Origin: Arenicola marina
Taxonomy: Eukaryota; Annelida; Polychaeta; Arenicolidae
Assembly (NCBI GenBank): GCA_964019135.1
Contig: OZ025248.1
Coordinates: 34,527,670 to 34,591,669 of the forward strand
DNA: 64,000 nucleotides
Direction of reading: 5' to 3'
Positions 1 through 64,000 of the stretch are shown piece after piece (position 1 is the first letter of the stretch; each line of letters starts with the position of its first letter). Under the pieces are notes generated by a model. It saw only the letters and a list, made by a program, of their open reading frames with translations. It was not told the DNA's origin and ran no database searches. Both the position numbers and the translations under genes were made by a program.

Positions 1-419
1 GGTGCACATACACCAACATACCTCACTGAGCAATGCAAAAAATACCCTTCTTACTTACCCCTCGAAGGCCTTGACTGAAGTGATATTGTCAGACTGAGAA
101 GGCCTTACTTCGACTCCAGTCTGGGCTGTGAGTCCCGTCGGATGCGGTACGTGTGGAGATTGGAAACCGAAGCAACCAAATATGGAAAATGGAAGACGTA
201 ATCCCGACACTTTCAGTGAATACACTACTTAAACCGATCCATGTGGATTGGTATCGAGGGAGTTCTCGTTGTGGTTCAGCAGTAAAACGAGCTGTTAAGG
301 ATAGCCAGGTCAGGTAAGATATCGGCAGCAGATGTGTCCACAACCTCTGACACGGTCAGCACACAGTCAACCACCGAATCCTGCGAAAGGATGCCTGTCA
401 GCGACAGATCAGGGAATGT
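1..419. other. Anonymous sequence, no feature recognised
   Basis: No convincing coding exon, RNA gene or repeat seen. A short minus-strand open frame at 89-343 has no recognisable domain or biased composition and is treated as chance. Confidence 0.5.
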
Positions 420-880
420 CGACTGTCAGTGATAGATAATGGAATGTCGATCGTCACTGACAGATCAGGGGGTGTCGACTGTTAGTGATAAATAATGGAA
501 TGTCGAGTGACAGTGACAGATCAAAGAATGACGACTGTCAGTGACAGATCAGGAAATGTCGACTGTCATTGACACATCAGGGCATGTCGACTGTCAGTGA
601 CAAATCAGGGAATGTCTACTGTCAGTGACAAATCAGGGAATGTCGACTGTCAGTGACAAATCAGGAAATATCGATTGTAAGTGACCGACCAAGAAATGTC
701 CACTGTAAGTGACAAATCAAGGAATGTTGAGTGTCGGTGATAGACAAGGCAATGTCGATTTTTAGTGACAGGGACTGTCGATGGTCAGTTACATATGACG
801 AAGTTTAATTGTCGGTGACAGATCAGGGAATGTCGACGTGTAGCGACAGATCAGGATATGTCGATTGTCAGTGAGAGATG
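420..880. repeat. 28-bp degenerate minisatellite
   Basis: About 16 diverged copies of a 28-bp unit built on AATGTCGACTGTCAGTGACA followed by AATCAGGG. Best-preserved copies lie between 550 and 670, where the spacing is a constant 28 bp. Copies at both ends are more degraded, as expected if the array homogenises from the middle. Confidence 0.85.
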
Positions 881-944
881 TCGGGAATGTCAACTACAAG
901 ATATCAATGTATTGTCACTCACATCAACTACATAGAAGGTCAGT

Positions 945-1500
945 CAGTGTCTACCCAGCCCTATCATCCGGCCTTACCACGAGGCGGGAGTATTGTCTCT
1001 GCTGTCCCAAGATATCCCTTCTAAAACTCTTCCCGCAAGCTCTCTGTCCACCCAGCCCTATAATGCCGTCTTACCACGTGGCGGGACTATTGTCACCGCC
1101 GTTCCAAGATACCCCCTCCGAGGCTCTTCCAGCAAACTCCCTCTCTACCCAGCCCTATCATCCGGTATTATCACGAGGCGGGACTATTGTCACTGCTGTC
1201 CCAAGATATCCCTTCCAAAACTCTCCCTGCAAGCTCCCTGTCCACCCAGCCCTATAATGCCGTCTTACCACGTGGCGGGACTATTGTCACCGCCGTTCCA
1301 AGATACCCCCTCCGAGGCTCTTCCAGCAGGCTCCCTCTCTACCCAGCCCTATCATGCGGCCTTACCAGGAGGCTGGACTATTGTCACTGCCCTTCCAAGA
1401 TACCCCCTGCGAGGCTCTTCCCGCAAGCTCCCTGTCCCTCCGGCCCTATCATGCCGTCTTACCACGAGGCCGGACTGTAGTTACGGCGCTGACCGTTCCT
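945..1500. repeat. 97-bp minisatellite, about 5.7 copies
   Basis: The block ACCCAGCCCTAT recurs at 953, 1050, 1147, 1244 and 1341, with a diverged copy at 1438, so the period is exactly 97 bp. Alternate copies carry matching variants (e.g. the ATGCCGTCTTACCACGTGGC version at 1063 and 1257), giving a 194-bp dimer structure. Because 97 is not a multiple of three, the same array gives overlapping open frames in all three plus-strand phases. None is a gene. Confidence 0.9.
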
Positions 1501-1504
1501 TGTG

Positions 1505-1640
1505 ACAGGTGGCGCCACGCAAACTCACGTACAAGGTGGCGCCACAGCCCCTCGCTCCTTGTCACTCCCCGCCCTCATCCCCCTTCCGCCCCCCTGCTCC
1601 CCCCCCCCCTCCCCCTCCCTCCCACCTGACCCCCACAGGT
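1505..1640. repeat. Short direct repeats and C-rich tract
   Basis: GGTGGCGCCAC occurs twice, at about 1508 and 1534, followed by a pyrimidine tract dominated by C runs. No gene seen. Confidence 0.5.
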
Positions 1641-1799
1641 GCCACCCCCAGGCACGCCTGATGAGCCTAATGCTAATTATTGTACCACGGTAGAGTGGTT
1701 GAGCGCTTTATCAAGGTGCAACAGCCATGGAGGGTTTTGGTACAGGGGACGGCAGCGGGGGGGGGGGTGCCCATGGGTCTGCACAACAAGACAGCACTC

Positions 1800-2012
1800 C
1801 CATCTTCACGTCTCTGGCCATCTGAGAGCACGTGGATCGGTGGTTCGAGCCCCGCTGTGGTCATGTCTGTGTGGTTGCAGGATAAAGATCCCATGCCCTT
1901 CTTCGCAAAGAGTGAGGGGTTACCCAGGGGACATGGCTCCACTCTGCCTTCCTTCTCCCATTGACGTGATACGACTAGAATTGGTCAAAGCGTCCTGAAT
2001 ATACAACCAACA
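1800..2012 (+). mobile_element. tRNA-derived SINE, family A
   Basis: A pol III B box (GGTTCGAGCCC, 1842-1852) is followed by a body that starts CATGTCTGTGTGGTTGCAGG and ends AAAGCGTCCTGAATATACAA with an (AACC)-like tail. The same body occurs inverted at 56,612-56,838 with a full tRNA-like head, and as a 5'-truncated copy at 6,368-6,469. The region 1690-1800 upstream contains another A-box-like stretch (GTAGAGTGGTTGAGCGC) and may be part of the head or a different element. Inactive-looking and without clear flanking duplications. Confidence 0.75.
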
Positions 2013-2349
2013 AACTGTTGATCATAACCAGTCCTGCCTCCGTCAGCACACGGCGGACGGCCCTATGTATAGAGCCGTACATGATCAATCTATGATCAAC
2101 GGAAGTGAGCGCTCGGGCTCCCTGCAAACTCAAACTTCTTGTTACGTCCCCCCCCCCCAACCATCAACATCTGTGGTTGTGATGGGTTATGTTGTACACA
2201 AGGGGATACATATATTCAGACTGTAGAGATTGCCCTAGATTAGTACCATCCCAGGGCTATAGTGGAGGGTATGCCGCCCCCCCCCCCTCCCCCGCCTGCT
2301 GACACGTCCCCGTGTCTGGGGCCGCTTCTTCAGGTCACATGGTTGCCCA

Positions 2350-2425
2350 ACGAGGTCCTTCGTCCCAGTTCACCTCATGTGTGCATAAAGGTGGCGTAAA
2401 ACACCAATCCAAGACAGTGACAATA
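2350..2425 (+). mobile_element. SINE family B, 3' tail fragment
   Basis: The stretch CATGTGTGCATAAAGGTGGC followed by GTAAAACACCAATCC matches the tail of the complete family-B SINE at 37,747-37,931 (read on the minus strand) and the copy at 12,985-13,130. Only the 3' part is present. Confidence 0.6.
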
Positions 2426-2757
2426 GCCTGTCGCCATCCACACACAACAACCACCCCACTTGATGTAAAGAACAAAAACACGAAGGGATTAATTAGCCCT
2501 AACGAGGGAAATTAAGGGCAAATTATAACTTGCTTGAGATGAATCATGGACATGGTAACATGGAAAACTGGGGATAACTATAATTGGGAAGATGATGCAG
2601 TTATAAACGTAACATTTCGCTGCCCCGTTACGAGCAGGCTGCAATAACAGTATTTTTCGGTCTGATGCACGGGGTTTGCCACTTTGTTTTTTCGTCAAGT
2701 TTTCGATTATTGGAAATCGTATATTTTTGCCTCCCGACCTTTATCATGTTCAATCCT
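2426..2757. other. Anonymous sequence
   Basis: Nothing recognisable. Short open frames on both strands lack any domain signature. Confidence 0.4.
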
Positions 2758-3000
2758 ATACTCACGCCAACCACCCACCTCTTCCCCCCTCTCTATGACC
2801 TCCCCGCCCTTTACATCCACCACCTCCCTCTTCCCCCCTCTCTATCATCCCCTCCCGCCCCTCACACCCACCACCAACCTCTTCATCGCTCTCTATGACC
2901 CCCGCCCCCCGCCGCCCCTCACACCCACCACCCACCTTTTCCTCCCTCTCTATGACCATATCCCCCCCCCTGCCCCTCACACCAACCACCCCCCTCTCCA
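2758..3000. repeat. C-rich minisatellite, about 4 copies
   Basis: Repeats of a roughly 55-60 bp C-rich unit containing CCCTCTCTATGACC and CACACCCACCACC. Produces open frames on both strands of extreme composition (Pro/His/Leu or Gly/Glu), which are composition artefacts. Confidence 0.75.
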
Positions 3001-3300
3001 CACACACGCAGTTTCAGTGTCCCACGTCTGCTCAAATCAATAAGGCGTTATCGATATAACATTGGTATTCTGGATGATGAACTTTAAATGAGCAGGTATT
3101 TAGATATCATATCGCGGGAGGTCTACGCGACGCGTTTCTGCATGGACGATTCCACCTGGCGTATCTTACTGTAACTACGATACACATGTAACCTTATCTC
3201 TGTTTAACTAGCAGTTAGATTAGCAAGCAATATGTAAAGTTAGCGATGCGTAACCAACATCTAGGTTTACATAGATAAGCAAATAATATCTAGGACTAGG

Positions 3301-5845
3301 TCACTCTATGCTTAAATAGGCTATGCCTAGGTCTATGCTCAAATAGGCTATGCCTAGGTCTATGCTCAAATAGGCTATGCCTAGGTCTATGCTCAAATAG
3401 GCTATGCCTAGGTCTATGCTCAAATAGGCTATGCCTAGATCTATGCTCAAATAGGCTATGCCTAGGACTATGCTCAAATAGGCTATGCCTAGGTCTATGC
3501 TCAAATAGGCTATGCCTAGGTTTATGCTCAAATAGGCTATGCCTAGGTCTATGCTCAAATAGGCTATGCCTAGGTCTATGCTCAAATAGGCTATGCCTAG
3601 GTCTATGCTCAAATAGGCTATGCCTAGGTCTATGCTCAAATAGGCTATGCCTAGGTCTATGCTCAAATATGCTATGCCTAGGTCTATGCTCAAATAGGCT
3701 ATGCCTAGGTCTATGCTCAAATAGGCTATGCCTAGGTCTATGCTCAAATAGGCTATGCCTAGGTCTATGCTCAAATAGGCTATGCCTAGGTCTATGCTCA
3801 AATAGGCTATGCCTAGGTCTATGCTCAAATAGGCTATGCCTAGGTCTATGCTCAAATAGGCTATGCCTAGGTCTATGCTCAAATAGGCTATGCCTAGGTC
3901 TATGCTCAAATAGGCTATGCCTAGGTCTATGCTCAAATAGGCTATGCCTAGGTCTATGCTCAAATAGGCTATGCCTAGGTCTATGCTCAAATAGGCTATG
4001 CCTAGGTCTATGCTCAAATAGGCTATGCCTAGGTCTATGCTCAAATAGGCTATGCCTAGGTCTATGCTCAAATAGGCTATGCCTAGGTCTATGCTCAAAT
4101 AGGCTATGCCTAGGTCTATGCTCAAATAGGCTATGCCTAGGACTATGCTCAAATAGGCTATGCCTAGGTCTATGCTCAAATAGGCTATGCCTAGGTTTAT
4201 GCTCAAATAGGCTATGCCTAGGTCTATGCTCAAATAGGCTATGCCTAGGTCTATGCTCAAATAGGCTATGCCTAGGTCTATGCTCAAATAGGCTATGCCT
4301 AGGTCTATGCTCAAATAGGCTATGCCTAGGTCTATGCTCAAATAGGCTATGCCTAGGTCTATGCTCAAATAGGCTATGCCTAGGTCTATGCTCAAATAGG
4401 CTATGCCTAGGTCTATGCTCAAATAGGCTATGCCTAGGTCTATGCTCAAATAGGCTATGCCTAGGTCTATGCTCAAATAGGCTATGCCTAGGTCTATGCT
4501 CAAATAGGCTATGCCTAGGTCTATGCTCAAATAGGCTATGCCTAGGTCTATGCTCAAATAGGCTATACCTAGGTCTATGCTCAAATAGGCTATGCCTAGG
4601 TCTATGCTCAAATAGGCTATGCCTAGGACTATGCTCAAATAGGCTATGCCTAGGTCTATGCTCAAATAGGCTATGCCTAGGTTTATGCTCAAATAGGCTA
4701 TGCCTAGGTCTATGCTCAAATAGGCTATGCCTAGGTCTATGCTCAAATAGGCTATGCCTAGGTCTATGCTCAAATAGGCTATGCCTAGGTCTATGCTCAA
4801 ATAGGCTATGCCTAGGTCTATGCTCAAATAGGCTATGCCTAGGTCTATGCTCAAATAGGCTATGCCTAGGTCTATGCTCAAATAGGCTATGCCTAGGTCT
4901 ATGCTCAAATAGGCTATGCCTAGGTCTATGCTCAAATAGGCTATGCCTAGGTCTATGCTCAAATAGGCTATGCCTAGGTCTATGCACAAATAGGCTATGC
5001 CTAGGTCTATGCTCAAATAGGCTATGCCTAGGTCTATGCACAAATAGGCTATGCCTAGGTCTATGCTCAAATAGGCTATGCCTAGGTTTATGCTCAAATA
5101 GGCTATGCCTAGGTCTATGCTCAAATAGGCTATGCCTAGGTCTATGCTCAAATAGGCTATGCCTAGGTCTATGCTCAAATAGGCTATGCCTAGGTCTATG
5201 CTCAAATAGGCTATGCCTAGGTCTATGCTCAAATAGGCTATGCCTAGGTCTATGCTCAAATAGGCTATGCCTAGGTCTATGCTCAAATAGGCTATGCCTA
5301 GGTCTATGCTCTAATAGGCTATGCCTAGGTCTATGCTCAAATAGGCTATGCCTAGGTCTATGCTCAAATAGGCTATGCGTAGGTCTATGCTCAAATAGGC
5401 TATGCCTAGGTCTGTGCTCAAATAGGCTATGCCTAGGTCTATGCTCAAATAGGCTATGCCTAGGTCTATGCTCAAATAGGCTATGCCTAGGTCTATGCTC
5501 AAATAGGCTATGCCTAGGTCTATGCTCAAATAGGCTATGCCTAGGTCTATGCTCAAATAGGCTATGCCTAGGTCTATGCTCAAATAGGCTATGCCTAGGT
5601 CTATGCTCAAATAGGCTATGCCTAGGTCTATGCTCAAATAGGCTATGCCTAGGTCTATGCTCAAATAGGCTATGCCTAGGTCTATGCTCAAATAGGCTAT
5701 GCCTAGGTCTATGCTCAAATAGGCTATGCCTAGGTCTATGCTCAAATAGGCTATGCCTAGGTCTATGCTCAAATAGGCTATGCCTAGGTCTATGCTCAAA
5801 TAGGCTATGCCTAGGTCTATGCTCAAATAGGCTATGCCTAGGTTG
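3301..5845. repeat. 27-bp minisatellite, about 94 copies
   Basis: A near-perfect tandem array of a 27-bp unit: GGCTATGCCTAGGTCTATGC then TCAAATA. Since 27 is divisible by three, all phases that lack a stop stay open across the whole array, giving frames of 581, 661 and 725 codons that repeat a 9-residue motif (e.g. LCLGLCSNR on the plus strand). A variant pair (CCTAGGACT, then CCTAGGTTT exactly two units later) recurs at 3461, 4136 and 4622, i.e. after 25 and 18 units, showing block duplication inside the array. The unit is imperfectly self-complementary around CCTAGG. No start context, promoter or non-repeat coding flank was found. Confidence 0.95.
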
Positions 5846-6353
5846 ATCCGGGCGTCAACGATTTTTATTGTTATGCTCGCGGAGACTAGATCTCTGTTGA
5901 TCCTCTAGCATTTAGATTTCTGCCCGTGTAGCATATGCCTAGGTCTATAGGTTGTATAAACAATTTTATGTTTATGCTTGCGTATCCTATAATTAGCGTC
6001 ACCGTGCATAAACTATGCCCAGCTTTATGCTTGCGTAGCCTCTTCTAGACGGACCCGAGCGTAACTTTCCCCTACGTTAAACACAATACATACAACCTTG
6101 TATATCTAGGTTGAGCTGTTTGTAGCAGAGTCTACCTAGGTTTGTACTGGCCTGGCAATATCTAGGTTGATCTAGACAAGAACATGTTTTTGCTCTATCC
6201 TAAGTGTCTTGATCCCAGCGATCCTTTGTATGTTGTGTAAAAAGTAATGATTTCAGCCCTGTTTAACTGACTGTATATATACGCATGTATACATATATAT
6301 ATATTTATCTATATCAAGAGCTTACATGCAGCATTGCTTACTATTATTCATAT
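5846..6353. repeat. Decayed flank of the 27-bp array
   Basis: Scattered degraded relatives of the 27-bp unit (CATATGCCTAGGTCTATAGG near 5931, AACTATGCCCAGCTTTATGC near 6010) fade into unique sequence, then an (AT)n stretch at 6290-6310. No gene seen. Confidence 0.6.
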
Positions 6354-6367
6354 CATTAGACCTGACC

Positions 6368-6469
6368 TCCGGGGACACCCAGAGACATGGCTCCACTCTC
6401 CCTTCCTTCTCCCTTTGACGCGATATGACCAAAAGTGGTTAAAGCGTCCTGAATAAACAACCAACCAAC
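6368..6469 (+). mobile_element. SINE family A, 5'-truncated copy with TSD
   Basis: The 102-bp body matches the 3' half of the SINE at 1800-2012 and ends in an (AACC)n tail. It is flanked by a perfect 14-bp direct repeat, CATTAGACCTGACC, at 6354-6367 and 6470-6483. Truncation at the 5' end plus a 14-bp target-site duplication is the signature of LINE-mediated retroposition. Confidence 0.9.
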
Positions 6470-6483
6470 CATTAGACCTGACC

Positions 6484-8219
6484 GGAAACATGGGCTACAA
6501 GTCACAGGTGTTTAGTTCATGAACCGTATCGAATCTAAGTTATTTATCGAGGCAAGATCTCATTGTAACATAAACTCAATAAGAACTAGTAAGATCGCTT
6601 TGAGCGAATCGTGTACATAGTAAAAAAGGACCAACCAGTCGTTTGAATCGTTATAAATCATTAAAGTCTTTCAATAACTGCACTGTTATCTTTAAATCCG
6701 TCAATTTTTAATGCACAGATGTTTGAATTTTACTGTGGCAATACAGATGGCAATCATGTTATCGGATCGCATCGCACAGCCATTAAATGTCCACAGTAGA
6801 ATCACTACCGCTACACGTGTGGGGCATCCCTTGTCATAGTATCATCCAAAACCAGTTCCCTTTGCGCTTTAGCTCTGCCCCGTACCCTCGAGTTCTTTGG
6901 TTCTTTACGTATAACATATTTACCATTTAATATCGGTATTTAGTTTCATTCAATACGGTCCGGCGTGAAAAGGTTATCGGGCATAAAGGCGTGGCGTGGC
7001 GTGGGGTAATGTAATATATCTCTAAGCTCATCGGGGGATCAGTACCATTGATTTAGCTGCAGCAGTTAACGGCGGGATCGAAACAAACGCCAGGTCGCGA
7101 CATACAGCCAGTGGCATATAGGCTTATATATATATATAACTTGTCCACTGCAGCTGTGTACTGGTAGCAGACCGCCGAGTTAGAGACCGGTTCGCCGGTT
7201 GGGTATTGAACGTTCTATCGGTGTTTAGTTTTTCATGGGAAAACGTTCGTTTGAATAATGTGTGAGTGCTGATAATGCGCGAATCTTGCTCCCCCTATAC
7301 GATGAATCTAACCCACTTCAACGAAACAAACATCCACATTATTTGCATTCGCATGTTGGATAACTCCTCCGTGTGTCCTCCGATATTCGAACCCTCAGCG
7401 GGTCAGTCAGTCCCCTGCGGCTGCGACCACTGTATACACAAGGTTTCCTTTGCTGGGTAATCGGTGAGGCGTGAGGCGAATATACTAGAACATAATATAC
7501 TGCTTTGTGTGTCTGTGCAACAGTCTCGTTATAGAATTAATTTATATTAATAGGGAGGAAATAGCGAATCGCAAGGGAGGGAGGGACAGGTACGTGACAT
7601 TGGAGGAAGCCTATAAGTAGGATTTTATTGCTAGGACCTGGCGCACAATGCACAATGCAAGCATCCAGCTATGGCTGAGAAGTCAAGACGAGAGAGGGCG
7701 TACACATGTCTATGCGTTCTTCTCATATTCACACATCAGATGGAAAACTGATGATCACTATGGTGTTTTTTTTTTATTATGTTCGGAGCATGCTAGCTGT
7801 GGAAGTTACGGAAGAGGGTTACAGGGCGATCTATCATGAACCTCGAGCGCATACCTACCTATCAGCCTGAATTTAAAGGTGCCTGAGATAATGAGCGTCC
7901 TCCAACCCTTTATTCGGGTTGCTACGCCATAGGAGAGTTCCCCTTAATACTGATGTCGTCACGCATACAGGCGAATGCAACGATATGGTATGGTGTTGCA
8001 TTTTTGTTTGCTTAGTTTATAACCGAGCTCGATTCGATTGGGCTTGGGTCGACATTTAGGTTGCCCACAGTTTTGGTATTTACGGATCTATCGTGCGACG
8101 GCTGTCGCCACGTTCACGTGTGCCGCGGCTATTGATTCAGTTAAATATCACATTTGATTGGGATACCAGATGTTGGAAGTGCGACACCAGACAGGGAGAT
8201 TCAGGAAGAGAGATCGAGC
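6484..8219. other. Anonymous unique sequence
   Basis: About 1.7 kb without recognisable exon or repeat. A 64-codon frame at 7266-7460 contains possible N-glycosylation sites but no signal peptide or family signature. I do not call it a gene. Confidence 0.4.
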
Positions 8220-8221
8220 GG

Positions 8222-8310
8222 AAACGGGACGAGAGCGGGGGGGGGAGAAAGAGAGAGAGAGAGGGCGGGAGAGAGAGAGAGAGAGATGGTGGCAAAGAGG
8301 GAGAGACAGA
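8222..8310. repeat. GA-rich microsatellite
   Basis: Purine-only tract with several (GA)n runs. It explains the Arg/Glu-rich and Ser/Leu-rich open frames of both strands here. Confidence 0.85.
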
Positions 8311-8459
8311 AGAGAGCGGGAATGGTGGGAATAGACGGATATCCTGCTGGGGTGGGGAGTGGGCTGAATACCAGCCAGTCAGAGAAAGGGAGAAGTAAAA
8401 ATGAGATGAAAACAGTCCGGTGTAAGATAAGCATCTGATCATATATTCCTCTGTGACTA

Positions 8460-11400
8460 AATCTCATGGGATGGACATGCTGATCTCTACCGCTGTTATG
8501 GGGTTACTAAATCTCCCTCCATGAGATGGACATGCTTACCTCTACCCCTGTTATGGGGTTACTAAATCTCCCTCCATGTGATGGACATGCTTATCTCTAC
8601 CCCTGTTATGGGGTTACTAAATCTCCCTCCATGTGATGAACATAGGTATCTCTACCCCTGTCATGGGGTTACTAAATCTCCCTCCATGTGATGAACATAG
8701 TTATCTCTACCCCTGTTATGGGGTTACTAAATCTCCCTCCATGTGATGGACATGCTTATCTCTACCCCTGTTATGGGGTTACTAAATCTCCCTCCATGTG
8801 ATGGACATGATTATCTTTACCACTGTTATGGGGTTACTAAATCTCCCTCCATGTGATGGACATGCTTATCTCTAGCCCTGTTATGGGGTTACTAAATCTC
8901 CCTCCATGTGATGGACATGCTTATCTCTACCGCTGTTATGGGGTTACTAAATCTCTCTCGATGTGATGGACATGCTTATCTCTACCTCTGTTATGGGGTT
9001 ACTAAATCTCCCTCCATGTGATGGACATGCTTATCTCTACCGCTGTTATGGGGTTACTAAATCTCCCTCCATGTGATGGACATGCTTATCTCTAGCCCTG
9101 TTATGGGGTTACTAAATCTCCCTCCATGTGATGGACATGCTTATCTCTACCCCTGTTATGGGGTTACTAAATCTCCCTCCATGGGATGGACATGCTTTTC
9201 TCTACCCCTGTTATGGGGTTACTAAATCTCCCTTCATGTGATGGACATGCTTATCTCTACCCCTGTTATGGGGTTACTGAATCTCCCTCCATGTGATGAA
9301 GATGCTTATCTCTACCGCTGTTATGGGGTTACTAAATCTCCCTCCATGTGATGGACATGCTTATCTCTACCCCTGTTATGGGGTTACTAAATCTCCCTCC
9401 ATGTGATGGACATGCTTATCTCTACCGCTGTTATGGGGTTACTAAATCTCCCTTCCATGTGATGGACATGCTTATCTCTACCCCTGTTATGGGGTTACTA
9501 AATCTCCCTCCATGTGATGGACATGCTTATCTCTAGCCCTGTTATGGGGTTACTAAATCTCCCTCCATGTGATGGACATGCTTATCTCTACCGCTGTTAT
9601 GGGGTTACTAAATCTCTCTCGATGTGATGGACATGCTTATCTCTACCTCTGTTATGGGGTTACTAAATCTCCCTCCATGTGATGGACATGCTTATCTCTA
9701 CCGCTGTTATGGGGTTACTAAATCTCCCTCCATGTGATGGACATGCTTATCTCTAGCCCTGTTATGGGGTTACTAAATCTCCCTCCATGTGATGGACATG
9801 CTTATCTCTACCCCTGTTATGGGGTTACTAAATCTCCCTCCATGGGATGGACATGCTTTTCTCTACCCCTGTTACGGGGTTACTAAATCTCCCTTCATGT
9901 GATGGACATGCTTATCTCTACCCCTGTTATGGGGTTACTGAATCTCCCTCCATGTGATGAAGATGCTTATCTCTACCGCTGTTATGGGGTTACTAAATCT
10001 CCCTCCATGTGATGGACATGCTTATCTCTACCCCTGTTATGGGGTTACTAAATCTCCCTCCATGTGATGGACATGCTTATCTCTACCGCTGTTATGGGGT
10101 TACTAAATCTCCCTTCCATGTGATGGACATGCTTATCTCTACCCCTGTTATGGGGTTACTAAATCTCCCTCCATGTGATGGACATGATTATCTTTACCGC
10201 TGTTATGGGGTTACTAAATCTCCCTCCATGTGATGGACATGCTTATCTCTAGCCCTGTTATGGGGTTACTAAATCTCCCTCCATGTGATGGACATGCTTA
10301 TCTCTACCGCTGTTATGGGGTTACTAAATCTCTCTCGATGTGATGGACATGCTTATCTCTACCTCTGTTATGGGGTTACTAAATCTCCCTCCATGTGATG
10401 GACATGCTTATCTCTACCGCTGTTATGGGGTTACTAAATCTCCCTCCATGTGATGGACATGCTTATCTCTAGCCCTGTTATGGGGTTACTAAATCTCCCT
10501 CCATGTGATGGACATGCTTATCTCTACCCCTGTTATGGGGTTACTAAATCTCCCTCCATGGGATGGACATGCTTTTCTCTACCCCTGTTATGGGGTTACT
10601 AAATCTCCCTTCATGTGATGGACATGCTTATCTCTACCCCTGTTATGGGGTTACTGAATCTCCCTCCATGTGATGAAGATGCTTATCTCTACCGCTGTTA
10701 TGGGGTTACTAAATCTCCCTCCATGTGATGGACATGCTTATCTCTACCCCTGTTATGGGGTTACTAAATCTCCCTCCATGTGATGGACATGCTTATCTCT
10801 ACCGCTGTTATGGGGTTACTAAATCTCCCTTCCATGTGATGGACATGCTTATCTCTACCCCTGTTATGGGGTTACTAAATCTCCCTCCATGTGATGGACA
10901 TGCTTATCTCTAGCCCTGTTATGGGGTTACTAAATCTCCCTCCATGTGATGGACATGCTTATCTCTAGCCCTGTTATGGGGTTACTAAATCTCCCTCCAT
11001 GTGATGGACATGCTTATCTCTACCGCTGTTATGGGGTTACTAAATCTCCCTCCATGTGATGGACATGCTTATCTCTAGCCCTGTTATGGGGTTACTAAAT
11101 CTCCCTCCATGTGATGGACATGCTTATCTCTACCCCTGTTATGGGGTTACTAAATCTCCCTCCATGGGATGGACATGCTTTTCTCTACCCCTGTTTAAAT
11201 CTCCCTTCATGTGATGGACATGCTTATCTCTACCTCTGTTATGGGGTTACTAAATCTCCCTCCATGTGATGGACATGCTTATCTTTACCGCTGTTATGGG
11301 GTTACTAAATCTCGCTCCATGTGATGAAGATGCTTATCTCTACCGCTGTTATGGGGCTACTAAATCTCCCTCCATGTGATGGACATGCTTATCTCTAGCC

Positions 11401-12950
11401 CTGTTATGGGGTTACTAAATCTCCCTCCATGTGATGGACATGCTTATCTCTACCGCTGTTATGGGGTTACTAAATCTCTCTCCATGTGATGGACATGCTT
11501 ATCTCTACCCCTGTTATGGGGTTACTAAATCTCCCTCCATGTGATGGACATGCTTATCTCTACCGCTGTTATGGGGTTACTAAATCTCCCTCCATGTGAT
11601 GGACATGTTTATCTCTACCTCTGTTATGGGGTTACTAAATCTCCCTCCATGTGATGGACATGCTTATCTCTACCGCTCTTATGGGGTTACTAAATCTCCC
11701 TTCCATGTGATGGACATGCTTATCTCTACCCCTGTTATGGGGTTACTAAATCTCTCTCCATGTGATGGACATGCTTATCTCTACCCTTGCTATGGGGTTA
11801 CTAAATCTCCCTCCATGTGATGGACATGCTTATCTCTACCCCTGTTATGGGGTTACTAAATCTCTCTTCATGTGATGGACATGCTTATCTCTACCCCTGT
11901 TATAGGGTTACTAAATCTCCCTCCATGTGATGAACATGCTTATCTCTACCTCTGTTATGGGGCTACTAAATCGCCCTCCATGTGATGGACATGCTTATCT
12001 CTACCACTGTTATGGGGTTACTAAATCGCCCTCCATGTGATGGACATGCTTATCTCTACCGCTGTTATGGGGTTACAAAATCTCCCTCCATGTGATGAAG
12101 ATGCTTATCTCTACCCCTGTTATGGGGTTACTAATTCTCCCTCCATGTGATGGACATGCTTATCTCTACCCCTGTTATGGGGTTACTAAATCTCCCTCCA
12201 TGTGATGGACATGCTTATCTTTACCGCTGTTATGGGGTTACTAAATCTCCCTCCATGTGATGAAGATGCTTATCTCTACCGCTGTTATGGGGTTACTAAA
12301 TCTCCCTCCATGTGATGGACATGCTTATCTCTACCCCTGTTATGGGGTTACTAAATCTCCCTCCATGTGATGGACATGCTTATCTCTACCACTGTTATGG
12401 GGTTACTAAATCTCCCTCCATGTGATGCAGATGCTTATCTCTACCGCTGTTATGGGGTTACTAAGTCTCCGTCCATGTGATGGACATGCTTATCTCTACC
12501 GCTGTTATGGGGTTACTAAATCTCCCTCCATGGGATGGACATGCTTATCTCTACCCCTGTAATGGGGTTACTAAATCTCCCTCCTTGTGATGAACATGCT
12601 TATCTCTACCGCTGTTATGGGGTTACTAAATCTCCCTCCATGGGATGGACATGCTTATCTCTACCCCTGTTATGGGGTTACTAAATCTCCCTCCATGTGA
12701 TGAAGATGCTTATCTCTACCGCTGTTATGGGGTTACTAAATCTCCCTCCATGTGATGGACATGCTTATCTCTACCGCTGTTATGGGGTTACTAAATCTCC
12801 CCCCGTGTGATGGACATGCTTATCTCTACCCCTGTTATGGGGTTACTAAATCTCCCTCCATGTGATGGACATGCTTTTCTCTACCCCTGTTATGGGGTTA
12901 CTAAATCTCCCTCCATGTGATGGACATGCTTATCTCTACCGCTGTTATGA
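8460..12950. repeat. 55-bp minisatellite, about 81 copies, with higher-order repeat
   Basis: Unit of 55 bp: GGGGTTACTAAATCTCCCTC, CATGTGATGGACATGCTTAT, CTCTACCCCTGTTAT. Variant units occur in the same order again and again: the GATGAAGATG variant lies at 9295, 9956 and 10672, spacings of 661 (12 units + 1 bp) and 716 (13 units + 1 bp), the extra base being an additional T in CCCTTCCATG. This is a higher-order repeat. Unit order is irregular before 9060 and after 11,200. Repeated 62-74 codon open frames starting at 9348, 10009 and 10725 are copies of the same array sequence, not genes. Confidence 0.95.
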
Positions 12951-12984
12951 GATTGACTACCAACTCGCTTCTCGGTATACGAAG

Positions 12985-13130
12985 GAGCGTTCCTACAGGT
13001 CGTAGGTTCGAACCTCGGCATCTTCATCTGTGGCAATTTCACCCAACCCCATTATTTTGTCCAGGGGAGCCTCTTGGCCCAACTCCATGTGCACAGAATC
13101 TGCCTAAAACACCAACATTTCGCTTCTTGT
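12985..13130 (+). mobile_element. SINE family B, head-to-tail copy
   Basis: Contains a pol III B box (GGTTCGAACC, about 13,005-13,014) and the family tail CTGCCTAAAACACCAACATT. The A-box region is poorly preserved. It sits directly on the right edge of the 55-bp array. Confidence 0.7.
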
Positions 13131-13425
13131 GTTACGTCTCATCTACCCTAGTCATAGGGTTATTTGAAATCTACTTCTCCACTGGGTCACGTACTATCTC
13201 TTTGTATTATTTAATCTTGTTAATGGTAGCTAATATCATTGGTTACTTGTATATGTATATATCATGGGTTATTTGTCATCTACCACGTTGCATTATCATC
13301 TACCCCTGTTATGTGTTACTTGTTTATTCCTGATATGGAAATACGTATCATCTACCCGAGTCCTGTTCTGAGGTTACAACATCCTTTACGCATCAAATGG
13401 ACATCCGATTTATCATCCCGAAGAA
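13131..13425. repeat. Decayed copies of the 55-bp unit
   Basis: Degraded relatives such as CATCTACCCCTGTTATGTGT (13,297-13,316) and ATCTACCCGAGTCCTGTTCT (13,349-13,368) show the array once extended further right and was interrupted by the SINE. Confidence 0.55.
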
Positions 13426-13430
13426 ACCCA

Positions 13431-13480
13431 AATGTCATACCGCACCGACCAATCAAATGTCATACCGCACCGACCAATCA
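13431..13480. repeat. 25-bp perfect tandem duplication
   Basis: Two identical 25-bp copies beginning AATGTCATACCGCACCGACC, each containing a CCAAT pentamer (ACCAATCA). A third, partial match follows. Confidence 0.85.
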
Positions 13481-13735
13481 ATTGTCTCCCAGGCTCCTAT
13501 TGGTCTGCGTTACTTGATGGAGTGCCGTTCATACATTTAATCCTTGGTCTTTGATGTAAAAGAATACCCTTCATTGTGATAATACTTAGGTTGATCGCAA
13601 TAACCCTTGCCAGGCACATATGATACCCCCCAACTCTAGTAGTGGTGGTCAAGTTGGTGTAGTGGTAAGTTGTACAGGTTTATATGATGAGGTACATATC
13701 ATCTAGACTATAATATTCTAGCGCGGTGGCAGGAG

Positions 13736-16450
13736 GTGCTGGATGTGTTGGGGTGGGGGGGGAGGGGGGTGCAGAAGTGTTGGCTCCATCAGCCTGGAAT
13801 GAGTTACACGGTTGAGTACAACCATCGATTAAGTTTGCTCGCTAATAAAACACTACATTCGTCCCCTTTTACATATCGATTGTCTTCCATTTTTCTCTCA
13901 AGTGGCGATACAGATGTGATGACCTGCTATGGCGGGTGGAGGGGAGGGGGGGGGGCGGTCACTGTATGAGAAACACCGATTTGGTCATGTCTCACCGTTA
14001 ATGTTGTGTAAGTCCTAGCGGCACATTGTCATAAGTAGCCGGAATGTTCCACACCGGGAATTTTATATATTTTATCATTATAAGGTCCACCTTTGAAATA
14101 TGAAAAATTATTATCCAAATGGTCATATAGAGAAACTTTTTTGGGAAAAACGGTGGCACGAAAGTTAAATTATAGTGAATAATGTGAAAAGTACATCATT
14201 TTACTCCATGCACCCCCCCCCCCCACCCCCCGCCCGCCCTCATGTCCACCATGCAATGAGAGCGCGGGGCTAACATCACTACTATGCAACGACCCCCCCA
14301 CACTCCCTGTGGCCTCCCCCCCCCCTCCCGTCCCTCCTCCTCCCCGGGCCTTGGTGCCTAGGAGTGACCGTTATCTGATGATATAGATATAGGGGGGGGG
14401 GGGGCTACCCTTGGGGACTCAGACAGCTAGCCACAAGATGGCGACCTTTCTAGCGGTGTCAAGTCACGGCATTCTGAATTACTTCTGGCTAACGGTTCGT
14501 GCTTTAAAAGAGGTAGGACAGCTGGGGTGAGGGAGGGGTGACTTTTGTAGTCACATTTTCACATTTTCCTTCCTCTCCCCACCCTCCTCCCCACCGGCCT
14601 CCTCCCAAATCTATATTTATGGTACCATTCCATGTATCCCGTCCCCCAGCCCCACCTATTAGCATGCATGGGTCTACTTGCCCTTCTGCTCCTCCTTACA
14701 TTATGTACCCCCTCCCCCCCCCCCCCCACAGACCCCGCCTAACTGTCCGACTGCCGAGGCTTCACCCTACTCCAACCCCACCCCCGCCCACGCCCCTGCC
14801 TCCGACCCCCTCAGATGCGCACTCTGAAGTTTGCACCTGGAAGTGAGGTAGTCACACCCTCTACCCCCTCCCCCTCCCCCCACATGTGACACCACCACAC
14901 CTCACGTCCCCCGCTCGCCAACCTGTTGCCACTGGCTATGTGAGTACGCTGTTTTGGGTGGGGAGGGGGGCGGTTTGCTTGCGCGAGTCGGTGGGGGATG
15001 GAGAGGGGGGAAGAGTGACAATAATATCTAACGATAGAGGGGGTAGGGTGGGGCTAACAGTCGAGTGGGGGGGGGGAGTCACTTCTGACCTTTCTGTCGC
15101 GGCGCGCAACTTGAGCCCGCCACAAAGAATCGATGTCTCACTGCCTAACTCACCGCCCCTCCCAATGCCTCGCCCCCCCCCCCCCGCTCACCGCCCCACC
15201 CCCTCCCCCGCCCGCTCCCTAAATCAGACGATAGGGCTCGGCGACAGAAATGTTCCACGCCACTGACGGCGGCGGGCGGTTGGGGGGGGGGGGTGGTTGT
15301 GAGGGTTGGAAGTGAAGAGGCTTCCTTCTGTCATGCGCAAAGACGGAGCGGGGCGCGGCGGGGTCAGGTGGGGGTGGGTGGGGATAAAGGGCAGAAAACA
15401 GCTGCTTGGGAATGACCCGTTATAAGGTTATTATAATAGGCTCCTCACGGTCAAATGTGGCGTTGACGGCGCTAAAGAAGAATTGGGGGCAGGGACCGCT
15501 GAGTGGAAGGGTGGGGGTAGGAGGGGGGTGGACACGTGCCGCGGTGCCAGCCCACCTAGCCCCCCCCCCTCTATTGTCCCTGGCCCCCGAGGCGCGGGAA
15601 TCGTCACACAATAGCCCCAGTTTAAGACGCGTGTACCTGGAACAACACACTCGGGTACTGGATGGCGTTTAGGTTGGGGGTGATGAATGTCACGCCGCCA
15701 CCCCCACCACCACCCCCACCGCCCCCCACCCACCTCACCCCGACCCTGACCTACCCCCCACCGTGACAACCCCGACGTCACCCCCCCCCACACCAATACA
15801 CGGACACACCTCGATTTTTGAAAAAAAAAATATCATGACTGGATACTGATATTGGGGTAGTCAAGGGGGAGGAGGGTGCCTACCTCCCTAAATGGGCATG
15901 AGTGGAGCTAGATACTGGGGGTAGTTGTGAATAGAATAGCCTTACCCAGGTGACGTGTCACCTTGTAGAAGTTGATCACTGGCTTTTGTAACCACTCTTA
16001 ATGAACTTTCATAAGCTGCCTCAAGTTAGATATGTTTAACCCATACGACCAACTTGGCACAATACTTTATCGTTTAAACAATAAATGCGAACAAATGCGT
16101 TCTGGTCTCAAGTCCCTCTTATCACAGTCGTTACGCATGCAAAACGTTCGTGCCTCACACATTTATCAAGTGAAATAATCGCATACGTAAATATTTAAAG
16201 AAAACAGTTTGCTTCTCAAGAGCATGCGGTATACGCGGGAAAACGTTTGTAGACCAGACCGGCGGAGGAGGGCAGGGAAGGGGAGGAGGGGGTCCATTCC
16301 ATCCGGACCCGCTCTCCTCGCCAAACTGAATGAGGACGTCCGTGTTTATCGAGGACCCCGTTGCCGGTATTGAATTGTTCCGATATCTACAACCCCCCCC
16401 CCTTCCCCTCCAAATTCCCCACCCAAAGGCCCTCCCCTTTTCAAAATTCT
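13736..16450. repeat. Low-complexity region rich in C and G homopolymers
   Basis: Many runs of 8 or more C or G (for example near 14,210, 14,390, 14,720, 15,070, 15,175, 15,280, 15,560 and 15,780), interspersed with polypurine/polypyrimidine stretches. Open frames here are Pro/His- or Gly/Arg-rich and track the composition. Some stretches (about 15,100-15,270 and 15,430-15,660) are CpG-rich. No exon recognised. Confidence 0.7.
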
Positions 16451-16614
16451 AGATTTGGTCACGACCCGCATACTGCAGACATTGCCACTGCAACCTGTTA
16501 GAGGGGTGACCGGGGCAGGGGGCGACCCTTGTCTGAGCCCCGGGGCTTGGGCTTGGGCAAAACTCTTCACATGGAAGTACATCCCCACTGTGTACATGCA
16601 GTCCTACACACAGA

Positions 16615-16990
16615 GACCCGCCCTTACACCTAGACACCCACCTTGACACCTCGACACTCATCCTTACACCTAGACACCCACCCTTACACCTAGACATCCA
16701 CCATTACACCTAGACATCTAGACATCCACCATTACACCTAGACATCTAGACATCCACCATTACACCTAGACACCCACCCTTACACCTAGACATCTAGACA
16801 CCCGCCCTTACAACTAGACACCCACTCCTACATCAAGCCATCTAGAAACCCACTCCTACACGAAGACATCTACCCCTACACCTAGGCACCCACTCGCACA
16901 CTTAGACACCTAGACATCTAGACACTCAGACACCCTCACACCTAGATATCTGTACACTCGCCCTCACACCTAGACACCTAGACAGCCCCC
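16615..16990. repeat. Short-unit minisatellite (ACACCTAGACA)n
   Basis: Irregular tandem copies of TTACACCTAGACACCCACCC alternating with ACATCTAGACATCCACCA, unit about 20 bp with frequent insertions of CTAGACAT. Degrades toward 16,990. Confidence 0.85.
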
Positions 16991-17340
16991 CCCCCTCCCA
17001 CCTGGATCCGCCAGCTGTGTACGCGACCATGAGGATCAATTTTTACGATTACCCCACTCGTCTGCCACGAGCCAAGATCTATGGTCAGTACATTACCCTT
17101 TTACTTGACTAATGGTATTCCACTACACCCCCCCCCCCACCCAGCCACCCACCCCAAATCCCGCTTTATTCCCTTCAACAAACCCATCGTACCTCGTCCC
17201 CTTCCCCGCCTCCACCCCCACCCTCATCCCCCTCTCGCGCTGCGTGCACACCCCGCTACCTGTACTACCTATACCCCCCCCCCACCCCCACCGGCCCCCC
17301 ATTGCATAATTTTTCAATATTCAATTTTGATCAACCTTTA
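16991..17340. repeat. C-rich low-complexity sequence
   Basis: Pyrimidine-rich with several C runs. Proline-rich open frames are compositional. Nothing else seen. Confidence 0.6.
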
Positions 17341-17379
17341 GAAGTATCGTTGCAGGCAGGGGTAGCAGCTTCCCGCGCG

Positions 17380-17518
17380 CTGATTGGCTGACCGCGGCAG
17401 TGGCGCTGCCCGCCCTCGGCTCGTGCGCGTGCCGGGGTCCTCGGCCTCTCGGGGCGCAGTCAGCCCGAACATCACCCCAAGGGCGATATAAACCCCGTGA
17501 CTTCTAGGAGCTGGCACA
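17380..17518 (+). promoter_or_regulatory. Candidate RNA polymerase II core promoter
   Basis: GC-rich segment with an inverted CCAAT box (GATTGGCT, 17,382-17,389), several CpG/GC-box-like elements, and a TATA box (TATAAA, 17,487-17,492) in the context CGATATAAACC. The expected start lies near 17,515-17,522 (GGCACACACAACTCC). The CCAAT-to-TATA distance of about 100 bp is somewhat long but acceptable. This is inference from motif arrangement only. Confidence 0.5.
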
Positions 17519-18217
17519 CACAACTCCTCCTACCCCGGTCAGCGGCGGCAAGGCAAGGCAGCGCACGGGGACATGAGTGTAGGTTGTCATTACCAACCCC
17601 CGACCATCATCACCATCGCCATCGCCATCGCCATCGCCGTCATTATCTTTCCGTTGTAACGGCTATAAACTCGGGTGCCGGCGATTAAACCGTTGGAAGC
17701 ACTTAGTTTGTCGACCCACGGTGGATGCGGCGGAGAAAACTCAAGGCGGACATCCTCATCTAGATAGCTAGATAAATAGCTACATAGCTAGATAGGTAGA
17801 CAGCCCAGCCTCCAGTCGGCGATACCTGTACGTGACAGAGAGACGCCCTGGCCGCGGCGTGGGTGGCCGGACCTTACCATGCAGACCTCGCTGTGTGTGG
17901 ATTATTCACCTCCCCCAGACCGCCATTCTCGATCACCTCCACCCAAGCTCCTCGGCGTCGTCATCCGCCCAACGAACGAAGCAAACGCGCGTCTCGACCT
18001 ACGTGTTTATCGTCTTCTCGGATTTTGATTGTTGCTCAGAAAGCCTTAATCTTTATCAAAGTGGCTTTCGAGTTGCAATCAAACGCCGATGGAGATAACT
18101 TATCAACAGTCGTAGAGCGCTGGCACCACGTGGCTTCTCCGGTCGCCATGACAACCGCGAGAGACGTCTGCGACCCTGGATTGCCTGAAGGTCACGTGGT
18201 TTTCAGGTAGAGTACAG
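17519..18217 (+). other. Possible untranslated first exon
   Basis: If the promoter at 17,380-17,518 is real, the transcript would run through this segment to a good splice donor (ACAG|GTAAAG) at 18,217/18,218, with an alternative donor at 18,206. The first ATG, at 17,574, opens a 28-codon frame whose middle is encoded by an (ATCGCC)n microsatellite (17,607-17,640), so no substantial protein begins here. A (TAGATAGC)-type microsatellite lies at 17,760-17,805. No downstream exon is identified. Confidence 0.3.
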
Positions 18218-19240
18218 GTAAAGAAAAAAGCATTGAGGAAGACAGAATGGGACATATTCCGTGGTGCAGTCGTAATAGATATAATACGATACTAACATAT
18301 AAGTATCGAAAAGGTTTCCTTGACATTGGCTTTTCCAAGGCCTATGTATTCGCTGGGGGTTAAAATTACTCAACTATTGTGTTTGTGATGTCGCGTGGAT
18401 GTTCAATGTATATGAAGTAATCATGTTAAGTATTACAGAATACGTAAAATGTAACAGTTACTATTCTTAAGCGTAACGAGGACGAAAGTGTGCGGAGGGA
18501 TGGTTTATACCAAAACGGATTACCCCAAATATACTTCACAACAAGCTCCCGTTGCATTATCTATATACACAAGAGCCGTCGCCAATATTAAACATTATTG
18601 AATTTTAGCAATATATACGTGATCAAGGTTTTTCGGACAGAGGCGAATCTGGGCCCCGAACTCTTGGCGATAAGTCAGTCTCTGGAGTTTTCGTCTGTAA
18701 GGTTTTGATAGAACCCGTGTTCGATTCTACTTGTGGTTTTCAAAGGACATGTCTCATCGACTAACTTATCAAAGCTCATCAAGCTTTTATTTAGACCTGT
18801 TACATCAACTGCACTTCCGGTTGAATTTCCATTTCAGCATGTCCATTAACATCATATCAAATGAAGGTTTTTAAATTCTTGGCTGACTGTTCAGAGAGCA
18901 CACCTTTCGCTGTTGCTCCCATGGTTGCAACACTTGTAAGTGGTACCTGCGCAGGATGGTTTGGTGAATTGCAGTCACTAATTTACCAATTGCAGCTTGT
19001 GGGATTACTGCTGAGCAGATCATATTCACGTGGCATACCTTTTATCTCGGCTTTAACGTTAGATACACTGTAAGGTTAAGTAAGGCGACTAGATTCTCTT
19101 TGAATATAGCTTTATATTTATATTTCTGATATCGTTATATTATTGCAAGTGACCTGGGTACGGTCACGTTAGTATAGGAATATATATGTACATATAGGAG
19201 GCAGCTTGACGTCGTGTCATCTGCTTTGGATGCGGCATCG
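18218..19240. other. Anonymous, possible intron
   Basis: AT-richer than its surroundings, no repeat and no recognisable exon. A 70-codon frame at 18,861-19,073 is hydrophobic in places but has no family signature. Confidence 0.4.
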
Positions 19241-20205
19241 ACCATCCTACCCCCCCCCCCACCCCCCTCATCCTAACCCCTCCCTCTCATTATTTTACCG
19301 CCACCGCCTCATCCCCCACCCCCGTCTCCCCGTCTCCCCATCCCCCATTACCAATTTTACCGCCAGACCTTTAAGGTGAACTATTGAACGAACTCATTGC
19401 GGCGCTCAGTGGATCGATTCAGGAACAGCGGGCCGCGAAAGCGTGTGTGTTCAGGGGTGGTGGGGGTGGGTGGGGAGGGGGGTGGGTGGCTGAGCCTACC
19501 GGCAGCGGACGGCGCGGGGCAGGGCAGGGGGAGGGCGGGTGGGGGGGGGGGGGTGGCGGGTGGAGGGATTGATTGGCCACCTGTTGCACCAGCGGTACGT
19601 GCGATCGACTGATCCGGTCTTCAGTGAGGCTTCCGTCCTCACACTGCAAACCAACCAACCAACCTGGCTGGCTTGCTGGCTGGTTGGGCTACCTGGCTGG
19701 CTGGGTGTCCCCCGCCCACCCCCCCCCCCCGTACACTAAGCCCCCCCCCCCCTCCCCCCCCATCCCCTTCTTCCCCCCCATCCCCTCCACACACTCTCTC
19801 TCTCTCTCCCCTCCCCCTCTCTCCCCCCTCCGCCCCTCTCTCTCTCTCCCTCCCTCCCGCTCCCTCACTCGGTCTCGCGGGGATGAGTCAACATGACAGG
19901 GGCCAGCAGATGTGAGGCAAGGGGGCTCTGTCCCATCGCCCACCCGCCTACCTGACATTGTCATTGGCAGGTTCCCATTTCCCCTTTTTATCATCAATCT
20001 AATATGCGTGTTGATCTATTGCGGTCACCGCATGCATGTGGAGTCCGAAATGCCTGCCGCATATAAGGAAAGACACCCCCGCCCCTCAACCTGTTCCACC
20101 ACCATCCCACCCCACCCCGCCCCCCCTCTCTCCCCATCCCCCCCATACTTCAACCCCTTTCTTCCCCGTCCGTCCTTAATAAGATTGAACATCGTCGCTC
20201 CTCCC
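19241..20205. repeat. C-run / CT-rich low-complexity region
   Basis: Long C runs, G runs (19,455-19,560) and a (CT)n tract at 19,790-19,865, plus a short (GGCT)n near 19,665-19,705. Open frames on both strands reflect this composition. Confidence 0.7.
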
Positions 20206-20333
20206 CCTTCCCCTCCCCCTCCTTACCCCTCCCTCAATCCCTTCACACTACATCCTAACCCCCCCCCCCCTTCACCGCCACCCCCCCCCCACCTCCTCCT
20301 CTTAAACTGTCACTCCTGGGGCTAGACTAGGTG
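20206..20333. repeat. Left copy of gap-flanking duplication
   Basis: Identical to 20,534-20,659 apart from C-run lengths and one C/T difference. It ends exactly at the first N. See the gap entry. Confidence 0.9.
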
Positions 20334-20533
20334 NNNNNNNNNNNNNNNNNNNNNNNNNNNNNNNNNNNNNNNNNNNNNNNNNNNNNNNNNNNNNNNNNNN
20401 NNNNNNNNNNNNNNNNNNNNNNNNNNNNNNNNNNNNNNNNNNNNNNNNNNNNNNNNNNNNNNNNNNNNNNNNNNNNNNNNNNNNNNNNNNNNNNNNNNNN
20501 NNNNNNNNNNNNNNNNNNNNNNNNNNNNNNNNN
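20334..20533. other. Assembly gap, 200 N
   Basis: Exactly 200 ambiguous bases. A round number and identical flanks suggest a scaffolding placeholder rather than a measured distance. The true sequence here may be nothing at all. Confidence 0.97.
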
Positions 20534-20659
20534 CCTTCCCCTCCCCCTCTTTACCCCTCCCTCAATCCCTTCACACTACATCCTAACCCCCCCCCCCTTC
20601 ACCGCCACCCCCCCCCACCTCCTCCTCTTAAACTGTCACTCCTGGGGCTAGACTAGGTG
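20534..20659. repeat. Right copy of gap-flanking duplication
   Basis: Repeats the 20,206-20,333 segment, both copies ending in CTGGGGCTAGACTAGGTG. The right copy then continues into unique sequence. Confidence 0.9.
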
Positions 20660-21599
20660 TATTGATGGCCTATATGAAGAGGAAGAATCAGTCGTACCCC
20701 CACATCTTTCCTATCTACACTATGCCCTCTAGTCCCGCCCCTCCATCCCCCCCCCCCACACACACACACACTTGAACCACCACCCCACCACCCCCTACCC
20801 CCTCATCCGTGCCTGCTGGTGCATTGGGGCTGAGATCTTCTGCCTTTGTATTTGTATCTTCACCGTTTGACCAAAGACACGTGTTAAATATTAGAGTTTT
20901 TCAGGTTGGAACCCTTTCCCTGATGCATGCTTGGCCAAGCGTCCGTTAACGAACGAACGTGAGGCGATTCTACCCCCCCCCCCTTCCAGCGCCCTCTCCC
21001 TCCCTACCTCCATCGCCCTCACCCCCTCTCATACTCTCTATCTGTCTCCCCCCACGCGCTCTCTGTCACCCCCCACTCTCTTTCTCTGTCCCCCCCCACC
21101 CACTCGCTCTCTCTCCCCCCTCCCTCACTCTTTCTGACGCGGCGTTGAAGTCCTCTATCGAGGCGGGTTTTTATTTTATTTTTGAAGTATCTGGTGTGCG
21201 TGGCGGTGTTTGTCAGGCTGGGACCACCGCGGTCGATAACTAGCTAAAGTTCAACCTTAATAGCGCCAAACTGTGGCCATCGATTAATAGTCTGCCGCAT
21301 CGGTACCCCCCTACACCCTTATACTCCACCCGTATCACCCCCACGCCCACCCGTACCCCTACCCCATCCTCACTCCACCCCATCCGCTCCGCCTCGGCCG
21401 ACCCCTTACCTTCAACACCCCCGCGGCTCCCTACCCCGCCCCCCCCCCACCCGTGTTTAGACACCCTAGGGCGGGGTTTCTCACTTCTACCCACGTGTGC
21501 CCCCTCTCCGCTATAGTGACCAGTCTCCCCCGGGCTGGTTCCGTAGCGGCGGCTCCAGCCACCCCGCTCCTGGACTCTCTATGGTGTTCTGACCATCAC
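20660..21599. repeat. C-rich low-complexity sequence with unique islands
   Basis: C runs and CT-rich stretches (20,720-20,810, 20,970-21,130, 21,300-21,450), with a short unique island around 20,820-20,960. A CA microsatellite lies at 20,757-20,771. No exon recognised. Confidence 0.6.
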
Positions 21600-21960
21600 G
21601 GCATTTAACCAACACCACATCCATCACCATCACCGTCATCACGTCCGCCACCGCCATCACCATCACCATCACCATCACCATCACCATCATCACCATCACC
21701 ATCATCACCATCATCACCATCATCACCATCACCATCAGCACCATCACCATCAGCACCATCACCATCATCACCATCACCATCACCATCAACATCAACATCA
21801 ACATCACCGTCATCACGTCCGCCACCGCCATCACCACCATCACATCTACCACCTCTAACACCACCATCACCATCACCGCCATCATCACCACAACCATAAC
21901 CACCATCACTGCCACTATCACCATCACATGCACCATCACCATCACCTCCAACATAACCCC
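21600..21960. repeat. (CACCAT)n / (ATC)n microsatellite
   Basis: Dense ATCACC/CATCACCAT repeats. The stretch ACCGTCATCACGTCCGCCAC occurs near 21,630 and again near 21,807, marking an internal block duplication. On the minus strand the three phases read as Met/Val-, Asp/Gly- or Trp/His-type runs, so the open frames here are artefacts. Confidence 0.95.
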
Positions 21961-22019
21961 AACTTCTTCCGCCCAACCCTGTTAGCGTATCCAGATGTCG
22001 CCACCGGAGAGTCGGATGC

Positions 22020-22320
22020 ACACCGGTCGGGGCTGTTGGGGAGGGAGAGAGGGAGGGGGCGGGGGTAGGAGGTGTAGGTCGTGGATGCAGAAATCGGTAG
22101 CCAGGGAAAGGCAGGGGGGGGGTCGGGCTATAGAGACAGGAGTGTCTGTCAGCAGCTGAACACAGCAGACGGAGGGGTTAATAATACAGACTGACGGGGG
22201 ATCTCTATGATTCTACCCCCCCCCCACCCCCCCCGCCCCCCAACTACAGTCACACCCCACACCGCTCACCCCCAATGCATCCCTCTTACCCCCACCGCCA
22301 CCCCCCACACGGCCGACGGA
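22020..22320. repeat. G- and C-run low-complexity sequence
   Basis: Short G-rich and C-rich homopolymer stretches. Nothing else seen. Confidence 0.5.
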
Positions 22321-22464
22321 AATTTCGTTGGGACTCCAATCGACGGCAGGCACAGCCGCGCACCATGTTTTTTATTACTGTGTGCGTTTGTGAGCTAGTG
22401 TGAATATTGGGAAAGCGTTAAATATTCACCCCGGCACTGTATATGGAGAGATATACGGATTATT

Positions 22465-22493
22465 GGTGTGTGTGTGTGTGTGTGTGTGTGTGT
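22465..22493. repeat. (GT)n microsatellite
   Basis: About 14 uninterrupted GT dinucleotides, followed by a G-rich tail. Confidence 0.95.
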
Positions 22494-22599
22494 CTGGGGT
22501 GAGGAGGGTGAGGGTGGGGGTGGTGGAGTGGGATTGGGGGGGAGGGCATTGTCGATAATGGCCAGACACCCTACACAGCTTGTGCGACGGCTGCCGCAC

Positions 22600-23200
22600 C
22601 CATAGGGGGGGATATCAATGCAGGAATGAGTCGTCGTACAGCCGATGCCCTTACTAGGGAAAGATCTTTATATTGTACCTATATACGGGTTTCTCAATTA
22701 TTGATTCCAGTAAATTTCTAGAATATGTGTCGTATAGTAACGAAATTGCTATGTATACATAGACTAGATTTGTCTGTATAAGCGCGTCCTATAATTGGCA
22801 TATATTGTGGTACGGTATGGTACATAATGTGAGGCACTTTAATGGAAGGTGGGTATCTGGTACGCAACTGAAATGTGGAATATTATATTTAAAAATATAC
22901 CAATATATATTTACAGATATCGAAATTACGAATTAAACAAACACCCTGTATTAACGCTGTCATTGTATGTCTTGCATGTCATGTTATTGAATAAAATATG
23001 GAAATGAAAACCGGCTACTTCTTCGCCTTTTTTATGTATAAGCTTACATGTATTCGGGATATAGTCCTCCCACTGTAACAGACCGTAGTTTTTACCTGGT
23101 CTGCATTCCATAGCTCTATCGAACCAAGCTTTATCGACTGGGAGCGGATTTTAAAAGTGCATAACGCGAATCATTAATTTTAACTGGAACGGACTTAGCA
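22600..23200. other. Anonymous AT-rich sequence
   Basis: No repeat or recognisable exon seen. Confidence 0.4.
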
Positions 23201-23204
23201 GCCA

Positions 23205-23412
23205 GACACATTAATCCATGATTCAGCCAGGGAAATTATGGGTTTGTGGTGAGCGCGTTCAATGGAACCCACAACCTCACTCGCAATCCTTATGCTGGTT
23301 GGTTGTGCAGTTCATCATCCAACTGCTACAGGCAGCTGCTGCTTCCTTTGTACCCGATGCACTTGAAAACTGACAGACCAAGTCAAAGCGTCCTCAATAA
23401 ACCGCCAACTAT
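23205..23412 (+). mobile_element. Possible old SINE family A relative
   Basis: The 3' end AAGTCAAAGCGTCCTCAATA followed by AACCGCCAAC matches the family-A tail. The head contains GTGGTGAGCGCGTTCAATGG, which could be a decayed A box. The middle differs from the other copies, so this may be a sister subfamily sharing only the tail. Confidence 0.45.
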
Positions 23413-24279
23413 GTCATTGGAGTTATGGGCGAAGCTCTGACGCGCCGCTTCACAGTACAGTGAAGTCCATGTCGGCCCAAGGCGGTATCTTCTCGTCGCA
23501 CCGATGCAATATGGCTTCCTCATTAGAGTGGAAGCATAATTCACCAGTTAACTACGAAATGACTCACTAGGGGCGGCACTAGATGTATCATTGTATCGAC
23601 CAATGACCTGGGGCGTGTAGAGAGAGGTGGACACTTCCATTACCATATGTAGCGACTGTGTTATTCCATGTCAATGAGATAAGATGCTTGTTGTTAGATG
23701 ATAAATTAAGCGAACAGAAATGTCTGAAAAAAAGTTCCAACATCTGGGCTCTTAGGTCCATCTCCCGTTATAACGTCCACGCAATCGATAATGGCAGACA
23801 GTACACAAAAACAATGGACGTGCTAACAAGGAAAACGACGACCGTCCAGTCTGTGATATCCAGGGCCGAAGGATGGGCTAATGGAGTGGGTGGAATCGGA
23901 TGAATACGATCGCACTCATTTTGCATAATATGAGGGACGAATTGTAAGGGTACCTTGGAGAGTGTCATTACTTAGTCTTCAGAGAGGCTATAAATGGATA
24001 GGAAATTATTAGGAAAATAAGAGTTGGGGAGTGTAGATCGTCTTAAGTTCAGTGAGAATAGCACAGCTGGGTCTCATATATTAAATGTTTCCAGTAGTAT
24101 TTGTCTCGTTAGAGCTATGTATGCAGAACTTATGTAAAGTTTTACGTTTTAACGTTCAAGTAATAAGGTACTGACAGTGAATGCATTTAATGGTAAGTCT
24201 GACATAGATTGGACAAGGAAGTTAATATACTGATGCTATATCTATAAACCACACGAAGATTATGTATGCAAAGTGCATG
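23413..24279. other. Anonymous sequence
   Basis: Two overlapping frames on opposite strands (23,658-23,903 and 23,768-23,968) lack any family signature. No repeat seen. Confidence 0.4.
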
Positions 24280-24284
24280 TTCGT

Positions 24285-24480
24285 CGTAGCCTAAACCAGG
24301 CTGTTGTGGTTGTGCTCATGGTCCATAAATCATTTGCAATATAATCTTAGCTCTGTCTTAATTCAGAAAATGTACCTCTTAGGTGAATACTTTTCTATTT
24401 CTAAACCCCGATAATCGCTCAACAAATGTTCCGCTTAGCGTTAAGTAGATTGCCTAAACTAAGTATGGCTTGTGAATACG
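24285..24480 (+). repeat. Dispersed repeat, third copy of the 46.3/54.7 kb family
   Basis: Shares GTTGTGGTTGTGCTCATG-like, AGC(A/T)CTTTCTTAATTCAG-like and CGATAATCGCTC-AACAAAT-like blocks, in order, with 46,340-46,530, and the first two with 54,775-54,845. Those two copies begin with CCTGGGGCCG(A/T)ATTCAT, a typical short-element end. Family identity unknown. Confidence 0.55.
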
Positions 24481-24651
24481 GTCACTGGTATGCACCGTCA
24501 CTAAAATACGAACAGTTGCTTTGCTATTCAGCATTACAAATAACGAAATGATAAGATACATTGCCTAAGCTGTTAAGGACAAGATCAAACAGTCTTTTTG
24601 GTAAAAAAAAAAGCTATAATTCCTCATATTGATGGATGATAGCATGTGGCA

Positions 24652-24752
24652 TTGCGACTGCGAGGTGGGTTGATCTCAGCACGTCTCACATATTCTGTCC
24701 AAGCCAATAGGATATTTGTGTTGAGATAAACCCATCTCGCACGAGAAGCCAT
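24652..24752. repeat. Imperfect hairpin / miniature inverted repeat
   Basis: TGCGAGGTGGGTTGATCTCA near 24,659 is matched, inverted, by TGAGATAAACCCATCTCGCA near 24,723, with about 45 bp between the arms. The arms pair with about three mismatches. Could be a tiny MITE remnant. Confidence 0.6.
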
Positions 24753-24829
24753 GTCATACGTATTTTCTCGCACAAAGATTAGTCAACTTTCATCCTTGGA
24801 GGTAACAATCACACTTTTTTGGTGTCACA

Positions 24830-25250
24830 ATGGGCCGCAGCCAAGTAAATGCGAAGAAAGATATTGCATACACTACATATAGCTATAAGATACGGAGCTA
24901 CGAAGACACTGTTGACACCAAGGTAATATTGCCTTATGTTACGTGCATGCAAGCATTAGTCCCCAGAAATGAAGACGAGATCTACCAAGGCGAGTTTCTT
25001 ACTGCTTGTAACAAGCAGGTCCTATATTTAGTGTCAACACTCCTAATACACGTGTACACCACATGTTGAATAACATTGGCAGTACCAGGCACATGTGGCA
25101 CCTCCCCTACAACGGAAAGGTTGAATTTAAGTCTTATATTTAAGTCATACATTGTAGAACAATAACATGAAAAATTGGTGCCTTGTCTAGTTTGTCATGA
25201 TCTTCGTGTTTCACACTGTCGTTCTTCTATACTAAACACTGAAATATACT
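24830..25250. other. Anonymous sequence with one unremarkable small frame
   Basis: A 79-codon ATG frame at 24,830-25,069 has ordinary amino-acid composition but no recognisable domain. Nothing more can be said. Confidence 0.35.
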
Positions 25251-25251
25251 A

Positions 25252-25896
25252 CAATAGACCGTTCCTGATACCCCTAGCGACATATATCATCAACAATAGA
25301 TACTGCTTGTTTCGAGTTTGAAAACCGATTCTCGCATGCGTTTGCCATGCATGCATATGAAGTTGGTTCAGGTGCCAGTCACTCAGGTGCACTCCGATTC
25401 GCATTGTAAAGTGTATACCGGTTCAAATCATTGCTTTATAACAAGTTGTAATCGGTATACATCGGGTACCAAGTTAAGTATTTTATACAATATATTAATC
25501 CAGAATTAGATTTTTAACATCTCTAGACAAAATAGATGCCAGAAAGAGGATTATGTTCGCACTGATGAACATCGGCAAACTGAGAATATGACCGCTCTCC
25601 TGCTACGCATTCGCCGGCTGGCATTTATTTATTTATTTATTATTTATTTATCAGCCGTTTTCTTGGATTTTTTGCCATCTCGTTCTTAAAATGGTATCCT
25701 TTGATAGTCAAGATATGTAACTGTGCACAGTGGTTTTTTGTTTTCAGAAAACACCCGGTTGATTTATGACAAAAAATGCTAAAAATTAGGCAGCTACAAG
25801 TCGGTACTCGCCATTTGCGTGCTATACAGCGCAGAGCAAGCTATAGAGTTTTCCTTAACACGCGCCTGCCAAAATGTCCCCTGGAATGGTCTATAA
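25252..25896 (-). mobile_element. TIR element (MITE-like), reverse copy
   Basis: Begins CAATAGACCGTTCCTGATAC and ends with the inverted sequence GGTCTATA-A. It is homologous over its length, in inverted orientation, to 43,091-43,954: shared landmarks include GGCAGGCGCG, GGGTGTTTTCT, ATCTTGACTATCAAA, AAGAACGAGATGG, TTTTGTCTAGA and AACTTGTTATAAAG. It lacks about 215 bp present in the other copy. No transposase coding sequence. Target-site duplication not clear. Confidence 0.85.
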
Positions 25897-26529
25897 TAAT
25901 CGCTTTTGGGGGTTCTAACCCAGAGAATAGACCCCCTATATGCACTCCTGTACTAATCTCTAATAGATGATATTGCTTCGAAGTTCTGCGTTCCCAATAC
26001 ACAGAGCCCATTCATTATCTGGCTTACTGTTTTTTTCTATTGTTTCTTCTGTGGAGACGGCGGTGCCAGGGATTATGTGAGGGGTGGGGGCGGGGGTATC
26101 GCTTTAGGCCGATCCAGGCTGTCATTCTTTCAATGACGTCACTGTTGCTTTTATCCAACCAGGTGACGAAAAACGGTCTTCCACGTGCGTTTTGCTCGAC
26201 AAACAAAGCAGATTGTTACTTTCGTGTCACTTTCAGACATGAATACTTTTCGCTTGTACCTACCATCAGCTATGATTAATGACTCATGATTAACGAAAAA
26301 AGACTCAAGTGTGGGCGGGACTTAGTGTCGGGGAATGGATCCGTCTATTGTTCATCTGACCCTCTGGTCCAGTTACTGAAATGCACAATTACGGCGACGT
26401 CCACGGGCTTTTGGCCAACCATGCCTCAAAACAATTAATCATTTTCCTTGTCAGGTGATAGCTCTGTGTTTGCACACTCTCGCGTGCGTCCAATGGCATC
26501 GGCATTAGCTATTCCGAGTATTCGTGTGT
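25897..26529. other. Anonymous sequence left of the 35-bp array
   Basis: Unique sequence. It includes a consensus CRE (TGACGTCA, about 26,133) and an AP-1-type TGACTCA inside a near-palindrome (about 26,272-26,296). No exon recognised. Confidence 0.4.
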
Positions 26530-29500
26530 GTGTATGTGTAACACATGGTTGGTTATACGCGGGTGTGTATGTGTAACACATGGTTGGTTATACGTGTGTG
26601 CGTATGTGTAACACATGGTTGGTTATACGTGTGTGTGTATGTGTAACACATGGTTGGTTATACGTGTGTGTGTATGTGTAACACATGGTTGGTTATACGT
26701 GTGTTCGCATGTGTAACACATGGTTGGTTATACGTGTGTGTATGCGTAACACATGGTTGGTTATACGTGTGTGTGTATGCGTAACACATGGTTGGCTATA
26801 CGTGTGTGTGTATGTGTAACACATGGTTGGTTATACGTGTGTGTGTATGTGTAACACATGGTTGGTTATACGTGTGTGTGTATGTGTAACACATGGTTGG
26901 TTATACGTGTGTGTGTATGTGTAACACATGGTTGGTTATACGTGTGTGTGTATGTGTAACACATGGTTGGTTATACGTGTGTGTGTATGCGTAACACATG
27001 GTTGGTTATACGTGTGTGTGTATGCGTAACACATGGTTGGTTATACGTGTGTGTGTGTATGCGTAACACATGGTTGGTTATACGTGTGTGTGTATGTGTA
27101 ACACATGGTTGGTTATACGTGTGTGTGTATGTGTAACACATGGTTGGTTATACGTGTGTGTGTATGTGTAACACATGGTTGGTTATACGTGTGTGTGTAT
27201 GTGTAACACATGGTTGGTTATACGTGTGTGTGTATGTGTAACACATGGTTGGTTATACGTGTGTGTGTATGTGTAACACATGGGTGGTTATACGTGTGTG
27301 TGTATGTGTAACACATGGTTGGTTATACGTGTGTGTATGTGTAACACATGGTTGGTTATACGTGTGTGTGTATGTGTAACACATGGTTGGTTATACGTGT
27401 GTATGTATGTGTAACACATGGTTGGTTATACGTGTGTGTGTATGTGTAACACATGGTTGGTTATACGTGTGTGTGTATGTGTAACACATGGTTGGTTATA
27501 CGTGTGTGTGTATGTGTAACACATGGTTGGTTATACGTGTGTGTGTATGTGTAACACATGGTTGGTTATACGTGTGTGTGTATGTGTAACACATGGTTGG
27601 TTATACGTGTGTGTGTATGTGTAACACATGGTTGGTTATACGTGTGTGTGTATGTGTAACACATGGTTGGTTATACGTGTGTGTGTATGTGTAACACGTG
27701 GTTGGTTATACGTGTGTGTGTATGTGTAACACGTGGTTGGTTATACGTGTGTTCGCATGTGTAACACGTGGTTGGTTATACGTGTGTGTGTATGTGTAAC
27801 ACATGGTTGGTTATACGTGTGTGTGTGTGTGTAACACATGGTTGGTTATACGTGTGTGTGTATGTGTAACACATGGTTGGTTATACGTGTGTGTGTATGT
27901 GTAACACATGGTTGGTTATACGTGTGTGTGTATGTGTAACACATGGTTGGTTATACGTGTGTGTGTATGTGTAACACATGGTTGGTTATACGTGTGTGTG
28001 TATGTGTAACACATGGTTGGTTATACGTGTGTGTGTATGTGTAACACATGGTTGGTTATACGTGTGTGTGTATGTGTAACACATGGTTGGTTGTACGTGT
28101 GTGTGTATGTGTAACACATGGTTGATTATACGTGTGTGTGTATGTGTAACATATGGTTGGTTATACGTGTGTGTGTATGTGTAACACATGGTTGGTTATA
28201 CGTGTGTGTGTATGTGTAACACATGGTTGGTTATACGTGTGTGTGTATGTGTAACACATGGTTGGTTATACGTGTGTGTGTATGTGTAACACATGGTTGG
28301 TTATACGTGTGTGTGTATGTGTAACACATGGTTGGTTATACGTGTGTGTGTATGTGTAACACATGGTTGGTTATACGTGTGTGTGTATGTGTAACACATA
28401 GTTGGTTATACGTGTGTGTGTATGTGTAACACATGGTTGGTTATACGTGTGTGTGTATGTGTAACACATGGTTGGTTATACGTGTGTGTGTATGTGTAAC
28501 ACATGGTTGGTTATACGTGTGTGTGTATGTGTAACACATGGTTGGTTATACGTGTGTGTGTATGTGTAACACATGGTTGGTTATACGTGTGTGTGTATGT
28601 GTAACACATGGTTGGTTATACGTGTGTGTGTATGTGTAACACATGGTTGGTTATACGTGTGTGTGTATGTGTAACACATGGTTGGTTATACGTGTGTGTG
28701 TATGTGTAACACATGGTTGGTTATACGTGTGTGTGTATGTGTAACACATGGTTGGTTATACGTGTGTGTGTATGTGTAACACATGGTTGGTTATACGTGT
28801 GTGTGTGTATGTGTAACACATGGTTGGTTATACGTGTGTGTGTATGTGTAACACATGGTTGGTTATACGTGTGTGTGTATGTGTAACACATGGTTGGTTA
28901 TACGTGTGTGTGTATGTGTAACACATGGTTGGTTATACGTGTGTGTGTGTGTAACACATGGTTGGTTATACGTGTGTGTGTGTGTGCAACACATGGTTGG
29001 TTATACGTGTGTGTGTATGTGTAACACATGGTTGGTTATACGTGTGTGTGTATGTGTAACACATGGTTGGTTATACGTGTGTGTGTATGTGTAACACATG
29101 GTTGGTTATACGTGTGTGTGTATGTGTAACACATGGTTGGTTATGCGTGTGTGTGTATGTGTAACACATGGTTGGTTATACGTGTGTGTGTATGTGTAAC
29201 ACATGGTTGGTTATACGTGTGTGTGTATGTGTAACACATGGTTGGTTATACGTGTGTGTGTATGTGTAACACATGGTTGGTTATACGTGTGTGTGTATGT
29301 GTAACACATGGTTGGTTATACGTGTGTGTGTATGTGTAACACGTGGTTGGTTATACGTGTGTCTGTATGTGTAACACGTGGTTGGTTATACGTGTGTTCG
29401 CATGTGTAACACGTGGTTGGTTATACGTGTGTGTGTATGTGTAACACATGGTTGGTTATACGTGTGTGTGTGTGTGTAACACATGGTTGGTTATACGTGT

Positions 29501-30652
29501 GTGTGTATGTGTAACACATGGTTGGTTATACGTGTGTGTGTATGTGTAACACATGGTTGGTTATACGTGTGTGTGTATGTGTAACACATGGTTGGTTATA
29601 CGTGTGTGTGTATGTGTAACACATGGTTGGTTATACGTGTGTGTGTATGTGTAACACATGGTTGGTTATACGTGTGTGTGTATGTGTAACACATGGTTGG
29701 TTATACGTGTGTGTGTATGTGTAACACATGGTTGGTTGTACGTGTGTGTGTATGTGTAACACATGGTTGGTTATACGTGTGTGTGTATGTGTAACATATG
29801 GTTGGTTATACGTGTGTGTGTATGTGTAACACATGGTTGGTTATACGTGTGTGTGTATGTGTAACACATGGTTGGTTATACGTGTGTGTGTATGTGTAAC
29901 ACATGGTTGGTTATACGTGTGTGTGTATGTGTAACACATGGTTGGTTATACGTGTGTGTGTATGTGTAACACATGGTTGGTTATACGTGTGTGTGTATGT
30001 GTAACACATGGTTGGTTATACGTGTGTGTGTATGTGTAACACATGGTTGGTTATACGTGTGTGTGTATGTGTAACACATGGTTGGTTATACGTGTGTGTG
30101 TATGTGCAACACATGGTTGGTTATACGTGTGTGTGTATGTGTAACACATGGTTGGTTATACGTGTGTTCGCATGTGTAACACGTGGTTGGTTATACGTGT
30201 GTGTGTATGTGTAACACATGGTTGGTTATACGTGTGTGTGTATGTGTAACACATGGTTGGTTATACGTGTGTGTGTATGTGTAACACATGGTTGGTTATA
30301 CGTGTGTGTGTATGTGTAACACGTGGTTGGTTATACGTGTGTGTGTATGTGTAACACGTGGTTGGTTATACGTGTGTGTGTATGTGTAACACATGGTTGG
30401 TTATACGTGTGTGTGTATGTGTAACACATGGTTGGTTATACGTGTGTGTGTATGTGTAACACATGGTTGGTTATACGTGTGTGTGTATGTGTAACACATG
30501 GTTGGTTATACGTGTGTGTGTATGTGTAACACATGGTTGGTTATACGTGTGTGTGTATGTGTAACACATGGTTGGTTATACGTGTGTGTGTATGTGTAAC
30601 ACATGGTTGGTTATACGTGTGTGTGTATGTGTAACACATGGTTGGTTATGCG
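26530..30652. repeat. 35-bp GT-rich satellite, about 118 copies
   Basis: Unit of 35 bp: TGTAACACATGGTTGGTTAT then ACGTGTGTGTGTATG. Spacing is a constant 35 bp over most of the array (for example 27,901, 27,936, 27,971, 28,006). Rare variants (GTGTTCGCATG, AACACGTGG) occur in the same order near 27,690-27,790 and again near 29,335-29,430, about 1.65 kb apart, which shows large-block duplication within the array. Read in either strand it gives Cys/Val- or Thr/His-rich frames. The same satellite lies at 44,840-45,673 in the same orientation. Confidence 0.97.
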
Positions 30653-30879
30653 TGTTTGCATTCCTGCCATCTCGAGGACCTGATTTAGACTACACACCAA
30701 TGCTACGAGGACTTGGGCGAGTTTCGAGGACTTACACACGGGTCCTCGGAACCAAAATCGGTATTTCGCTGCAGACACCTTCCCTGGCTAGTTATTTTAC
30801 ATATTTCCAAAGTCCTCGGTTGTGTACTACATCGCTACTTTTCGAACTCTTCACTAAACCAGTGGCGCCGCCTGGATTT

Positions 30880-30965
30880 TCATGACGTAACAACTTGATA
30901 TGTGTGTGAGAACGTGTGTGTCACATGGACCAATCAGAAGGCGCCATTCAGCTGTACGCCATTTT
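30880..30965 (+). promoter_or_regulatory. Candidate promoter of the SET-recombinase gene
   Basis: Between the 35-bp satellite and a strong splice donor lie a CRE-like TGACGTAA (30,883-30,890), a CCAAT box (CCAATCA, 30,930-30,936), and a GCCATTTTG motif resembling the YY1 initiator element (30,958-30,966). No TATA box. Typical of a TATA-less housekeeping-style promoter. Inference from motifs and position. Confidence 0.4.
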
Positions 30966-31022
30966 GATGCGAAAAGGCAAAGCGCGCGCGGTCTGCATTG
31001 GACATTTTCAATATTTTATGTG
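30925..31022 (+). CDS. Candidate first coding exon of the SET-recombinase gene
   Basis: An open frame starts at ATG 30,925 (an internal in-frame ATG lies at 30,967) and runs 32 codons plus two bases to a consensus donor, TGTG|GTAAGT, at 31,022/31,023. The two leftover bases match the phase required by the SET exon at 33,800, which needs two bases from upstream. The encoded tail, GHFQYFM, lies where KMT5A has an F-Q-Y segment just before its Cys-x-Asp-Ala-Thr motif, but the rest does not look like the N-terminal half of a SET domain. The CCAAT box overlaps the upstream ATG, so if that box works the internal ATG would be used. Could also be purely untranslated. Confidence 0.3.
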
Positions 31023-31329
31023 GTAAGTGCACAAACTGTTATATCATTGGTTTCTAAAGTTATTCTGTAAGTACTGACGAAACTGTTGTGACGAATTTCT
31101 AACAGTTGAACCCAGCTGGCTCGATGTGAAGTGTTGTAGATCTAAATATTAGTAGATCTAGGTCTAACCCGTCAATGGCAATGGCACATGCGGCAGTGTG
31201 TCATATCAGACATAAGCTTATTTGTCACTGACACTGACGAATTGACACTGAACTCCGATTGTAACGATTGAAGCTGATACAAGTAGAACCTAAAACCCCT
31301 TAAGGTAGTGAATACCCATTCTTTTTCAT

Positions 31330-33490
31330 AGCACATATCATGAGGAGAAGAAAAGTTATTAATATCTAGGGGGATCGACCTTTTATATAGGGGCCCTACT
31401 TATTATCTAGGGGAATCGATTTATTATCTTGGGGGATCGACTTAAGATCTATAGGGCCCTACTTAATACCGATTTCTTATCTAGGGGGCCCTACGAATTA
31501 TGTAGGTTGATCGACTTATTGTCTAGGGGGACCGACTTACTATCTAGGGGAATCGATTAATCATCTTAGGCGCGGGCTATGGGTCCTGGCTATGATTCCG
31601 GGGACGGATTTGGCTCCAGGCTATGGCTCCGTGCGCAGGACTATGGCTCAGTGCGCTGAGCTATGGTTCCGGGGGCGGGCTTTGGCTCAGTGGGCTTGGG
31701 CTCCGGGCACGGGCTTCGGCTCCAGGCTATGGTTCCGGGGACGGGCTATGGCTCCGGGCGAGAGCTTTTGCTCTAGGTTATGGTTCCGGGGACGGGCTAT
31801 GGCTCCGGGCGCGGGCTTTTGCTCTAGGTTATGGTTCCAGGGACGGGCTATGGTTCCGGGCGCGGGCTTGTGCTCTAGGTTACGATTCCGGGGGCGGGCT
31901 ATGGCTCCGGGCGCGGGCTCTTGCTCCAGGCTATGGCTCCGGGGACGGGCTATGGCTCCGGGCGCGGGCTCTGGCTCCAGGCTATGGCTCCGGGGACGGG
32001 CTATGGCTCCGGGCGCGGGCTCTGGCTCCAGGCTATGGCTCCGGGGACGGGCTATGGCTCCGGGCGCGGGCTCTGGCTCCAGGCTATGGCTCCGGGGACG
32101 GGCTATGGCTCCGGGCGCGGGCTCTGGCTCCAGGCTATGGTTCCGGGGACGGGCTATGGCTCCGGGCGCGGGCTCTGGCTCCAGGCTATGGTTTCGGGGG
32201 CGGGCTATGGCTTCGGGCGCGGGCTCTGGCTCCAGGCTATGGCTCCGGGGACGGGCTATGGCTCCGGGCGCGGGCTCTGGCTCCAGGCTATGGCTCCGGG
32301 CGCGGGCTCTGGCTCCAGACTATGGCTCCGGGGGCGGGCTATGGCTCTGGGCGCGGGCTCTGGCTCCAGGCTATGGCTCCGGGGACGGGCTATGGCTCAA
32401 TGCACTGGATTATGGCTCCAGGCTATGGTTCCGGGGGCGGGCTATGGCTCCGGGCGCGCGCTCTGGCTCCAGGCTATGGCTCCGGGGACGGGCTATGGCT
32501 CCGGGCGCGGGCTCTGGCTCCAGGCTATGGCTCCGGGGACGGGCTATGGCTCCGGGCGCGGGCTCTGGCTCCAGGCTATGGTTTCGGGGGCGGGCTATGG
32601 CTCCGGGCGCGGGCTCTGGCTCCAGGCTATGGCTCCGGGGGCGGGCTATGGCTCTGGGCGCAGGCTCTGGCTCCAGGCTATGGCTCCGGGGACGGGCTAT
32701 GGCTCCGGGCGCGGGCTCTGGCTCCAGGCTATGGTTCCGGGGACGGGCTATGGCTCAATGCGCTGGATTATGGCTCCAGGCTATGGTTTCGGGGGCGGGC
32801 TATGGCTCCGGGCGCGGGCTCTGGCTCCAGGCTATGGCTCCGGGGACGGGCTATGGATCAATGCGCTGGATTATGGCTCCAGGCTATGGTTCCGGGGACG
32901 GGCTATGGCTCAATGCGCTGGATTATGGCTCCAGGCTATGGTTTCGGGGGCGGGCTATGGCTCAATGCGCTGGATTATGGCTCCAGGCTATGGCTCCGGG
33001 CGCGGGCTCTGGCTCCAGGCTATGGTTCCGGGGACGGGCTATGGCTCAATGCGCTGGATTATGGCTCCAGGCTATGGTTCCGGGGACGGGCTATGGCTCT
33101 GGGCGCGGGCTCTGGGCGCCGGGTTATGGTTCCGTGCGCAGGACTAAGGCTTAGTGCGCTGGGCTGGGTTATGGTTTCGAGCATGGGCTATGCCTCTAGG
33201 CTCCGGGCAATGGCTCCGCGAAGGCTATGGGTCGGGGATCCGGGCAATGGCTCCGCGTGCCGGGCTCCGTCTCTGGGCGCGGGCTATGTTGCGGTCGCAG
33301 GCCCTGGCTCCGGGCTACGGTTCTGAGAGCTGGTCTATGGCTCCGTGCGAGGCGTTTAAATCGGTAATAAGTAGGGACCTAGATTGTCCCCTTAGATAAT
33401 AAAGAGGGCGCCCTAGATAATAAGTTGATTCACCTAGATACTAAGTCGGTCCCCCCTAGATAATGAGTAAGGCCCCCTAGATAAGTCAGG
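31330..33490. mobile_element. Foldback-like structure: inverted arrays around a minisatellite
   Basis: Left arm (31,330-31,575) is an irregular array of a ~20-bp unit TTATTATCTAGGGGGATCGA. Right arm (33,360-33,490) carries the reverse complement of the same unit (CCCCTAGATAATAAG-type). Between them lies the 51-bp GC-rich minisatellite. Inverted arms made of tandem repeats resemble Foldback-type DNA elements. No transposase was seen and no flanking duplication was found. Lies in the putative first intron of the SET-recombinase gene. Confidence 0.55.
31570..33350. repeat. 51-bp GC-rich minisatellite, about 34 copies
   Basis: Unit of 51 bp: GGCTATGGCTCCGGGGACGG, GCTATGGCTCCGGGCGCGGG, CTCTGGCTCCA. 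Since 51 is divisible by three, frames of 408-567 codons stay open in all three plus-strand phases, with 17-residue repeats (for example GRAMAPGAGSGSRLWLR). A variant with CTCAATGCGCTGGATTATGG becomes frequent after 32,740. Three simultaneously open frames and an intronic position argue against coding. The copies at both edges are decayed. Confidence 0.93.
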
Positions 33491-33512
33491 GAGACTTTAA
33501 CAAAATATTTTC

Positions 33513-33704
33513 TCAAAAAGTGTTATACCTATGTCCCCAGGAAGCGTCCGTAGGTTTACCATTTGGCATTCTGCTATGCATTTGCTTGGCATCCAAAATG
33601 GGTTTAAACTTAGTAGTTGGCAGAGTAGTATCAAATTTGGAAAGGACCTGTTGATCGTTGATTGGATATAATGCTGACTGGATCAAGTAGGAGTAATTCA
33701 TCCT
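33513..33704 (-). CDS. Possible terminal exon or exon fragment, minus strand
   Basis: On the minus strand a 62-codon frame of ordinary, protein-like composition (starts MNYSYLIQSALYP, ends SWGHRYNTF, then TGA) is preceded by TTAAAACAG|G, a reasonable splice acceptor. The sequence is not repetitive and differs in character from the compositional frames around it. I do not recognise the family. It could be the last exon of a gene on the opposite strand, a fossil exon, or chance. Confidence 0.3.
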   Translation of the reverse strand, partial: RMNYSYLIQSALYPINDQQVLSKFDTTLPTTKFKPILDAKQMHSRMPNGKPTDASWGHRYNTF

Positions 33705-33799
33705 GTTTTAATATGCAACCGATCAACCGATTTATGCTATTGGGCACTTCATTAGATGCATAAACGCGTAAAAACTAAAATGAAGTTATTTTGTTCCAG

Positions 33800-33998
33800 C
33801 CAAGATGCAACCCATTCAACAGGACTTGGACGAATGGTAAATGACAGCCACAAGAACTTCAACTCCACCATGAAAGTAGTTGAAGTCAACGGCGAACCTC
33901 ACCTTTGCCTCTTTGCATTGAAACAGCGTACAATCAGGGCCGGAGAAGAGATTACATATAGCTACGGTGAACAAGACGACAATATGTACTGGAGACAG
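33800..33998 (+). CDS. Exon: C-terminal half of KMT5A-like SET domain
   Basis: Acceptor TTTTGTTCCAG|C and donor GACAG|GTAAGC bound 199 bp (needs two bases from upstream, ends in phase 0). The frame reads DATHSTGLGRMVNDSHKN, then GEPHLCLFALKQ and AGEEITYSYGEQDD. This matches the KMT5A (SETD8) pattern DAT-LGR-(I/L)NHS ... G-PHL ... I-AGEEL-YDYG. The family's NHS is NDS here, and YDYG is YSYG; the methyl-donor-contacting Asn and the catalytic-lid Tyr residues are retained. The post-SET segment is replaced by the linker. Whether methyltransferase activity survives depends on the missing upstream half. Confidence 0.85.
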
Positions 33999-36900
33999 GT
34001 AAGCTATCCCGAGATTGAAGTAGATAAAGATGGATTCAAAAATAGTTCATAGTTAGATTTTTGTAGTTTGGTCTAATTTTGTTAACAACTAGTTGGAGGC
34101 ATAATTCGTCCGCGCTTGGCCGGTACACAGTAGGAAAGGCGTTTTTAACCATTGCCATATTTGCAACAGTATGCCGGTGTCATTGCCACATGAGGGCGTT
34201 TACGATACTAGTACATGGACATTGCCAGGTCTTCATTAATAGTTTGGATTACACTGTCTTGTGTCCCTACAAACGTACATTAACGAAGTGTGTATTCATC
34301 CAGGGCAAGGCGAATCCGCATTCATTTCGTAAGTGATTGTACGATATAAGCGTTTGTGTAAGTGTAAAATATGCGGGAAAAGATCGCTCTGAAGATGTTC
34401 TTCTTCATGCGGTTTTATGAGTGAACTAAGATTTCGCTGTACTTAAGGAAAATGGGGCATTGTAATACATAGTTCGAACCTAAGATTCAAGATTCTGAAA
34501 AAAAACGGTAATTATAATTAAATAGATATTGACATGAGATGGAAGTACTATTTGAAGAGGAAGGTAGATACATGCCTTTAGCAGGCTGTCCAGTGATCCT
34601 ATTTTTCCTACTTTTTTGTCTCCATTCTATTTTTCATACTTTTTTTGTCTCCATTCTATTTTTCATACTTTTTTTGTCTCCATTCTATTTTGATAAACTT
34701 TTTCTTCAAAATACCTACATTTTCCTACTTTTTCGAACTCAGAGGTATTTTATTTTGGCGTCATGGTATATCTTTAAATGAGCACTGGTATCTGTCAAGT
34801 TCTAATAATGAAAATACAGGTACGGTTGAGCAGATATTTTATAAAAACGTAATTTCTCCATAATATAACTTGTTGTCATTTGTTTATCTGGAATAATGTT
34901 GCTGCGTATGTTATTTGAATCGTACTTTTGGCGTTTAGTTTTCTACTTTTGTCCTACTTTGTGCTTTTATCTTCCTAAATTTGTCCTACTTTTTCTATAT
35001 CTTCATTTCTACTTTTGTCCTATGTTTTCATGGGGTTGTTGTGCTGGACAGCCTGCTTTAGCTCATTGCTCTTTCACATGACAGCGACGGTTTTGGTTGT
35101 ATACACTTGACTAAGTTTTTTATTTTCTGTTCTTGTTGATATGTTTTACTTATAAGTTTAGCTACGACCCTGCATTACGTGTTTCGCTATGGGTTAATTT
35201 GAAATCTGACAGAAGTATGTTGTATGGGGCAAATGTTAATTACAAGTATCCATAAACCGAATATTGTGATGGGTGTCATATGACTGAAAAGGGTTAGGAG
35301 CAATGACAACTCGTCGGAACTTTATTTATAACGTTTTATAGTAAGCGTAAGAGGGTAGTACTTTTTTGCAGTCAATCCGCTCTTCTGTCTATTCCCAACG
35401 TGCGTACTTGTTATATTGTAGAACATGAGCAGCCCTCAAAAACCGAAACTCCTACTCGGAATCCAATGGTAAGTCCGTTTTTTTACCTCACCTTGGCATC
35501 TTTGAAAAATGTATCTTCTGTATGACGTATTATGCAACGTAACTGTGCCCTATTGGTAGTCTTCGAAACTACCGCAATGGGAATCATGTGTGTGATATAA
35601 GGAAACTGTGCCTATTGGTAGTCTTTGCAACTACCGCAATGGGAATCATGTGTGTGATATAAGGAAACTGTGCCCTATTGGTAGTCCTCGCAACCACCGC
35701 ACTAGGAAATGTGTGTGTGATACAAGGAAAGTGTGCCCTATTGGTAGTCCTCGCAACTATCGCAATAGGAATCGTGTGTGTGATACAAGGAGATTGTGTC
35801 CTATTGGTAGTCCTCGAAACTACCGCATTAGTAAAATCATGTGTGCGACATACGGGAACTGTGCCCTATTGGTAGTCCTCGCAGCTACTGCAATAGGATT
35901 CATGTGTGAGATACAAGGAAACTGTGCCCTATTGGTAGTCCTCGTAACTACCGCAATAGGAATCATGTGTGAGATACAAGGAAACTGTGCCCTATTGGTA
36001 GTCCTCGTAACTACCGCAATAGGAATCGTGTGTGTGATACAAGGAGATGGTGTCCTATTGGTAGTCCTCGAAACTACCACATGAGTAAAATCATGTGTGC
36101 GACATACGGGAACTGTGCCCTATTGGTAGTCCTCGCAGCTACTGCAATAGGAATTATGTGTGAAATATAAGGAGACTGCGCCACATTGATAGTCCTCGTA
36201 ACTACCGCAATAGGAATCATGTGTGTGATGTAAGGAAACTGTGCCCTATTGGTAGTCCTCGCAACTACCGCAATAGGAATCATGTGTGTGATATAAGGAA
36301 ACTGCGCCCTATTGGTAGTCCTCGCAACTACCGCAATAGGAATCGTGTGTGTGATATAAGGAAACTGGGCCCTTATGGTAGTCCTCGCAACTACCGCAAT
36401 AGGAATCGTTTGTGTGGTGAGGGAAACTGTGCCCTATTGGTAGTCCTCGCAACTACCGCAATAGGAATCATGTGTGTGATGTAAGGAAACTGTGCCCTAT
36501 TGGTAGTCCTCGTAACTACCGCAATATGAATCATGTGTGTGATATAAGGAAACTGTGCCCTGTTGGTAGTCCTCGTAACTACCGCAATAGGAATCGTGTG
36601 TGTGATATAAGGTAACTGCCCTATTGGTAGTCCTCGCAACTACCGCAATAGGAATCGTGTGTGTGATATAAGGAAACTGGGCCCTATTGGTAGTCCTCGC
36701 AACTACCGCAATAGGAATCATGTGTGTGATATAAGGAAACTGTGCCCTATTGGTAGTCCTCGTAACTACCGCAATATGAATCGTGTGTGTGATATAAGGA
36801 AACTGTCCTATTGGTAGTCCTCGCAACTACCGCAATGGGAATTGTTTGTGTGATAGAAGGAAACTGCGCCCTATTGGTAGTCCTCGCAACTACCGCAATA

Positions 36901-39900
36901 GGAATCATGTGTGTGATATAAGGAAACTGCGCCCTATTGGTAGTCCTCGCAACTACCGCAATAGGAATCGTGTGTGTGATATAAGGAAACTGGGCCCTAT
37001 TGGTAGTCCCCGCAACTACCGCAATAGGAATCGTTTGTGTGGTGAAGGAAACTGTGCCCTATTGGTAGTCCTCGTAACTACCGCCATAGGAATCGTTTGT
37101 GTGATAGAAGGAATCTGCGCCCTATTGGTAGTCCTCGCAACTACCGCAATAGGAATCGTATGTGTGATATAAGGAAACTGCGCCCTATTGGTAGTCCTCG
37201 CAACTACCGCAATAGGAATCGTGTGTGTGATATAAGGAAACTGGGCCCTATTGGTAGTCCTCGCAACTACCGCAATAGGAATCGTTTGTGTGGTGAGGGA
37301 AACTGGGCCCTATTGGTAGTCCTCACAACTACCGCAATAAGAATCGTGTGTGTGATATACGGAAACTGCGCTCTATTGGTAGTCCTCGCAACTACCGCAA
37401 TAGGAATCATGTGTGCAATATAAGGAGACTGTGCCTTATGGGTAGTCCTCGCAACTACCGCAATAGAAATGATGTGTGCAATATAAGGAGACTGTGCCTT
37501 ATGGGTAGTCCTCGCAACTACCGCAATAGGAATCATGTGTGTGATATAAGGTAACTGCCCTATTGGTAGTCCTCGCAACTACCGCAATAGTAAATTCATG
37601 AGTGCGACATAAGGAAACTGTGCCCTATTGGTAGTCCTCGCAACAACCACAATAGTAAAATCATGTGTGCGTGATATACGGGAACTGTGCCATATTGGTA
37701 GCCCTCGCAGCTACTGCAATAGGAATCATGTGTGTAATGTAGGGAATGGAATGTTGGTGTTTTAGGCCACTTTTGTGCACATACAGGCTAAATTGGACCA
37801 AGGAACCTCCCGAGACGATGAAGGATGAAGGAATGAAACATGCCCCAGATTAAGTGCCTGAGTCCGGATTCGAACCCAGGACCTATTGATCTGCGGTCTA
37901 GTGCGCTAACCACTACACCAGGGAGGCCCCCTGTAATGTAGGGAAACTGTGCCCTATTGGTAGTCCTCACAACTACCGCAATAGGAATCATGTGTGTGGT
38001 AAAGGAAACTGTGCCCTATTGGTAGTCCTCGCAACAACCACAATATTAAAATCATGTGTGCGTGATATACGGGAACTGTGCCCTATTGGTAGTCCTCGCA
38101 ACTACCACAATATTAAAATCATGTGTGCGTGATATACGGGAACTGTGCCCTATTGGTATTCCTCGCAACTACCACAATATTAAAATCATGTGTGCGTGAT
38201 ATACGGGAACTGTGCCCTATTGGTAGTCCTCGCAACTACCACAATATTAAAATCATGTGTGCGTGATATACGGGAATTGTGCCATATTGGTAGTCCTCGC
38301 AACTAGCGCAATAGTAAAATCATGTGTGCGTGATATAAGGTAACTGCCCTATTGGTAGTCCTCGCAACTACCGCAATAGGAATCATGTGTGTGATAATCG
38401 GAAACTGTGCCCTATTGGTAGTCCTCGTAACTACCGCAATAGTAAAATCATGTGTGCGATATACGGGAACTGTGCCATATTGGTAGTCCTCGCAACTACT
38501 GCAATAGGAATCATGTGTGCGATATAAGGAAACCATGCCTTAGTGGTAGTCCTCGCAGCTATTGCAATAGGAATCGTGTGTGTAAAATGTAGGGAAACTG
38601 TGCCCTATTGGTAGTCCCCGCAACTACCGCAATAGGAATCGTGTGTGTAAAATGTAGGGAAACTGTGCCCTATTGGTAGTCCTCGCAACTACCGCAATAG
38701 GAATCGCGTGTGTGAAATGTAGGGAAACTGTACCCTATTGGTAGTCCTCGCAACTACCGCAATAGGAGTCATGTATGTGATAAAAGGGAACTGTGCCCTA
38801 TGGGTAGTCCTCGCAACTACTGCAATAGGAATCATGTGTGCGATATAAGGAAACCATGCCTTAGTGGTAGTCCTCACAGCTATTGCAATAGGAATCGTGT
38901 GTGTAAAATGTAGGGAAACTGTGCCCTATTGGTAGTCCTCACAACTACCGCAATAGGAATCGCGTGTGTGAAATGTAGGGAAACTGTACCCTATTGGTAG
39001 TCCTCGCAACTACCGCAATAGGAGTCATGTGTGTGATAAAAGGGAACTGTGCCCTACTGGTAGTCCTCGCAACTACTGCAATAGGAATCATGTGTGTGGT
39101 AAAGGAAACTGTGCCCTATTGGTAGTCCTCGCAGCTACTGCAATCGGAATCGTGTGTGTAAAATGTAGGGAAACTGTGCCCTATTGGTTTTCCTCGCCAC
39201 TACCGCAGTAGGAGTCATGTGTGTGATATAAGGAAACTGCGCCCTTTTGGTAGTCCTCGCAACTACCGCAATAGGAATCATGTGTGCGATATAAGGAAAC
39301 CATGCCCTAGTGGTAGTCCTCGCAGCTACTGCAATGTGAATATTGTGTGTGACATGGGAACACTATGTTCTATTGGTGGTCCTCGCAACTACCGCAATAG
39401 GAATAATGTGTATGATATAAGGCAACTGTGCCCTATTGGTAGTCCTTGCTAGTACCGCACTCGGAATCTGTGTTTTACTTAAGGCCACTGTGTTCTATTG
39501 GTAGTCCTCGCGTAATTCTTCATTAACTTTTCAATCTATTATTTAATCATTTGTCTCTTTGCAGCCATCTAGTGACAACGCATCGAGCGAAGATGGTATG
39601 ATGTCTGACTCCTCCGAAGACGAATACAATCCGAAAACATCCTCCTCGGGTTCTGACTCTGAGTCCGGTGTACCGCCATCAGTGGATTCTGACGACTCGC
39701 TCCTGTCGTTTATTATACCTGTTCCGGACACTACCCCCAAAAGAAAATCTGACAGGGCTGCGTCGGTCAGCGAATGTGCACCAAGTGCTAACGCTCATGT
39801 GATTACATCTCAAACCAGGGATGAATTACCGGCTGGCAGCAGTCGGATATCAGAGGCGGTGACAGTGACACACGGTGACGTATCTGTGACTTCATCAGGT

Positions 39901-42384
39901 AGTCAGCTTGTAGTGGAAACTACCAATAACACGAACGCGCGCTTGTGGGATAAAAGACACTTTTGCCTCTACTGTATGAATCAATTTCCGAAATTACCAA
40001 GACATCTGGAGCAAATGCATTCTTCCGAAATGGAAGTTGCAGCGACTTTAGCGCTGCCGAAAAAAAGCAAAGAAAGAAAACTCAGGTGGGATGATTTGAG
40101 GAACCGAGGAAATTATGCCCACAACACGGAAGTAATCCGGAGAGGTCACGGTAGTATCATTCCATACAAACGTCCCAGCAGCAAAACGGATGCCAGTCTG
40201 TACGTGCCATGCAGCGGATGCTTAGCGTTCTTTCCAAAAGACGACTTGTGGATGCATATGGCGTTTTGCAACAAGAGGAAAGGTATCACGTCGCAAGGAA
40301 GAGCAGCTCCGCATCAATATCAACGCGCAAGTGCCGCGTTGCTTCCCGTCTGTGAAGAGGCCAGCAGTCAGTTTAAAGCCAAGATATTAAACACCCTTGC
40401 GCATGACCATATATCACTTGCTATTCGACAAGATCCACTAATCGTGAAGTTCGGATCCAAATTATTCGCCAAGAACGGTCATCAGGTTCATCAACACCAA
40501 TATATTAAACAGAAGACACGAGAGCTTGGTCGCGTTCTGATCAAAGCCAGGGAACTTGATAGCACGATATCAACTCTGGAGGACTGCATTGAACCCCAAA
40601 AATTTGATTTGGTCGTTAAGGCTGTAAAGGCCGTCAGTGGCTATCAGGAAGATTCGGGTACATACCAAACTCCATCGTTGGCACTGAAACTGGGTCACTC
40701 GCTCAAAAAGTGTGCACTGTACACCAAGGCAGACGGTTTACGACTCAGTGACGAAAACAAAAGGCAGCGCGCTGCTTCTTTCCACGAACTGGTTGAAGTA
40801 GAGTGGTGCACGCAGGTGTCCAGTCAGGCGCTGCAGACCTTGCACGAAAAGTCGTACAACAAGCCGAAAAGGATACCTATGGCGCAAGATATCAAGCGTC
40901 TGAACGCGTACTTGTGCGACAGAGCAACACACCTAGTTTCAAATTTGGAAGAAAACGCCAATGAGAGGACATGGCGAGAATTGTCAGAGGTAACACTGAC
41001 TCAGTTAACTCTGTTCAATAGGCGGAGAGGGGGTGAAATGGAAAGGATGACGACAGCTGGTTACAGTCAAGGCATCACACAGGATACACAAATCCAAGAA
41101 GAAGTCGCTTCTTCATTGTCTCCCTTTGAACGTGAACTACTGAAAATGATGACGCGAGTGGAGATGAGAGGCAAGCGGGGACGCAAGGTTGCCGTATTGT
41201 TGACCCAAAGTCATCAACGACAAATAAATATGTTGAATCAGACAAGAGCTGCGGGCAACATCAGCGCTGACAACCCGTACCAATTCCCAAGGCCGGGAGA
41301 TTTGAAAACGCCGCTCCGCAGTTGTGACATCTTGCGAAAATTCGCAAATGACTGCGGATGTAAGAAGCCTGAACTGTTAACCTCCACTTCATTGCGAAAA
41401 CACATTGCGGTCGTGGCGCAATTACTTAACCTGAAGGACAACGAACTCGACATTGTGGCCGGCTTTCTTGGGCACGACATCCGCATACATAGGGAATACT
41501 ACAGGCTGCCCGAAGATACGATTGAATTGGTTAAGGTCAGCAAACTCCTTATTCATCTAGAGAAAGGTGATCTACAGGCATTCAAGGGGAAGTCGCTGGA
41601 CGAAATCCACGTTGATGATAACGGTTAGTATGCGAATGAGCTTCCATTGCAATTGACCTGTCCAATTAACACGACTTTACTTCAGATACTTAGAGTCTTA
41701 AGGTTAATGACTTTGCGAATCCAACAATCGTTAACAGTGCATTTCCCCAAGTCGCTGTCAAGGGTGGTATTTTGTATCTATCCATATTTCCCTGTTTAAT
41801 AGAGGACGTCTCGGAGGAGGAGGCTGAGGAAGAGGCCGAGGAGGAAGAAGAGAAGGAAGAGGACATGGAAGCACGGAAAAAAACATCACGTGAGCGGAAT
41901 GACAAAAATTAAACTACTTTGTTTTGTCGAATAGCAAACTTGATCTGTACTGCTATGCCGTATAGTTTTTCTGAAGCGGACTACAGTGAATGGATTGGCG
42001 TTTAGGCCACGCCTTTACTTTATATGGGCCACCCGTCCAAGAAACTGCCTTGCATAGTGAGAAATAATAATTCGGGCCAGGTGCATCGGCAGGCCATGTC
42101 AATGAGATGGAGATAAGAAATGTCTTGATACAGTGTGTGTGTATTTTCCTCAAGCCGCCGGACCGGTAAAGGCCAGTGCGCGAGGGGTGGTTCGCAGGCA
42201 TTGGACCAAGGAAGAGAAAGACGCTGTCCAGGAGCACCTGGGCGCATTCCTGAGGATAGGGAAATGTCCTGGAAAGAGGGACTGCGAGCAAGCAGGAAAA
42301 GATGCGCGCTTAAAAGGGCGCAATTGGACTAATATTAAACATTGTGTTAAGAACATACTCGATTCCAAGAAGAGGCGAAAGTAG
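33800..42384 (+). CDS. SET / zinc-finger / tyrosine-recombinase / SANT-like composite gene
   Basis: Five exons with GT/AG borders and fully compatible phases: 33,800-33,998, 35,433-35,468, 39,565-41,623, 41,803-41,889 and 42,155-42,384. Together they encode about 870 residues. Order of parts: C-terminal half of a KMT5A-like SET domain, a short linker, a Ser/Asp/Glu-rich region, a C2H2 and a C2HC finger, a helical region, a tyrosine-recombinase catalytic domain, an acidic stretch, and a C-terminal Trp-containing SANT/Myb-like domain ending in a basic tail. An AATAAA signal follows. The recombinase part resembles Crypton-derived (DUF3504-type) domains. I recall SET-plus-recombinase-like proteins annotated as KMT5A-like in fish and invertebrates, but cannot check this here. 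It may be a domesticated host gene or a mobile element carrying a chromatin domain. The N-terminal half of the SET domain was not found, so the model is probably incomplete at its 5' end. Confidence 0.8.
34604..34700. repeat. 29-bp T-rich tandem repeat, 3 copies, intronic
   Basis: TCCATTCTATTTTTCATACT repeats at 34,621, 34,650 and 34,679. Related CTACTTTTGTCCTA motifs recur at 34,940-35,020. Lies in the intron after the SET exon. Confidence 0.8.
35433..35468 (+). CDS. Micro-exon, 12 codons, of the composite gene
   Basis: TGAGCAG|CCC acceptor and CCAATG|GTAAGT donor give a 36-bp exon, phase 0 to phase 0, encoding PSKTETPTRNPM. Two other AG dinucleotides lie just upstream: one (exon from 35,430) also keeps the frame and adds a Gln, while the one giving an exon from 35,422 would shift it. 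Called because it is the only small exon with a strong donor that keeps the frame between the SET and recombinase exons. Direct SET-to-large-exon splicing is also phase-compatible, so it may be alternative. Confidence 0.5.
35520..39510. repeat. 63-bp hairpin-forming minisatellite, about 63 copies, intronic
   Basis: Unit of 63 bp: AAGGAAACTGTGCCCTATTG, GTAGTCCTCGCAACTACCGC, AATAGGAATCATGTGTGTGATAT (split here for length). Each unit is an imperfect palindrome: CCTATTG-GTAGT pairs with ACTAC-(CG)-CAATAGG around the loop CCTCGCA, i.e. a 12-bp stem with a two-base bulge. It gives 60-158 codon frames on both strands (NYRNRNHVCDIRKL or IPIAVVARTTNRAQF repeats), which stop where units carry indels. 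The array fills the intron just before the recombinase exon and is interrupted by one SINE. Confidence 0.93.
37747..37931 (-). mobile_element. tRNA-derived SINE, family B, complete, with TSD
   Basis: Read on the minus strand it begins with a tRNA-like head: A box TGGTGTAGTGGTTAGCGC and B box GGTTCGAATCC, correctly spaced, followed by a body and the tail CCTAAAACACCAACATTCC. It is flanked by a perfect 14-bp duplication, TGTAATGTAGGGAA, at 37,733-37,746 and 37,932-37,945. Inserted inside a 63-bp satellite unit, so it is younger than that part of the array. Confidence 0.95.
39565..41623 (+). CDS. Exon: acidic region, two zinc fingers, tyrosine recombinase
   Basis: Acceptor CTCTTTGCAG|CC, donor AACG|GTTAGT, 686 codons plus one base. 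The first ~75 residues are Ser/Asp/Glu-rich. Finger 1 (39,961-40,020) is C-x2-C-x9-H-x4-H; finger 2 (40,211-40,270) is C-x2-C-x11-H-x3-C. The C-terminal ~270 residues form a tyrosine-recombinase fold: Arg in NRRRGGE (41,020-41,028), a Lys/Arg-rich beta-hairpin RGKRGRK (41,170s), Arg in SLRKHIA (41,395-41,397), His in LGHD (41,473-41,475) and a Tyr pair in HREYYRLP (41,497-41,502). Only the box II histidine (H-x-x-R) is replaced, by Ser/Thr, a common state in Crypton-type domains. The frame has no interruption over 2 kb, which argues for recent activity or selection. Confidence 0.93.
41803..41889 (+). CDS. Exon: acidic Glu-rich segment
   Basis: TTTAATAG|AGGACG acceptor and CATCAC|GTGAGC donor give 87 bp, phase 1 to phase 1, matching both neighbours. 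Encodes DVSEEEAEEEAEEEEEKEED and a short basic end. Acidic linker between the recombinase domain and the C-terminal domain. Confidence 0.75.
42155..42384 (+). CDS. Exon: C-terminal SANT/Myb-like domain
   Basis: TTTTCCTCAAG|CC acceptor, phase 1 entry, stop TAG at 42,382-42,384. Encodes RRHWTKEEKDAVQEHLGAF, then a helix-turn region with CPGKRDCEQ, then LKGRNWTNIKHCVKN and the basic end SKKRRK. Two tryptophans with W-T-x-E-E-x-x-A-V and W-x-x-I-K-x-x-V-K-N spacing are typical of SANT/Myb-type helices. Likely DNA or histone-tail contact and nuclear localisation. The upstream in-frame ATG at 42,133 lies in the intron and is not the start. Confidence 0.85.
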
Positions 42385-42840
42385 GAATGTATTTCGAACT
42401 ATCTAGGCCTATTTTGCAAGTTGAATTTGCGAGATGAAGTCTGAAATGTATTAGCGTATGTTCTTCCCATTGCAGTAGTAACTCGAAACGGAAATCGTTT
42501 GTAATGTTATCATTGTCATAGTTGACATTGTTCAGCTTATGTCGCAGTGTTCCATGGAAAACCTCAGCCGCACCGCTTCACGTGGAGGGACGGCCAATGC
42601 ACAAATATTGACCTTCAAATACTTAGCGGTAAAGCTGTACTTGATCAATATTCAGTGAAAGCCTGCAGTATTTCATAATGACACTGCAGTATGGATTAAG
42701 GTTTAATCATTAGTTAAGGTGATTGTGTATTCAATTCTGACCAGCTAAGCATCTATTGCTGCAGTGGAGCAATTATGTCTTCTATGTGAGTTCCGCTGAA
42801 CGCTCTATGGGGCCGATGCGGTGACGACAGTTTGTTGATC

Positions 42841-42846
42841 AATAAA
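42841..42846 (+). terminator. Polyadenylation signal of the composite gene
   Basis: Canonical AATAAA 457 bp after the stop codon, giving a plausible 3' UTR of about 480 bases. No closer canonical hexamer noticed. Confidence 0.6.
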
Positions 42847-43090
42847 GAAGTATTAGATTTGCTTATGCCATAGATGTATTGCAGAATTTTTAACTTTTGA
42901 AACTTTCATACGCGTGTATGTCGTGCAACAGTATTGTCGTTTCCATAAATTGTGATGATGTTAGACTTCCATCCAATGCGATGTCACGATTCTATTTCTA
43001 CTAGAAGTATTATGTAAATATAGTTCAGTAAAGAATTGTTCACTTGAAGAAGGCGTGTGTGGGTGTTTTCACAATAGCCGAACACAATGT

Positions 43091-43954
43091 CAATAGACCG
43101 TTCTAGGGAAAATTCTGGCAGGCGCGCGTGTTTCGGGTAGCTCTACCTCGTTCTGTGCTGCATAACATGCAAAAGGCGAGTACTGACTTATAGCTGCTTA
43201 ATTTTCAACAGTTTATCATAGGTTAGCAGGGTGTTTTCTAAAAAAAAAAAACACTTAATACAAATAATTATCTTGACTATCAAATAATATAATTTTAAGA
43301 ACGAGATGGAGGCATAAAAGCCGAGAAAACAGCTGATATAAATGCCAACTGGCGAATGGAAAGACCGTCACAACGCTGTGCGTAGCAGGAAAATGGCCAT
43401 ATTTCCGTATTTCTGATGTTCTTCAATGCGGAAATAATTATCGTTCTGGCGTCTACTTTGTCTAGAAATATTATAAAGCTAATTGAAGAATATACATCGT
43501 ACAGAATACATAACTTGTGTACCCGATGTGTGCCGATTATAACTTGTTATAAAGTGATGATATGGACTGTCGCTGTCACTGTCGTGTCAATGCAAATCTG
43601 AGTGCACTGTAGTGGCTCGAGCCTTGTTGCGTAGCAAACAGGAATGTTTAACGGAAAGCCTAACAGATACAACTTTTAAACTGTTCTTAATCTAGTGAAA
43701 TACAAACTGTGCTTCCATTATATAATCTAATACGTACAGGAAAGTTTATAGAGACATCTTGTTTGTTTGTTCTTTGAGTAACAATCCCATAGAACCAATC
43801 TATCCGTGGCAAAAGAAACGTTGAAGCCGGGCACTTGAACCAACTCCATAGGCATGCATGGTAAACGCATGCGATAATCTGTTTTCTAACCCGTAACACA
43901 CAGTGTCTATTTTTGACGATAGATGTCGCCTGGGGTATCTGGAACGGTCTATTG
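43091..43954 (+). mobile_element. TIR element (MITE-like), forward copy
   Basis: 864 bp bounded by perfect 13-bp inverted ends, CAATAGACCGTTC, at 43,091-43,103 and 43,942-43,954. Homologous in reverse to 25,252-25,896. A ~215-bp segment at about 43,615-43,840 is private to this copy. No transposase. Target-site duplication not clear, so family (hAT, PIF or other) is not assigned. Confidence 0.88.
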
Positions 43955-44839
43955 TTTATGTTCCGCGTTCTTCGTGGGTTCCGTCCATACCTGCATGGGG
44001 ATCAAGAGCTTTAAATTCGTTGATCGATTTCAGTCCTCCATTTAAGACGACTCATTATTATTGCAGTGATGTTTTCCTTGAGGGTATTATTGTTAATCTT
44101 ATTGTTGCAAGAAGTAGATCCTCAATCCAGATTCGCTACAGGGAGGTATTTGATGCAAGGGCTTCCGTTGACCTGTATGTATACTTGTTTTTCATCAAGG
44201 GCGACCAGCATACTATACAATTTACTTCTGATGCGCTTATAGTTGCATGTTGAGCTTTGCCAAGGTCGTACGGGATGGATAGGGGAACTAAAAGGGTAAA
44301 TTATTTGCCGCTGCCAATCCGTTCAAACTACCCGTAATGCTATTGATGGAACCCTGTTGGTCAAAAAGGGTGGCATAGCAGTGGTGGGTATCACGACAGC
44401 CTTGTCGACTTCTCACGTGGGACTACCACTTGTACCAACGGCATATGTTGGTACAGGCCGGATATATTTACCTTACTTAGCGTTGGGGTAACCCCGGCTC
44501 CCCTCTCTCCTTAATCAGTCACATTCTCCCGATGTGACCCTTTAGGGAACAAGATTGAAAGAAGTATAGGAAGAATAGGAAGCCGGACGAAGTCCTCGTT
44601 AGAATAGGAAGCTGAACTAAGTCCTCGGAACCAGTCGCCTGGTCCTCGATGGTCATGCAACTTGTCAATGGGTGCGGTGTCGCAAGTTACAACTATTCCA
44701 CAGTTATAGTACTGTGTATGAAACATATAGTGCAAGGACTATGATTTAAACATCGTGGGAGCGTGTTAGCTATAGTGGAGACTGTGGTCCTCGAAAATGC
44801 AGTATGAAGTTTAGGTCCTCGTCCACCTGGTTATCCAGG
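43955..44839. other. Anonymous sequence
   Basis: A 116-codon frame (43,903-44,253) begins inside the TIR element and has no family signature. The heptamer GTCCTCG is over-represented at 44,590-44,815, as it also is at 30,670-30,820 on the other side of the gene. Function unknown. Confidence 0.4.
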
Positions 44840-45673
44840 TATGTGTGTGTGTGTATGCGTAACACATGGTTGGTTATACGTGTGTGTGTATGTGTAACAC
44901 ATGGTTGGTTATACGTGTGTGTGTATGTGTAACACATGGTTGGTTATACGTGTGTATGTATGTGTAACACGTGGTTGGTTATACGTGTGTGTGTATGTGT
45001 AACACATGGTTGGTTATACGTGTGTGTGTATGTGTAACACATGGTTGGTTATACGTGTGTGTGTATGTGTAACACATGGTTGGTTATACGTGTGTGTGTA
45101 TGTGTAACACATGGTTGGTTATACGTGTGTGTGTATGTGTAACACATGGTTGGTTATACGTGTGTGTGTATGTGTTACACATGGTTGGTTATACGTGTGT
45201 GTGTATGTCCAACCCATGGTTGGTTATGCGTGTGTGTATGCGTAACACATGGTTGGTTATATGTGTGTATATGTGTAACACATGGTTGGTTATACGTGTG
45301 TGTGTATGTGTAACACATGGTTGGTTATACGTGTGTATGTATGTGTAACACATGGTTGGTTATACGTGTGTGTGTATGTGTAACACATAGTTGGTTATAC
45401 GTGTGTGTGTATGTGTAACACATGGTTGGTTATACGTGTGTGTGTATGTGTAACACATGGTTGGTTATACGTGTGTGTGTGTATGTGTAACACATGGTTG
45501 CTTATACGTGTGTGTATGTGTTACACATGGTTGGTTATACGTGTATGTGTATGTGTAACACATGGTTGGTTATACGTGTGTGTATGTGTAACACATGGTT
45601 GGTTATACGTGTGTGTGTATGTGTAACACATGGTTGGTTATACGTGTGTGTGTATGTGTAACACATGGTTGGA
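44840..45673. repeat. 35-bp GT-rich satellite, second array, about 24 copies
   Basis: Same unit and orientation as 26,530-30,652, with more diverged copies (45,180-45,360, 45,490-45,560). Ends abruptly at 45,673 against the SINE at 45,690. Confidence 0.97.
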
Positions 45674-45684
45674 GTGTTACGTAA

Positions 45685-45925
45685 TAGATATAGAATTAGT
45701 TGTAGGTTCTTATTGGGATGGAAAAGCTTCGAGGCGTAGCCAAAAAGGCTGTGTCTTCTGCATGACCCCGTCGCGTGTTTGAAGAAACGCATGGGAACTC
45801 TAGCCTGCACACACATTGAGATATGTACAGATGGGATTCGAACCACGCACCGCCCGCTTGGGCTGGCCTAGCAGAACACACTTGACAATAGCCGAGGCGC
45901 TACCTACTAGAGCATGGGGTGAACT
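45685..45925 (-). mobile_element. tRNA-derived SINE, family C
   Basis: On the minus strand a tRNA-like head carries A box CTAGTAGGTAGCGCCTCGGC and B box GGTTCGAATCCC, followed by a unique body and the end GTTCTTATTGG-type / CCTACAACTAATTC tail. Unrelated in body to families A and B. No clear TSD. Confidence 0.75.
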
Positions 45926-46410
45926 TCAAGGACAATAACGGTATACGCAGCTAAATTATTGAATGTTCGTTAGAAACAATTTATGTTTTTAGAATCGCAA
46001 GAGCCTCCAAACAATTCCGATTTTTAGTTCCAGCGAACGGAGAACCAAAATTTATAATGGTGCATTTGTAATGGGCGTTCATGGAATATTACATGTTAAA
46101 TGGCAGGCCTGATGTACTGTGTATGCCTGAATATTACAAAATTAAATTAAATTGGTAAATTATTGAAGAGTATTTTTTCCGTGAATTTATAATGGTTTAT
46201 GGATCATCTTGGTGTATGGCACGTTGCCAATGACGTATGGAGAGCCATCTGGTATGTGCATCACCGCCGTAACACGTAGGCACCTGGGGCCGAATTCATA
46301 ACCCCATCGTAAGTTACGCGCGAAAGGTGCATATTCATCCTCACCAGCTAGTTGTGGTTGTGCCTAGATTAATACAATCCTTTTCAATACAATTTTAGCA
46401 CTTTCTTAAT

Positions 46411-46490
46411 TCAGGAAATCTAAATAATTATATTACGTATTTTGAAGCCCTCAGGAAATCTAAATAATTATATTACGTATTTTGAAGCCC
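46411..46490. repeat. 40-bp perfect tandem duplication
   Basis: TCAGGAAATCTAAATAATTA continues to GAAGCCC and repeats once, at 46,411 and 46,451. Very young. Lies inside the dispersed repeat shared with 24,285 and 54,705. Confidence 0.9.
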
Positions 46491-46734
46491 ATAATCGCTC
46501 GACAAATCTTCCACTTAGCGTTAAGTCTAGTGGCGTAGTCTAAATGGCGATTATTAATAGGGCCCCTGGGGCTTATACCAAGCATAATTTCAATATCATT
46601 GATTTCTGCTTTGACCCTTCCCCATTATCGCTAGATGCTTTTAGCGATGTTTTTCAAGTGAATTACTTAACCGAGGCTCTCTCGCTAGGGTTTGCAATAG
46701 GGGTCTCGAAGGGGTAATTGCCAAAAAGCGACAC

Positions 46735-46930
46735 AGGCATATTTGAAAAAAAAACGACATTCGACATTGAAACCCAAAGTTCTGACGCTGAGGCTCTGAA
46801 AAAGCGACATCGACACAGAGTGGGATTTTATGAAAAAAAATACACCAAGCTACACTAAGCCAAACAGCGACACAGAACGTCGTGTAGAATCGACATTCGA
46901 CACTGAGAATTTTGAAAAAAATGACACAGG
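46735..46930. repeat. Degenerate A-rich repeat
   Basis: Irregular recurrences of GAAAAAA-CGACA-type blocks (CGACATTCGACA at 46,755 and 46,890). Private to copy A. Nature unclear. Confidence 0.4.
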
Positions 46931-47866
46931 CCCTCCCATCCACACCCCTTGTAATGCATGGATCTGTTGGCTCTGTGATGAAGACATAGTCTAAAATTGT
47001 TTAAAAGACGCATGCGATGTGATCATATTCATAACCCAAGAGATTATATTTTATCGTCAGTAAATCCCTACGCCAACTTACCAGTTAACAAGGACAGCTG
47101 ATCTATTTGTTCATGGAGGGTTCCACGGAGCTATTTGGGCTAAATATGTATATTTTGCTTCAAAGGTGACACGCGCAAGGGCGCAGCATGTTAACGATAG
47201 TAGTATGTGTATGATATAGCGAAGGGTCGCTAACCGGCAGCAAGAGAAAGTCGATGTTTGCGGGATTACTCCATAGTCTTCAGTTCACTTCAGATACAAG
47301 GTCAAGGTCATGACAAGTTTTGAGAAATCGGCGAATTCGTTACTGAAGTATCCATCCAGAATATATATTAGAATGTTACCAATGACACTAGTTTCATGGC
47401 GTTCGTTTGTTTATCTCTGATGCACTATTTGGTTGCACTCCTTTTTATGTTTTATCATGAGCTGAATAAAGATTGAACAGAACATGAAGCATGAAGAACC
47501 TCCTTTGGCAAATATCGCAATAAATATGTAACGTTAGATAAATTACTTTACACATCTTACTTGTACAGGTTACAATAAACATTTAAATGTGAAGCATAAT
47601 TACTTGTCGGTATTTTTAGTAAACAAATCTTTCTCAGCAATGAATGTCCTTTATGTCGCAGATATCTAAAAATGTCTTCACTCGTTTATATTCAATCGTT
47701 TATCTACATGTTGTCATGTTGAAGCCATGCCCCTGAGTCAATATTTAAGGCCGACAGGCAACGACCGTATCCAGTGTCTCGCCACGCTAGACAGCTGTCG
47801 TTGTAAGTCCTCTTCAGACTGGCGTCACATGCTCTCTCAGAAATATCTTGTTTCTCCTCGCTCCAG

Positions 47867-47986
47867 ATGTACGTAACCCTAGTCAGTGGGCGCGTTCTTT
47901 GGGCCAGCACCGGTACGCCGCGCGGTATGTACGTAACCCTAGTCAGTGGGCGCGTTCTTTGTGCCAGGACCGGTACGCCGCGCGGT
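47867..47986. repeat. 60-bp tandem duplication, two copies
   Basis: ATGTACGTAACCCTAGTCAG and 40 further bases occur twice, two differences apart. The paralogous position in copy B (about 55,940-56,005) has one copy. Confidence 0.92.
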
Positions 47987-48093
47987 GTACTCAGGTTCTT
48001 CTGAGATGTTCACACCGGTCATATCCGGTTAATTTAGGGGCAATGGAACCAGCCTAGATAGTCACTTTTCAATCAGCCGCCATCTACTGCCGA

Positions 48094-48330
48094 ATGTCCC
48101 GTGCTGTCTTGAACGTATCGGGCGGTACGCCGATGCGTAATATGCGTATTCGCTCCACCTTCGGGACATGCCCGGGTTACCGAAGAAATGAGCCCATTTC
48201 GAGGCCAATCAGCTGCTTGTCACAGGAGCACGGTGACATGTCAGGCGACGTTATGACGGGCTTGATCGCGTGCCTGCCAAGATATTTTGACCCACTGGAG
48301 GACATTTCTTTTGCAAATATAAATGTATGA
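48094..48330 (+). CDS. Small open frame conserved between the duplicates (copy A)
   Basis: A 78-codon ATG frame with protein-like central part RNMRIRSTFGTCPGYRRN and ISCLSQEHGDMSGDVMTGL. Its counterpart in copy B (56,111-56,419) keeps the same frame, and two indels between them (21 and 12 bp) are multiples of three. Against coding: the long identical stretch has no synonymous changes, and most differences elsewhere are non-synonymous. No domain recognised. Could be an exon remnant or a non-coding regulatory block. Confidence 0.25.
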   Translation: MSRAVLNVSGGTPMRNMRIRSTFGTCPGYRRNEPISRPISCLSQEHGDMSGDVMTGLIACLPRYFDPLEDISFANINV

Positions 48331-48460
48331 AACATAACAAAAAATAACAAAATTTGTATGATATTCAGTAACTATCATACGTGACACAACGAGCGTCGCG
48401 TGACTTTAAATCGGTGACGTCATCTTAGTGTCATAGTTGTTTTTAATTCGCGGAGCAACC

Positions 48461-48823
48461 AGTGCAGCCTGCCCTGGTCATGTCCCTGGAGGCTGTCCAA
48501 GAAGCAACCTGCCCTGGTCATGTCCCTGGAGGCTGTCCAAGCAGCAACCTGCCCTGGTCATGTCCCTGGAGGCTGTCCAAGCAGCAACCTGCCCTGGTCA
48601 TGTCCCTGGAGGCTGTCCAAGAAGCAACCTGCCCTGGTCATGTCCCTGGAGGCTGTCCAAGCAGCAACCTGCCCTGGTCATGTCCCTGGAGGCTGTCCAA
48701 GCAGCAACCTGCCCTGGTCATGTCCCTGGAGGCTGTCCAAGCAGCAACCTGCCCTGGTCATGTCCCTGGAGGCTGTCCAAGCAGCAACCTGCCCTGGTCA
48801 TGTCCCTGGAGGCTGTCCAAGAG
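48461..48823. repeat. 40-bp minisatellite, 9 copies
   Basis: GCCCTGGTCATGTCCCTGGA, GGCTGTCCAAGCAGCAACCT, nearly identical copies at 48,471, 48,511 and every 40 bp to 48,791, varying only at GCA/GAA. Copy B has one unit (56,556-56,595). Open frames of 132-171 codons are artefacts of the array. Confidence 0.97.
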
Positions 48824-49029
48824 TTGTCAAACTGACACCGTCAAGGATCGCAAAACATGTTCAGTTATTCGTAAGGGGCGGCGACCAATGTCCTCTTTTC
48901 AATACACGTTCAAAAATCACTGTTTAGGTGAGGGAAAGAAACCGCTTAGCAATTGTCCACTCCAACCATTTTGTTGACTTCGCCAACGTGCCAGATTAAC
49001 AATATATAGGTGCCAATACCCCCTCTACA

Positions 49030-49192
49030 TCAGTGGTGGATCCAGGATTTTGCCAAAGGGGGGGGGGGGCACAACCATGAAAAAGGGGGTGCACGCGCCA
49101 TTTTTACTATTAAATGCCACCTAAAATGAACAAAATTGGCCCTTTTACGCCCCCCCCCCCCGGCCCCCCCGCCCTGGATCCGCATTGTACAT
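49030..49192. mobile_element. Small MITE with TIR GTGGTGGATCCAGG
   Basis: CAGTGGTGGATCCAGG at 49,031 and CCCTGGATCCGCATTG at about 49,176 are inverted relatives. The ~160-bp interior has G and C runs. In copy B (56,908-57,060) the left end is recognisable (CAGTGGCGGAGCCAG) but the right end is not. Confidence 0.6.
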
Positions 49193-49639
49193 TCCACCGG
49201 AGTGAAGTAAACTAACATTATAAGCGCTTTATAAGTGTTTTGACAGTGATTTATTAAATGGTCGACGCGTGGGTTCTTGGATAGCGAGAGTCGAAATGGC
49301 CTGAAGTGCGTATTATCTATTCCACCATCCATCTATTGTGCAAAGAGCACTTTGATCTGATAGGCCAAAAGCCCCAATACCAGGTTCAGGCCATGTGGTA
49401 AAAACAAAGCACTCGCATTTTTTGGTCGGGATTATGGATGCATACTGCAGCTCAACTATTTCGCGTTAGGCTTCTGGCGTTTTTGTCATATTGTCCATTG
49501 AAACCCTACAGTGTGTTGTCTAGGAGCGTGTTTAATTTTAGAAGCTCGTGGAGGACCCTGGCGTAACATAATGATTGCCATGCGCAGCATTTACAATACA
49601 ATGGATGTGGTGTTCAACGCTTAATATAGAAGTAGAAAT
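49193..49639. other. Anonymous duplicated sequence
   Basis: Collinear with 57,075-57,420 in copy B (shared GTGGGTTCTTGGATAGCGAG, CCCTGGCGTAACATAATGAT). No exon recognised. Confidence 0.5.
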
Positions 49640-49823
49640 GAATGGGTGTATTCTGCTTCTGCTGTGTGTACAAGTGCTAACCTAGGGAAAGGAAGCTCTT
49701 GGACTGATGAAGGATGAATGGATAAAATATGCCCCAAATTAGGTGTCCGCGCCCAAACTCGAACCCCAGACCAATGATATGCGATCTAGCACGCTAACAA
49801 CTACAGCAGGGAGGCCTCCCCTA
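49640..49823 (-). mobile_element. SINE family B, copy shared by both duplicates (A)
   Basis: Minus-strand A box CTGTAGTTGTTAGCGTGC and B box GGGTTCGAGTT, body and tail aligned with 37,747-37,931. The same insertion is in copy B at 57,421-57,603, so it predates the duplication. Confidence 0.85.
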
Positions 49824-50099
49824 ATTTATATGTAGAATGCATCACCGCTTTTAACAGTTCCATTCCAAAGGGTATTTAAGGCGTTATATCAGTAAACGCT
49901 TACCAAACCAACCGATGTAACTAGGAATGGTGTCCCAACAGGAAACTTGCTACAACGTACGCTGATGTAAGTGTTGTTATTGGTATACAAGCTATATCCG
50001 GGTATTGCTGCCTGAGGCACACCATTTACTGTACTGTCTATACTGCCCATAGGGGAATGGTTGTCTGATGTATGTCTTACCTTAGTCTGTATTTCACAG

Positions 50100-50510
50100 T
50101 CAGATAGTGTTGTCAAATGGATGCTATGCCTTGGTCTAAATTTCAGAATCGGGCATGGTTTTCTAATGGATGCGATTTGTTGGTCAATATTTCAGAACGA
50201 GGCATGGTTGTCTAATGGATGCCAATTGTTGGTCTATATTTCAAAATCAAGTATTGTTGTCTAATGGATGCCAATTGTTGGTCTATATTTCAAAATCAGG
50301 TATTGTTGTCTAAATGGATGCCATTTGTTGGTCTATATTTCAAAATCAGGTATTATTGTCTAATGGATGCCATTTGTTGGTCTATATTTCAGAATCAGGT
50401 TTTGTTGTCTAATGGATGCCATTTGTTGGTCTATATATTATTGTCTCATGGATGCCATTTTTTGTCTATATTTCACCACAAAGCATTGTCGTCTAATAGC
50501 TGCACACATT
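50100..50510. repeat. 49-bp minisatellite, about 8 copies
   Basis: Unit TCTAATGGATGCCATTTGTT, GGTCTATATTTCAAAATCAG, GTATTGTTG, with one shortened copy near 50,430. Homologous array in copy B has about 19 copies (57,845-58,790). Confidence 0.93.
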
Positions 50511-50654
50511 TCACATACGGATAGTTACCTAATGGAAGACACACATTGGCTTATTTTTCGCACATTTACAAGTATTGAAACATAATGGAGACTACATTGA
50601 TTTATTTCATACGAGTTGAAAATAAAAGAACACTTTTACGCAAAACATACGCGA

Positions 50655-50950
50655 AATTATTTTATCGTTAGACGGTCTTCGCTATTGTCCTGTCCTTTTA
50701 CCGTGCGGGAAGACTAGCGCCGTTGTCGCAATAGAAACGCAGCGGGCGACGCTTAGGTTATTAGGACAATCTGTACCCAACGCATCTTGGGGTGTGTTTT
50801 TTTCTTCCGGCACGTAATGGTGTTGTGGGAGCTGGGCAAAGGCAGATCGCCCACGTCACGTACGCCAGCCACGTGCCGTGGGGGCATCCCGCTTTGAAGC
50901 GAGGCGCGTACTGGCACACGTCGCTGGAACACGAGAAAGGGTCAGATATT
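50655..50950 (+). promoter_or_regulatory. Conserved upstream block of the GPCR exon (copy A)
   Basis: The segment 50,760-50,950 is well conserved at 60,625-60,810 in copy B (CTGGAACACGAGAAAGGG, AAGCGAGGC(G/A)CGTACTGGCAC) amid poorly conserved neighbours, and holds an E box CACGTG (50,870s) and ACGTCA-type sites. It could be a distal promoter module. In copy A it is followed by (GGCT)n. Confidence 0.35.
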
Positions 50951-51012
50951 ACTAGAGGGAGGGGGGGGGGGGGGGCTGGCGGGGGGGTGGATGAGACAAG
51001 CGCCGGCCAGTC

Positions 51013-51065
51013 TGGTTGGTTGGCTGGCTGGCTGGCTGGCTGGGTGGCTGGCTGGGTGGCTGGCT
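51013..51065. repeat. (GGCT)n microsatellite
   Basis: GGTTGGCTGGCTGGCTGGCT and variants. A shorter version is at the homologous place in copy B (60,885-60,930). Confidence 0.9.
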
Positions 51066-51325
51066 GAGGAGAAGGGAGGCGCATAGGGGACACGGGATAA
51101 CCAGGGAGACATCGGGGGGGAGGGGGGGGCTTGGAGGGGGAACGTGTGGGATGGGTGATGATTGAGACAAGAACAGACCAGGCTGAGGAGAAGGGAGGCG
51201 CATTGGGGACACGAGGGGAGACGGGATAACCAGGGAGACGGCGGAGGGGGGGGGGGGGGCGGGGGGACTTGGAGGGGGTACGTGTGGGCTGGGTGATGAT
51301 TGAGACAAGGCCAGACCGGATTGGT
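51064..51325. repeat. ~118-130 bp tandem duplication, G-rich
   Basis: GAGGAGAAGGGAGGCGCAT at 51,066 and 51,185, each followed by CGGGATAACCAGGGAGAC, a long G run, CTTGGAGGGGG and GGGTGATGATTGAGACAAG. Private to copy A. Confidence 0.88.
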
Positions 51326-51469
51326 TGGCTGACGAGGAAGGGGTGGGGTGGCGGGGTGGGCAAAGGGCATGAGACACGGGCAGCCTAGGTGAGTTAGCGG
51401 AAGGAAATAACGAAGGGATTGGAGCCCGGATGAGGAGGCTGCAACGTGACAGGTTCGGGTCGGCACACG

Positions 51470-51476
51470 TATAAAG
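51470..51476 (+). promoter_or_regulatory. TATA box of GPCR gene, copy A
   Basis: TATAAAG, followed by GAGGCTGCGGCTCGGCG and expected start near 51,500. Copy B has the identical box at 60,954-60,960. In both copies the TATA-to-ATG distance is exactly 268 bp although the intervening 5' leader differs at many positions. Confidence 0.65.
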
Positions 51477-51737
51477 AGGCTGCGGCTCGGCGAAAAACGC
51501 ATTTGGACTCGCAATCTGATGACGAGGCAGCCGTGGGTCAGACCAAGGACGTTATGTATGGAGGGCCTCTGAACAGATCAACGCAGAAAAAACCTGCTCT
51601 ACACACCGAGAGAGTGAATATATATTACGAAGAATTTCCTATTGATGGCCTAATTTTCCCAACAAATAATTTGATACGAAAAAAGATAATTTGGTGACGT
51701 CTTTTTATCAGTTATTAGGACACAAAGTGCCGTCGTC

Positions 51738-52017
51738 ATGACAACCAATGGAGATCCCTTGGTTACGGCTTCCCCAGGACACGAGGACGAGGAACACTAT
51801 GGCGGCCATGACTACGTGTGGCGCCATCTATGGGTCAGCGTACCATATATATTGGTCATCGGCTTCGCGTGTGTTGTGGGCACGGTGGGCAACTTACTGG
51901 TCATTGGGGCCATCGTGTTGAACAAGAACTTGCGGAAGGCTCCCAATGCCTTGATGGTCAACCTGGCCATCGCCGATATCCTCGTCACGGCATTCATGGA
52001 CCCAATGAGTCTCGTCG
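51738..52017 (+). CDS. Rhodopsin-class GPCR, first coding exon (N-terminus, TM1, TM2)
   Basis: ATG at 51,738 (ACCAATGG-rich context, not the only ATG upstream), 93 codons plus one base, to donor GTCG|GTAAGT. The N-terminus is short and His/Glu-rich (HEDEEHYGGHDYVWRHLW). TM1 is VSVPYILVIGFACVVGTVGN with the class-A GN motif (GNLLV, position 1.50). The first cytoplasmic loop is NKNLRKAPN. TM2 NALMVNLAIADILVTAF carries the class-A LAxAD motif. Loop and TM1/TM2 spacing resemble melatonin-like/orphan receptors, but ligand cannot be assigned. TM3 onward was not found in the window, so the remaining exons lie beyond it (making copy B intronic) or are lost. Confidence 0.85.
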
Positions 52018-52640
52018 GTAAGTTATCGACCAATCGGAAGAGAGATAACAAAGGCCATTTGACAATTACAAGTTTCACACCAGCATTATATACTGAGCTA
52101 AAAAGTGAAAAAAATATTTTCTCACCAAGACTCGTTAAAGAGCTAAACACGTTTCAATGAGAGGTCTCCTTATCTGTTTCCGCATGTTTTTTTACGTGTT
52201 TTAATGACATGTTTGATTACACGTGATGCGTTAGCGGCAAAAACAAACTGTTAACTGTTACTTTTTATATGTATTAGGTAGGCATATATTTATAGAACCA
52301 AAAAATGTTTAAAAAAAAGATTGGGTCACCATGCTTATTTTCATGTCACAGCGCTGTCAACATTATGTGTAATCAAAAATCCCATTGAAACCCCTGTGAA
52401 AACTCTGCTGAAAAAGACGAAATGCATCATACATCAGTGTACCACGCGACCAGGCTATTTGACGCAGGTGGCACTCCGTCCAGAGCCCCCCGGATCGTCT
52501 GCCTCCCCCCGCCCCCACTCGCTTCCTCACCCGTCTCCCTCTTCCTTCTGCTTCCCCCAAGTTCAGAAGCGGTAAGAATGCACAAGAATTAAAGAAAAGA
52601 TTGCTCAATCACAGCGCCTGCGTCGTTTCGTCTGTTCTGG
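52018..52640. other. Start of GPCR intron, copy A
   Basis: Follows the donor at 52,017. Collinear with copy B from about 52,267 on. No TM3-encoding exon seen. A purine/pyrimidine-rich stretch lies at 52,480-52,560. Confidence 0.5.
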
Positions 52641-52644
52641 GCGG

Positions 52645-52712
52645 GTCTAGGGTACTTAGGCGGCCGGCCTCCCGGGGCGTGCCAACCGCAGTGCATTACA
52701 AAACACAAAGCG
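52645..52712. repeat. Single ancestral unit of the 68-bp repeat (copy A)
   Basis: GGGTCTAGGGTACTTAGGCG, GCCGGCCTCCCGGGGCGTGC, CAACCGCAGTGCATTACAAA: one unit of the array found about 20-fold at 62,480-63,840, with the same right-hand flank (GCGGTTTAAAGGATGAATA). Confidence 0.93.
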
Positions 52713-52810
52713 GTTTAAAGGATGAATAGCTTTTTCACGGGCGTAAGGTATGGACGCAATATGAACACTTTATCCGCCAAGTAACTGTTTCGCAAACAGT
52801 TCATGTGTCA

Positions 52811-53269
52811 ACAAAAGCCACGATTTTCGATGTCGTGCGCGCAACGGTGACATAGTAATGCGGCATTCATAGATATCCCTCGATGTGACTAACAATGAAG
52901 GTCACATCCAATCGCATGCTATATGGGACAATTAGCCTTTATAAAGCAGCCTTCATTAAAGATGGTCTGATCTAAAAGTTCTTTTTAGCCAGCGGCCTGT
53001 ACCATTAATTCAGTTCAGTTCATCTCCCTTCCATTTATCGATCGTGCAAAACGCCACACCATATTTGGCCATGCTGAGGCTCGACCCGAAAGTCCCGTCG
53101 ATAGTCTTTATTATTGAAATTGAAATCATTTATTTGATCCAATTCACAAATACATACACATCACAAAATAAACATAATATTCGAAAATGATCGGGGGACT
53201 CCCATTAAGACCAAATCGGTCGCTGTCATGGGTGCCACCTTAATCTTTATTGTTATACTTCTTTCTTTT
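52811..53269. other. Anonymous sequence between duplicates
   Basis: Nothing recognisable beyond AT-rich stretches. Confidence 0.4.
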
Positions 53270-53412
53270 CAGTAAAATATTTACAAAGGGTGTTGTTTAG
53301 GAGAAATAGTAGAGATTTTATTAGATAAAATGATTTTGGTCTCTTGAACTGATTAAATCCTGGCATGGGTGACTTTTCTTTGCCGTTCGATTTAACAGCC
53401 AGGTCATCTAAA
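53270..53412. repeat. Local direct repeat, left copy
   Basis: AAAATGATTTTGGTCTCTTG, AACTGATTAAATC and CTTTGCCGTTCGATTTAACA are repeated at 54,478-54,620. A ~140-bp unit 1.2 kb apart, in the same orientation. Confidence 0.88.
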
Positions 53413-54477
53413 ACACGTTGTCTGCCCTTCGGCGCTGATGGCGTTCAACCTCAAAACTTACCTTAGTTGTGACATGTTGTCGTAAATGACGAAGGGAAGA
53501 CAGCTTTGTCTGTGTGGCGAAACTGGTGAGGTTTTGCCCTATTGCCGACGACTTAGTTCTCCGTTGCGCATGCGATTTGCGTTGTCAGAAAAGCTCTTTC
53601 CCTTGTCTTCAAGATTTACAGGCTAATTGGGGGCACGTGGCGTCAATTGTCAGCGCCTACCACGAGCGCAATTATGGGGGATAATAAATGTTATCTAATT
53701 ATGAATAATTGTTTTCTCCGAACTTCGTAATTATATATTTTTCCTTTCTACAAAACGTATGCTTCGACTTAATTTTTCCATTGTTAACGCTCGGTATGTC
53801 GCTGTTCCGTTTCGCTTTAACATATTCAAAAAACACATGAGCCAGATGGACATTCGAGAGATGGGTGTTGGCCAGGAGTTTGGGCAGGTGTCGGCCAGGT
53901 GTTTGGGAAGATGTCGGCCAGGTGCCGATGTTAAACACTCGCAGAGAAGCACCTCGACAAAACGTGTCTCACTTGGGGCATTGAATGGAAATGCCGACGA
54001 CTTTTTCCATTACCTTTGAGACTGGCTCATGCTTTGTCCGTCATGCGCGTCCCCCAGTTCCAGTGCTCAGCTTTCAGCACTCCCACAATCCAGCGTGCAA
54101 AGCCCGTTGAGTGATTCCATATAACGTCTCTTAGCAACTGATATGAGGAGATATTATTATGAGAAGCCAAATGCATGTGGAACAGTGACAGGCATATATT
54201 CATTCGTATTAGTTGCACCTGAAGCTAGTTTACTACGAAGCCGAAAGGTATTTCCTTCCAGACCAAACTATCAGTGTTTGAACAGGATGCCTGAGGCTTT
54301 TATCATAGCGGAGATGTCTGACAAGTAATCAATGGCTTCATCCACCCAGTGTCATCCTTGGCCAATATCCCTGATCAGCGGAGTAGCAGCTCTGTGGCCT
54401 GTCTGCCTCGCGTCACTGTCCATGTGTAACGTTCAGTGGCATTTTCAGTAGCGCAAAGCGCCGTGCAGACGAACTAA
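53413..54477. other. Anonymous sequence
   Basis: Short motif duplications (GGCCAGGTGTTTGGG, GTCGGCCAGGTG near 53,870-53,930). No exon recognised. Confidence 0.4.
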
Positions 54478-54620
54478 AGCAAAATATTTACAAATGAAAA
54501 GAAATACGAAAGTGCTGTAGATAGCTTTTAGTTCATAAAATGATTTTGGTCTCTTGAACTGATTAAATCACGCGTGAGTTACTTTTCTTTGCCGTTCGAT
54601 TTAACAGCCAGGTCAGCAGT
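54478..54620. repeat. Local direct repeat, right copy
   Basis: See 53,270-53,412. Upstream of it both copies share AAAATATTTACAAA, so homology may extend a little further. Confidence 0.88.
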
Positions 54621-54849
54621 GAAAGTGACACAGAATTTCGTCTGGTGCTGTCACTGAAAAGTTTTATGCTGTAAGACAACGCAGTCGCCATTAGTGTCCT
54701 GGGGCCGTATTCATGACCTCCTCGTAATTAAGTTACGCACGGAAAGTGCATTTTCGTCTTAGCATCACCAGCTCGTTGTGGTAGTGCTCATGATTAAAAA
54801 ATCCTCTTCAATATCATTTTAGCACTTTCTTAATTTAAAAAAAATGGGG

Positions 54850-54930
54850 TCATTATTGTGAAGGGACTATAATGACCTGCTGTGGTACAATAATGACCGG
54901 CTCTGGAAAAATAATGAACTGCTCATGGTC
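54850..54930. repeat. Short degenerate repeat (ATAATGACC...)
   Basis: Three to four copies of a 26-27 bp block, e.g. CAATAATGACCGGCTCTGGA. Private to copy B. Confidence 0.6.
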
Positions 54931-56110
54931 CACAGTTTTTTCAAATTATTTTTATATTCAACCTGACGCTAGGCTTCAGCAGGCAGTTTTTTGGGGAAAT
55001 CTGTCGACAATTTTTTTGAGGGGGCTTCAAAATGTTGAGAAAAAAACATTTTAAAGCATTTTCTCATTGATCGCCATGTTAAAGCCAATTTGACAAAAGT
55101 GGCCAGAACTTATTACATTTTCAAGTAAATCCATACAGAGAAAAAAGAAACAAAATCTGTCGACGAATTTTGTTTGACCCCCCCATCCGCTCTCGACCTT
55201 ATCAAAGACAGCTGATTTATTTGTTCATGTAGGGTTCAATGGAGCCACTTAGGTTAAATATGTATATATTTGCTTGAAAGGTGGTACGCGCAAGGGCGCA
55301 GCATCTGAATCATATAGTAGTATTTGTATGATATAGCCAAGGGTCGCTGACCGGTAGCAATGGAAATTCGATGCTTGTGTGATTACTCCATAATCTTCAG
55401 TTCAATTCAGATATAAGGTCGTCATGAAAAATTTCGATAAATCGCTCTAGAATATATAACAGAATGTTACCGATGACACTAGTTATCCAAGCAAGCTATA
55501 TATAATACCTATGTTTCATGGCTTTCGTTTGTTTAACCCTGATGCACTATCTCGTTGCAGTCCTTTTTATGTTTTACCATGAGCTAGATAAAGATTGAAT
55601 AAAAACAGTATGAAGAGCAAATTTGGGTAAATGTCGCAATATATATGTAGATAAATTCCTTTACACTTCTTTATTGAAATGGTTCTAATAAACATTTAAA
55701 CGTGAAGCCTAATTACTTGTTGGTATTTAGTAAAGGAATCTTTCTCAACAATAAATGTCTCTTATGTCGCAGCTATCTTACCGCCTTTATATAGTCGTTC
55801 ATATTTTAGCCGTTTATCTACATGTTGTCGTGTTGAAGCCATGCCCCCACTAAGTCAATATTGAAGGCCCACTGGGAGCGACGGTATCCAGTGTCTCTGG
55901 ATCGTTGTGTCGTTGTAAGTCCTCTTCAGATTGGCGTCACATGCTATACGTAACCCTAGTTAGTGGGCGCGTTCTTTGGGCCAGCACCGGTACGCCGCGC
56001 GGTATACTCCGGCTCTTCTGAGATGTTCACACCGGTCACATCCGGTTAATTTAGGGGCAATGGAACCAGCCTAGATAGTCACTTTTCAATCAGCCACCAT
56101 CTTCTCATGA

Positions 56111-56419
56111 ATGTCCACTGCTATTTTGAACGGGGCACATCGGTATACCGAATGCATGCTCGAACACCCGACCCGTAATATGCGTATTCGGTCCAGCTTC
56201 GGGACATGCCCTTGTTACCAAAGAAATGCGCCCATTGTGAGGCCGGTCAACCGGCGCATCAGCTGCTTGTCACAGGAGCACGGTGACATGTCAGGCGACG
56301 TTATGACGGGCTTGATCGCGTGCCTGTCAAGACATTTTGACCCACTGGAGGATATTTCTTTTGCAAATATACAAGTACGAAACTTGGAAAAATCACAAAA
56401 TTTGTATGCTATTCAGTAA
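56111..56419 (+). CDS. Small open frame conserved between the duplicates (copy B)
   Basis: A 102-codon counterpart of 48,094-48,330, sharing RNMRIRS(S/T)FGTCP and SCLSQEHGDMSGDVMTGL, with 24 more C-terminal residues. See the copy A entry for arguments both ways. No family recognised. Confidence 0.25.
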   Translation: MSTAILNGAHRYTECMLEHPTRNMRIRSSFGTCPCYQRNAPIVRPVNRRISCLSQEHGDMSGDVMTGLIACLSRHFDPLEDISFANIQVRNLEKSQNLYAIQ

Positions 56420-56611
56420 CTACCATACGTGACACAACGAGCGTCGCGTGACTTTAGTTCCGAAAGTTTCGAAGTGGCGTGTCTTGTAATTTAACGCTGG
56501 TCGGTGACGTCATCTTTGTTTCATAATTGTCTTACTTCGCGGAGCAGCCAGTGCAGCAACCTGCCTCGGTCATGTCCCTGGAGGCTGTCCAAGAGGTGGG
56601 GGCAGCGACCA

Positions 56612-56838
56612 TTGTTTTGGTCATATCGCGTCAATGGGAGAAGGAATGGAGAGTGGAGCCATGTCCCCGGGGGTAACCTCTTACTTTTTGCCAGGAAGGA
56701 CATGGGATCTTTATCCTGCGACCACACAGACATGGCCGCCGCGGGTCTCGAACGACCGATCCACGCGCCGTTAGGCTCTCAGGTGGCCAGAGCACTCAAG
56801 TCGAGCGCTCTAGCCCACTGAGCTATCGAGGCGGCCCC
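56612..56838 (-). mobile_element. tRNA-derived SINE, family A, with full head
   Basis: On the minus strand the head reads GATAGCTCAGTGGGCTAGAG (A box) ... GGTCGTTCGAGACCC (B box), like an eukaryotic tRNA, then the family-A body (CATGTCTGTGTGGTCGCAGG, ATGGCTCCACTCTCC, GACGCGATATGACC). The 3' tail is shortened. Absent from copy A, so inserted after the duplication or lost there. Confidence 0.88.
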
Positions 56839-57420
56839 TAAACCATTTTGTTGACTTCGACAATGTGCTAGATTAGTAATACCTAGGTGCCTCTATCCCC
56901 CTCTACATCAGTGGCGGAGCCAGTATTGTGCCTAGCGGGGGGGAGGGGTGCACAATTCTGAATAGGGGGGTGTGCGCGGCATTTTAACGCTTAAATGCCG
57001 CCGAAAATCGACGAAATTGGCCCTTTTAGGCTGCAGAAGGGCGCTGGAGCAATTGGCCGCTGCCCTCGGTGGTCGAGGCGTGGGTTCTTGGATAGCGAGG
57101 GTGGAAATGGCCGGAAGTGCGTATTATCCATTCCACCATCGATCTATTGTGCAACACACTCAAAGAGCACTTTGATCTGATATGCCAAAAGCACCAATAC
57201 CAAGTTCAGGTCAGGTGGAAAAAACAAAGCACTCGCATTTTTTGTCAGGATTATAGATGCATAGTAGCTGGCTGGATTATTTCGCGTAAGACTTGTGGAG
57301 TTTTTGTCATTGATTATTTTAGAAGCTCGTGGGGGACCCTGGCGTAACATAATGATTTCCATGCGCAGCATTTACAATACAATGGATGTCATGTCACAAT
57401 GCTTAACATGGATGTAGAAA

Positions 57421-57603
57421 TGAATGGGTGTATTCTGCTTCTGCTGTGTGTACAAGTGCTAACCTGGGCAAAGGAAGCTCTTGGACTGATGAAGGATGAA
57501 TGGATAAAATATGCCCAAAAATATCTGTGCGCGCCCGAATTCGACCCCAGGACCAATTATCTGCGATCTAGCACGCTAACAACTACAGCAGGGAGGCCTC
57601 CCC
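57421..57603 (-). mobile_element. SINE family B, copy shared by both duplicates (B)
   Basis: Homologue of 49,640-49,823, with tRNA-like boxes CTGTAGTTGTTAGCGTGC and GGTCGAATTC-type B box now decayed. Confidence 0.85.
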
Positions 57604-57844
57604 TAATTTATATGTAGAACGCATCACAGCTTTTTAAAGCAACATTCCAAAGGGTATTTAAGGCGCTATATCAGTAAACGCTTACCAAACCAACCGATGT
57701 AACTAGGAAATTGTGTCGCAACAGGACACTTGCTACAACGTACTCTGATGTAAGTGTTGTTATTGGTAGACAAGCTACATCCGAGTATTGCTGCCTGAGG
57801 GACACTGTTTACTGTACTGTCTATACTGCCCATAGGGGAATGGT

Positions 57845-58790
57845 TGTCTAATGTCTAATGTCTTACCTTAGTCTGTATTTCACAGTCAGATAGTGTTGTC
57901 AGATGGGATGCCATTTATTGGTCTACATTTCAGTCAGATATTGTTGTCTAATGTATGCCATTCTTTGGTCTATATCTCACAATTAGTTATTGTTGTCTAA
58001 TCGATGCCATTTACTGGTCTCTATTTAACAGTCAGGTATGGTTGTCTAATATATGCCATTCTTTGGTCTATATCTCACAATTAGTTACTGTTGTCTAATC
58101 GATGCCATTTATTTGTCTCTATTTAACGGTCAGGTATGGTTGTCTAATGTATGCCGTTTCTTGGGCTATATTTTACAATCAGGTTTGGTTGTCTAATAGA
58201 TACCATTCTTTGGTCTATATCTCACAATCATGTATCATTGTCTAATGGATGCCATTTTTGGTCTCTATTTAACAATCAGGTATGGTTGTCTTAAGTATGC
58301 CATTTCTTGGGCTATATTTCACAATCATATATCATTGTCTAATGAATGCCATTTTTTTTTATATTTCACAACAAAGTATTGTTGTATAATGGCTGCCATT
58401 TTCTTTTCTATATTTCACAACATAGCCATGTTGTATAATGGATGCCATTTTCTTGTCTTTTTTTCACAACAAAGCATTGTTGTATAATGGATGCCATTTT
58501 CTTGTCTATATTTCACAACAAAGCATTGTTGTATAATGGATGCCATTTTCTTGTCTACATTTCACAACAAAGCGTTGGAGTATAATGGATGCCATTTTCT
58601 TGTCTATATTTCACAACAAAGCATTGTCGTATAATAGATGCCATTTTCTTGTCTATATTCCACAACAAGGCATGGTTGTATAATGGATGCCATTTTCTTG
58701 TCTATATTTCACAACAAAGCATTGTTGTATAATATATGCCATTTTTTGTCTATATTTCACAACAAAGCATTGTCGTCTAATAGATATCTT
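57845..58790. repeat. 49-bp minisatellite, about 19 copies
   Basis: Two sub-blocks: diverged units 57,845-58,330, and a homogeneous block 58,370-58,780 of ATGGATGCCATTTTCTTGTC, TATATTTCACAACAAAGCAT, TGTTGTATA. The second block has spread in copy B only. Confidence 0.93.
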
Positions 58791-58882
58791 CGCTATTGTC
58801 CTGTCCTTTTACCGTGCTGGAAGACAAGACCCGTTGTCGCAATAGACACGCAGCGGACGGCGCTTAGGTTATAAGGCATGTC

Positions 58883-60614
58883 AGTTCTAGCGGGTTCTAC
58901 TTCCGGCCGGGCATTTTGGAGACAAACAAAGGAACACGTGCTTTTTGTTCAGTGCGCAGCCTGACTCGCCCCCTGCGTAACAATGGATACCGCGCGCAGA
59001 GGGCTGTCCTAGTATATAGCAAGGGGTGGGTCGCAATTCGCCGGCAAAATTAGTTTTTCAATCCTGAATGCAACTACCATTCAAACAGGCAAATTTCAAG
59101 AGACCAATTTATTGTATTAACATTATCTTTCTAAATTTCTTCAGCTCTTACATTCATAGTTTTGATTGGTATTTTGTCAAACAGTTTTATGAGAACCACA
59201 AACTAGACCAGCACTGTCACTTTTCCACAGATTGAGCAAGCTTACATGTACTGGATCAAATTGTGTAGCGTTGTGTAGCATTTCTAAGTTAAACTGCACT
59301 GGTGCGGCAAACTTAAAATCCAAGAAGTATATGCATGTAAGCAGTTGGCTTCAGTTATACCTCCGTTCAACGGGTCCTTTCACATATGCTAGCAAAAATA
59401 GATAATCTATGCGTCCTCTATATGGGAATGCTGGAATTAAGCCTTAATTTATAAAACAAAGAGTGTTTAGCTTTTTATAAATGGACACTTGTATTGCTAA
59501 AAAATAATAATTTGTATGGCTGATGTGTCTATGTTCAGCTTTCTGATATCTGTAGTTCTGCATAAATTTAACATTAAATGTAACATTTCCTTTTAATTTG
59601 ATTAATTAAATTCAACTTTCTATTGCTCCTTTTGACATAAACACACAAGGAAACAAAAATTATTTGAAAATCCCAAAATTAAACTTTAACAAATTGAAAA
59701 AGAATTAATCATTGACAATAACATATGTAAGGTACATATCATTTCCCATATGCTTAGACCTATATCTATGTGTAATATATATCTCAGACACAAATGTTGA
59801 TACATATTGTACACATTATGTGACATCAAATATTTGCTAAATACAAAGGGCATGATGGAGGATTTATATGATGTCACAATATTTAATTAATTCAATTAAG
59901 CATATTTTTTGTTATTTTATAATGTTATTCCTATTTAAAGCTCCATTAAAATAAAGCTTAGTTATAATTTGGCAAAGCCTTCATGATTGATTTCTTGATT
60001 TGGACAATAACAATAATTTGGATAATAAAATAACAATTAGGTATTACTGAGCTCAAGTGGCTCAATCATATCTGCTCATAAAATCATCCATATGCATCAG
60101 TAGTATGCTGCTAATAAACAGTGGACATATGTTCATCCATTACCTGCTTTGAACAATTAAATCGGTCTGTCGAAAACAATAGCCGTTTCCCCATTTCCGC
60201 TAATTATGGTTTATTCCGTTTGTCATCTGTAATTCGGCCGTCGGCAACACTGTCAGGCCAGCGCAAATATTGGGAATTCAGCGGGCTGTAGTGCGCCAAG
60301 TTTACTGACTGCAGTTATTGATACGGAAAAAATACAAGTTTAAAGTGTCTTCCAACAATATATTGTCACTAGATAGTTAACAGGTTCTTATTTAAGTTGC
60401 ATACAGGTCTAGGAGGGACCCACCCTTTTCTCGCCGCGCTCACCGCGCAGTTTGCCTGGTTCCACGTCCCAAATCGTGACTAGAATGACAGCGTTTGGAT
60501 TCGCCAAGCAGGGAGCGAGTGAGCTGCGCAGTGAAACATTAAGGGGGCATGTTACGTCGTTGTCTCCAAAATCTGATCTCGTGAGGTATCGCACACACAA
60601 AACGAGATTCACTT
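58883..60614. mobile_element. Non-autonomous TIR element inserted in copy B
   Basis: Interrupts the duplication between 58,875 and 60,622, where copy A is continuous (50,755-50,765). Subterminal inverted repeats: ATTTTGGAGACAA then AGTGCGCAGC and CCCCCTGC (58,914-58,975), versus their inverse GCAGGGAGCG, GCTGCGCAGT and TTGTCTCCAAAAT (60,508-60,572). A 7-bp direct repeat, GCATGTC, at 58,876 and 60,615 may be the target-site duplication. The interior (59,050-60,250) is AT-rich and has no transposase. Confidence 0.65.
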
Positions 60615-60953
60615 GCATGTCCTATTAGGACAATCTGCACCAAAAAACACCTTGGGGTTTGTTATATTTCTGGCACTTGCCACACGTAACGGGTGTAGTT
60701 GGGGAATGGCAGACCGCCCACGCCACGTCAGCCAAGTGCCCTGGGGGTATCCCACTTTAAAGCGAGGCACGTACTGGCACAGGTCGCTGGAACACGAGAA
60801 AGGGGAAGATACTACTGGAGGGAAGGGGAGGGGAGTGTGCCTGGGAGTCGGGTGAATGAGACAAGCGCCGGTCAGTCTGGTTGCCTGGTTGGTTGGCTAG
60901 GGGGCTGGCTGGCTGGGTGACCGGCTGGGGGGACAAGTACGGGTCGGTATCAG

Positions 60954-60960
60954 TATAAAG
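60954..60960 (+). promoter_or_regulatory. TATA box of GPCR pseudogene, copy B
   Basis: TATAAAG, same sequence and same 268-bp distance to ATG (61,222) as in copy A. The promoter therefore looks intact although the coding exon is broken. Confidence 0.6.
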
Positions 60961-61221
60961 AGGCTCCGGCTCGGCGAAAAACGGATTTGGACTCTCAATC
61001 TGATGGCGAGGCAGCCGTGGGTCAGACCAAGGACGTTATGTATGGAGGGCCTCCGAACAGATCAACACAGAAAAGACATCCTCTACACACCGAGAGAAGG
61101 AATATACATTACACAAAATTTGCCATGGATGGCTTAATTTTCCCAACAATAACTTGATACGAAAAAAGATAATTTGGAGACGTCTTTTTATCAGTTATTA
61201 GGACACAAGAGCGCCGTCGTC

Positions 61222-61413
61222 ATGACAACCAATGGTTATCTCTTGGTTACGGCTTCTCCAGGACACGAGCACGAGGAACACCATGGCGGCCATGACAACG
61301 TGTGGCGGCATCTATGGGTCAGCATACCATATATATTTGTCATCGGCTTCGCGGGTGTTGTGGGCACGGATATATTTGGTAGCCATATGTTTATAAAACC
61401 AAATACTGTTTAA
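61222..61413 (+). pseudogene. GPCR first exon, copy B, broken by deletion
   Basis: Matches copy A from MTTNG through the start of TM1 (VSIPYIFVIGFAGVVGT), with substitutions such as D-to-Y and E-to-H in the N-terminus. At 61,369 about 380 bp present in copy A (51,886 to about 52,267) are missing, removing the GN motif, the first loop, TM2 and the splice donor. The frame then runs into former intron and stops after 14 residues. No substitute donor was seen. A pseudogene of the host gene, or a short transcript from an intact promoter. Confidence 0.88.
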
Positions 61414-61728
61414 TAAAAAGATTGGGTCACCATGCTTATTTTCATGTCACAGCGCTGTCGACATTAGATGTAATCAAAAATCCCATTGGAACGCATGTCA
61501 AAACTCGAGTAAAAAAACGAGCAGGCTATTTGACGCAGGTAGTACTCCGTCCAGACCCCTAAGGTCGTTCGACACCCCCCTCCCCCCCCCCCCCCACACA
61601 CCCCTCCCTTCCTCACTTTTATCCTTATTCCTCCTCCTTCCCCCAAGTTCAGAAGCGGTAAGCTTGCCCAAGAATTAGAGAAAAGATTGCTCAATCACAG
61701 CACCTGCGTCGTTTCATCTGTTCTGGGC

Positions 61729-62479
61729 ATAAGTAGTTTTATTAGGGACATTCTTCCATAAGGATCACATACTTGAGGTAACAAGACATTCCAGTCGTCC
61801 CTGGCGCAAGAAATCTTCTCAAATGATGTAATATCTACTGAAATACAAAAAAACTACTTCTGAACCCTCCAGCTAGGCTCGAAATAATAAGCTTTAGACA
61901 CGATTTAATCAGCATTGCCCCCCCCCCCCCCCCACCATTCTTCCCTTGTTATGCAGTCAAGTCTAAACAGATTTAAACCGCCACTGGGCCAAAGCTTGCA
62001 TGATTGCACAGCGCACACCGGAAACTTCCTGTCGGTAAGATAATCTCTCTTCCGGTGATTTGTCTCCAAGATCGTCTTAACTACCAATTTGGGGCGATTG
62101 GGTGGAACGAACCCTCACCGTGGCCGTCTAAACACGCTATTTCTCACGTCATATAACAGTGTCGTTATGTGGTTCGTTCTCCTGTCTATACATAAGAGTA
62201 CGGCGACATGCGGGTAGAATAGCACACGTGTTCACTGGAGGCTGTCAACGCAACTCCAGAATATGACAAGATCAAGGCAGCGAGAGCATTGAACTATCGA
62301 AGGGAATCCCCTGCAAAGAAAGCTCTTTTTGCATCAAAGGTTTTTTTTTATGTGTCCTATCCATTTTAAACTGAAGGAGCGAGGTCTTTTAAACCGTCAG
62401 ACCTAGACTACCGTACAACCTGGTTGTACCATGGTTGTTCCTGGGTATACTGCAACTGCACACCGCATGAACACGCAGC
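61729..62479. other. Sequence private to copy B
   Basis: No counterpart in copy A, where the two flanks meet at about 52,642. It includes a C run at 61,918-61,934. No exon, TIR or SINE recognised, so insertion in B and deletion in A cannot be told apart. Confidence 0.5.
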
Positions 62480-63840
62480 AGCGGGTCTAGGGTACTCAGG
62501 CGGCCGGCCTCCCGCGGTCTGCCAACCGCTATACACCACAACGCAACGGCGGGTCTAGGGTACTCAGGCGGCCGGCCTCCCGCGGCCTGCCAACCGCTAT
62601 ACACCACAACGCAACGGCGGGTCTAGGGTACTCAGGCGGCCGGCCTCCCGCGGCCTGCCAACCGCTATACATTACAACGCAACGGCGGGTCTAGGGTACT
62701 CAGGCGGCCGGCCTCCCGGGGCCTGCCAACCGCTATACATTACAACGCAACGGCGGGTCTAGGGTACTCGGGCGGCCGGCCTCCCGCGGCCTGCCAACCG
62801 CTATACACCACAACGCAACGGCGGGTCTAGGATACTCAGGCGGCCGGCCTCCCGCGGCCTGCCAACCGCTATACATTACAACGCAACGGCGGGTCTAGGG
62901 TACTCAGGCGGCCGGCCTCCCGGGGCCTGCCAACCGCTATACATTACAACGCAACGGCGGGTCTAGGGTACTCAGGCGGCCGGCCTCCCGCGGCCTGCCA
63001 ACCGCTATACACCACAACGCAACGGCGGGTCTAGGGTACTCAGGCGGCCGGCCTCCCGCGGCCTGCCAACCGCTATACATTACAACGCAACGGCGGGTCT
63101 AGGGTACTCAGGCGGCCGGCCTCCCGCGGCCTGCCAACCGCTATACATTACAACGCAACGGCGGGTCTAGGGTACTCAGGCGGCCGGCCTCCCGCGGCCT
63201 GCCAACCGCTATACACCACAACGCAACGGCGGGTCTAGGGTACTCAGGCGGCCGGCCTCCCGCGGCCTGCCAACCGCTATACATTACAACGCAACGGCGG
63301 GTCTAGGGTACTCAGGCGGCCGGCCTCCCGCGGTCTGCCAACCGCTATACACCACAACGCAACGGCGGGTCTAGGGTACTCAGGCGGCCGGCCTCCCGCG
63401 GCCTGCCAACCGCTATACACCACAACGCCACGGCGGGTCTAGGGTACTCAGGCGGCCGGCCTCCCGCGGCCTGCCAACCGCTATACATTACAACGCAACG
63501 GCGGGTCTAGGGTACTCAGGCGGCCGGCCTCCCGGGGTCTGCCAACCGCTATACATTACAACGCAACGGCGGGTCTAGGGTACTCAGGCGGCCGGCCTCC
63601 CGCGGCCTGCCAACCGCTATACACCACAACGCAACGGCGGGTCTAGGGTACTCGGGCGGCCGGCCTCCCGCGGCCTGCCAACCGCTATACATTACAACGC
63701 AACGGCGGGTCTATGGTACTCAGGCGGCCAGCCTCCCGGGGCCTGCCAACCGCTATACACCACAACGCCACGGCGGGTCTATGGTACTCAAGCGGCCGGC
63801 CTCCCGGGGCCTGCAAACTGCAGGGCATTACAACGCAACG
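62480..63840. repeat. 68-bp minisatellite, about 20 copies
   Basis: Unit of 68 bp: GCGGGTCTAGGGTACTCAGG, CGGCCGGCCTCCCGCGGCCT, GCCAACCGCTATACACCACA, ACGCAACG. Two alternating variants (ACACCACAAC / ACATTACAAC, and CCGCGG / CCGGGG) are mixed along the array. The unit has a palindromic core, CGGCCGGC, and CCGCGG (CpG-rich). Single-copy in copy A at 52,645-52,712. The last unit (63,775-63,840) is the most like copy A (TGCAAACTGCAGGGCATTAC). Confidence 0.97.
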
Positions 63841-64000
63841 GCGGTTTAAAGGATGAATATCTGTTTCACGGGCGTAAGGTATGGACGCAATATGAGCAAT
63901 TTACCCGCCATGTAACTGTTTTGCAAACAGTCCATGTGTCAATAGTACTCATGCCAGATCCAGATAACCATTGACAGGGGGCGGTGATACGACTTCCGGA
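63841..64000. other. Right edge of duplication and window end
   Basis: GCGGTTTAAAGGATGAATA to CAGTCCATGTGTCAA matches 52,705-52,810 of copy A. Homology stops at about 63,943. Confidence 0.7.

What the first reader, a model, noticed from the sequence alone, without database searches (positions are those of the whole stretch)
30925..42846. Composite gene joining a KMT5A-like SET domain to a tyrosine recombinase and a SANT-like domain
Seen: five exons with consensus splice sites, matching phases at every junction, no stop over about 870 codons. Parts: SET C-terminal half, two zinc fingers, recombinase with Arg, Lys, Arg, His and Tyr positions present, acidic exon, Trp-rich SANT-like end. Known: tyrosine recombinases of the Crypton group gave rise to several host proteins (ZMYM, QRICH1, KCTD1 relatives), and SET-DNA-transposase fusion is known (SETMAR). 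Inference: this is either a domesticated regulator that writes or reads H4K20-type marks at bound DNA, or a mobile element that carries a chromatin module. A recombinase tied to a histone methyltransferase-like domain is unusual and the best candidate system in the window.
Basis: partly seen in the sequence, partly recalled or inferred. Interest (0 to 1): 0.85.

Follow-up and report, generated by a model that had tools for sequence, protein, structure and literature searches.

The report
KMT5A-type SET plus tyrosine recombinase gene
This animal gene appears to weld part of a histone-marking enzyme (KMT5A) to a DNA-cutting tyrosine recombinase, and the same pairing recurs at other places in the genome, so it looks like a real gene family and not a chance neighbourhood; here the histone-marking half lacks a piece and is probably inactive.

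Summary
The window encodes a KMT5A-type SET C-terminal half (33800-33998; first 14 PDB hits all KMT5A), then an open exon with two zinc-finger-like motifs and a tyrosine recombinase (39565-41623), whose AlphaFold model best matches XerH. Catalytic R, K, R, H, Y are present here and at every aligned locus covering them (9/9, 8/8, 8/8, 7/7, 7/7, window included). A six-exon splice model gives 902 aa.

The pairing is not chance: 10 of 32 recombinase loci have a SET match within 25 kb upstream on the same strand, none in another arrangement, 0.03 expected. Corrections: it is not DUF3504/Crypton by profile. The SET N-half is absent from the window but seen at the nine other paired loci, so this SET is probably dead. 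The SANT-like end is weakly supported.

Most likely a resident, recombinase-derived gene family with captured KMT5A exons; a low-copy mobile element remains possible. No held paper pairs 'KMT5A' or 'SETD8' with 'tyrosine recombinase'. Transcript linkage is untested.

The parts
30925..31022 (+). putative exon 1 (ATG, 98 nt, donor GTAAGT)
   Evidence: splice consensus and phase only; weakest part of the model
33800..33998 (+). SET domain C-terminal half, KMT5A type, ending in a splice donor
   Evidence: PF00856 31.2 bits; first 14 PDB hits all KMT5A/SETD8, best E 1.6e-7; exon begins where the host KMT5A last exon begins
35433..35468 (+). putative 12-codon exon 3 (phase 0, may be skipped)
   Evidence: splice consensus only
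39565..41623 (+). large exon: acidic/serine-rich leader, two zinc-finger-like motifs, tyrosine recombinase
   Evidence: 693-codon open frame; paralogues; alignment A1; AlphaFold2 and Foldseek
39964..40020 (+). first zinc-finger-like motif C-x2-C ... H-x4-H (CLYC ... HLEQMH)
   Evidence: positions; both Cys kept in 9 of 9 loci that cover the motif in full, both His in 10 of 10
40210..40269 (+). second zinc-finger-like motif C-x2-C ... H-x3-C (CSGC ... HMAFC)
   Evidence: positions; all four ligands kept in 10 of 10 aligned loci
41026..41502 (+). recombinase active site: R494 (41026), K543 (41173), R617 (41395), H643 (41473), Y652 (41500), numbered in the 693-aa frame
   Evidence: positions; kept in 9/9, 8/8, 8/8, 7/7, 7/7 aligned loci, window included
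41803..41889 (+). acidic exon
   Evidence: splice consensus, phase 1 on both sides
42155..42384 (+). last exon, Trp-rich Myb/SANT/homeodomain-like three-helix end, stop codon
   Evidence: one other genomic match at C20:27667810, 37% identity; three helices, pLDDT 71.9; weak fold matches
42841..42846 (+). AATAAA poly(A) signal
   Evidence: sequence
31699..33134 (.). 51-bp minisatellite, about half of intron 1, where relatives carry the SET N-half exon
   Evidence: TRF; no SET N-half found in the window
35541..39511 (.). 63-bp minisatellite taking up nearly all of intron 3
   Evidence: TRF, 62 copies

Best explanation
It is one member of an animal gene family of at least 32 recombinase loci. Its core is a zinc-finger plus tyrosine-recombinase protein that acquired the SET exons of KMT5A, introns included. 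Shown by computation: the recurrent SET-upstream, same-strand arrangement, a predicted recombinase fold, a complete recombinase active site, and purifying selection among relatives. Inferred: SET and recombinase are spliced into one protein; the zinc fingers, recombinase core and Myb-like end bind DNA; complete members place a lysine methyl mark where they are bound, and may cut and rejoin DNA by the Tyr-Arg-Lys-His chemistry. The window copy is a single-copy, resident gene whose SET lacks the SAM-binding half, so it most likely works as a DNA-bound chromatin protein (with or without recombinase activity) and not as a methyltransferase.
For: 10 of 32 recombinase loci have SET within 25 kb upstream on the same strand, 0 in the three other arrangements. 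SET exon begins as the host KMT5A last exon does, but ends in a splice donor where KMT5A has its stop, in 7 of 7 tested incl. the window. SET N-half upstream in 9 of 9 other paired loci (7, 2). Predicted recombinase fold and active site. Synonymous sites saturated while proteins stay 34-70% identical in five pairs. The window copy has no close copy by protein search: next best 33%. Duplicate copies elsewhere begin or end at differing points inside the gene.
Against: No transcript data. Catalytic residues are kept at every aligned locus, which is more typical of live elements than of domesticated recombinases (PMC3212892: DUF3504 genes lost the Tyr and the second Arg). Some relatives, none of them with SET nearby, are dispersed and about 90-98% identical. 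Many relatives carry stop codons, and one paired relative (L046, C244:11677) has a stop inside its SET exon. Purifying selection among paralogues does not tell a host gene from an active transposon lineage. 22 of 32 loci, the best paralogue C14 among them, have no SET match within 25 kb.
Confidence: 0.5

Rival explanations
1. A low-copy mobile element: a tyrosine-recombinase DNA transposon that carries a captured KMT5A methyltransferase, perhaps to shape chromatin at itself or its target; the window holds an old, SET-damaged copy.
For: Active-site residues kept across relatives that are 18-48% identical to the window; dispersed copies at about 90-98% identity on C5, C3, C226 and on C439, C7; 18 of 32 loci on contigs numbered above 20; broken copies with stops.
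Against: The close copies compared share no constant ends: the C3 copy begins inside the gene relative to C5, C226 also begins inside it, and C7 stops inside the frame of C439. These close copies belong to loci without SET. Many introns; no close relative of the window copy. The inverted repeats flanking the window gene are a dispersed repeat found genome-wide.
Confidence: 0.35
2. Two neighbouring genes: a truncated KMT5A-like gene and a separate recombinase-derived gene that happen to lie together and were duplicated together.
For: No RNA evidence joins them; 2.3 to 18.7 kb separates the two at the ten loci; exon 3 of the model is unsupported.
Against: The SET exon has a splice donor and no stop at its end in 7 of 7 tested, so it should splice onward; in the window the recombinase exon is the next recognisable coding exon on that strand and its phase fits.
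Confidence: 0.1
3. A decaying relic: once a family member, now without function.
For: SET N-half missing; introns swollen by minisatellites.
Against: 693 codons open although synonymous sites are saturated against the nearest relatives; all five active-site residues intact; the SET half is 67% identical to L044 with fourfold sites alike at only 4 of 16.
Confidence: 0.05

Closest known systems
KMT5A (SETD8, PR-Set7), H4K20 monomethyltransferase
   Same: SET C-half sequence (E 1.6e-7 to KMT5A chains) and exon start; relatives also keep an N-half, tested for L047: KMT5A best at E 5e-10
   Different: Window lacks the N-half; NHS reads NDS; the exon continues by a splice donor instead of the KMT5A stop
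Cryptons and DUF3504 genes (ZMYM2/3/4, QRICH1, KCTD1, WOC)
   Same: Tyrosine recombinase in animal genes joined to other domains
   Different: No DUF3504 profile match though 58 exist elsewhere in this genome; catalytic residues kept; zinc fingers, SET and a C-terminal domain, whereas animal Cryptons have no C-terminal domain (PMC3212892, section 8 read)
SETMAR (Metnase)
   Same: Methyltransferase-type SET joined to a DNA-transposition enzyme
   Different: SETMAR joins SET to a mariner transposase in anthropoid primates (abstracts in the listing; DDE type recalled); here another SET, another enzyme class, and ten paired loci
Xer/XerH and topoisomerase IB (tyrosine recombinase superfamily)
   Same: Predicted fold and order of active-site residues (motif order recalled)
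   Different: About 11-13% identity; eukaryotic multi-domain context; Ser or Thr at the HxxR His position

Membership tests
KMT5A SET methyltransferase | KMT5A is the nearest SET by sequence | tested here: met
   first 14 PDB sequences are KMT5A/SETD8, 30.7-34.3 bits; the next sequence 26.5
KMT5A SET methyltransferase | complete SET with SAM-binding N-half | tested here: not met
   not found in the 64-kb window by pattern, HMM, tblastn or phmmer; present in 9 of 9 other paired loci
KMT5A SET methyltransferase | NHS motif | tested here: not met
   NDS in the window; ND in 6 of 7 fetched relatives, NH in L042
Tyrosine recombinase superfamily | fold of core-binding plus catalytic domain | tested here: met
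   predicted model; first eight PDB matches are XerH (6) and topoisomerase IB (2), prob 1.00; E only 2e-3 to 6e-2
Tyrosine recombinase superfamily | catalytic R, K, R, H, Y in order | tested here: met
Tyrosine recombinase superfamily | profile match in sequence | tested here: inconclusive
   window exon: no recombinase profile; paralogue exon (L011) PF00589 24.6 bits, below the 27.1 cut-off
Crypton / DUF3504 | DUF3504 (PF12012) profile match | tested here: not met
   none at E<=1; 58 genome matches, 0 of 32 loci within 5 kb of one
Crypton / DUF3504 | mobility: multiple copies with constant ends | tested here: inconclusive
   close copies begin or end inside the gene at differing points; no full-length pair was read to both ends
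DIRS/Ngaro recombinase retroelements | reverse transcriptase beside the recombinase | tested here: inconclusive
   no RT profile in 13 window ORFs scanned of 103 listed at 90 aa or more
DIRS/Ngaro recombinase retroelements | split direct or inverted repeats | not tested
   general self-comparison only
SETMAR | mariner transposase | tested here: not met
   no transposase profile in the large exon; recombinase fold instead

The most novel reading that the evidence does not exclude
A distinct, non-Crypton class of eukaryotic tyrosine-recombinase genes or elements that encode their own KMT5A-type histone methyltransferase in the same protein, so that DNA cutting and local chromatin marking are coupled in one molecule; members with a full SET and a full active site (such as the C399 locus) would be live enzymes of both kinds.
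Probability: 0.25. Interest if true: 0.85.

Novelty: new variant of a known kind. Interest (0 to 1): 0.62.

Why it matters
SETMAR is the familiar case of a SET domain joined to a DNA-transposition enzyme. Here a different SET (KMT5A) and a different enzyme class (tyrosine recombinase) are paired, at ten loci of one genome, and the recombinase active site is intact wherever it was aligned, which domesticated DUF3504 genes have lost. If transcripts confirm the join, it gives a testable system for how recombinase-derived genes capture chromatin enzymes, and for whether eukaryotic tyrosine recombinases mark the chromatin they act on.

Tried and rejected
Crypton/DUF3504 origin by profile: rejected. 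Element ends at the inverted repeats 25251-25894 and 43093-43955: rejected, they are a dispersed repeat of about 860 bp. SET N-half hidden in the window: searched four ways, not found. SANT-like end as a family feature: only one other genomic match, at a place that is not among the 32 recombinase loci. Close relatives in IMG/VR viral contigs: none with the window protein. Sea-urchin test by bindin: no match, but its controls were silent too, so it says little; the animal was not identified. PHROGs: nothing of note. Literature: 'KMT5A' with 'tyrosine recombinase' 0 papers, 'SETD8' with 'tyrosine recombinase' 0, 'SETD8' with 'Crypton' 0; 'Crypton' with 'SET domain' 9 papers, titles and abstract starts seen only, none announcing such a join. 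The rows shown by wider searches (capped lists) named nothing that describes it. Opened: PMC3212892 (abstract, sections 5 and 8, passages), PMC4157794 (passages), PMC2200798 (passages). Subscription papers and preprints are not in that library, and annotated animal proteomes could not be searched, so 'unreported' is only as wide as these searches.
Full report
What is there. The window lies at C1:34527670-34591669 of an 867-Mb genome in 762 contigs. Exon 33800-33998 encodes a SET C-terminal half (PF00856 positions 50-105, 31.2 bits). In the PDB its first 14 hits are all KMT5A/SETD8 (30.7-34.3 bits); the next sequence scores 26.5. A 693-codon open frame at 39547-41628 reaches no Pfam cut-off and no PDB sequence; its weak Pfam row Znf_XAF1_N (E 0.17, residues 221-241) falls on the second zinc-finger-like motif. 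A spliced model of six exons (30925-31022, 33800-33998, 35433-35468, 39565-41623, 41803-41889, 42155-42384) has GT/AG borders, compatible phases, 902 codons and a poly(A) signal at 42841. Exons 1 and 3 rest on splice consensus alone.

The recombinase. The window and 19 exon pieces of relatives from the same genome were aligned (20 rows, identities to the window 18-48%). The rows were picked among open pieces: stop-bearing loci such as L014, L015, L016, L017 and near-duplicates (L022, L023, L028) were left out, and two rows (L011, L037) are the same place. The pattern FNxRRGGE, GK, LRK, LGH and Tyr nine residues after that His fits the order of catalytic residues in tyrosine recombinases (motif knowledge recalled). 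Counted by locus, window included, R, K, R, H and Y are kept in 9 of 9, 8 of 8, 8 of 8, 7 of 7 and 7 of 7; the HxxR His position is Thr in 5 and Ser in 3 of 8 (one search counted rows, with that place twice). The eight zinc-finger ligands are kept wherever both ends of the motif are covered (9 or 10 loci). One relative's exon hits PF00589 at 24.6 bits (cut-off 27.1) and XerD at E 6.3e-5. AlphaFold2 with that alignment gave pLDDT 85.5 and pTM 0.55. Foldseek in the PDB ranks XerH six times, then topoisomerase IB twice (E 2e-3 to 6e-2, prob 1.00; no match reached E 0.001; the whole-chain superposition is loose, rmsd 9-14 A); Flp comes lower with prob 0.08-0.20. In the viral library the best named matches are integrases, two at E below 0.001.

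A recurrent pair. Recombinase matches merge into 32 loci; SET places number 58. Ten of the 32 loci have a SET place within 25 kb upstream on the same strand (2.3 to 18.7 kb away); none has one downstream or on the other strand; even spreading predicts 0.027. The SET list was partly gathered by similarity to the window exon, SET genes cluster, and C399 and C450 are near-identical copies, so the ten are not all independent and the expectation is rough; but the one-sided orientation is its own control. As a second control, of 58 DUF3504 matches only one (C371) lies within 25 kb of any SET place. later showed at least four more distant recombinase places that are not in the 32. Several KMT5A-like SET exons (on C613, C12, C336, C260) have no recombinase match within 25 kb.

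How the join looks. The SET exon begins where the host KMT5A last exon begins (L002, C11:22326202), and in the window and six relatives it ends in WRK, WRQ or WKK followed by a GT donor, where KMT5A runs to a stop. L042 gave no such donor; its frame ends earlier. L046 has a stop inside its SET exon. So the exon came from a KMT5A gene with its introns and is not terminal any more. The SET N-half lies upstream in 7 of 7 fetched relatives (four by pattern, which then made the HMM that found the other three, L044 in two weak pieces), and by genome search also at C450 and C11: 9 of 9 other paired loci. In the window it was not found. About half of intron 1, where it would be expected, is a 51-bp minisatellite. 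The window reads NDS for NHS; ND is seen in 6 of 7 fetched relatives, NH in L042.

Selection. Between the window and its nearest relative L010 (548 codons, 34% amino-acid identity) fourfold sites agree at 17 of 66, as expected at saturation (0.26 against 0.25). L018 against L019: 335 codons, 70% identity, fourfold 31 of 92 (0.34 against 0.25). The SET exon against L044: 66 codons, 67% identity, fourfold 4 of 16. The one recent pair, L019 against the stop-bearing L027, has dS 0.06 and dN 0.02 (all). So the proteins were held while silent sites were randomised. This fits a host gene and equally an active transposon lineage.

Mobile or resident. For mobility: kept active site, dispersed copies at about 90-98% identity (C5, C3, C226; C439 and C7), stop-bearing copies, 18 of 32 loci on contigs numbered above 20. 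Against: in the close pairs compared, one copy begins or ends inside the gene at varying points, and these loci are without SET; the three near-identical loci C399, C450, C562 are alike over the whole stretch held, so show no ends; the window copy has no close copy; its flanking inverted repeats are a dispersed repeat. I lean to a resident gene family, 0.5 against 0.35.

Other parts. The last exon folds as three helices (pLDDT 71.9, two-sequence alignment) with weak matches to homeodomain and Myb structures (best E 0.38); its only other genomic match is at C20:27667810, with no recombinase frame evident in that 3.2-kb locus.

Against known kinds. Animal Cryptons encode a recombinase without a C-terminal domain, and DUF3504 genes derived from them lost the catalytic Tyr and second Arg (PMC3212892, sections 5 and 8 and passages read). 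This family keeps the residues and is not hit by DUF3504, while 58 other places in the genome are. It works like a tyrosine recombinase by anatomy; it is not filed as a Crypton. SETMAR is the nearest parallel by idea, with other parts (listing only).

Noticed in passing
26523-30655 and 44845-45672: The same 35-bp minisatellite (118 and 24 copies, about 95% alike) lies on both sides of the gene.
   Followed up: partly
3305-5843, 8465-12949, 62481-63844: Long minisatellites: 27 bp x 94, 55 bp x 82, 68 bp x 20; the long open frames at 3296-5854 are repeat artefacts.
   Followed up: no
25251-25894 and 43093-43955: Inverted pair of a dispersed repeat of about 860 bp; 42 matches reported, 40 of 2050 first-look candidates scored.
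   Followed up: yes
46283-52811 and 54698-63942: Collinear duplicated blocks, 76-91% identical, 7.8 to 11 kb apart, reaching into a rhodopsin-type GPCR exon at 51690-52160 (7tm_1 34.8 bits).
   Followed up: partly
C613, C12:23579063, C336:58581, C260:259249: KMT5A-like SET exons with no recombinase match within 25 kb; whether a recombinase partner exists is open.
   Followed up: no
C244 (1.24 Mb), C399, C450, C225, C613 and other contigs numbered above 20: 18 of 32 recombinase loci lie on contigs numbered above 20, three with SET on C244 alone; haplotig, heterochromatin or an unplaced chromosome could explain it.
   Followed up: no
genome-wide, e.g. C5:25339286, C1:4553682: 58 DUF3504 (Crypton-type) matches; the best 13 score 116-129 bits, 10 of them without stops, which may point to a fairly recent Crypton expansion.
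   Followed up: no
C371:13244 and C371:33870: A SET N-half match lies within 25 kb of a DUF3504 match, the only such case of 58.
   Followed up: no
20334-20533: Run of 200 N.
   Followed up: no
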